DNA of 38,724 nucleotides from a bacterium (GCA_021790215.1 JAJYIG010000005.1:1-38724); one strand, 5' to 3'; counted from the stretch's first letter, positions 1 through 38,724 are shown. The notes: generated by a model not told the origin, from the sequence alone. Numbers and translations are program-made.

Positions 1-498
1 ATGACGGGCTATTACTTAATTTTTATCTTACTTTTTGCAGTTGTCCTAGGGCAAATCTGGAAATTGAAATTTGTCGGAAAGATTTCGATACTTTGTTTTC
101 TTTATCTATTTTTCGTAAATAACGTTCCGGTTACTCTGGGGAGAATTAGTGACACATGTCAGGGATCAACGAGTATCTGTTTTAGTAATCAGAAAGATGC
201 GATAGACTGGATTTACAAAGATGCGGGGAATCGGAATTTTGATGTTGATGAATATGTTCCGCCCGTCATACCTTATTCCTATAACTATCTTTTTACATGG
301 CTTGGAAATACTAAATACCACAAGCTCCCTATGGATTCCCGGGTGCCACTTTTATATACTCTCTATGAAGTAGATCCTCCCCATCCTGAACGACTTCAGG
401 CTTGGCTTGCCAGGCAAGCAGGAATCGGCAAAGTGGTTAAGGAGGCATCGTTTGGAGGAATTACAGTACAGGAGAGGGAAAGAATTGTAACAAAATGA
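1..498 (+). CDS. C-terminal part of a GT-C (GT39/ArnT-like) membrane glycosyltransferase, 5' end missing
   Basis: The 165-residue frame opens at the first base of the window. It has one or two hydrophobic segments in residues 4-45, then a soluble tail with the pattern AIDWIYKDAG followed by VDEYVPPVIPYSYNYLF. Such a tail is typical of the exported C-terminal domain of CPR PMT/ArnT-like proteins, which are normally about 500 residues long. The catalytic N-terminal loops are absent, so the gene either starts upstream of the window or is 5'-truncated. Its stop overlaps the next gene's start as ATGA, which shows it belongs to that operon. The family assignment rests on the tail alone. Whether the ATG at base 1 is the real start cannot be decided here. 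Confidence 0.6.
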   Translation: MTGYYLIFILLFAVVLGQIWKLKFVGKISILCFLYLFFVNNVPVTLGRISDTCQGSTSICFSNQKDAIDWIYKDAGNRNFDVDEYVPPVIPYSYNYLFTWLGNTKYHKLPMDSRVPLLYTLYEVDPPHPERLQAWLARQAGIGKVVKEASFGGITVQERERIVTK

Positions 499-1244
499 AA
501 CCATTTTTAAGTGTGGTCATTCCGGCATATAACGAAGAAATTAACCTTAAGCGGGGGGTACTTAATAGCGTTAACGATTATCTAAAAAGCAAAGATTTTT
601 CTTGGGAAGTGCTGATTCTGGATGATGGTTCAAAAGATGAAACTGCAAAACTGGTTGAGCAGTTTGTGAGAAGTCATAAGAATTTCTTTTTGAAGAAAGA
701 GCCGCACAGGGGTAAAGGTGGAACAATTATGGCAGGCGCAAAAGCCGCGAAAGGTAAATATGTGCTTTTTACTGATATGGATCAATCTACTCCGATGGAT
801 CAGTTTGATAAATTCATGCCAAAAATTAGGTCAGGTTTTGATGTTGTAATTGGAAGAAGGAACGGGAGGCCGGGACAGCCGTTTGTTAGAAAAATTATGG
901 CATACGGCTTTGTTATTTTAAGGACGTTAATTTTAAGACTACCATTTGAGGATACTCAATGCGGTTTTAAGGTTTATAAAAATGAGGCTGCTGACAAAAT
1001 TTTTTTGAAAATTCAAATATATGGAGGGAGGTCTGGTTCCAAAACAGGATCTGTATCGGCGGGATTTGATTTGGAAACACTGTTTATTGCCAGAAAATTA
1101 GGACTTAAAGTTGCTGATGTTCCGGTGGAATGGTATGAATATGGTGAAAGAAAAGAAGTTAATCCGATTAAAGACTCCTGGGAGGGATTTAGAGATTTAA
1201 TAAAAATCCGTCTTAATGCACTTCAGGGAAAATACAAGGTTTGA
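495..1244 (+). CDS. GT2 polyprenyl-phosphate sugar synthase (dolichyl-phosphate glucose synthase-like)
   Basis: This 249-residue GT-A enzyme of family GT2 resembles dolichyl-phosphate beta-glucosyltransferases. Visible motifs are SVVIPAYNEE near the N-terminus, LDDGSKDET at residues 42-50, an HRGKGG loop at 71-76, the metal-binding DMDQSTP at 94-100 and DTQCGFKVY further on. DxDxSTP and DTQCGFK are characteristic of the DPG synthase group. The expected role is transfer of a hexose from a nucleotide sugar to polyprenyl phosphate on the cytoplasmic membrane face, making donors for GT-C enzymes. No long C-terminal membrane anchor is seen. The start overlaps the preceding stop (ATGA). The sugar specificity cannot be read from the sequence. 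Confidence 0.85.
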   Translation: MKPFLSVVIPAYNEEINLKRGVLNSVNDYLKSKDFSWEVLILDDGSKDETAKLVEQFVRSHKNFFLKKEPHRGKGGTIMAGAKAAKGKYVLFTDMDQSTPMDQFDKFMPKIRSGFDVVIGRRNGRPGQPFVRKIMAYGFVILRTLILRLPFEDTQCGFKVYKNEAADKIFLKIQIYGGRSGSKTGSVSAGFDLETLFIARKLGLKVADVPVEWYEYGERKEVNPIKDSWEGFRDLIKIRLNALQGKYKV

Positions 1245-1248
1245 TTTT

Positions 1249-1258
1249 AGGAGGTGAT
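1249..1258 (+). promoter_or_regulatory. Strong Shine-Dalgarno of the broken DUF4342 gene
   Basis: AGGAGGTGAT is a near-perfect anti-SD match. The GGAGG core ends 8 nt before the ATG at 1263. Most neighbouring starts have no such site, so the DUF4342 gene was probably a highly translated, independent small gene before it broke. Confidence 0.75.
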
Positions 1259-1262
1259 ATTA

Positions 1263-1420
1263 ATGGCTGCAAGAAAAGAAAAATTTGAAGTTAGAGGAGA
1301 AGAACTTTTGAAAAAGGTTTGGGAGTAGTTGGGGCAATTATTGCGCCTGCCTTGGCAGTAGTTGGAGCTATTGCTGCTCTTCTTACTGAATGTACATTGA
1401 CTGTTGAGAGGTTTAAATAA
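1263..1420 (+). pseudogene. DUF4342 family gene broken by an internal deletion
   Basis: An ATG after a strong SD starts MAARKEKFEVRGEELLKK, the usual N-terminus of DUF4342 proteins, but the frame stops at 1326-1328 after 21 residues. From 1319, in another frame, the family's C-terminal half follows: LGVVGAIIAPALAVVGAIAA, then LLTECTLTVERFK and a stop at 1420. The family normally has a middle segment between these blocks (roughly 25-30 residues, by recollection) that is missing. The join therefore looks like a deletion that also shifted frame. DUF4342 proteins are small, of unknown function and common in CPR genomes. The gene is too short and broken to appear in the ORF track. Confidence 0.8.
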
Positions 1421-1464
1421 GTACATCCCATATTTTTGATAACTGGTTTTGAGGCCCGGTGTGG

Positions 1465-1473
1465 TGATACAAT
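1465..1473 (+). promoter_or_regulatory. Extended -10 promoter giving a leaderless mRNA for the GT2 at 1480
   Basis: TGATACAAT fits TGnTAnAAT. It is followed by a 6-nt discriminator, CTAAGC, and directly by the ATG at 1480. With a normal -10 to +1 distance transcription would begin at the start codon. No convincing -35 at proper distance was seen. The same layout recurs at 8663 and 10209. Confidence 0.7.
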
Positions 1474-1479
1474 CTAAGC

Positions 1480-2379
1480 ATGTCTTCTAGCCTTTCAGTC
1501 GTTATAAACACCCTGAATGAGGGGAAGGAACTGCCCAGGGTGATAAAGTCAGTAAAAAATCTTGCGGATGAAATTGTAGTTGTTGATATGGAATCGGATG
1601 ACAATACCCATGATGTAGCCAAAAAACTTGGCGCCAAAGTATTTACACATAAAAGGCTCAGTTATGTTGAGCCGGCAAGAAATTTTGCTGTAGGTAAAAC
1701 CACAGGGGATTGGATTTTAATTCTTGATCCGGATGAGGAGGTCCCCAATTCTCTTGCTAAGAAAATAAAAGAAATTATTAAAAACAGTGAAGCTGATTAT
1801 TATCGAATAGCAAGAAAAAACATAATTTTTGGTAAGTGGATAGTCCATTCCAGATGGTGGCCGGATTACAATATTCGTCTTTTTAAGAAAGGAACTATCT
1901 CCTGGAATGAGATAATCCATGGAGTCCCCATGACTCAGGGGAAAGGTGGCGAACTGCCAGCGGAGGAAGACTTTGCAATTATTCATCATCACTATGATTC
2001 CATTGAGAGATACCTGGGCCACCTTAACCGCTACACTTCGGTACAGAAGGATTTGAAAATCAAAGAAGGTTATAAATTTTCCTGGAACGATTTAATAGGA
2101 AGACCGATAGATGAATTTTTAAGCAGATATTTTTCCGGCGAGGGATATAAAGACGGGGTTCACGGATTATCCCTCTGTCTTCTTCAATCTTTTTCGGAAC
2201 TTATTTTATATCTCAAAATTTGGCAGGAGGAAAAATTCAAGGAAGAAGAAATACCACTTTCTGATGTTATCTCGAAAATGCGGGAAAAAGAAAGTGAACT
2301 TCATTTTTGGCAATCGGAGGCTCTTTTTAAAGCTACGGGAAACTTTATGTATAAGATCAAAAGAAGGTTGAAGATATGA
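1480..2379 (+). CDS. GT2 glycosyltransferase, WaaE/LpcC-like
   Basis: This 299-residue cytoplasmic GT-A enzyme belongs to the group that includes WaaE/KdtX and Beta4-glucosyltransferase-like proteins. It shows TLNE (11-14), the nucleotide-binding region VVDMESDD (34-41), EPARNFA (64-70), DPDEE (83-87) in place of the usual DADEE, and a later block, RWWPDYNIRLFKKG, that recurs in paralogues. The C-terminal third is helical and charged and carries one semi-hydrophobic stretch, which suggests membrane association. Transcription probably starts at its ATG from the promoter at 1465. Its stop overlaps the next GT2 (ATGA). Paralogues lie at 3313 and 33549. Donor and acceptor are unknown. Confidence 0.85.
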   Translation: MSSSLSVVINTLNEGKELPRVIKSVKNLADEIVVVDMESDDNTHDVAKKLGAKVFTHKRLSYVEPARNFAVGKTTGDWILILDPDEEVPNSLAKKIKEIIKNSEADYYRIARKNIIFGKWIVHSRWWPDYNIRLFKKGTISWNEIIHGVPMTQGKGGELPAEEDFAIIHHHYDSIERYLGHLNRYTSVQKDLKIKEGYKFSWNDLIGRPIDEFLSRYFSGEGYKDGVHGLSLCLLQSFSELILYLKIWQEEKFKEEEIPLSDVISKMREKESELHFWQSEALFKATGNFMYKIKRRLKI

Positions 2380-3308
2380 TTACACCCAGAGTCTCCTTAA
2401 TTATTCTCACAACAAACGCTCTTTCGATGACTCAGAAACAACTTCAGGATGTTGCCAAGCTTGATACAAAAGGAGTCGAGACGGAGTGTTTAGTTGTTGA
2501 TAACGGCAGTAAAGACGGCACAGAAAAATCGCTAAAGAAATATAAATTAAAAAATATCGATTATAAATTTATTGAAACAGGAAAAAATCTTGGTTTTGCC
2601 GGAGGGAACAATATAGGAATAAAAGACGCATTGAAACGTGGTGCTGATTATGTAATTTTGATGAACAATGATCTGATATTATCAAAAGATTTGGTTACAT
2701 TGTTGGTTGGATTTATGGAACAAAATTCGGATATTGGTATGGCCTCCCCAAAAATGTATTTTGCTAAAGGTTATGAATTCTATAAGGAAAGATATAACAA
2801 AGAAGAGGTGGGAAAGGTGTTTTGGTATGCGGGGGGAATTATTGATTGGAATAATATTCTATCAAGTCACCGTGGAGTGGACGAGGTGGATGTGGGGCAA
2901 TATAACCAAATTTGGCAAACGGATTTTGTAAATGGGGCATGTGTGATTATAAGGAAAGATGTTTTTGAAAAGATCGGTTTTTTAGATTCTTCGCTTTTCC
3001 TTTACTGGGAGGATGCAGATTTTTCTCAAAGGGCAAAAAGGGCTGGTTTTAAGGTGGTGTATTACCCTGATACCTGTATTTGGCATAAAGTTTCTGCCTC
3101 AACCGGAGGTAGCGGAAGCCCCTCAAATGACTATTTTCTAATAAGGAACAGATTTTATTTTGCCTTAAAGTATGCTAGTTTTCGGGCAAAATTTGCAGTA
3201 TTTAAAGATACATTAAAATTAGCCTTTACGGGTAGGGAGTGGCAGAGAAAAGGAGCGATGGATGCATTATGGGGTGTGAAAGGAATGGGGGCCTGGGCGA
3301 ATCGTTAA
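2376..3308 (+). CDS. GT2 rhamnosyltransferase-like enzyme (RfbF/WcaA type)
   Basis: The product is a 310-residue GT2 enzyme. Motifs are SLIILTTN near the N-terminus, VDNGSKDGT (41-49), GKNLGFAGGNN (69-79), the metal-binding MNNDL (96-100), WQTDFVNGACVIIRK and the YWEDADFSQRAKRAG catalytic-base region. This combination is typical of the RfbF-like branch that adds deoxysugars or hexoses to O-antigen-type chains. After about residue 250 there is an amphipathic tail likely to touch the membrane. The start overlaps the previous stop (ATGA) and only 4 nt separate it from the next gene, so it is mid-operon. Specificity for rhamnose is a family label, not a demonstrated activity. Confidence 0.85.
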   Translation: MITPRVSLIILTTNALSMTQKQLQDVAKLDTKGVETECLVVDNGSKDGTEKSLKKYKLKNIDYKFIETGKNLGFAGGNNIGIKDALKRGADYVILMNNDLILSKDLVTLLVGFMEQNSDIGMASPKMYFAKGYEFYKERYNKEEVGKVFWYAGGIIDWNNILSSHRGVDEVDVGQYNQIWQTDFVNGACVIIRKDVFEKIGFLDSSLFLYWEDADFSQRAKRAGFKVVYYPDTCIWHKVSASTGGSGSPSNDYFLIRNRFYFALKYASFRAKFAVFKDTLKLAFTGREWQRKGAMDALWGVKGMGAWANR

Positions 3309-3312
3309 AATT

Positions 3313-4065
3313 ATGGAAAAAGAATTCAGGAAGAATACAATTTCTGCAATAATCCTTTTAGGCGGGGGGTATGATGACGAATCATTAAAGAAGAAATGCT
3401 TTGATTCAGTTAAGTGGTGTGATGAAGTAATAAAGGTCGAAACGGATAAATTGAAAGGAAGTTTTTCGGATTGGCGGAACGAGGGAGCCAAACGTGCCAA
3501 GAGTAATTGGCTTTTGTATGTGGATGCAGATGAGGAAGTAACAGAAGATCTAAGAAAAAACATTCTTCAGGTAACCGATGCGGGTGAGTTTGCCGGTTAT
3601 GCAATTCCCCGGAAAAATATATTTTTGGGACATACTATGCATTGGGGTGGGTGGTCGCCGGATTTTGTACTGAGACTTATCAGGAAAGATAAATTGAAAG
3701 GTTGGAAAGGAGAGCTTCATGAACAGCCGGTTATTGAAGGAGTAATTGGTCATCTTAAGGAATCATTGATCCATGTGAGCCACAGGAGTCTTACAGAGAT
3801 GGTGGAAAAAACAAATAACTGGTCTGAGATAGAAGCGAAACTCCTTTATGATTCAGGGCATCCGAAAATGAATATTTTTAGATTTATCTCGGCAGGATTT
3901 CGTGAGTTTTGGTACCGCGCAGTTGTAAAATTGGGTTTCTTGGACGGAACAGTGGGGATAATCGAAATCATTTACCAAACTTTTAGCCGTTTTGTCACAT
4001 ACTCAAAATTATGGGAGTTACAGATGCGAAATTCCAAATCCCAAGAACCAAATAACAAACAATGA
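3313..4065 (+). CDS. GT2 WaaE-like glycosyltransferase variant with an altered N-terminal nucleotide site
   Basis: This 250-residue paralogue of the 1480 and 33549 products keeps the metal-binding DADEE (71-75), YAIPRKNIFLGHTMHWGGW and the VLRLIRKDK and GELHEQP blocks. It lacks the usual TLNEE motif (here LLGGGYDDES) and the DxxSTDxT nucleotide-binding loop (here VETDKLKGSFSDW), which makes the N-terminal part short. It may use another donor or be weakly active. The last residues, roughly NSKSQEPNNKQ, are encoded by an AT-rich repeat that continues past the stop, so the native C-terminus probably ended near YSKLWELQ. It starts 4 nt after the previous gene with no clear SD. Confidence 0.78.
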   Translation: MEKEFRKNTISAIILLGGGYDDESLKKKCFDSVKWCDEVIKVETDKLKGSFSDWRNEGAKRAKSNWLLYVDADEEVTEDLRKNILQVTDAGEFAGYAIPRKNIFLGHTMHWGGWSPDFVLRLIRKDKLKGWKGELHEQPVIEGVIGHLKESLIHVSHRSLTEMVEKTNNWSEIEAKLLYDSGHPKMNIFRFISAGFREFWYRAVVKLGFLDGTVGIIEIIYQTFSRFVTYSKLWELQMRNSKSQEPNNKQ

Positions 4066-4143
4066 AAACAAAAATTCCAAGCGCTAACTCCAACATTGTA
4101 ATTTGTATATTGTTTGGAACTTGTAATTTGTGATTTGAAATTT
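4029..4143 (+). repeat. Long imperfect inverted repeat spanning a gene end and an intergenic gap
   Basis: The left arm begins AAATTCCAAATCCCAAG and contains AACAAACAATG. The right arm ends with CATTGTAATTTG through TTGTGATTTGAAATTT. The reverse complement of the right arm begins AAATTTCAAATCACAA and aligns imperfectly with the left arm over about 50 bases. The element supplies the last residues and stop of the GT2 gene at 3313 and runs to 4 bases before the GT4 start at 4147. Related AT-rich words appear at 37630-37690. Confidence 0.7.
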
Positions 4144-4146
4144 ATT

Positions 4147-5163
4147 ATGAGAGCGGCAATTTTTAATCCATATCTTGATACTTTAGGAGGTGGTGAACGC
4201 TACACTCTCTCTTTTGCTCATGTTTTGGCTGAAAGCGAATTTTCCACTGACTTGGAATGGAAAGAGCCAGAAATTAAAAAGATTCTTGAAGAAAGATTTG
4301 GAATGGATTTGTCAAAAATTAATGTTATACCAGACGTCAAAAGGGGGGACGGGTACGATATTTGTTTTTGGGTATCGGACGGCAGCATCCCTCTTCTTCG
4401 GGCGCGGAAAAACTTTCTCCATTTTCAAGTCCCCTTCCATGGGGTTAACGGTAGGACTCTTTTAAATAAGATGAAGCTTTTCAGAATAAATAAAATAGTT
4501 TGCAACTCCCGCTTCACTAAAGGGTTTATTGATAAAGAATACGGCGTCGATTCGGTTGTAATTTATCCACCGGTAGCTACCGATAAAATTAGACCGATGA
4601 GAAAAGAAAACATAATTCTTTTTGTTGGCAGATTTTCCCGGCTTAAGCAGAGTAAAGGACAGGACGTGTTAATTAATGCTTTTAAAAAGCTGTACGATGA
4701 AGGAACTAAAGATTGGAAGCTTGTCCTTGCGGGTGGTATGGAGATTGGGGTTGGAGATTACCTTGGAAAATTAAAGTCTGACGCTAGAGGTTACCCCATC
4801 GAATTTATCGAAAGCCCGGATTTTAAAACTCTGAAGAACTTATACGGGAAGGCAAAAATTTTTTGGAGCGCTTCCGGATTTGGTGAAGATGAAGCAAAAA
4901 ATCCCGAAAAGGTGGAACATTTTGGCATATCTGTAGTTGAGGCAATGGCAGGAGGAGCAGTGCCGATTGTCTATAATGCGGGCGGACATAAAGAAATTGT
5001 TCAGGACGGTAAGAATGGTTTTTTGTGGGACACGGTCGAAGAGCTGCTTGAAAAAACCAGATTGCTTGTGAACGACAATCGGGGACTTTCTAAAAATGCT
5101 GTTCAGGCGAGCAAATCTTTTTCTTATGAAAACTTTAGCTCTGAAGTTAAAAAAATACTCTAA
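4147..5163 (+). CDS. GT4 glycosyltransferase (ALG11-like)
   Basis: This GT-B enzyme of 338 residues opens with MRAAIFNPYLDTLGGGERY, a glycine-rich acceptor-side motif seen in ALG11-type GT4 proteins. LFVGRFSRLKQSKGQDVLINAF marks the start of the C-terminal Rossmann domain, and EHFGISVVEAMAGGAVPIV is the donor phosphate-binding E-x7-E region. The expected role is transfer of mannose or glucose to a lipid-linked oligosaccharide on the cytoplasmic face. The ORF track starts at TTG 4114, but those 11 extra residues (LELVICDLKFI) are translated repeat sequence, so I start at ATG 4147. The gene stands 81 nt after its neighbour, separated by the inverted repeat. Confidence 0.85.
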   Translation: MRAAIFNPYLDTLGGGERYTLSFAHVLAESEFSTDLEWKEPEIKKILEERFGMDLSKINVIPDVKRGDGYDICFWVSDGSIPLLRARKNFLHFQVPFHGVNGRTLLNKMKLFRINKIVCNSRFTKGFIDKEYGVDSVVIYPPVATDKIRPMRKENIILFVGRFSRLKQSKGQDVLINAFKKLYDEGTKDWKLVLAGGMEIGVGDYLGKLKSDARGYPIEFIESPDFKTLKNLYGKAKIFWSASGFGEDEAKNPEKVEHFGISVVEAMAGGAVPIVYNAGGHKEIVQDGKNGFLWDTVEELLEKTRLLVNDNRGLSKNAVQASKSFSYENFSSEVKKIL

Positions 5164-5358
5164 CCCAAAATTTCTACTTCCGCTTATTTTTATTGTTGCC
5201 ATACTTTTGAGTGAGCTGGTATTCCAAGCCTTTATGTGGGATATGCCAATGGGGAGCAAGATTCTATATCGACATTGATTAATCAGAAATCTTTTGGAGA
5301 GCTTATTGTTCAGGATAGAGAGATGAAAGTTTCAGGTTACAACGCTTTGACCAAATAG
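5126..5358 (+). pseudogene. Frameshifted remnant of a small or truncated membrane protein gene
   Basis: Overlapping the end of the GT4 gene in another frame, ATG 5126 opens MKTLALKLKKYSNPKFLLP followed by a hydrophobic stretch (LIFIVAILL), then ends at 5276-5278. In the next frame, from about 5215, AGIPSLYVGYANGEQDS continues through INQKSFGELIVQDREMKV to a stop at 5358. The two pieces read like the basic N-terminus plus membrane helix and the soluble tail of one protein, joined by a frameshift near 5212-5250 or by a larger deletion. I do not recognise the family; the N-terminal piece resembles GT-C N-termini. The remaining bases to 5456 hold no gene, only a possible -10 element. Confidence 0.45.
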
Positions 5359-5432
5359 TACCTCAGAGAATTTTAGAGTTGTTTCGTGTCTGGCTTGAGA
5401 TGTAAAATAGCCCAAATATTCCGATTTAGGAG

Positions 5433-5441
5433 TGTTAAACT
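5433..5441 (+). promoter_or_regulatory. Possible extended -10 element upstream of the GT2 at 5457
   Basis: TGTTAAACT loosely fits TGnTAnAAT and lies 15 nt before the ATG at 5457. The gene follows a 293-base gap containing only gene debris, so it needs its own promoter or read-through. The match is weaker and the spacing differs from the three leaderless sites. Confidence 0.3.
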
Positions 5442-5456
5442 TAATCATTAAAGATA

Positions 5457-6350
5457 ATGGGTAAATATAACGTTTCTGTTGTTATCCCAAGTTACAATGG
5501 CAGCGAACTCTTGCATAAAAACCTACCCGCTCTTATTGAAGCAGGTAGATACGCACCTAACAATATCTTGGAAATTATAGTAGTGGATGATGGTTCCAAA
5601 GACGATAGTGTAAAGGTTCTTAACTCCGAATTCCCTGAGGTGAAAGTGATAAGACATAAGATGAATAGGGGTTTTTCTGCGGCTGTAAATACAGGAGTAA
5701 GAGCTGCCAAAGGGAATTTGATACTTCTTATGAATACTGACGTAACACCTAGTCAAAAGTTTCTGGAACCCGTGATGAAACAGTTTAATAACGAAAAAGT
5801 TTTTGCGGTTTCACTTCACGAAAAGGGTTACGGTTCCGCTAAAGGAAGCTTTTCCCGAGGTTTTATTCAGCTTGCAATGGAGCCGGAAGGCAGTAGCTCC
5901 CGTCAAAGTTTTTATGTGAGTGGGGGAAGCGGGGTTTTTAGGAGAAGTATTTGGATGAAATTGGGGGGGATGGATGAAAAACTTTTTTCACCATTTTATT
6001 GGGAAGATATAGATATTTGTTTTCGGGCGGCTAAAAGAGGGTATTTGAATCTTTGGATACCGGAAGGACTAGTGGAACACAACCACGAATCAACAATTAC
6101 AAAATTTTCTAAAGAATATGTCGAGGGAGTAAGGGAAAGGAACCAGCTTTTGATGATATGGAAAAACATAACCTCAGCAGCTTTAATTAAGAAGCATATT
6201 TGGGGTGTTTTTCGAAGAATTCTTAAACACCCGGGTTATGTTAGAGTTGTAGCGATGGCTCTTTTAAGGATAGGGATAGTTTTGTCTGAAAGATCTAAAG
6301 AGGCAAAACAAGGTAAACTTTCGGATGAGGCAATCTTTGCACGATTCTAA
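5457..6350 (+). CDS. GT2 glycosyltransferase, rhamnosyl/WcaA-like
   Basis: This 297-residue GT-A protein shows VSVVIPSYNGSELL at the start, VDDGSKDDS (43-51), NRGFSAAVNTG (70-80), the metal site MNTDV (92-96), a VSGGSGVFRR acceptor loop and FYWEDIDICFRAAKRGY with the general-base region. The GFSAAVNxG and WEDxDxxxR pairing marks the branch that extends surface polysaccharides. The C-terminal part after about 235 is basic and amphipathic, suggesting attachment to the inner membrane face. Its stop and the next start share one base (TAATG), so translation is coupled to the following GT2. The transferred sugar is unknown. Confidence 0.85.
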   Translation: MGKYNVSVVIPSYNGSELLHKNLPALIEAGRYAPNNILEIIVVDDGSKDDSVKVLNSEFPEVKVIRHKMNRGFSAAVNTGVRAAKGNLILLMNTDVTPSQKFLEPVMKQFNNEKVFAVSLHEKGYGSAKGSFSRGFIQLAMEPEGSSSRQSFYVSGGSGVFRRSIWMKLGGMDEKLFSPFYWEDIDICFRAAKRGYLNLWIPEGLVEHNHESTITKFSKEYVEGVRERNQLLMIWKNITSAALIKKHIWGVFRRILKHPGYVRVVAMALLRIGIVLSERSKEAKQGKLSDEAIFARF

Positions 6351-7171
6351 TGAGTCCAACTCTTTCCATTATTGTTGTTAATTTAAATACTAAGGATTTC
6401 ACCCTAAGATGCTTGGATTCGGTCAAAAAGACGGCTAAGGGTTTACCTTTTGAGGTTCTTCTAATAGACAATGGGAGTACGGACGGATCGGTTGAAGCTA
6501 TTCAAAAGATTAAAGAGGAAAATTTTTGGAGAAAGCGTTTTACATTAATTCTGAATAAAGGTAACGAAGGTTATGCAAAAGCCAATAATCAAGGGATTAG
6601 GAGGGCAGGGGGGAGATATATTTTACTTTTGAATAATGACACAATTGTCCACCCCGGAGCGCTTCAAAAATTGGTAGAGTTTGTGGGAAAGACCCCGGAC
6701 GCTGGAGTTGTCGGATCAAAGCTTCTTAATACTGACGGAACTCTGCAAATGTCCTGCTACCATTTCCCGACGATCAAAAACGCAATAAAAGAATACTGGT
6801 TTGGGCAAAAGGGACTTTTCGAAAAATTTGCACCGGATACCGATAAACCCGTAACCGTAGACTCGGTAGTTGGTGCAGCGTTTCTTATCACCCCCGAGGC
6901 AAGAAAAAAGGTTGGGGTTTTAGATGAGCACTATTTTGCTTATTTTGAGGATATTGATTATTGTCGGCATGTCTGGAAGAGAGGATTAAAAGTTTATTAC
7001 TTGCCATCTTCCGTAATTACCCACTATCATGGCGCGACCTTCAAGAAGATGGCGGATGAAAAGGATCAGTGGAAAAAACTAATTCCGTCTAGCAAAATTT
7101 ATCACGGTTTATTAAAACATTATCTTATAAATGCAGTTCTTTGGGTGGGGCAGAAGAAGAACAAGATATGA
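6350..7171 (+). CDS. GT2 rhamnosyltransferase-like enzyme
   Basis: The product has 273 residues. Motifs are LSIIVVNLNT at the start, LIDNGSTDGS (38-47), NEGYAKANNQG (72-82), LLNNDT (93-98) with the metal-binding aspartate, VDSVVGAAFLITPEA and YFAYFEDIDYCRHVWKRG containing the catalytic base, then YLPSSVITHYHG. This is the classic pattern of O-antigen-type rhamnosyltransferases (RfbF/WbbL-like). It is coupled to both neighbours: TAATG at its start and ATGA at its end, where a GT39-type gene begins. The sequence is a cytoplasmic GT-A fold with no confident membrane helix. Deoxysugar specificity is only a family expectation. Confidence 0.86.
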   Translation: MSPTLSIIVVNLNTKDFTLRCLDSVKKTAKGLPFEVLLIDNGSTDGSVEAIQKIKEENFWRKRFTLILNKGNEGYAKANNQGIRRAGGRYILLLNNDTIVHPGALQKLVEFVGKTPDAGVVGSKLLNTDGTLQMSCYHFPTIKNAIKEYWFGQKGLFEKFAPDTDKPVTVDSVVGAAFLITPEARKKVGVLDEHYFAYFEDIDYCRHVWKRGLKVYYLPSSVITHYHGATFKKMADEKDQWKKLIPSSKIYHGLLKHYLINAVLWVGQKKNKI

Positions 7172-8649
7172 AGAAGTATATAAAGTACATTCCGATAGTG
7201 CTAATTATTGTATTGGCGCTTTTCCTGAGGATCTACAAACCGGCAGAGTTGTTTAACTATGCTCATGATAACGATTTGGCTTCGTGGATCATCAAAGACA
7301 TTTTGGTTAATCATCACTTGAGGCTTATTGGTCAACAAACTTCGGTAACCGGAGTTTTTATTGGCGCACTATTCTACTATCTACAAATACCGTTTTATCT
7401 TTTGGGCCATATGGATCCTTTTTATGTTGTTTTTCTGACGGCTTTTCTTGGAACGTTCTGCGCGTATAGTTTTTATTTTGTACTTAGCCGAATTTTTAGT
7501 CGGAAGGTGGGCTTGGTTGGTGCCACAATATGCGCCTTCTCACAAATAATAGTACTTTCGGATAGGGAAGTGGTTCCCACAATGCCCGTACTGCTTTGGA
7601 CAGTCTGGTATTTCTATGATCTATATTTGATTTATAAAGGAAAACAAAGGCCGGGTTTTATTCTTTTTGGAGTACTTGTTGCTCTTGTCTGGCATCTTAA
7701 TATTGCCTTATATATTGTTACACCTTTAGCAGTTCTTTCCTGGGCTTTGTCCAGGAAAAGATTGCGGTGGAAATATTTCTTTCTTGGAATGGGGCTATTG
7801 GTTACTCTATCATCACCCTTAATTATTTTTGAAGCCAGACACAATTTTCAGCAAACAAGAGCGATAGTTGAGTCGTTGGCTACTAATAAGAATCTTATAG
7901 CCGGAACAGGAACTGGTTTGGCAAAACTTGACAGGGTGATGCAACTTGTTTATAAGAATACATCGTATATTTTTTTCCCTTCCATTTCTCAGATTCCTGT
8001 TAGGGCAGCATTATTCTTACTGATTGGAACATTTTTGCTTTTGCTTCTTACCAAGAAGATCCCTAAAGGAATAGCTCTTATGATGTTGTTATGGCAGATA
8101 CTATACATTGGATTTTTTACCGCCAACTCACTAAATTTATCCGAATATTATTTGAACGGAATGAATGTTATTTGGATAGCTATTCCCGCCATCGCAATTG
8201 GTTACCTTTTGGATAAGAAATACTTACAAATTGTTGCCGGCTTGGTGATATGTACTTATTCTCTTTGGAATATTCATCTGGTATTAGATATGCAGGGAAA
8301 CCAAATGGGTTATGTTCAAAGAAAAGCGATAGTTGAGTTTATAAAAGATGATGCGCAGAAGCACGGGTATCCCTGTATTGCAATTTCTTATATCACAAAC
8401 CCAGGATATGAGCTTGGATACAGATATTTTTTCTATTTAGATAATATGCATGTAAACGATCCTGAAAGCGGGAGCCCTGTTTATACAATACTTTTCCCGC
8501 TTTCTTTGGTAAATAGCTTTGACAAACGGTTCGGAGTTTTGGGATTGATACTTCCGGACTACAAAAAATATAATCAAAAAGATGTAGATAAAAGCTGCCA
8601 GGGAGAAAATGCAAATCTGACGGATCCGATGTTTGGTTATACGGAATAA
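7168..8649 (+). CDS. GT-C glycosyltransferase, GT39/PMT (ArnT-like)
   Basis: This polytopic protein of 493 residues has a first membrane helix at about 6-21, then an exported loop with YAHDNDLASW whose acidic residues (D34, D36) sit where PMT/ArnT enzymes carry their catalytic Asp-Glu. Many further helices follow and a soluble tail of about 100 residues ends the protein (from about IVEFIKDDAQKHG). Such enzymes transfer a sugar from a polyprenyl-phosphate donor on the outer membrane face. The DND triad differs from the DE of most paralogues here, so it is a distinct subgroup. The ORF track starts at TTG 7141; ATG 7168 is preferred because it overlaps the previous stop as ATGA. Confidence 0.78.
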   Translation: MKKYIKYIPIVLIIVLALFLRIYKPAELFNYAHDNDLASWIIKDILVNHHLRLIGQQTSVTGVFIGALFYYLQIPFYLLGHMDPFYVVFLTAFLGTFCAYSFYFVLSRIFSRKVGLVGATICAFSQIIVLSDREVVPTMPVLLWTVWYFYDLYLIYKGKQRPGFILFGVLVALVWHLNIALYIVTPLAVLSWALSRKRLRWKYFFLGMGLLVTLSSPLIIFEARHNFQQTRAIVESLATNKNLIAGTGTGLAKLDRVMQLVYKNTSYIFFPSISQIPVRAALFLLIGTFLLLLLTKKIPKGIALMMLLWQILYIGFFTANSLNLSEYYLNGMNVIWIAIPAIAIGYLLDKKYLQIVAGLVICTYSLWNIHLVLDMQGNQMGYVQRKAIVEFIKDDAQKHGYPCIAISYITNPGYELGYRYFFYLDNMHVNDPESGSPVYTILFPLSLVNSFDKRFGVLGLILPDYKKYNQKDVDKSCQGENANLTDPMFGYTE

Positions 8650-8662
8650 AATTAATTCTTTG

Positions 8663-8671
8663 TGCTAAAAT
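8663..8671 (+). promoter_or_regulatory. Extended -10 promoter giving a leaderless mRNA at 8678
   Basis: TGCTAAAAT matches TGnTAnAAT. A 6-nt discriminator, TTAAGA, leads straight to the GTG at 8678. There is no Shine-Dalgarno, which fits a leaderless transcript and supports the GTG start. Confidence 0.75.
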
Positions 8672-8677
8672 TTAAGA

Positions 8678-10186
8678 GTGAATAGATTCCTCAAAAATAA
8701 TTGGATTTATATTCTGGCGGCGGTTCTTATTTTGATTCTTTTTTCTCTGCGTTTTTACCATTTAACAATTCTTCCTGTTTTTGCCGATGAGGCAATTTAT
8801 ATCCGCTGGGCGCAGGTAATGAAGGCTGAAGAAACTCTTAGATTTTTGCCGCTTTCTGACGGTAAGGAACCACTCTTTATGTGGGCAGCTATGGCATTTT
8901 TAAAATTTATACACGATCCTTTGATGGCAGCGAGGATGCTGTCTGTTTTTTGCGGATTTGGAACAATGGTGGGGGTTTCCTTGTTGTCTTTTTTTCTTTT
9001 TAAACACAAGAAAGTCGCTCTTGTGGCAGGACTAATTTATGCAATTTCTCCCTTTTCATTTTTCTTTGATCGGATGGCACTAGTTGATGCGATGCTGGCA
9101 ACGTTCGCTGTTTGGACATTTATTTTTGCCTACCTTTCTTTTACCCAGGAAAGGATGGATTATGCAATGATCGCAGGGTTTATGCTCGGGGGAGCATGGC
9201 TCACAAAATCCCCCGCGCTTTTCTTTGCAATTATGCTTCCGACTCTTTGGCTATTTATTAAGTCGCCAAAAAGACTTATCAAAATAATTCCTCTGACCCT
9301 TGTTATTCTAATAATTGGCTACGGAATGTTTAATATTTTGCGGCTTGGACCCAATTTTGAACTTATTGCCAGTAGAAATTTAGATTATGTTTATCCGATA
9401 AATCATTTCCTGGTTAGTCCTCTGGATCCACTCAAACCTTTCCTTCTTCAATCGTGGCAATGGTTAGTGATGATGGGACCATGGTCCTTAATAGTTCTCG
9501 GGTTAATCGGTTATTTAATTAATTGGAAGAAAAATTGGAAACAAATGATTATTTTGACAATCTGGTTCTTGGGACCCATTGTGGTTGAATCTGAATTTGC
9601 CAAAGTTTTAACTGCCCGATATATCCTTTTTACAATTCCATTTTTGATCGTCATTGCTTCTTCGGCATTCCTGGAAGAAAGGAAAACTTTGGTTAAGATT
9701 TTAGCCGTGATATTGGTATTTTTTATCGCCCAATCATTAATTTTTGACCATTGGCTTTTGGTAAATCCTGCAAAAGCAAATTTGCCAAGGAGTGAGAGAT
9801 CTGGGTATCTGGAGGAATGGACGGCGGGTTATGGAATAAGAGAAGCATCCATATTTCTTCGTAATGAGCAAGCTGCCCATCCAAACGAAAAAATTGTAGT
9901 AGGAACAGAGGGATATTTTGGGACACTTCCTGACGGACTTGAGATGTATTTGAACGACGTTCCTAAAATTACAGTTATCGGGGTTGGTTTGGGAATCAAT
10001 AAAATGCCACAGAGTTTGGCTGATGCTGCTAAATCTGGAGATTCCACATACCTTCTTATTAATCAGTCAAGACTGGTTGCTAACCCTGCAAGTATCGGTT
10101 TTACAGTACTCTCGTCCTATCCAAAGGCATACAGGCCGGATGGTACCAGAGACAGCTTATTACTTCTTAAGGTGAAGCCTTTCTAG
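8678..10186 (+). CDS. GT-C glycosyltransferase, GT39/PMT_2 (phospholipid carrier-dependent)
   Basis: This 502-residue polytopic protein has a membrane helix at about 9-24 followed by VFADEAIYIRW, the catalytic Asp-Glu (D37, E38) of the exported first loop. KEPLFMW and RMALVDAMLATF follow, as in bona fide PMT_2 proteins, and a C-terminal soluble region begins around residue 365. It should act outside the membrane using a polyprenyl-phosphate sugar. The GTG start is supported by the promoter placed 6 nt before it. The gene is single, flanked by gaps of 28 and 37 nt, and so has its own transcript. It is closer to ordinary PMT_2 proteins than to the tandem array at 20873-33552. Confidence 0.82.
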   Translation: MNRFLKNNWIYILAAVLILILFSLRFYHLTILPVFADEAIYIRWAQVMKAEETLRFLPLSDGKEPLFMWAAMAFLKFIHDPLMAARMLSVFCGFGTMVGVSLLSFFLFKHKKVALVAGLIYAISPFSFFFDRMALVDAMLATFAVWTFIFAYLSFTQERMDYAMIAGFMLGGAWLTKSPALFFAIMLPTLWLFIKSPKRLIKIIPLTLVILIIGYGMFNILRLGPNFELIASRNLDYVYPINHFLVSPLDPLKPFLLQSWQWLVMMGPWSLIVLGLIGYLINWKKNWKQMIILTIWFLGPIVVESEFAKVLTARYILFTIPFLIVIASSAFLEERKTLVKILAVILVFFIAQSLIFDHWLLVNPAKANLPRSERSGYLEEWTAGYGIREASIFLRNEQAAHPNEKIVVGTEGYFGTLPDGLEMYLNDVPKITVIGVGLGINKMPQSLADAAKSGDSTYLLINQSRLVANPASIGFTVLSSYPKAYRPDGTRDSLLLLKVKPF

Positions 10187-10208
10187 GTTAAATTATTGGC
10201 TCCAGGCA

Positions 10209-10217
10209 TGTTACAAT
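10209..10217 (+). promoter_or_regulatory. Extended -10 promoter giving a leaderless mRNA for the flippase operon
   Basis: TGTTACAAT matches TGnTAnAAT, followed by the 6-nt discriminator TGAAGC and GTG at 10224. It heads the flippase and the GDG-WH gene coupled to it, and possibly the genes beyond. Confidence 0.72.
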
Positions 10218-10223
10218 TGAAGC

Positions 10224-11720
10224 GTGGAAGAAGACAATTTGATGAGTCATGTTGATCCGACAGCCGAGATCAACCTCGAAACCGTCAAGAGTAGGACCGT
10301 AAAGGGGATTGTTGCTCTGACACAACAATATTTTGGTGTTTATATAATTACCATAGTTGCCTATTTCTTTTTAGGCAAATTTCTAAACCCTGTTCTTTTC
10401 GGGATCTTTGGTGTCGTTTCAGCAATTATTAATTTTCTGGTTTACTTTTCTGATATAGGTTTAGCTGCCTCTCTGATTCAAAAAAAGGAAAAGATTACTC
10501 AAGAAGATTTAAAAACAACCTTCACAGTTCAGCAAATTCTTGTGATTACGTTGGTTGTAACAGTTGTGGCGGCGACATCACTTATAAAACGATTTTATAA
10601 TCTTGACCAAAGCTCCGTCTATTTACTTTATGCACTTTGTTTTTCGTTTATGATGTCTTCCTTAAAGTCTATTCCTTCCGTGATTTTGGAACGACATCTG
10701 AAATTTGAAGTAATCGCTCTTTCGGCGATTATAGAAACACTGGTTTACAATTTGGTCTTGGTTTTTCTGGCATGGAAAGGATTTGGAATTACCAGTTTTA
10801 CCATTTCTGTAATAGCTAGAGGCATTATCGGAGTAACTGTTTTATACCTGTTTCAGCCATGGAGACCTGCCTTGCAGATATCCCTAAAGTCCCTCAAGAA
10901 ACTTCTTGTTTTTGGAATCCCATATCAGATAAATACATTCATAGCTGTTATTAAAGATGATGGCTTAACACTAATTTTAGGTAGGGTAATCGGATTGGGG
11001 CCTCTTGGAATACTTTCCTGGGCTCAAGGCTGGATTCAAATGCCGCTACGTGTAGTTCTTGATAATGTAACTAGAGTTACTTTCCCGGCGTTTTCCAGGA
11101 TGCAGGATGATGCTAAAAATCTGGAGAGAAGTGTAACGAGGTCAATTTTCTTTATAACCCTTTTGGTTTTCCCGACTGTTACGGGAATTGTGATTCTGGC
11201 TCCGATCGTTTTTCAGTCGATTCCGAAGTTTGGGCAATGGATGCCTGCTGTCATTCCGCTTGCTTTTTTGGCAGTGAATGTCTTATTTGCCGCCGTTACG
11301 ACCCAACTTACCAATCTTCTTAATGCTATCGGAAAGATTAAAATAACTTCAGGACTTATGGTTATGTGGACAGCATTAACATGGGTTTTTGTGCCGTATC
11401 TCGGGTCAAAATATGGGGTTAATGGGGCATCTATCGGTTATGCCATTGTTGGAGCGTCGTCGATTGTCGCGATCTTAATTGCAAGGAAATATGTTAATTT
11501 TTCTTTGACGGAAAGTACTTTAAAGCCACTTTTTGCCTCATTTATTATGGCGGCCGTTTTACTAACTTTAAGAAACTTCTTACCGGTCAACCTTTATTCA
11601 GTTCTCATATTGACAGTTGTCGGTGCGGTTGCGTATTTTGCTTCAATTTTTGTTTTTGTCGGCATGACGATTGTTGAAGATATTAGAAAAGTTGGCGGAA
11701 TAATAATCCACAGAAAATGA
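10224..11720 (+). CDS. Wzx-type lipid-linked oligosaccharide flippase (MOP superfamily)
   Basis: This 498-residue integral membrane protein has about 12 to 14 hydrophobic segments. A short acidic N-terminal tail is followed by GIVALTQQYFGVYIITIVAYFF, then NPVLFGIFGVVSAIINFLVYFSDIGLAASLIQ, a signature of polysaccharide-export flippases (Polysacc_synt family, WzxC-like). It should move undecaprenyl-linked glycan units from the inner to the outer membrane leaflet. It is the only exporter in the window and so the probable link between the soluble GTs and the GT-C enzymes. The GTG start follows the extended -10 by 6 nt; ATG 10242 is an alternative without an SD. Its stop overlaps the next gene (ATGA). 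Confidence 0.87.
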   Translation: MEEDNLMSHVDPTAEINLETVKSRTVKGIVALTQQYFGVYIITIVAYFFLGKFLNPVLFGIFGVVSAIINFLVYFSDIGLAASLIQKKEKITQEDLKTTFTVQQILVITLVVTVVAATSLIKRFYNLDQSSVYLLYALCFSFMMSSLKSIPSVILERHLKFEVIALSAIIETLVYNLVLVFLAWKGFGITSFTISVIARGIIGVTVLYLFQPWRPALQISLKSLKKLLVFGIPYQINTFIAVIKDDGLTLILGRVIGLGPLGILSWAQGWIQMPLRVVLDNVTRVTFPAFSRMQDDAKNLERSVTRSIFFITLLVFPTVTGIVILAPIVFQSIPKFGQWMPAVIPLAFLAVNVLFAAVTTQLTNLLNAIGKIKITSGLMVMWTALTWVFVPYLGSKYGVNGASIGYAIVGASSIVAILIARKYVNFSLTESTLKPLFASFIMAAVLLTLRNFLPVNLYSVLILTVVGAVAYFASIFVFVGMTIVEDIRKVGGIIIHRK

Positions 11721-13405
11721 GATCTAATTGGGGAAAATGGCCTCTGATAATAATTGGAATGGTTTTGTGGTCCCTGACGATGGTCAGAAGCGGACTGACT
11801 TATTCTTACGGACTCGGATTCTGGGGGGCTAATGGGCATGATGGAGTTTGGCATATTGCCTTGATTAATAGTTTGTCTAAAGGCAACTTTCAAATGCCGG
11901 TATTTTCTGGCTGGAATATTCAGAATTATCATATCGGATTTGATCTTCTTTTATCGTGGATTGTGAGGTTTATTAAAATTTCGCCTTCTCTATTGTATTT
12001 TCAGATAGTTCCTCCAATTTTGGCGACTCTGATAGGACTCCTTACATATAAATTTGTCTATTTGTGGAGAAAGTCAAAAGAGGAATCTTTACTGGCTACC
12101 TTTTTTGTTTATTTCGGTGGAAGTTTTGGATGGCTAGTTTCATTGATTAGAGGACAAGGAATTGGAGGAGAAAGTATGTTCTGGTCACAGCAATCGATAT
12201 CTACTCTTATTAATCCCCCGTTTGCACTCTCTTTAATAACAGTTCTCTTGGGACTTATCTTTCTGCAAAAATATTTAGAAAAAAAATCCCTAATGAATTT
12301 CAGTTTGATGATTCTATTTTTCGGAGTCTCAATTTTCATTAAAGTATATGCCGGACTTTTGGTTATGTCGTCACTGGTGGCGGTATCTATTTGGCAAATT
12401 ATCAAAAAGAGAGATTTTTCACTTTTGGGGATAACGTTGATATCTGCAGCAGTCTCGGTTTTGTTATTTGTTCCTTTTAATAAATCTTCCGCCAGTTTAA
12501 TTTCTTTTAGCCCATTCTGGTTTTTGGAATCAATGATGTCATCGCCCGACAGATTTAATTGGCAAAAGATGTATTCCGCAATGACGACATACAAAATGGG
12601 TCATGTTTGGGTTAAAGCTTTCCTGGCTTACAGTGTGGCATTTACTATTTTTATAGTCGGAAATTTTGGTACCAGGATTATTGGTTTAAGGTCACTACTT
12701 AGGAAACCCAAGGAATTATTCTCAACCGGACCCATAGAAATATTTATTGCCATATTAATTTTGGCAGGGGTAGTAGTCCCCATGCTTTTTACACAGAAAG
12801 GCACCCCCTGGAATACAATCCAATTTTTTTATTACTCTCTTGTATTTGGAGGCATTGTAGCAGGAATAGAAGTGTGGAAATTTTTAAAGAAAAAATCGTT
12901 ATTTAAACAAAGTTTGATAGTTTCCTTTTTTATTCTGTTTACCGTTCCAACAACAATTGCATCGATGGACAATTATTTTCCGGTAAAACCTCAATCTATT
13001 CTTCCACAGGGTGAGATGGAGGCGTTGAGGTTTTTGTCCGAAGAACCAGACGGAGTTGTACTTACATATCCTTACGATGCCTATAAAGCCTCGAAAGCTA
13101 TTCCGCCAAGACCTCTTTATTTATATACATCGACTGCTTACGTCTCTGCATTTTCAGGCCAGCAGATTTTCTTAGAGGATCAAATAAATCTAGATATTAT
13201 GCAATATCCCTGGGAGAAAAGAGAAATATCCATTGAAGATTTTCTGAATACGTTAGATATCGGGAGGGCCAGGAATTTTCTAAAGGAAAATAACATTAGG
13301 TATATCTATTGGTTGAAAGATCAACATGCGAATGTGGAAAATAAAAAGCTTGGCTTGACGCAAATATTCCAGAATAGTAGTGTTACAATTTATGAAGTAA
13401 ATTGA
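11717..13405 (+). CDS. GDG-WH polytopic membrane protein, GT-C-like (shorter paralogue)
   Basis: This 562-residue membrane protein is the first of three paralogues (with 16861 and 18866). The shared exported loop reads GFWGANGHDGVWHIAL (34-49) followed by NYHIGFDLL. Later come GGESMFWSQQ with NPP, and QKGTPWNTIQFFYY. The end is a soluble domain containing EMEALRFLSEEPDGVVL and TAYVSAFSGQQ. It begins about 95 residues closer to the GDG motif than its paralogues, so it lacks their N-terminal helices. The topology suggests a GT-C enzyme, but I do not recognise a named family and the activity is inferred. Coupling to the flippase (ATGA) implies a role in the same pathway. Confidence 0.65.
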   Translation: MRSNWGKWPLIIIGMVLWSLTMVRSGLTYSYGLGFWGANGHDGVWHIALINSLSKGNFQMPVFSGWNIQNYHIGFDLLLSWIVRFIKISPSLLYFQIVPPILATLIGLLTYKFVYLWRKSKEESLLATFFVYFGGSFGWLVSLIRGQGIGGESMFWSQQSISTLINPPFALSLITVLLGLIFLQKYLEKKSLMNFSLMILFFGVSIFIKVYAGLLVMSSLVAVSIWQIIKKRDFSLLGITLISAAVSVLLFVPFNKSSASLISFSPFWFLESMMSSPDRFNWQKMYSAMTTYKMGHVWVKAFLAYSVAFTIFIVGNFGTRIIGLRSLLRKPKELFSTGPIEIFIAILILAGVVVPMLFTQKGTPWNTIQFFYYSLVFGGIVAGIEVWKFLKKKSLFKQSLIVSFFILFTVPTTIASMDNYFPVKPQSILPQGEMEALRFLSEEPDGVVLTYPYDAYKASKAIPPRPLYLYTSTAYVSAFSGQQIFLEDQINLDIMQYPWEKREISIEDFLNTLDIGRARNFLKENNIRYIYWLKDQHANVENKKLGLTQIFQNSSVTIYEVN

Positions 13406-13421
13406 AAGCCCAATCTTTAGA

Positions 13422-13427
13422 GTAAAT
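13422..13427 (+). promoter_or_regulatory. Weak candidate -10 before the PTPS-related gene
   Basis: GTAAAT followed by TAAAGT and ATG 13434 keeps the 6-nt spacing and the AAG at discriminator positions 3-5 seen at the three stronger sites. It lacks the TG extension and a good hexamer. The 28-nt gap makes a promoter possible. Confidence 0.25.
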
Positions 13428-13433
13428 TAAAGT

Positions 13434-15176
13434 ATGACTAAAAATAAAAATGGTTCTACAAAGGCAAAAGTTTCGTTGAAGGAAAAGCTATCACTTTTTT
13501 CAAGAAAGAAAATATTTTGGGTAATTCTGATTACACTTCTGACTATTCCTACATTCTCAAGCATAATTAGGGCCGGCTTTTTCCCAATGCAGGATGACCT
13601 TCAGGCCTTTCGTATTTATGAGATGAATAAATGTATTCAGGATTTTCAGATTCCTTGTCGTTGGGTTCCGGATGCAGGTTATCAGTATGGCTACCCTCAG
13701 TTTAATTATTATCCTCCAAGTGTTTATTACGTTGGAGAAGCGTTGCACCTAGTTGGTTTTCAATATATTGATTCCGTAAAGATTCTATTTGCTGCAGGTT
13801 TTGTTCTCTCGGCTCTGGCAATGTTTCTTTTGGTCAGTGATTTATTGGGAAATTTATCGGGGTTCGTTTCGGCTCTTACCTATGCATATGTGCCGTATAA
13901 AGCAGTTGAGGTCTATGTTAGGGGGGACATGAGTGAGCTTTGGTCTATGGTATTCTATCCATTGGTTTTTTGGGCTGTTTATAAAATTATCAAAACTTCA
14001 AAGTGGAAGTATGCCGCTCTTTTGGGGATATCATTAGCCCTTCTTTTAATGACTCATCTTCTGATGTCTATGATATTTTCTCTTTCTGCGGCGGTTTGGA
14101 CGGTATATTGGCTTATTAAGGAAAAGAAATTCAATATAAAAGAAATATCTAGAGTTGCAGGAGGGGTTATTCTGGGGTTTGGCTTTGCAGCGTTTTATGT
14201 TTTGCCTGTTATCTTTGAAAGGCAATATGCTCATACGGAGACTCTTACCGAGGGATATTTTGGCTACCAACAGCATTTTGTGAATATCTTCAGGCTATTT
14301 TTTTACACCGATTGGGGATATGGGTCTTCAGGTTTCCCAAATGAAAAACTGAATCTTTCAACAGGTATTGTTCAATGGATATTTGGGGCAATTACGGTTG
14401 GAATTGCCGGCTTCTGCGTTTTACTCAAAAAGAAGAAAGATAATCTTTATCTTGTTTTAATCTTAGGAATACTTGAAATTTTTACTCTCTTTATGATTCA
14501 TGTCAAATCAAGTTTCATCTGGAGTGCCATACCAATCTTATCTTGGCTGCAATTTCCCTGGAGATTTTTAACCGTAAGTGTCTTTCTTTTATCTGTCCTG
14601 GCAGGGTTTGGAATTTATCTTGTTCCCAAATTTAAAATTTGGGTAGGAATTTTGGTAATTCTGGCGGCATTTGCTATCAACGCTCGTTATTTTGTCCCTA
14701 AGAGTTGGATAGATATTAATGATGCCGAGAAGTTCTCAGGAGTGTCATGGCAGAAAGAACTGACTATTAGTATCTTTGATTACCTGCCGATTTATGCAAA
14801 GTTACCCCCTATAGCTCCGGCACCGGCTACGCCTGAAGTTTTGAAAGGAACCGCAACATTTTCGAATTACACAAAAGGTAGCGATTTCCAAGGAGGAAAT
14901 ATTAATACTGGTGCAAATGGAGCTTTAATTCGCCTTCCCTTATTTGATTTTCCCGGAATGATTACAAAGATCGATGGGCGTGTGGTTCCCCACGTAAACA
15001 ATAACTGCGTAGGAGAAGAATTCTGTTTGGGTCTTATTACTTTTAATGTTCCGGCTGGGGAGCATAAAATTGAGGTAAAATTAACCGGTACTCCGATAAG
15101 GAGGGTTGGAAACTATCTATCGGTGATCTCGATTGCAACAATCGCGGGAATCTTGATTTTTAGAAAAAAGAAATGA
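13434..15176 (+). CDS. PTPS-related membrane protein with YfhO-like C-terminal domain
   Basis: This 580-residue protein has a basic N-terminus, a first helix at about 28-45, then an exported loop with GFFPMQDDLQAFRIYEM (49-64), CRWVPDAGYQYGYPQFNYYPP (75-95) and YVRGDMSELW. That matches the membrane family misnamed 6-pyruvoyl-tetrahydropterin synthase-related (PF10131), which is GT-C-like in architecture. The C-terminus is a soluble beta-rich domain with FPGMITKIDGRVV and VPAGEHKIEV, as in YfhO-type proteins, before a last helix at about 563-576. Cysteines 67/75 and 525/531 occur only in this paralogue's exported parts. Enzyme activity is not established for the family. Its stop overlaps the next gene, its tandem paralogue. 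Confidence 0.72.
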   Translation: MTKNKNGSTKAKVSLKEKLSLFSRKKIFWVILITLLTIPTFSSIIRAGFFPMQDDLQAFRIYEMNKCIQDFQIPCRWVPDAGYQYGYPQFNYYPPSVYYVGEALHLVGFQYIDSVKILFAAGFVLSALAMFLLVSDLLGNLSGFVSALTYAYVPYKAVEVYVRGDMSELWSMVFYPLVFWAVYKIIKTSKWKYAALLGISLALLLMTHLLMSMIFSLSAAVWTVYWLIKEKKFNIKEISRVAGGVILGFGFAAFYVLPVIFERQYAHTETLTEGYFGYQQHFVNIFRLFFYTDWGYGSSGFPNEKLNLSTGIVQWIFGAITVGIAGFCVLLKKKKDNLYLVLILGILEIFTLFMIHVKSSFIWSAIPILSWLQFPWRFLTVSVFLLSVLAGFGIYLVPKFKIWVGILVILAAFAINARYFVPKSWIDINDAEKFSGVSWQKELTISIFDYLPIYAKLPPIAPAPATPEVLKGTATFSNYTKGSDFQGGNINTGANGALIRLPLFDFPGMITKIDGRVVPHVNNNCVGEEFCLGLITFNVPAGEHKIEVKLTGTPIRRVGNYLSVISIATIAGILIFRKKK

Positions 15177-16864
15177 AGAAATTTTTAAAGATTAAAAAAA
15201 TATTAAATAGATTTTGGTGGATTCTAATTTTATTATTCATAATCCCTTCTTTTAGTAGATTAATCCATAAAGGGTTTTTCCCGACTCAAGATTATATTTA
15301 TGTCGCGAGGATTTACGAGATGAGTAAATCTCTTGATGAGGGACAATTCCCTGTTCGATGGGTCCCTGACTTCCGTTATGGCGAACCTCTATTTAATTAT
15401 TATGCACCTTTGCCATATTACCTGGGTTCTTTTGTCCACTCTTTTAATATTAGTTTTCTAGACACCTCCAAAATCTTATATGCATTGGGTCTTATATTTT
15501 CTTTTTTCTCAATGTATCTTCTTGGTAAAGAACTTTGGGGAAAAATCGGAGGATTGATATCTGCCTTTGTCTATCTTTATGCACCGTATAGAGCGGTAGA
15601 TATATTTGTTAGAGGTGATATTTCGGAAAGTTGGGTCTTTGTCTTTTTTCCTCTAATATTTTGGGGAGCATTAAGGTTATCGAAGAAAATCGATGCAAAG
15701 AATATAATTCTTCTTTCATTGTCTTTGGCCGGGCTTTTTTATACTCACAATGTAATGACAATGCTTTTTGCACCCTTTTTTATTGGGTGGATCATTTATT
15801 TAGTATGGTCAAAGTGGAAATTTAAATTGGTGTTACCTTTGATTCTTACGTCGCTACTGGGTATTGCAATAGCGGCAAGCTTTTTGCTACCTGCGTTTTT
15901 TGAGAGACAATTTATTCAGACACAGCACCTGACAGGAGGTTATTTTGACTTTAGGGGACATTTTGTGGAAATTAAGCAATTTTTCTCAACGTTTTGGGGA
16001 TATGGAGCATCGGTTTGGGGCCCGCATGATGGCATGTCCTTCCAGGTAGGGGTGGTTCAGTGGGTTACTGTTGGTTTAACTATCATTCTGGGATATATAA
16101 AAAGAAAAGAAATTATAAAAGACAGGTCGATATATCTTTTGGGAGCGATCCTTGCTTCTTTCCTTTTTTCCTTGTTTATGCAGCACAATAAATCGACCTT
16201 TATTTGGCTTGCAATTCCCATTCTTCAATTTGTCCAATTTCCGTGGAGGTTTTTAGCAATATCGGTTTTCTTTGTTGCTGTTTTTGTCGGGAGTCTGGCA
16301 AAATTAATGCCTAAATATAAATATTTAATATTAGGTCTGGTTGTTGTCTCTGCGATTATTACTACTTACAAGTATTTCAGACCGGATTTTTACTACGATA
16401 ATGCTACAGATGCTGGTTACATTTCCCAACAAACGCTTTCAATTGATGATAAACTTCCCAAAGATTACTTACCGATTTGGGTGAAGAAAATATCTTCTCC
16501 TAAGATAACTCAACCAGCGATAGTTAGTGGTCAGGCAACCATATCTAATTATGCAACAAGAAGTGACTCTGCCACTTTTTATCTTGATGTTGAGAAAAAT
16601 ACGGTAATTGATGTTCCTTTGACTTTTTTCCCCGGGTGGGTAGTGAAATTAAATGGGAACAAAGTTGGTTTAATGAACCCGTCAGATCTTGGTTTGATTA
16701 GGTTTACGGCACCGGCGGGTAGCTATAAAGTTCAGGTTAATTTTGACAACACACCAATTAGGACAGTCGGCAACATAGTTTCAATTCTTGGTATCGGTAT
16801 GGTCTTATATATTGCTCTTTTCTCAAAATCTTTGTTCCGAAGGCAAAAATCCGCTAAAGCATGA
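15173..16864 (+). CDS. PTPS-related membrane protein with YfhO-like C-terminal domain (tandem paralogue)
   Basis: This 563-residue paralogue of the preceding gene is collinear throughout. It has GFFPTQDYIYVARIYEM, RWVPDFRYGEPLFNYYAP, FVRGDISESW, FERQFIQTQHLTGGYFDFRGHF and WLAIPILQFVQFPWRF in the same order. The C-terminal domain carries FFPGWVVKLNGNKV, APAGSYKVQVNF and TPIRTVGN. The cysteine pairs of its neighbour are absent (S68 and V76 replace C67 and C75). The conserved acidic and aromatic loop residues make a shared, probably glycan-related, activity likely. ATGA overlaps at both ends couple it to its paralogue and to the GDG-WH gene at 16861. The function is inferred from family architecture and context. 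Confidence 0.7.
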   Translation: MKKFLKIKKILNRFWWILILLFIIPSFSRLIHKGFFPTQDYIYVARIYEMSKSLDEGQFPVRWVPDFRYGEPLFNYYAPLPYYLGSFVHSFNISFLDTSKILYALGLIFSFFSMYLLGKELWGKIGGLISAFVYLYAPYRAVDIFVRGDISESWVFVFFPLIFWGALRLSKKIDAKNIILLSLSLAGLFYTHNVMTMLFAPFFIGWIIYLVWSKWKFKLVLPLILTSLLGIAIAASFLLPAFFERQFIQTQHLTGGYFDFRGHFVEIKQFFSTFWGYGASVWGPHDGMSFQVGVVQWVTVGLTIILGYIKRKEIIKDRSIYLLGAILASFLFSLFMQHNKSTFIWLAIPILQFVQFPWRFLAISVFFVAVFVGSLAKLMPKYKYLILGLVVVSAIITTYKYFRPDFYYDNATDAGYISQQTLSIDDKLPKDYLPIWVKKISSPKITQPAIVSGQATISNYATRSDSATFYLDVEKNTVIDVPLTFFPGWVVKLNGNKVGLMNPSDLGLIRFTAPAGSYKVQVNFDNTPIRTVGNIVSILGIGMVLYIALFSKSLFRRQKSAKA

Positions 16865-18861
16865 TTTTCCAAACACTAGGTTTTTTATTACTCTTTATTT
16901 TTTTGACTTTACTTTCTTTTTATCCGCTAGGTTATTTGGTTCTTGGTAAAAATGTTAATAAATTGGAAGGTAATGAAATTATTACACTGTCTTTTGCTGC
17001 TTCGATTGTACTTTTCGTTTTGCTTTCGGTATCTTTGACCTTGATTAAGGCACAGTCGTTGTTAATTTTCCTTATTATCGGATTAAATCTCTTCTCGATT
17101 TTTAAATACAGATTAAAACTCTTTGCACCCTGGAAATCGCTTTCTAAAGATTTTGTACTTTTGCTTTTAATTTTTATAGGAATCCTGGTTCAGGGATTTA
17201 TTGATTTTCCCAGCGGTTATCTTTATAAAGATGGTCTACTTTTCTGGAGTTCTCAGGGATTTGATGGTTTTTGGCACATCTCGCTAATGGAAGCAATTGC
17301 CAAAGGTATTCCTCCTCAAATATCTCTTTTTTCCGGGGCATACCTTCAAAATTATCATTATCTGGTTGATATTCTAATGGGGGAATATAATCGAATTTAT
17401 AGTTTCTTCTCACCGCTAGACCTTTATTTTCGTTTCTTCCCTGTTCTTTTCTCCTTTCTCATGGGAATCTCCGTATTTTCTTTTATGAACAGGTGGAAAA
17501 ATAAGGTAGTAGGTTATTGGGCGGTTTTTTTCACCTATTTTGTCGGTAGTTTCGGATTTGTTGTAACTTATTTGCATTCAGGTAAAATATTCGGTGGGGA
17601 AACTGCTTTTTGGGTATCACAACTGAATACTGTAATAGCTAATCCTCCACATGCGTCAGCGATAACACTTCTCTGCGCTTTTCTTCTATCTTTTCTTCTT
17701 TTTACAAGATCTAAATCAAAAAGCTGGTTTTATATTTGTGTATTAATCGGATCGGTTATAGCCGGTTTTAAAATATCAGGCGGTGTGGTACTTTTGGCAG
17801 GGCTTGGTGCAGCTTCATTATTTCAAGTCATTAAAGATAAAAAATTTGACTACGCAATTTTATTCTTATCCCTTCTCGCAACTAATTTTATAACAGTACA
17901 TCTGATTTCGCCTGATGCCGAATCGTACCTTATTTTTCAGCCCTGGTGGTTTATTCAGACAATGATTGTTGTGAAGCTGGGACTTATTGATTGGGAACTT
18001 AGGAGACAAACATACATGGCAGTTGGCAGGTTTACATCTTATTTAAGAATATTACAACTCGAAGGAACTGCTTTCCTCATCTTTGTTGTCGGAAACTTGG
18101 GGACAAGGATTGTCGGATTTCCAACGATATTGGGGAAATTATTCCATTTCAAAAAGAAAATTTTAGGAAGCCCTATCGATGCGTTTCTTCTGTCTGCAGC
18201 ATTGGCCGGATTTGTAATTCCGATGATCTTCCTGCAGAAAGGTATTGTTTATAACAGCATTCAATTCATGCAATATACCCTTTTGATAACAGGGTTTTAC
18301 GGAGCTATCTTCACTTATTCTGCGCTGAAAAAAACTAAATCCAGAGTGCTGAAATTTTTATTTGTTTTTGTCTTAATTGCGCTTTCTATTCCGACCGTTA
18401 TCGGTAATTTTGTTGAGTTTTACGGAGGTCCTGCCAATGCTGTAATCAGTAATAATGAACTTTCAGCGTTAAAATTTCTAAAAGACAATTCGAAGGCAAG
18501 TGATATAATTTTAACCCCACCATTTGATGGCAATGCAAAATATGGTTATAAGACAAACCCACTTCCTATCTATGCCTGGACCGGAACTGCGTATGTTTCT
18601 TCCTTGACAGATAGGGCGACATTTCTTAGCTGTGAGGAAATGCTCCGCCAAACGGGTTACAATGTTGACCTCAGGCTTAATCAGGAAAAAAAGTTTTTCT
18701 CGCAAAAAGATTTTATATCTAATAGGAATTTCCTTAAGGAAAATAAAATTGCATATATTTATGTTCCGACTCCCAGAAAATATTCTTTGCAAGAAGAAGA
18801 TAATGGTTTGACTAAAATATTTTCAAATAATGAGGTCAGTATCTATAAAGTGAATAATTAA
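16861..18861 (+). CDS. GDG-WH polytopic membrane protein, GT-C-like
   Basis: This 666-residue protein is a close paralogue of 18866 and a more distant one of 11717. Three or four N-terminal helices (about 1-112) precede the loop LLFWSSQGFDGFWHISLMEA (126-145) and NYHYLVDILM. GGETAFWVSQ and NPP follow, then a block starting FQPWWFIQTMIVV at residue 359 that is almost identical in 18866, then QKGIVYNSIQFMQY. The soluble C-terminal domain includes LSALKFLKDN and TGTAYVSSLTDR. The position after first helices, with acidic and His residues in an exported loop, suggests a GT-C enzyme. No named family was recognised. It overlaps the previous gene (ATGA) and lies 4 nt from the next. Confidence 0.65.
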   Translation: MIFQTLGFLLLFIFLTLLSFYPLGYLVLGKNVNKLEGNEIITLSFAASIVLFVLLSVSLTLIKAQSLLIFLIIGLNLFSIFKYRLKLFAPWKSLSKDFVLLLLIFIGILVQGFIDFPSGYLYKDGLLFWSSQGFDGFWHISLMEAIAKGIPPQISLFSGAYLQNYHYLVDILMGEYNRIYSFFSPLDLYFRFFPVLFSFLMGISVFSFMNRWKNKVVGYWAVFFTYFVGSFGFVVTYLHSGKIFGGETAFWVSQLNTVIANPPHASAITLLCAFLLSFLLFTRSKSKSWFYICVLIGSVIAGFKISGGVVLLAGLGAASLFQVIKDKKFDYAILFLSLLATNFITVHLISPDAESYLIFQPWWFIQTMIVVKLGLIDWELRRQTYMAVGRFTSYLRILQLEGTAFLIFVVGNLGTRIVGFPTILGKLFHFKKKILGSPIDAFLLSAALAGFVIPMIFLQKGIVYNSIQFMQYTLLITGFYGAIFTYSALKKTKSRVLKFLFVFVLIALSIPTVIGNFVEFYGGPANAVISNNELSALKFLKDNSKASDIILTPPFDGNAKYGYKTNPLPIYAWTGTAYVSSLTDRATFLSCEEMLRQTGYNVDLRLNQEKKFFSQKDFISNRNFLKENKIAYIYVPTPRKYSLQEEDNGLTKIFSNNEVSIYKVNN

Positions 18862-18865
18862 CTTT

Positions 18866-20872
18866 ATGTTCATAGAAGTTGTAAAGACATTACTTTTGCT
18901 GATTTTGTTTTTGTCTGTTAGCGTGGTGGTTTTTACTGCACCCGGATTTGGGGTGTTAAAGATGTCTCGAGTTAATCTTCGTGATAACTTAGAAAAGTAT
19001 ACGATCTCTACAATAATCGGCATGGCAGCTTTTACACTAATATCCTATTTACTTGTTATTGTTCATGCTAGGTTTTTACTGTGGTCTTTTCCGGTATTCG
19101 GCTTCTTTTTGTTGATAAAGTACTTTAAGACTATTTTCCTCCGTGATAAATTTCGACTTAGTCGAGCTGGCCTTGTCTTTTTTGTTGTGATTATTATTTT
19201 TGGAGTGATAACTCAGGTTGCAATTAATGCCCCATCAGGATTCAACTTCAATGGGAGTCTTCTTTTTTGGAGCGCACAAGGACGGGACGGGATGTGGCAT
19301 GTTGCTCTTATGGAAGAGATGAAGAGAAATACTTTTCCATTTCAGAATCCGGAATACACCGGACATATTCTGCGAAATTACCATTTTTTTATTGATTTAG
19401 TAATGTCTGATTTTTCCAGAATGTTTCACTTCTCGAGTCTGGATGTTTACTTTCGTTTTTTCCCGGTCCTTCTCTCTATTCTTTTAGGTCTTTCTAGTTT
19501 TATCTTCGTAAAGGCGTGGGCGAAAAACATAAAAGCTGGACTTTGGGCAATGGTGTTTACATACTTTGCCGGCAGTTTTGGTTTTGTAGTTACCTTGATA
19601 AGGAATCGAACAATCGGGGGGGAAACAATGTTTTGGATGAGCCAAACCCCTTCAGTTCTTGGTAACCCTCCGCAGGCGGCTGCTTTTATATTGTTTATTG
19701 GGTTTCTTTTCATATTTCTTGAGTATTTGAGATTGCGAAAAGTATCATATTTGATTTTGGCTGGGTTACTTGGTGGAGTGACAATAGAATTTAAAGTTTA
19801 TGGTGGGTTAATTCTTCTAGGGTCCCTATTTGTTACGGGAGTTTACGAACTTATTTTTAAGAAAAAATATAAGATTCTCATCCTTTTCTTGGGCTCCTTA
19901 ATTATTTCTTCGGCTCTTTATTTTCCAAACTCAAAAGGATCGGGTAGCTTTATTATCTTTCAGCCCTGGTGGTTTATTCAAACAATGATAGTTGTTAATT
20001 TAGGTCTTATTGATTGGGAACTCAGACGCCAGACATATTTGGCAGTAGGCCGATTCACATCTTATTTACGGATATTACAGTTGGAAGGAACCGCCTTCCT
20101 AATTTATCTTTTTGGGAATTTGGGGGTTAGATCAATCGGTTTTATAAAAATAGCTAGAGATTTAATTAAGAGGGATATAGTAAAATCAATCAATATTTTT
20201 ATTTATGCATCTTCTTTGATAGCGTTTACCATACCGCTTCTCTTCTTGCAGAAAGGTGTTGTTTATAATTCTATTCAATTTTCCCAATATTTTCTTTTGT
20301 TTTTCGGATTTTTAGCAGCGATATCGGCAAGCCGGGTTATTGGAAGCCTCAAATATAATTATGCTAAGTTTGCACTGGCTTTTGTTATTATTGTCTTGGC
20401 GTTGCCCACAACACTAGGGCTTCTTTGGCAATTCTATTCTAATAAGCCATTAGCAAAGGTTGATGCCGCAGAACTTTCTGCTTTGAATTTTCTAAAAACT
20501 ACCGGTTCGGATTCTGTTATCCTGACTGCTCCTTATAATCAGTACAATCAAGGTAAAAACGGTATTCCTCCAGTACCGATTTATGATTGGAGTGATACGG
20601 GTTATGTTGCTGCTCTTTCCGCGAGGCGGACATTGATTTCTGATACACAGCAAATAGACATCATGGGATATGATTATAAAAATCTGGAAAGTGCCAGAGA
20701 AGCTGCCTTTAACGATACAACAGGGAAATTGCTTTCCTTGTTCATTAAAAAGTACGATGTTGATTATTTGTATTTAAATATGGGCGAAAGCAGTAAAATA
20801 AATTATTCAAACCTGAATTTGGCTAGAGTGTTCGTGAATAGCGAGGTAGAAATTTACAGGGTTAATAAATAA
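18866..20872 (+). CDS. GDG-WH polytopic membrane protein, GT-C-like (closest paralogue of 16861)
   Basis: This 668-residue protein shares the whole layout of its upstream neighbour: N-terminal helices (about 1-120), LLFWSAQGRDGMWHVALMEE (132-151), NYHFFIDLVM, GGETMFWMSQ with GNPP, the FQPWWFIQTMIVV block from residue 365, QKGVVYNSIQFSQY and a soluble tail with LSALNFLKTTGSDSVIL and DTGYVAALSARR. In a 62-residue core 54 positions are identical to 16861, much more than in the flanks. Tandem duplication with a constrained core fits best. The start is ATG 18866, 4 nt after the previous stop. A GTG start follows its own stop immediately. Activity is unknown; a polyprenyl-phosphate-using GT-C enzyme is my inference. 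Confidence 0.65.
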   Translation: MFIEVVKTLLLLILFLSVSVVVFTAPGFGVLKMSRVNLRDNLEKYTISTIIGMAAFTLISYLLVIVHARFLLWSFPVFGFFLLIKYFKTIFLRDKFRLSRAGLVFFVVIIIFGVITQVAINAPSGFNFNGSLLFWSAQGRDGMWHVALMEEMKRNTFPFQNPEYTGHILRNYHFFIDLVMSDFSRMFHFSSLDVYFRFFPVLLSILLGLSSFIFVKAWAKNIKAGLWAMVFTYFAGSFGFVVTLIRNRTIGGETMFWMSQTPSVLGNPPQAAAFILFIGFLFIFLEYLRLRKVSYLILAGLLGGVTIEFKVYGGLILLGSLFVTGVYELIFKKKYKILILFLGSLIISSALYFPNSKGSGSFIIFQPWWFIQTMIVVNLGLIDWELRRQTYLAVGRFTSYLRILQLEGTAFLIYLFGNLGVRSIGFIKIARDLIKRDIVKSINIFIYASSLIAFTIPLLFLQKGVVYNSIQFSQYFLLFFGFLAAISASRVIGSLKYNYAKFALAFVIIVLALPTTLGLLWQFYSNKPLAKVDAAELSALNFLKTTGSDSVILTAPYNQYNQGKNGIPPVPIYDWSDTGYVAALSARRTLISDTQQIDIMGYDYKNLESAREAAFNDTTGKLLSLFIKKYDVDYLYLNMGESSKINYSNLNLARVFVNSEVEIYRVNK

Positions 20873-22504
20873 GTGAAAACAAAAATAATCTTAGGGCTGA
20901 TTCTTTTTTTGGGACTCTTTCTTAGAGTTCTTTTTATAACCAAACTTCCTCTTTACGGGGATGAATTGACCATGGTTTATGATACCTATTCAGTTCTAAA
21001 AACCGGACATGACCAACTTGGAAACTTCTTACCGATTACGTTTAAAATGGGGGCTGGTAGACCAGGGGGATATATTTATTTTTCACTTCCTTTTGTAGCT
21101 CTTTTTGGACCTACGGCGTTGGGGGTTCGGTCTCTCTCAATACTGTCTGGGGTGGGATTAATTATCGTCATATATTTTTTGGGTAGGAAAATGTTTGGAG
21201 AGAAAGTCGGATTAATTGCAGCCTTTATAACTGCTATTTCCCCCTGGGACTTGTCACTTTCCAGAGGTGGTTTTGAGGCGCACTTTGCTTTGTTTCTGGC
21301 GGCCTTGGGTGTTTTATTTCTTCTAAAAGCCAGAGAAAATATCAGATATCTCCTAGGTGTAGCTATTGCTTGGGGTCTTGCTATCCATACTTATCCTACC
21401 TATAAACTCACTCTATTTTTGATCTTTCCCATTTTAATATGGTTTGAGAAAGGTTTAATAAAGAAATTTGCGGATAAAAAAGATTGGTGGTTTAAGGGGG
21501 CAGCATTAGCAATTGGTGGAGTTGCTATAATTCTTTCTGCAGAGCAGACACTATTTGGTAATTCCGAGCAAAGGTTTTCTAATATCAATATATTTGCTGA
21601 TCATAATATTCAGCAACAGATAATTCAAAAAGTTGATTTTGAAAGAAGTATTGATCTGGTCGGTCCTGAATTCTCTTCATTTTTCCACAATCGCCCTGTT
21701 GAGTATTTAGTTTACCTGAAAAATGCTTATTTAAATAATTTGTCCTTCAATTTCTTGTTTATATCCGGAGACGGGGATCCGCTTCATAATATGACCGGTA
21801 TTGGTGAATTTTATTTAGTGGAGTCAGTTTTAATATTCATTGGATTAATTGCACTTTGGGGTGAAAGTAAAAGAAAGTTTAAATTCATTGTTTTGTGGGT
21901 GCTCATTGCACCCGTCGCTGCTGCTCTTTTGATTACACCGCATGCTTTGAGAGATTCCTTTATGCTCCCACCTCTCATATTACTTTCCGGGTTGGGTTTG
22001 AGTAGCATAATTAAAGTTAATAAGAAAAAAGTAAGATTGGCCTCTCTTGGTATTGTGGGCGCAACTTTCCTGATACAGTTTGTTTTTGTTTTGGACAGGC
22101 TGTATTTTCTTTCCCCTGTTGAGTTTGGAGATTTCTGGTCTTATCCGGCAGAAGCTGCAGTAAAAATGGCAGACACAAACTATGGGAAATATGACTATAT
22201 ATTTTTATCTGACAAAATTGACAATGTCCAATATGCATACCCTGTTTATAATAAGATCGATCCGAATATAGTTATAACTGAAAATAAGAGCCCTTATAGT
22301 TTTGGGGAGTATAAATTCAAAAAATACGGTAATGTATATATAACAGATGTGCCGGATACTAGGGTATCTGATTTTATTAATAATATTAAAGGGTCTGTTC
22401 TTTACATCGGAAATCCAATGGAGAAGGTAGGAGAGATCGATCAGCAAGTTGTAAATAGCCCTAGTGGGTTGAAGATGCTTTTAGTGATTAATAAGAAAAG
22501 CTAA
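20873..22504 (+). CDS. GT-C glycosyltransferase, GT39/PMT-like tandem array member 1
   Basis: This 543-residue polytopic protein has a first helix at 5-18, then LYGDELTMVYDTYSVLKTGH (27-46) with catalytic-type D30-E31, continuing to the array hallmark DQLGNFLPITF. AISPWDLSLSRGGFE is the second conserved loop, followed by FNFLFISGDGDPLHN with GEFYLVE. The exported C-terminal domain starts near residue 420. PMT/ArnT relatives transfer sugars from polyprenyl phosphate to glycolipid or protein outside the cell. The GTG start directly abuts the previous TAA; no SD is visible, so coupling by termination-reinitiation is likely. It is the first of eight consecutive array members. Confidence 0.8.
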   Translation: MKTKIILGLILFLGLFLRVLFITKLPLYGDELTMVYDTYSVLKTGHDQLGNFLPITFKMGAGRPGGYIYFSLPFVALFGPTALGVRSLSILSGVGLIIVIYFLGRKMFGEKVGLIAAFITAISPWDLSLSRGGFEAHFALFLAALGVLFLLKARENIRYLLGVAIAWGLAIHTYPTYKLTLFLIFPILIWFEKGLIKKFADKKDWWFKGAALAIGGVAIILSAEQTLFGNSEQRFSNINIFADHNIQQQIIQKVDFERSIDLVGPEFSSFFHNRPVEYLVYLKNAYLNNLSFNFLFISGDGDPLHNMTGIGEFYLVESVLIFIGLIALWGESKRKFKFIVLWVLIAPVAAALLITPHALRDSFMLPPLILLSGLGLSSIIKVNKKKVRLASLGIVGATFLIQFVFVLDRLYFLSPVEFGDFWSYPAEAAVKMADTNYGKYDYIFLSDKIDNVQYAYPVYNKIDPNIVITENKSPYSFGEYKFKKYGNVYITDVPDTRVSDFINNIKGSVLYIGNPMEKVGEIDQQVVNSPSGLKMLLVINKKS

Positions 22505-24225
22505 TGAATAAAATTATTCAAAATAAGAAATTTGTATTTATTTCTCTTTTTTTGACGATTCTTTTGGGGGCATCTGTTAGGCTGTATCAAATAGACAAAG
22601 ACCCTGTCTCTCTCTTTGGTGATGAGCTTGACGTTGGTTATCAGGCACTATCCATTCTTCAAACCGGCAGAGATTATTCGGGAAACTTTCTCCCCATGCA
22701 TATGCAATCTTTAACGGAATGGAGAACGCCGTTGTACATTTATGCTTCTATCCCGACGGTAGCAATATTCGGTATTTCCCCCTTGGGAGTTCGTCTGCCA
22801 GCGGCAATCTTTGGTATATTGGGAATTTTAATAACTTATTTTTTGGTTAAAGAATTAACAAAGAACAAATACATTGGATTCATCTCTGCGGTTTTGCTAG
22901 CAATTCTTCCCTGGCATATTCTCTACTCCAGAGCAGGTTTTGAGGTCACTATGCTTTATACATTTTTCTTTGGAGGAATTCTGTTGTTCTTGCGCGGATT
23001 AAAAAATAATTTGTGGTTGATTCCCTCCGCTATTCTTTTAGGTTTTACCCCTTGGATTTATAGCACGGCCAAATTGTTTTTACCGATGACTGTCTTGATA
23101 TTGTTTTTTATTTGGTTTAAAGAAATTTCTAAAATAAAAAGAAAATATCTGTTTATATCTCTGGCTATTTTTCTATTAATTACAATTCCCTTTGCTATCA
23201 ATACCATCTTTGGAGGGGGTGCGGTCAGATTTGATTCGATTTCCATTTTTAACCGGCCAACCTTAAGTGGCGAGATTGGAGAGGTTCGGCTTAGGGATAG
23301 TCAGATGGGTGGAATTTTTTCCGCTCCTATCATAGAGAAAGTTATGCAGAATAAAATTGTTTTTTTTGGCAATATTTTTATTAATAACTATTTTAAATCT
23401 TTGTCTCCAGAATTCTTGTTTACTCAGGGAGATCCTTCGCCACGCCAGAATTCTTCAGCGTCAGGGGGTTTTTACGTAGTTGAGGCACTTTTTATCGTCT
23501 TTGGTTTGTATTTTATTTTTGCCAGAAAGAAAGAATTTGAAAATAATGAGAGACTTACTATTCTTTTTCTGCTTTTGGCTGGCCCTATACCGGGGGACTT
23601 GACACAAGGTGGCGGAAATCATGCAACAAGGCAGTTTTTGTTAATTTTTCCACTTATATTTTTGGGAGCAGTTGGAATTTTCTATATTACAAAAATTTTG
23701 AAAGGGAGAATTAAGCTGGTTTGGATAGGAGGTGCTGTAGTGGTACTTTTATGGAGTTTTATAAGTTATATTCATTATTTTTTTTCAATTTATCCTTGGG
23801 ATTCCGAGAGGTGGTGGCAGGCCGGTTTTCAGGGAGCAATAACTTCAGCCGTTGCAGAATCGAAATACTATAACCGGGTAATCATAAGTAGCGCAGGGGA
23901 GCCTGCATTGAAATATTTTTTAGCCTGGTCGAAATATCCTCCGGCAGAATTTCAAAAAGAGGGGACTAAAGATATAGTTCAGATGGCGCCTTTTGGTCCA
24001 ATGGTCAAAGAGGGGAAATTTCTATTCCCGGATATTGGGAAATTTGTTGATGTTTATGGTTTGGGTAAGGTTTTGCCTCCAAATACTCTTTATCTAGCCA
24101 CAACGCAAGAAGTAGTTTACGACTTGGGTAAAAATCCGGATAGAATTCCTAAAGACATTAAAGTTGTTAAAATAATTCGATATCCTTCGGGAGAGCCAGC
24201 GTTTTATTTACTGACTAAGAGATAG
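22504..24225 (+). CDS. GT-C glycosyltransferase, GT39/PMT-like tandem array member 2
   Basis: A 573-residue array member. The first exported loop reads LFGDELDVGYQALSILQTGR (37-56) with D40-E41, followed by DYSGNFLPMHM. AILPWHILYSRAGFE and PEFLFTQGDPSPRQN are the other shared loops. The C-terminal exported domain includes SSAGEPALKYFLAW and is the longest in the array, with an insertion around KFLFPDIGKFVDVYG. It starts with TAATG, sharing one base with the preceding stop. The 165 nt after its stop hold only a small possible ORF, so a transcription unit may end here. Substrates are unknown. Confidence 0.8.
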   Translation: MNKIIQNKKFVFISLFLTILLGASVRLYQIDKDPVSLFGDELDVGYQALSILQTGRDYSGNFLPMHMQSLTEWRTPLYIYASIPTVAIFGISPLGVRLPAAIFGILGILITYFLVKELTKNKYIGFISAVLLAILPWHILYSRAGFEVTMLYTFFFGGILLFLRGLKNNLWLIPSAILLGFTPWIYSTAKLFLPMTVLILFFIWFKEISKIKRKYLFISLAIFLLITIPFAINTIFGGGAVRFDSISIFNRPTLSGEIGEVRLRDSQMGGIFSAPIIEKVMQNKIVFFGNIFINNYFKSLSPEFLFTQGDPSPRQNSSASGGFYVVEALFIVFGLYFIFARKKEFENNERLTILFLLLAGPIPGDLTQGGGNHATRQFLLIFPLIFLGAVGIFYITKILKGRIKLVWIGGAVVVLLWSFISYIHYFFSIYPWDSERWWQAGFQGAITSAVAESKYYNRVIISSAGEPALKYFLAWSKYPPAEFQKEGTKDIVQMAPFGPMVKEGKFLFPDIGKFVDVYGLGKVLPPNTLYLATTQEVVYDLGKNPDRIPKDIKVVKIIRYPSGEPAFYLLTKR

Positions 24226-24248
24226 ATTTCATCGATAATAAGTATGTC

Positions 24249-24377
24249 ATGAAAAAAACAAAAGAAACCGTCCTTTTAATAGGGGATTATATGAATGACA
24301 AGAAAGGCCTGACCGGATATCAAACACTTTCTTCAAAGGATCAAACCAAAGCACTTATCTTAGAAGAAAAAAGATGA
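24249..24377 (+). CDS. Possible 42-residue protein of unknown function
   Basis: An ATG at 24249 opens 42 codons ending in TGA: MKKTKETVLLIGDYMNDKKG, then LTGYQTLSSKDQTKALILEE and KR. It is hydrophilic apart from a short LLIG, with no signal or membrane helix. It sits alone in the only gap in the PMT array, and is too short for the ORF track. No SD is visible and I do not recognise it. It could be chance or a remnant. Confidence 0.3.
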   Translation: MKKTKETVLLIGDYMNDKKGLTGYQTLSSKDQTKALILEEKR

Positions 24378-24390
24378 GACTTTTTAATCT

Positions 24391-25530
24391 ATGAAGAAAT
24401 TAAAAGTTCTGACAATAATCTTAAGTTTGATTTTTTTTGTTGCCATAAGAATTTTAATTTTTCGTTTCATTCCCATTGAAGGACTGGATTTGAGCTCTCC
24501 TTTTATAGCAGACCTGTTGGGCAAAGGGGTTACTACCCCCTACTTGTTGATTGTCCTTTCCGATGTTGTCAATTTGTTTTTAATTTGGATAATTGCCAGG
24601 AAATTCTTGGGCAATAATTATGGATTTTTGGCACCAGTCTTTTACGCAATTTCCCCTTGGCCAGCATATCTTACTATTGACGGATCCATTTTCATTTTCG
24701 TTCTTACCGGCACACTTCTGTTTTATTTAGGAATAATGTTGATGGAGGAAAAAAGGAAATTTTTGGGAGTAAGTTTGGCGTCGTTGGGCGTAGGAGTTAT
24801 GATTTATTCAAATCTCTCGATGTTTTTCGTCCTACCATTTCTTATCCTGGGAATTTACTTTGGAAAGCTTTTTACAAAAAAGGACTGCAAGTTTCCAATT
24901 ACGATTCTAATAATCCTGATGTTACCTATTGTGTTACTTTCACTTATCCATAGAAACAATCTCAGAGGAGACATTGCCAAAAATATCAGTCTGTTTGATG
25001 GGGTGGGACTTATTAACTCAGTTAATACATTTCGTGGGGAGGCACGAAATGTTGGATATCCACATCTGGGAATATTAGTTGAGAATAAAATAACATATTT
25101 AGGGAGGCGTGTGATATTCAATGCACTAACTGCGCTTTCTCCGTATACTTATTTTACTCAGCAATTCAAACTTCTTGGCTTTTCTTTTACACCGCCAATT
25201 TTTTTGGGTCTTCTGATTCCTTGCTTGTATGGCTTGGTTAGTTTAATTAATAAAAAACACGGGAATTATCATCTCCTTTGGCTCACCTTGCCTTTTCTTA
25301 TCCCTGCAATACTACGCGAATATTTTCCGGATCTCACAAGTCTTATTTTGATTCTTCCAACCATTATTTTTATATCTGCCTGGGGTATGGGAGAGTTGAT
25401 CCGTAATCGAAAATTAGCCTTTATTGTAATCACAGTTTTCCTAATATTTTTGCAAGGAGTAACAAGCATCTATGATATAACAACAAGAGAGCCGATCAGA
25501 TATCGGGAAACTATTCAAGCGAATAAATGA
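24391..25530 (+). CDS. Degenerate short paralogue of the GT39/PMT array lacking catalytic motifs
   Basis: This 379-residue polytopic protein has recognisable array features: a first helix at 5-20, AISPWPAYL at the position of the second loop, LTALSPYTYFTQ at the third, and a late helix group. It has no Asp-Glu in the first loop (RFIPIEGLDLSSPF instead), no GYDAYSILKTG segment, no arginine or glutamate after SPW, no FLFxSGD, and it ends after the last helix without the exported C-terminal domain of about 120 residues. The frame is intact and ends in a coupled ATGA overlap with member 4, so it is still translated. It may be a non-catalytic partner of a neighbouring enzyme or a decaying copy. 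Its assignment to this family is by residual pattern and position. Confidence 0.65.
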   Translation: MKKLKVLTIILSLIFFVAIRILIFRFIPIEGLDLSSPFIADLLGKGVTTPYLLIVLSDVVNLFLIWIIARKFLGNNYGFLAPVFYAISPWPAYLTIDGSIFIFVLTGTLLFYLGIMLMEEKRKFLGVSLASLGVGVMIYSNLSMFFVLPFLILGIYFGKLFTKKDCKFPITILIILMLPIVLLSLIHRNNLRGDIAKNISLFDGVGLINSVNTFRGEARNVGYPHLGILVENKITYLGRRVIFNALTALSPYTYFTQQFKLLGFSFTPPIFLGLLIPCLYGLVSLINKKHGNYHLLWLTLPFLIPAILREYFPDLTSLILILPTIIFISAWGMGELIRNRKLAFIVITVFLIFLQGVTSIYDITTREPIRYRETIQANK

Positions 25531-27164
25531 AAAAAACGAAGCTATTAATACTTATTTTTCTAATAACCCTTTTAGGAGGTTTTTTGCGATTTTATAAATT
25601 TACCCAAAATCCTGTGAGTCTTAATATCGATGAGGTATCTTTCGGCTATGATGCGTATTCTGTTCTTAAGACTGCCAGGGATCAGTATGGCAATTTTCTT
25701 CCCTTAACTTTTAAGTCCACTGGAGATTATAAAAATCCTGTCGTAATTTATTCGATGATTCCTTCAATTGCCATATTTGGACTAAATGAATTTGGAGTTA
25801 GATTCCCCACAGCGCTAATTTCGACACTTGCCATACCGCTATTCTTTTTCCTTTTTCGAAAGATATCACGGAATGAATCGGTTGCTTTAATTGCTACTTT
25901 ATTTCTGGCTATTTCGCCTTGGGACATCTATTTTTCCAGATATGCATCGGACACTTTGATTGCCTCGGTATTTATCGGACTGGGAGTGTTTGCATTTTTA
26001 AAAATGTTGGAAGGTGGCAAAAGATGGGCCTTTTTGTCAGCGCTATCTTTTACTCTCTCGGCCTACACATATCATTCTGAAAAGTTATTTCTTCCTTTGT
26101 TTTATTTGATTATCTTTTGGATTTATAGAAAGAAATTATTATTATTAAAACAAAGTGTAGTAATTTTTGTTTTAACTACAGCAGTTTTAGTATCACCACT
26201 TTTGTATTTGACCTTTTTTGGCCCCGGTATGGCCCGTGCGGATATGGTGTTTATAACCAACGACATTGAGTTCACGAGAAACGTATTATTGAATGATTCC
26301 GGGGTAAAGTTTTCGGCTATCGCAAATATACCTTTACTATTTTTCTTCTGGGCAAGGAAATATTTGGCGTATTTTAGCCCATCATTTCTTTTTTACAGCG
26401 GATTACAAATGACCACTCCAGGATCGTATGGGCTTGGGGTACTATACTTGTTTGAGGTAATTACACTTCCTTTTGGAATTTATTCGTTAATTAAAGGTAG
26501 AATTCCCCAAAAAGGGATTATTAGCTCGTGGATACTCTTGGGACTAATTCCGGCGTCTCTTACGAATAATGAGCAACATGCCGGGAGAACCATTTTTATT
26601 CTACCGGCGGTAATTATACTTTCTGCCTGGGGGTTTCTGGAATTTATAAAATTAATTGGAAGAATTTCAATCAGATATGTTAAATATTCAGTAATTGCTA
26701 CATTTTTGATTTTAGTTATTTGGGATCTGGTTCATGCTCTGCTTACGTTTGGGGTGTATTTCCCCCAAGAGAGGGATGAGGATTCCATGAACGGGACAAA
26801 AGAGGCGGTGGAATATATACTTCAGAACCAGGACAAATATAAAGAGGTTGTTTTTGATCCTAATAGGGGAATAGTCGCTCCCTATATCGTGAATGTTCCC
26901 CACATATACATTCTTTTCTATTCTAAGTATGACCCTCATACTTACCAAACTGAGGTTAAAAGAGTTGGCAACAACTCGTACGGTTTTGGAAAATACACAA
27001 TTAGAAAGATCAACTGGCCTCAGGACCAAAATTTGCATGACACACTTTTTGTCGGTAGTCCGTGGAGTTTAAACGAGAAGGACGTCGGTTCGGAAAATAT
27101 TTTAAAAAAGATTTATCTTGAAAACGGGAGCCTGGCTCTTATTGTAGCTAAGAGTAATAATTAA
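25527..27164 (+). CDS. GT-C glycosyltransferase, GT39/PMT-like tandem array member 4
   Basis: This 545-residue polytopic protein carries SLNIDEVSFGYDAYSVLKTA (31-50) with D35-E36, then DQYGNFLPLTFKSTGDYKNP. AISPWDIYFSRYASD replaces the usual F/W-E after the SR with S-D, and the third loop is SPSFLFYSGLQMTTPGSYG, which lacks the GDxxPR residues of its siblings. These changes suggest altered donor or acceptor binding. The exported C-terminal domain contains GTKEAVEYILQNQDKY and YGFGKYTIRK. It starts by ATGA overlap with the degenerate gene and ends 3 nt before the frameshifted gene. Family membership is secure; specificity is not known. Confidence 0.8.
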   Translation: MKKTKLLILIFLITLLGGFLRFYKFTQNPVSLNIDEVSFGYDAYSVLKTARDQYGNFLPLTFKSTGDYKNPVVIYSMIPSIAIFGLNEFGVRFPTALISTLAIPLFFFLFRKISRNESVALIATLFLAISPWDIYFSRYASDTLIASVFIGLGVFAFLKMLEGGKRWAFLSALSFTLSAYTYHSEKLFLPLFYLIIFWIYRKKLLLLKQSVVIFVLTTAVLVSPLLYLTFFGPGMARADMVFITNDIEFTRNVLLNDSGVKFSAIANIPLLFFFWARKYLAYFSPSFLFYSGLQMTTPGSYGLGVLYLFEVITLPFGIYSLIKGRIPQKGIISSWILLGLIPASLTNNEQHAGRTIFILPAVIILSAWGFLEFIKLIGRISIRYVKYSVIATFLILVIWDLVHALLTFGVYFPQERDEDSMNGTKEAVEYILQNQDKYKEVVFDPNRGIVAPYIVNVPHIYILFYSKYDPHTYQTEVKRVGNNSYGFGKYTIRKINWPQDQNLHDTLFVGSPWSLNEKDVGSENILKKIYLENGSLALIVAKSNN

Positions 27165-27167
27165 GCA

Positions 27168-28732
27168 ATGAAAAAATATATAAATTTCATAAAATCATTG
27201 AAAAATATCGTTAAAACACAACCTTTCAAAATATCCGCTCTCTTAATGGTTTTTCTTTTTACCTTTATTCTTCGGGCGCATAATTATGAAAGGACTCCGA
27301 CTCCGTCACACCTAGATGAACAGCTTTATGCTCTTTCAGGAATTTATTTAGTAGAAACCGGAACTCCTGTGTCCTGGTCAACTTTGGATTACCCCAAAAG
27401 TGCGGAGGTCTTTAAAGGAGTACTTTCGTATAAAGGCGGAGATCCCTCTGCATCGGTTACTTTATATAAACCCTGGCTTGATGAACCACCTCTTTTTTCA
27501 CTTCTCGTAGGGGAGGCAGCGCATCTTTTTCATGCAGACAGAAGCGGTTGGATCCCCTCTTCGTTTATTAGATTTCCGATTATTCTTGTTTCAGCATTAA
27601 CTTCGATTTTGGTCTTTCTGATAGCAATGGAAGTTAGCGGTTTTTGGACTGGGGTTTTGTCTATGCTTATCTACGGAACCGAACCTATTATGGTTTTTGC
27701 ATCAAGAACGGCGATGCCGGAAACCTTAATTGCGTTTTTTTTTCTGTCTAACTATCTATCTTCTTTTGAAATTTCATAAGAATACAAGATTTTTATATCT
27801 TATCCCTATTCCCATTCTTGCAGGATTGGCGGGCCTTTCTAAACCGACGGGGTATTTTATTTTGGGAATAGCATTATATGTTACCTTTTCCGAGTTATAT
27901 AATCGGAAACCTATTAAATGGGGCTCCATCTGTAAATATTTATTATATTTGATTCTTCTGACATTGCCTTTTGTCGGCATTTATATTTGGTATGGTAATC
28001 ATTTTAATCCCGAAATATTTAGTCGGATTCTTTCTATTCAGGGGTTTAGGCCGGCCGGATTTAACAGTTTATCCTGGTTTTTCATTTCACCGAGTTATGC
28101 GACGACAATATTTAGAAGCAGCTGGTATATATTTTGTTTACTCTCAGCTGCATTCTTTATTTTCCAACCAAAAGACAAGTCCAAGCAATTTATCAGTCTG
28201 AGTTTTGTATATTGGATAATAATAGTTATGCTTTCCTCGGGTGAGGGGGATCTTTTAGCGTGGTATCGTTTTCCGGCGTTGCCTCTGTTGGCAATATTGG
28301 GTGCTTGGGGAATTCAATATATTTTCGAGCGGGCTGATTTTTTTGCCTCGTTTCTTGGCGTAGGATTCTTACTTGGCAGCAGATCGCTTCTGGTTAATGC
28401 TTTTAGGCCGAATGTTTCTTCCGGCACTTTCCGCTTGAGTTTTTCTGCGCTTATGACTCCTTCTCTTGCCAATACCATATTCAACAAAACCTGGCTTAAA
28501 AAAATCTCGCGACTGATTATTTTGGTGGTGGTAATTGTCGGAATGTGGTGGAATGTTAAATACATTTATAATGCTTATGAACTTAATTGTGAGAGCCAGA
28601 CCTGTCCGATGGTTCCGACGACGATTCTTTCAAATCTGCATTATCCTGTCATTTGGCGCTTCTTTGTACTGGGCAAGTCTGCTCTACATTGAAATTTTAC
28701 TTGCAGTTTTGAAGCTGGTAACATTGAAATGA
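27168..28732 (+). pseudogene. GT39/PMT-like gene interrupted by two frameshifts
   Basis: Piece one (27168-27779) starts MKKYINFIKS, has a helix at about 22-36 and the catalytic-type SHLDEQLYALSG (48-59). It runs to ASRTAMPETLIAFFF and leaves frame at a run of nine T (27735-27743). Piece two continues in the next frame as LTIYLLLKF and on through SKPTGYF to CPMVPTTILSNLHYPVIWRF, where it stops at 28692. The third frame then supplies a natural last helix, YIEILLAVLKLVTLK, ending at 28732, 4 nt before the next gene. Restored, the protein would be about 520 residues, normal for the family. Two separate shifts argue for a decaying gene, although slippage at T9 could rescue the first. It is the most divergent array member, closer to general PMT_2 proteins. 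Confidence 0.72.
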
Positions 28733-28736
28733 ACCT

Positions 28737-30389
28737 ATGAAAAAGTTAATTTATCCAATTCTTCTGGTATTTATATTGGGATTGGCGTTTTTTTTGCGCT
28801 TTTATAGATTAACTTCCGATCCGCCTTCACTCAATTGGGATGAGGTTGCCATTGGATATAATGCTTATTCAATCCTTAAGACCGGGAGGGACGAATGGGG
28901 AGTGAAGTTTCCGATAAATTTTAAATCCTATAGCGAGTACAAACTTCCGGCCCAAATTTATGCCTCAATTCCGGCCATTGCAATTTTGGGCCTTAATGAT
29001 TTTTCGGTTCGGATTACTCCTGTAATTTATGGTGTTTTGACCGTTTTAGTCTGCTACTTTTTGGCCTACGCCTTATTTAAGAAGCGGAGTGTGGCTCTTT
29101 TTACCGCACTTCTTGTAGCAACCTCTCCATGGCATATTCAGCTTACCCGGGCATCTTTTGAATCCTCATTTTCCGTTCTTTGGGTGGTTCTTGGTTTGTG
29201 GCTTCTTATCTTGGGCTTTAAAAAGCCTAAATATTGGATACTTTCTGCGATTCCCTTTGCAATTTCCGTATATACGTACAATAGTGCCCGGGTTTTTACC
29301 CCGCTTTTTCTTTTTGTGGTTTTTATTATTTACAGAAAAGAGTTTCTCAAAAATCTCAAATATGCACTTTTGGCGGCGGGGCTTTTTGCCGCCATGCTAG
29401 CTCCTCTTATTCCGATTGTTTTTAATGGTGAGGCAATTGCCCGTTACAAATTGGTTAGTATAACAAATGATCCGGGATTAATTCCCCGGATTGACCAAAA
29501 TCGGAATAATTCAAAGCTTCCTCCGATTATTGCCAGGCTGGTTCATAACAGGGTGACTTATGTGAGTTTATACTTTACGGAGAATTATCTTGCACACTTT
29601 ACGCCTAACTTTCTTTTTATTAGTGGAGCAGGGCATCATCAGCATAATGTCCAGGGAATGGGAGAACTTTATTATTTTCAGGCACCATTCGTTCTTTTGG
29701 GCCTTTACTTTCTATTCAAGAAGAAAATGCGTTTCAGGTGGCTTCTTGCCGCTTGGCTTCTAATTGCGTTCATCCCAGTTGCGACAACCGATGACAGTAT
29801 TCCCAACGCTTTAAGGACAATTATTGCAGAGCCTTTTTACGAAATAATCACAGCCCTGGGAATTTATGAGGCGTATTTACTCCTCAAAAACAGGAAAATA
29901 TGGTTGTATGTGGTTGGTACGGCAACTATTGCCTTGGCGCTTTTTAATTTCTCTCATTACCTTTATCTTTTTTATGATGTTTACCCCTATAAATATTCGG
30001 AAGACTGGCAATATGGCTATAAACAAGCGGTTTCATATATTAAAGCAAACTATAATAAATATGATTTGATTGTCTTTACGCGTACATACGGGGAGCCTTA
30101 TATGTTTACTCTTTTTTACCTGAATTATGATCCGGCTAAATATCAAAATAGCCCCAATTTGGTGCGCTTCGAAGAGAATAATTGGGTTTGGGTTTTAAGG
30201 TTCGATAAATTTTACTTTCCGGATCTCGGAGATTCCGGAACCCACTATCAGGATATAGTTAAGGGTAATCCCGGTAAAAAGATTCTTTTTATCGGAAAAC
30301 CTGGTGACTTTCCTGCCGGAACCCCCATTCTGGATCAAATTAATTTTTTGGATGGAAAAGGAGATTTCCAGATTGTTGAGAAAAAATGA
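28737..30389 (+). CDS. GT-C glycosyltransferase, GT39/PMT-like tandem array member 6
   Basis: This 550-residue polytopic protein has a first helix at about 5-21, SLNWDEVAIGYNAYSILKTG (31-50) with D35-E36, DEWGVKFPINFKSYSEYKLP, TSPWHIQLTRASFE (129-142) and NFLFISGAGHHQHN (291-304) with GELYYFQAP. The exported C-terminal domain begins near residue 420 and includes DWQYGYKQAVSYIKANYNKY and YGEPYMFTLFYLNYDP. It is closest in pattern to the next two genes, so these three are probably the most recent duplications. Its stop overlaps the following start (ATGA). Polyprenyl-phosphate-sugar use is expected from the family. Confidence 0.83.
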   Translation: MKKLIYPILLVFILGLAFFLRFYRLTSDPPSLNWDEVAIGYNAYSILKTGRDEWGVKFPINFKSYSEYKLPAQIYASIPAIAILGLNDFSVRITPVIYGVLTVLVCYFLAYALFKKRSVALFTALLVATSPWHIQLTRASFESSFSVLWVVLGLWLLILGFKKPKYWILSAIPFAISVYTYNSARVFTPLFLFVVFIIYRKEFLKNLKYALLAAGLFAAMLAPLIPIVFNGEAIARYKLVSITNDPGLIPRIDQNRNNSKLPPIIARLVHNRVTYVSLYFTENYLAHFTPNFLFISGAGHHQHNVQGMGELYYFQAPFVLLGLYFLFKKKMRFRWLLAAWLLIAFIPVATTDDSIPNALRTIIAEPFYEIITALGIYEAYLLLKNRKIWLYVVGTATIALALFNFSHYLYLFYDVYPYKYSEDWQYGYKQAVSYIKANYNKYDLIVFTRTYGEPYMFTLFYLNYDPAKYQNSPNLVRFEENNWVWVLRFDKFYFPDLGDSGTHYQDIVKGNPGKKILFIGKPGDFPAGTPILDQINFLDGKGDFQIVEKK

Positions 30390-31957
30390 AAAGAAAAGAC
30401 CTTGTTTTTCTGGGAGCAATAATTTTAGTTGCTGCATTCATCCGTTTCTTTTGGATAACAAAGGTTCCTCCGTCACTTGATTGGGACGAGGCTTCGGTTG
30501 GATATGATGCCTACTCGATACTTCAAACCGGCAAAGATCAATGGGGAACATCTTTCCCGATTGTTTTTAAATCCTTCGGTGAATTTAAATATCCCATTCA
30601 TATTTATTTCACTGCGTTAGTCACAAAGCTATTTGGGTATAGTGTTTTTTCTGTAAGAGCAGGATCGGCCTTTTTGGGAGTAGTAAATATTCTTCTTCTA
30701 TTTTTTCTGGCTTTGCGGATATCTAAAAATAAAACCCTGGCTTTTCTTTCGTGCCTATTTTTGGCTTTTTCGCCCTGGCATATTCAGTTTTCCAGAGTTA
30801 ATTGGGAAACAAACTTCGGTCTGTTTTTCTTTCTTGCCGGTTTACTCTTTTTCTTCAAGGGCATTGAGGGGAAAAAGGTGTGGTCTATCTTGTCGTTTAC
30901 TTTTTTTGGTATTGATCTTTTTACGTACAATGCAGCTAAAGCATTTATTCCCTTATTTGTTATAGCGTTAGTGTTTATTTATTTTAAGGATTTATTTAAA
31001 AATAAGGTGGCAACAGCTTTTGGTTTATTAATATTTTTAGGATTTATTTTAGTAAATATCGTTGATCCTCAACTTTCTGGGCTAACGCGTCTCGGACAGG
31101 TGACCTTTGATACTCAAAAGATTAATTCAACATATCTTTATAAACTTACCCATCGCCAAAAAATCGGTATAGCACAGTTGATGGCAGAGAATTATCTGAC
31201 TCATTTTACCCCGAAATTCCTTTTCATTTCGGGAGATAGTAACCCGCGCCATTCGATTCAGGCAGTTGGTGAGCTCTATTGGTATGAAGCTCTACTTTTG
31301 CCTCTTGGAGTTTATTTTTTAATTAAAACCAAAAGTAAGTGGGCATGGTTAATCCTCGCCTGGTTCATTTTAGCTCCCGTTCCGGCATCAATTGCAACTG
31401 AAGCTCCCCACGCGTCAAGGAGCATGTTTGCTCTTGGGGGGTGGCAGATAGTTTCGGCATCCGGATTTTTCTATCTTCTAAGCCTATTTAAAAAATCTAG
31501 GTTTCGGGAATATTTTATCGCTTTCAGTGTTTTAATATTTTTATTTTTTACTGAAAACTACCTATATAATTATTTTGCTGTTTACCCTGTCAAATATTCG
31601 AGCGATTGGCAGTATGGATACATGAAGATTTTCACGGATTATAAGAAAGACTTTGCCAAGTATAACCGCGTTATTGTTTCAGACCAGGATGGGCAGCCTT
31701 ATATATTTGCACTTTATTATCTTAAATATGACCCGAACCTTTTTAGAGAAACAGTACAATATAGTCCTGAAAGTAACTGGGGAGCTTCAACTGTAAAAAG
31801 TTTTGGCAAGTTTATCTTCAAGAAGGTCACAGAAGGCGATTTGCAAAAAGGGTCATTGGTATTTGCTACCGATAATGACAAAATAGGGGATGTGAGCCCA
31901 ATTAGTAAGATCATGAATTTGAACGGAACAACTGCTTTTTGGGTCTACGCGAAATGA
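30386..31957 (+). CDS. GT-C glycosyltransferase, GT39/PMT-like tandem array member 7
   Basis: This 523-residue polytopic protein shows SLDWDEASVGYDAYSILQTG (30-49) with D34-E35, then DQWGTSFPIVFKSFGEFKYP, FSPWHIQFSRVNWE, and PKFLFISGDSNPRHSIQ followed by GELYWYEA. The C-terminal domain contains SDWQYGYMKIFTDYKKDFAKY and DGQPYIFALYYLKYDP, clearly homologous to members 6 and 8, but ends without the longer tail of member 6. All array hallmarks are intact, so it should be catalytically competent. ATGA overlaps at both ends place it in the middle of a coupled run. Confidence 0.83.
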   Translation: MKRKDLVFLGAIILVAAFIRFFWITKVPPSLDWDEASVGYDAYSILQTGKDQWGTSFPIVFKSFGEFKYPIHIYFTALVTKLFGYSVFSVRAGSAFLGVVNILLLFFLALRISKNKTLAFLSCLFLAFSPWHIQFSRVNWETNFGLFFFLAGLLFFFKGIEGKKVWSILSFTFFGIDLFTYNAAKAFIPLFVIALVFIYFKDLFKNKVATAFGLLIFLGFILVNIVDPQLSGLTRLGQVTFDTQKINSTYLYKLTHRQKIGIAQLMAENYLTHFTPKFLFISGDSNPRHSIQAVGELYWYEALLLPLGVYFLIKTKSKWAWLILAWFILAPVPASIATEAPHASRSMFALGGWQIVSASGFFYLLSLFKKSRFREYFIAFSVLIFLFFTENYLYNYFAVYPVKYSSDWQYGYMKIFTDYKKDFAKYNRVIVSDQDGQPYIFALYYLKYDPNLFRETVQYSPESNWGASTVKSFGKFIFKKVTEGDLQKGSLVFATDNDKIGDVSPISKIMNLNGTTAFWVYAK

Positions 31958-33552
31958 AGAAATTCCTGGAATTCGTAACTATTCTTGTTATATTTATTGC
32001 CGCCGTCTTTTTGAGAGTATATAAGTTGGATCAAATTCCGCCTTCCTTAAATTGGGATGAGGTTGCAGCGGGCTATAATGCCTACACGATCGCCAACTGG
32101 GGAGTTGATGAGTGGGGACATAAATTTCCTTTAGTCTTTCAATCTTTTTATGATGATAAACATCCTGTTCACATTTATATTGCAGCTGCTTTTATAAAAG
32201 TTTTTGGTCTTTCTGATTTTGTAACGCGACTCCCGAGTGCGGTTTTCGGTTCCTTAACGGTGTTGGCAATTTATTTTTTGGTCAGGTTGATGTTCAAAAA
32301 TAGACTTGCTGGAATTTTTTCTGCCCTGTTTTTGGCCATTTCTTCATATCATCTACAATTTTCCCGCGGACTTTGGGAGGTAACTTTTGCTCTTTTCTTT
32401 TACATACTTGGGCTTTTGCTGTTCTATATTGGAATTAGGAAAAAGACATGGCTATTGCCTTTATCGTTCTTTAGTTTCGGAATTTGTTTCTTTTCTTACC
32501 ACGCATCTAAAGTTTTAGTGCCTCCGACACTTCTTTTGTTGGGAATTTTATATTTTAAGGATTTAGTTAAAAATAGGATCTCTCTCCTTTTGTGTGGTTT
32601 GGTAATTCTTCTTTTTGCCGGGTTGACTATCCAAAATCCTAGAATTTTGGGGTTTGCCAGAATTGCTCAAAATAAATTATCAAATGTGGAGATAGATGGA
32701 ACTTTTATCTATCCAAGAACGCACAATATTTATTTGGCAACCGCGGAAGTTACCCTTGATCATTATGTAACTTATTTTTCTCCTAAATATCTGTTTGTTT
32801 CGGGAGATCAAGACCCGCGAGATTCAGTTCCTGTTTTTGGACAATTCTATAAGATTTATGCGGTGTTGATTGCAATCGGTCTGATTTCACTTATTTTTAT
32901 CAGATCGAAAGAAGTATTAATTATTTTGGCATGGTTACTTCTTGCCCCGCTTCCGGCTGCTTTTACAACCGGAGAAGCCCAAAATGCTACGCGTGCAATG
33001 TTTATGATGGGGAGTGTGGATATTTTGGCCGCTTTAGGAGCGAGCAGGTTTGTAATGTTAATCAAAAATGAGATTTGGTACATATTGGCAAGTCTTATTA
33101 TTATTATCCCTTTGTTTACAGAATTTGGGATGTATTTAAGGTATTACTATACGGAGTACGCAAAAAAGGATGCAATAGCGTGGCAATACGGAATGAAGCA
33201 AATTGCGATGTACATTAAAGACAATCCAAATTATTGGAGAGTGTACATGACTAAAGACAGACAGCAGCCCTATATTTTCCTTTTGTACTATCTCAAATAT
33301 CCCGTTTACGAATATCTGAATACGGTCAAATATGATGAGAGTCAAAGCAAGAGCTACAACGTGGCGGAGTCATTTGGCGATTTTCAGTTTTCCAATTGGG
33401 ATCCGATAGAAAGCCCCCCGACTCCATACACACTTTATGTTCTTACCCCAAGTGAGTATGATGGGTTAAGGTACAGATCAGATTTTGATATAAAAGATTT
33501 GATAAAATATCCCGATGGCTCGAATGCCTATTTCATAGTTGAATCAAAATGA
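31954..33552 (+). CDS. GT-C glycosyltransferase, GT39/PMT-like tandem array member 8
   Basis: This 532-residue polytopic protein has SLNWDEVAAGYNAYTIANWG (31-50) with D35-E36, DEWGHKFPLVFQSFYDDKHP, ISSYHLQFSRGLWE in place of the SPW form, and PKYLFVSGDQDPRDSVP with GQFYKI. The C-terminal domain includes AWQYGMKQIAMYIKDNPNYW and QQPYIFLLYYLKYP. The proline-tryptophan change in the second loop is specific to this copy. The ORF track begins five codons upstream at 31939, but ATG 31954 overlaps the previous stop as ATGA like its neighbours, so I use it. It is also coupled by ATGA to a cytoplasmic GT2. Confidence 0.83.
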   Translation: MKKFLEFVTILVIFIAAVFLRVYKLDQIPPSLNWDEVAAGYNAYTIANWGVDEWGHKFPLVFQSFYDDKHPVHIYIAAAFIKVFGLSDFVTRLPSAVFGSLTVLAIYFLVRLMFKNRLAGIFSALFLAISSYHLQFSRGLWEVTFALFFYILGLLLFYIGIRKKTWLLPLSFFSFGICFFSYHASKVLVPPTLLLLGILYFKDLVKNRISLLLCGLVILLFAGLTIQNPRILGFARIAQNKLSNVEIDGTFIYPRTHNIYLATAEVTLDHYVTYFSPKYLFVSGDQDPRDSVPVFGQFYKIYAVLIAIGLISLIFIRSKEVLIILAWLLLAPLPAAFTTGEAQNATRAMFMMGSVDILAALGASRFVMLIKNEIWYILASLIIIIPLFTEFGMYLRYYYTEYAKKDAIAWQYGMKQIAMYIKDNPNYWRVYMTKDRQQPYIFLLYYLKYPVYEYLNTVKYDESQSKSYNVAESFGDFQFSNWDPIESPPTPYTLYVLTPSEYDGLRYRSDFDIKDLIKYPDGSNAYFIVESK

Positions 33553-34463
33553 CCAAATTATCACAAAGCAAAAATCTTCGCCTATCAGTGGTTTTGGCAA
33601 CAAGAAATGAGGAGGCAAACATTGGGAGATGCTTGGAGTCTGTTAAAAAGATAGCTAGTGAGATGATTGTTGTTGATGAGTATTCAACCGATAAAACTAC
33701 TGAAATTGCCAAAAGGTTGGGTGCAAAAGTGTACCTGGAACCTCATCATGACATTTTTCATATCACGAAACAAAAAGCATTGGATAGTGCAAAAGGAGAA
33801 TGGATACTCCAACTTGATGCGGATGAAGTTGTAACCCCGGAGTTAGCAGATCAGATAGAATTAGTAATTAGTAATTCGAGATTAGTAATTCCACCGGAGA
33901 AATTAAGATTATTTAGAAAACATCAGGAGCTGATAGAAAAAAGAGATGGCAACATAGGAAAAGCTGGCGGCCCGATTGTAGGTTATTTTATTCCCCGGAG
34001 AAATATGTTTTTGGGCAAACCCTTAATCCATGCCGGAGTTTATCCGGATGGCGTTATCCGTCTGGTTAAAAAAGGCTTCGCACGTTTTCCTCAAAAATCT
34101 GTTCATGAACAAATTAGTTTGGATGGCGAAGTCGGCTGGCTTTCGGGAGATCTACTTCATTACGATTCTCCAACCCTGAAACGTTATCTGGCCCGACTCA
34201 ATCGTTATACCGATCTCATTGCAAAAGAATACAGTGAACAAAAAGTTCCAAAAAATATATTTTCATTTTTTAGTTATGTGATTATTAGGCCTAAACTTAC
34301 ATTCTTAAGTTTATATTTCCGACACAAAGGATTTCTGGATGGGGTTCCGGGATTTTTGTGGTCATTTTTTTCTGCCTCCAGATTTCCTCTTAGCTATTTT
34401 AAATATCTAAGTAAATATAAAATTCTGTCGGAAGAAAAATCAAACGATTCGAAGAATCACTAA
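33549..34463 (+). CDS. GT2 glycosyltransferase, WaaE/LpcC-like
   Basis: This 304-residue cytoplasmic enzyme has LSVVLATRNEE (12-22), VVDEYSTDKT (41-50), the DADE metal site (90-93), VGYFIPRRNMFLGKPL and GVYPDGVIRLVKKG followed by VHEQISLDG and HYDSPTLKRYLARLNRYT. It is the most canonical of the three WaaE-like paralogues in the window. Between residues 100 and 140 it has a loop longer than in the 1480 and 3313 products, part of which (about 104-115, ELVISNSRLVIP) is coded by a short AT-rich repeat. It is coupled to the PMT array by ATGA and ends 28 nt before a GT4 gene. The sugar is unknown. Confidence 0.85.
   Translation: MTKLSQSKNLRLSVVLATRNEEANIGRCLESVKKIASEMIVVDEYSTDKTTEIAKRLGAKVYLEPHHDIFHITKQKALDSAKGEWILQLDADEVVTPELADQIELVISNSRLVIPPEKLRLFRKHQELIEKRDGNIGKAGGPIVGYFIPRRNMFLGKPLIHAGVYPDGVIRLVKKGFARFPQKSVHEQISLDGEVGWLSGDLLHYDSPTLKRYLARLNRYTDLIAKEYSEQKVPKNIFSFFSYVIIRPKLTFLSLYFRHKGFLDGVPGFLWSFFSASRFPLSYFKYLSKYKILSEEKSNDSKNH
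33859..33892 (+). repeat. In-frame AT-rich repeat inside the GT2 gene
   Basis: The stretch contains three copies of TAGTAATT within 34 bases, the last two ending TAGTAATTC. It reads ELVISNSRLVIP in the GT2 frame. The 1480 and 3313 paralogues have no counterpart here. Confidence 0.55.
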
Positions 34464-34491
34464 TGATGAATTTTATATGTGATGTAATGCC

Positions 34492-35490
34492 ATGAAAATC
34501 GCAATTGACGCGGGACCTTTAAAAAGTGGAGACTCTATTAGGGGAATTGGGGTATATGCCAGAGAGCTCCTAGCTGCAACAAAACTAGAAGGAGTAGATA
34601 TATCGAAATCGGATTTGAGTAAATATGATGTAGTTCATTTTACTCGCTTTAATCCTTTTCAAATTTCTATTCCTTTATCAAAACCTAAAAAAACCAAATT
34701 CGTTCTGACCATTTATGATCTAATCCCTCTTATCTACCCCAAACATTATCCACCTGGAGTAAAAGGCTGGGTTAAGTGGCAAATCAATAAATATCTGATT
34801 AGAAAAAACGTCGATGTAATAATTACAATTTCTGAGACTTCAAAGAAAGACATCTGTAGATTTATAGGGATTAGTCCCAAAAAGGTTCGTGTGATTTATC
34901 TTGCCCCCCGTTCCATTTTCAAAAAAATGGATCTTGGTTCTTGGGGTCTGGAGATTGTGAAACGCTATGATCTACCAAAACACTTCGCTTTATATGTTGG
35001 GGACGTTAATTACAACAAAAACATTCCGAATTTAATTAGAGCCTGCAAAATTGCAAAAATACCGCTTGTTATTGCCGGAAAGCAAGCGGTTGAAATTGGA
35101 AGAATAGATTTGGATCATCCGGAATTGAAGCATTTGAAAGGCGTTGATTGGTCGGGTGTGATTCGTTTGGGTTTTATCCCGGATGAGGACCTTGTAAAGA
35201 TTTATAATTTAGCAAGCGTTTATGTTCAACCCTCTTTTTATGAAGGCTTTGGGCTGCCTGCACTGGAGGCAATGGCTTGCAGAACTCCGGTTGCATGCGC
35301 TAAAACTCAGGCTCTGGCTGAAATCCTAGGAAATGGATTGGATTATTTTGATCCAAAAGAACCCGAAGATATGGCTAAAAATATTTTATTGCCAAACAAA
35401 AAAATAAAACTACCGCGTGTTTATTCTTGGGCAAAAACAGGTAAAGAGACGGTCAGTATTTATAACTCTTTGTTTGGCCTGGAGGATTGA
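34492..35490 (+). CDS. GT4 glycosyltransferase (mannosyltransferase-like)
   Basis: This 332-residue GT-B enzyme has MKIAIDAGPLKSGDSIRGIG with GVYARELL (N-terminal acceptor domain), LTIYDLIPLIYPKHYP, ITISETSKKDI, ALYVGDVNYNKNIPNLIRA at the domain boundary, and PSFYEGFGLPALEAMACRTP with the donor-binding E-x7-E motif. This pattern is shared with bacterial GT4 mannosyl- or rhamnosyltransferases acting on lipid-linked glycans in the cytoplasm. A 28-nt gap separates it from the preceding GT2 and no SD is obvious. One base separates its stop from the next start, whose SD lies inside the last codons of this gene. Confidence 0.86.
   Translation: MKIAIDAGPLKSGDSIRGIGVYARELLAATKLEGVDISKSDLSKYDVVHFTRFNPFQISIPLSKPKKTKFVLTIYDLIPLIYPKHYPPGVKGWVKWQINKYLIRKNVDVIITISETSKKDICRFIGISPKKVRVIYLAPRSIFKKMDLGSWGLEIVKRYDLPKHFALYVGDVNYNKNIPNLIRACKIAKIPLVIAGKQAVEIGRIDLDHPELKHLKGVDWSGVIRLGFIPDEDLVKIYNLASVYVQPSFYEGFGLPALEAMACRTPVACAKTQALAEILGNGLDYFDPKEPEDMAKNILLPNKKIKLPRVYSWAKTGKETVSIYNSLFGLED
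35481..35485 (+). promoter_or_regulatory. Shine-Dalgarno fixing the start of the PIG-V-like gene
   Basis: GGAGG lies 6 nt before ATG 35492, inside the last codons of the GT4 gene. It supports this ATG over the ORF-track start at 35417, which would overlap the GT4 gene by 74 bases. Confidence 0.7.
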
Positions 35491-35491
35491 C

Positions 35492-36685
35492 ATGAATAAG
35501 GGTGGCGACAGGAATTCGCAAAAAATATTACCATTATATTTAGTATGGAGAGCTGCTTTGTTCGCGATAGCACTTGTCTCCATTTTTGTTATCTCTAAAT
35601 ATGGCGGCAGGTTTCCTTATGTTGATAGAGTTTTGCAGATAACTCACTTGCCTGAGTGGATTTGGGGCTTTGGAGGATTTGATGGAGTTCATTATCTGAG
35701 AATTGCCCAGAATGGATACAATGCGGCATATACTCCGGCGTTTTTCCCAGTTTTTCCACTTCTGGTAAGACTCTTTACCAACTTTATCCCCAAAAATCCC
35801 ATTCTAGATTTATCACTTTACGTTGATCCGGCCTACTTCTACACCGGTCTTATTCTTTCCAATGCTTTTTTTTTGATAGCTCTATATCTTATCTACAAAC
35901 TCTTTAGACTTGATTACGACCAAAAAGTTTCTTGGTTTTCACTTATTTTTCTGCTTCTATTCCCAACATCATTTTATTTAGGATCAATTTATACAGAGCC
36001 TCTATTCTTACTTTTGTCTGCTCTGGTTTTATATGAAAGCAGGAAAAGAAATTTCCTGCTGGCGGGAATTTTTTGTGGTATCGCATCGGCAACAAGAATT
36101 ATTGGAGTTCTATTGGCACCCGTAATATTGATTGAACTTTTTTTGGCAATCAAAAATGGGAATATATTTCTAAAAAGTAAACAGTTTATATTTTCGGTAA
36201 TTGGTTTAGGCCTTTCGGTAGCAGGTATGGCTTCTTATATGTTTTATCTTTGGAGAAATTTTAAAGATCCACTTTATTTTATTTCGACCCAACCGTTTTT
36301 TGGGGCGGAAAGATCATCGACAATTATTCTTTTACCACAGGTGATTTATCGCTATATAAGAATTTTCATGAGTACTCCTATATATTCTTTACAATTTTTA
36401 AATTCTGCTTTGGAATTTGTCATGGCTTTGGTTCCATTAATATTATTGATTATTTATTTCAAAAAGATACGCTTTAGTTATTGGGTTTTTATGCTTCTGG
36501 CTTTGATAGTGCCTACACTGTCTGGTTCATTTTCTTCAATGCCAAGGTATGACCTGGTTGCATTTCCGCTTCTTCCTGTTATCGTCGTAAAATTGGGGAA
36601 ATATAGCAGGTTGGTAATGACTTTATCAGCGATTTTAGGTATCATACTGCTAAGTCTTTTTATCAGAGGCTACTGGGTGGCGTAA
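35492..36685 (+). CDS. PIG-V/Gpi18-like mannosyltransferase (GT-C)
   Basis: This polytopic protein of 397 residues has a first helix at about 15-34 and an exported loop with GFGGFDGVHYLRIAQNGYNA, followed by AFFPVFPLLVRL. The FDGxHYLxIAxxGY and FFPxFPLL pair is diagnostic of the PIG-V/COG5542 family, whose eukaryotic member adds the second mannose of the GPI anchor from dolichyl-phosphate mannose. IYTEPLFLLLSALVLYESRKR and ASATRIIGVLLAP follow as in homologues. The bacterial role is probably polyprenyl-phosphate-mannose-dependent glycosylation outside the cell. The Dol-P-Man-synthase-like GT2 two genes on (37695) is a plausible donor source. The track start adds 25 residues read from the GT4 gene and was dropped. 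Confidence 0.85.
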   Translation: MNKGGDRNSQKILPLYLVWRAALFAIALVSIFVISKYGGRFPYVDRVLQITHLPEWIWGFGGFDGVHYLRIAQNGYNAAYTPAFFPVFPLLVRLFTNFIPKNPILDLSLYVDPAYFYTGLILSNAFFLIALYLIYKLFRLDYDQKVSWFSLIFLLLFPTSFYLGSIYTEPLFLLLSALVLYESRKRNFLLAGIFCGIASATRIIGVLLAPVILIELFLAIKNGNIFLKSKQFIFSVIGLGLSVAGMASYMFYLWRNFKDPLYFISTQPFFGAERSSTIILLPQVIYRYIRIFMSTPIYSLQFLNSALEFVMALVPLILLIIYFKKIRFSYWVFMLLALIVPTLSGSFSSMPRYDLVAFPLLPVIVVKLGKYSRLVMTLSAILGIILLSLFIRGYWVA

Positions 36686-36690
36686 AGTGA

Positions 36691-37692
<1,002 letters not shown>

Positions 37693-37694
37693 GT

Positions 37695-38363
37695 ATGCAT
37701 ATATTTATAGTTATTCCTCTTTTTAATGAAGAGAAACATACCTCCCAGGTTATCAAGAGCATTGCAAGGTATAAACTTCCAATCGTCGTCGTTGATGATG
37801 GGAGTGTGGACGAGTCAAGATTAAAGATTGAGGATTTAAGATTGAAGAATGTCACTGTTCTTGAACACAAAGTCAATCTCGGTAAGGGAGCGGCAATGAA
37901 GACCGGGGCTGATTATGCTTTTGGCAGAGGAGCTGACGCCGTGATTTTTATGGACTCTGATGGTCAGCATCTGGCTTCGGACTTGCCAAGGTTTATTCAA
38001 GTTTTGAAATCCGGAAGTGCAGATGTGGTTTTTGGTTCAAGAAATTTGAGTTACGGCGTCCCATTTGTCAGATATATTGGCAACAAGGTTGCTTCTGTTA
38101 TTGCTGCGACATTTTTCGATGTATATGTTTCGGATGCAATTTGCGGTTTTAGGGCTTTGACGAAAAAGGCGTACAAAAAAGTGAGATGGGATTCCAGGGG
38201 ATATGGAGTTGAGATCGAGATGATAGCAAGAGTAGGGAAGAATAAGGTTAGTCATGTAGAGGTACCTGTTGAAACCATTTATCACGATAAAGTTAAAGGA
38301 GTTACAGTTATTGATGCTTTTGGAGTCTTATTCGAAGTTATAAAATGGAGAATCACGTTGTAA
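37695..38363 (+). CDS. GT2 polyprenyl-phosphate sugar synthase (DPM1-like)
   Basis: This 222-residue GT2 enzyme has FIVIPLFNEE (4-13), VVDDGS (32-37), HKVNLGKGAAMKTG (58-71), MDSDGQH (86-92), a FGSRNL block and DAICGFRALTKKAY. This is the dolichyl-phosphate-mannose or -glucose synthase pattern, making polyprenyl-phosphate sugar on the cytoplasmic face. No C-terminal membrane domain is present; the DUF2304 protein encoded next may anchor it, as such pairs are common. Residues 42-52 (RLKIEDLRLKN) replace the usual short helix and are coded by a repeat. The start is 2 nt after the previous stop, with no clear SD. Confidence 0.85.
   Translation: MHIFIVIPLFNEEKHTSQVIKSIARYKLPIVVVDDGSVDESRLKIEDLRLKNVTVLEHKVNLGKGAAMKTGADYAFGRGADAVIFMDSDGQHLASDLPRFIQVLKSGSADVVFGSRNLSYGVPFVRYIGNKVASVIAATFFDVYVSDAICGFRALTKKAYKKVRWDSRGYGVEIEMIARVGKNKVSHVEVPVETIYHDKVKGVTVIDAFGVLFEVIKWRITL
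37817..37850 (+). repeat. In-frame AAGATT repeat inside the GT2 gene
   Basis: AAGATT occurs three times in 34 bases (AAGATTAAAGATTGAGG then TTTAAGATTGAAGAAT). It codes residues 42-52, between the DDGS motif and the LEHKVNLGKG loop. Confidence 0.6.
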
Positions 38364-38365
38364 TT

Positions 38366-38397
38366 TTCCATTTTCATTTTTGCAATGTAAAATGGAA
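38366..38397 (+). promoter_or_regulatory. Hairpin overlapping a -10 element before the DUF2304 gene
   Basis: TTCCATTTT (38366-38374) and AAAATGGAA (38389-38397) form a perfect 9-bp stem. CATT/AATG extends it by 4 bp past one bulged T, leaving the 5-nt loop TTTGC. No T-run follows, so it is not a standard terminator. The 3' arm contains TGTAAAAT with discriminator GGAAGC, matching the NNAAGN discriminators of the promoters at 1465, 8663 and 10209. Transcription would then start about 7 nt before ATG 38407. Confidence 0.5.
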
Positions 38398-38406
38398 GCT
38401 GACTTT

Positions 38407-38724
38407 ATGATAATCGGAATTCAAATCGTTGCGATTCTTTTTGCTTTCAGCATGATTTATCTTGCGGTTCTTGCTTATAAAAGAAGAGAACTTGGCAAGG
38501 GAGAAATTGTTTCTTGGGTAGTTCTTTGGACCACTGCTGTCATAATAGTGGTATTTCCTGAGCTTCTTAGGCCTTTTGCTAAAACAATTTTAGTTACCAG
38601 AGTCTTTGATTTAATGACCATTGGCGGATTCATTTTGGTTATCACAATGGTCGGAAGTGCATATTTAAGAACTAAGAGAAACGAAAAGAAATTGGAAGAA
38701 TTGGTTCGCCATGAGGCACTAAAA
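38407..38724 (+). CDS. DUF2304 membrane protein, 3' end beyond the window
   Basis: The frame from ATG 38407 stays open for 106 codons to the window edge. It begins MIIGIQIVAILFAFSMIYLA, a membrane helix, then KRRELGKGEIVSWVVLWTTA with a second helix, FPELLRPFAKTILVTRVFDL and a third helix, and a charged KRNEKKLEELVRHEALK coiled segment. The layout and the WxxLW and FPE positions match DUF2304, small three-helix proteins usually encoded beside DPM/DPG-type GT2 enzymes and thought to anchor or assist them. ATG 38392 is in frame upstream but overlaps the putative -10 hexamer. The ORF track misses this gene because no stop is reached. Confidence 0.78.
   Translation, partial: MIIGIQIVAILFAFSMIYLAVLAYKRRELGKGEIVSWVVLWTTAVIIVVFPELLRPFAKTILVTRVFDLMTIGGFILVITMVGSAYLRTKRNEKKLEELVRHEALK

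Follow-up and report, generated by a model that had tools for sequence, protein, structure and literature searches.

Three paralogous proteins of an uncatalogued family

Three genes in the window, as we call the whole stretch of 38,724 nucleotides that was analysed, encode homologous membrane proteins that, judging from sequence comparison and a structural model, probably form a new GT-C_A family, which would be a familiar enzyme type within a known superfamily. On the same evidence, we are slightly more confident still that the family is a GT-C-type transferase. The source bacterium belonged to the Microgenomates of the Candidate Phyla Radiation. The three open reading frames, all on the + strand, lay where the earlier note had placed them, and their homology extended over the full length: members 2 and 3 shared 43% identity (E 1.4e-144), and members 1 and 3 shared 33% identity (E 2.9e-89). 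A search of the source genome (~1 Mb) indicated that they were its sole family copies. The C-terminus of member 1 was an exported alpha/beta domain, and the N-terminus of member 2 carried a membrane extension of ~95 residues. The genes and their motifs were as follows.

11717..13405, + strand: family member 1, 562 aa, short clade, GT-C_A-like membrane protein
16861..18861, + strand: family member 2, 666 aa, long clade
18866..20872, + strand: family member 3, 668 aa, long clade
11819..11863, + strand: signature FWGANGHDGVWHIAL of member 1, with D42 (codon 11840-11842) and H46 (codon 11852-11854) inside
17242..17286, + strand: signature FWSSQGFDGFWHISL of member 2, from the motif scan
19265..19309, + strand: signature FWSAQGRDGMWHVAL of member 3, from the motif scan
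11924..11953, + strand: NYHIGFDLLL of member 1, start of the second juxtamembrane helix, with N70, Y71, H72 and D76
12341..12355, + strand: KVYAG of member 1, with the invariant K209, aligned with the Lys conserved in the PMT_2 'TK' motif
12794..12835, + strand: QKGTPWNTIQFFYY motif of member 1, with Q360, N366 and Q369

Four motifs had been described earlier as shared by the three proteins. FWxxxGxDGxWHxxL and QKGxxxNxIQFxxY were exact in all three copies, and the other two proved to be majority patterns. NYHxxxDLxM was literal in member 3 alone (NYHFFIDLVM; NYHIGFDLLL in member 1 and NYHYLVDILM in member 2), and the two long copies alone had GGExxFWxSQ literally, where the short copy has GGESMFWSQQ. 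NPP was present in all three. The same interval contained two more GT-C-type genes outside the family, 13434-15176 and 15173-16864, for which the evidence was PMT_2 below cut-off and PTPS_related at E 5e-8.

The earlier note recognised no named family in these proteins, and profile searches of Pfam-A 2025 and NCBIfam 20.0 bore this out. Members 1-3 had no match in Pfam-A 2025 at E up to 10 and gave only noise in NCBIfam 20.0; an antiporter match of member 1, for example, scored 14.7 bits (E 0.023) where the cut-off is 105. The 69 relatives collected showed only scattered weak matches to Pfam models, with a best E of 0.0006. The DUF2298 Pfam model matched neither the three copies at E up to 10 nor any of the 69 members; no family member exceeded the cut-off for PF13231 or PF02366, and a single weak PMT_2 match (E 0.0064) occurred among the 69. 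DUF6798, a model of 61 positions, matched weakly in three members (best E 0.003, below cut-off), which was too little to rely on. Among the solved structures in the PDB, neither single-sequence nor profile searches found a sequence relative. A confident match to a characterised family was thus found nowhere by sequence, and the structural matches described below were at the level of the superfamily, not of one family.

Predicted fold and membrane topology

The AlphaFold2 model of member 1 had a mean pLDDT of 95.9 and a pTM of 0.94. A comparison of such a model with solved structures had been proposed earlier, and the Foldseek search of the PDB returned 24 matches at E<=1e-3, all of them GT-C enzymes; the match at rank 1 was assigned to an STT3 chain on the basis of the translocon complex that it is part of. 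The matches were STT3 of OST complexes, AglB, PglB, the C-mannosyltransferase DPY19, AftA and AftD, with a best E of 8.6e-10 and TMq values of 0.47-0.57. TM-scores of about 0.5 with high rmsd show a common fold, not a common activity.

According to previous work (PMC12041299), GT-C_A enzymes are built on seven conserved core TM helices, JM1 and JM2 follow TM1 and precede TM2, and the tip of JM helix 1 carries an Asp that is essential in every GT-C_A enzyme. The layout of the member 1 model agreed with this published description. Its eleven TM helices were arranged in the order TM1, JM1 (42-54), JM2 (74-86), a split TM3, PL2, TM4-7 and PL3 (two helices), followed by TM8-11 and the C-terminal domain, and short helices were also present in the second and third exported loops. 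In the model, D42 opened helix 42-54, which puts it at the tip of JM1 within the exported loop. The fraction of K+R was 0.17-0.30 in the predicted cytoplasmic loops versus 0.05-0.12 in the exported loops and domain, with the exception of the short exported-side turn that holds the invariant K209. The modelled topology was independently supported by this positive-inside charge pattern.

Residue conservation among relatives

Seven residues, D42, H46, N166, K209, P266, N316 and Q369, showed no variation in the 69 relatives, and N70, Y71, H72, D76, E152, R320, Q360, N366 and E433 were each present in at least 62 of the 69 sequences. At the motif level, D-x3-H was found in 69/69 and N-Y-H-x3-D in 65-68/69 relatives, with slight variation at two positions, G in 'DG' and W in 'WH'. 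The D-x3-H...NYH pattern was also kept by 30 of 34 additional members that were sampled later.

Profile-level relationships

Relationships at the profile level were measured with hhalign, with E-values that refer to single comparisons. The family scored 99.4% against DUF2298 (E 5e-22, ~600 columns), 99.8% against three weak DUF2298-like proteins, L097-L099 (E 1e-27), and 96.6% against PMT_2-type proteins (E 5e-10, TM2-TM6). The DUF2298 match took in the first exported loop, where the N-Y motif lies, and the C-terminal domain, and it also covered the N-terminal extension carried by the long copies. Reversed or column-shuffled control profiles reached at most 2.5%, and a control profile of 39 flippase sequences reached 0.3%. 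A profile from one PMT_2 subgroup only gave 36%, and PTPS/YfhO-like profiles gave 3-67%, so the family is tied less strongly to PMT_2 than to DUF2298. By profile comparison, the family is a distant sister of DUF2298 inside the GT-C superfamily. The 'new glycosyltransferase group' proposed in the earlier note thus held as a family that Pfam and NCBIfam do not catalogue, and did not hold as an isolated group, given this sister at E 5e-22.

In the profile alignment with PMT_2-type proteins, K209 fell on the PMT_2 Lys. In the alignment with L097 (QDTAMH), D42 stood opposite the Asp and H46 opposite the His; since the L097 Asp aligned with the Asp of the PMT_2 'DE', D42 was linked to the latter transitively. 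A direct placement of D42 on the DUF2298 alignment, where DUF2298 has E-x3-D, was ambiguous by a few residues and was not used. Fold search, profile comparison and topology agreed with the earlier view that the proteins are GT-C-like. The place assigned to the D and H residues, in an exported loop where GT-C enzymes have their catalytic Asp, agreed with secondary structure, the positive-inside rule and the transitive PMT_2 'DE' alignment.

L097, L098 and L099, which match DUF2298 weakly, bridge DUF2298 and the family and keep D-x3-H. Their sequences possibly represent a further unnamed family.

Distribution, clades and fusions

A scan of GTDB species genomes with narrow patterns, which was the sole coverage of phyla beyond the source phylum, found 44 loci, all from Microgenomates or from genomes titled only Patescibacteria/Microgenomates; the lineages were Woese-, Blackburn-, Ames-, Davies- and Shapirobacteria. 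The 69-row profile matched 19 of 382 genomes from the phylum, namely 19 of the 32 sampled from the same class (own family included) and 0 of the 350 outside it. A three-row profile gave the same class-restricted outcome. Within the class, 80 of 141 genomes matched better than 1e-40, and 95 matched at 1e-5, the weakest 15 of these with short or distant matches. As far as tested by these sequence searches, the family appeared to be confined to the Microgenomates class.

In the tree, the short clade with member 1 was separate from the two long clades with members 2 and 3. Each clade was common to other genomes, so the paralogues are old. A recent tandem triplication was ruled out, since the three copies fell in three old clades. 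A 173-base stretch of 80% identity between members 2 and 3 also raised the question of recent gene conversion. This was rejected because the tree sets the two members in separate clades and because the sequence PWWFIRTMVV...DLELRRQ is conserved in long-clade members of other genomes, which makes the stretch a clade motif.

A third group, from Daviesbacteria and others, had the family domain fused to an exported N-terminal domain of ~460 residues (including L071:4216-7668, L030:1-3435, L019:187-3264, L020:127-3189 and L064:4558-7668). The model of this N-terminal domain had a pLDDT of 87.9, and its best structural match was PDB 3lm3, a putative glycoside hydrolase/deacetylase (E 3e-15), followed by NodB-type deacetylases including ArnD (8t0j), and by GH57 and GH38-type enzymes. 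A profile of the DUF3863/NodB-like domain matched in 37 of 113 genomes of the class, often unfused in open frames of 480-710 aa; in the source genome, single-sequence and profile searches found no such domain. The exported-side fusion to a carbohydrate-active domain fits a glycan-building role.

Gene neighbourhood and the flippase

Nearly all genes in the window encoded glycosyltransferases (GT2, GT4, PMT_2-type and PIG-V-like), a flippase or a sugar-nucleotide epimerase. The neighbours that bear on function were as follows.

10224..11720, + strand: Wzx/MOP-type flippase (Polysacc_synt_3), conserved neighbour upstream of member 1
1480..5163, + strand: cytoplasmic glycosyltransferase block, GT2 1480, GT2 2376, GT2-like 3313 and GT4 4114
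495..1244, + strand: GT2, best PDB matches sll0501 (GtrB-type) and dolichol-phosphate mannose synthase
37695..38363, + strand: GT2 resembling polyprenyl-phosphate sugar synthases (PpgS, DPMS), below the NCBIfam cut-off

Member 1 lay directly behind the flippase gene, and the two overlapped by 4 bases. In other genomes, a relative of this flippase was directly upstream of a short or fused member at 38 of ~42 usable loci, with an overlap or a spacing of <=8 bases, counted from the first possible start codon. A relative of GT2 1480 was directly downstream of a short or fused member at 28 of the ~42 loci, and relatives of the 1480..5163 block followed the short member directly in most other genomes. 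Unlike these genomes, the window itself has the glycosyltransferase block upstream of member 1. From its sequence matches, the GT2 at 495..1244 is a possible maker of a polyprenyl-phosphate sugar donor.

Several further observations were made among the neighbours. The PMT_2-type protein at 20873-22504 was a borderline STT3 match (24.1-24.7 bits, cut-off 24.5) and the only STT3-like protein (PF02516 match) in its genome. One PMT_2 domain extended over two overlapping open reading frames, 27168-27779 (profile positions 1-87) and 27730-28692 (positions 78-151); this arrangement suggests that a GT-C gene has been frameshifted or that the assembly is in error here. At L047, L044, L039, L054 and L063, a membrane protein of ~760-830 aa recurred downstream of the conserved glycosyltransferase block. 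It had no match among the window proteins, and by its appearance may be YfhO-like.

Proposed function and alternative explanations

From the model and the alignments, we infer the following reaction. The family would transfer a sugar, carried on polyprenyl-phosphate (or polyprenyl-diphosphate), to an acceptor, with both carrier and acceptor at the outer membrane face. D42, at the JM1 tip in the first exported loop, would be the catalytic Asp; H46, one helical turn further, would orient either the acceptor or D42 itself. The carrier phosphate would be held by K209, which lies at the outer end of TM5, together with N316, R320 and Q369, and the C-terminal exported alpha/beta domain would cap the site. 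The short member at 11717 would act on the lipid-linked glycan delivered by the adjacent Wzx-type flippase. We give slightly better than even chances to the reading that such a Wzx-delivered glycan is the substrate, to which a sugar is added or which is polymerised or transferred. Adjacency of the flippase gene is not proof of a common substrate, and the linkage is the best functional lead beyond polyprenyl-linked sugar transfer outside the membrane.

A reading somewhat short of even odds is that the proteins are conventional monosaccharide transferases of a three-component system, which attach single side-chain sugars taken from polyprenyl-monophosphate, and that the flippase is a neighbour by operon membership only. 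The resemblance of the window GT2 genes to polyprenyl-phosphate sugar synthases favours this reading, as does the use of monophosphate donors by the homologous PMT_2 proteins and by the fold matches AftA, AftD and DPY19. However, the pairing of flippase and family member, in overlapping genes, is unusually constant for mere operon membership, and the best fold matches are oligosaccharyltransferases with diphosphate donors.

These top matches, STT3, AglB and PglB, which share a GT-C core and a C-terminal exported alpha/beta domain, raise a less likely alternative, namely an en-bloc transferase or polymerase (OST-, ligase- or Wzy-like) with a flipped polyprenyl-diphosphate glycan as donor. The constant flippase adjacency followed by cytoplasmic glycosyltransferases would suit it, and no Wzy_C match was found on the window contig. 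Yet the WWDYG motif, even relaxed to WW[DE]xG, occurred in 0/69 members, and no family member matched Pfam STT3 (PF02516). In addition, Wzy_C-type proteins and one initiating sugar-phosphate transferase are encoded on other contigs of the genome, so a polymerase or ligase role of the family is not forced. A more specific proposal, which we consider unlikely, is that the short clade is a dedicated outer-face partner of Wzx that polymerises the whole flipped glycan or hands it to an acceptor, replacing Wzy or WaaL, and that some versions bring their own deacetylase-like exported domain.

It is improbable that the proteins have a GT-C-like fold but no enzymatic activity, or act in transport, as degenerate paralogues whose role is structural or regulatory. 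We found no demonstrated activity in the literature for any relative, DUF2298 included, but seven residues are invariant and the polar ones cluster in exported loops and at the place of the GT-C Asp, which does not resemble a degenerate site. Motif sharing by chance or through hydrophobic composition, which can inflate weak matches in membrane proteins, is already refuted by within-genome E-values of 1e-89 to 1e-144 and by shuffled, reversed and unrelated-membrane controls, none of which scored.

Significance

Most Microgenomates are uncultured, and next to nothing is known of their surface glycans. Being restricted to this lineage, present in 80 of 141 sampled class genomes and tied to a conserved operon with a flippase, the family points to machinery that probably makes such glycans. 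The family offers a defined target for heterologous tests, annotation pipelines could name proteins that are now called hypothetical, and DUF2298 gains a stronger link to GT-C enzymes.

Comparison with known systems

Among known systems, DUF2298 (PF10060) shares common ancestry with the family at the profile level over ~600 columns, bridged by L097-L099, but has E-x3-D and NYYYFGH in place of D-x3-H and NYHxxxD. PMT_2/ArnT-type proteins (PF13231, PF02366) share the GT-C core, the Lys corresponding to K209 and, through L097, the loop Asp; they have 'DE' where the family has D-x3-H. STT3, AglB and PglB (GT66) gave the best fold matches and combine a TM core with a C-terminal exported alpha/beta domain, whereas identity was ~12% and the family lacks both WWDYG and a Pfam STT3 match. 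The fused N-terminal domain resembles DUF3863/NodB-type esterases (3lm3, ArnD 8t0j) by fold and by a weak sequence match, and is absent from the source genome. For AftA, AftB and AftD, a comparison of profiles with the PDB detected no sequence relation, and AftA and AftD appeared in the fold-match list. These enzymes share the GT-C_A layout with the family: JM1 and JM2 lie between TM1 and TM2, PL2 and PL3 contain helices, and the C-terminal domain is exported (PMC12041299).
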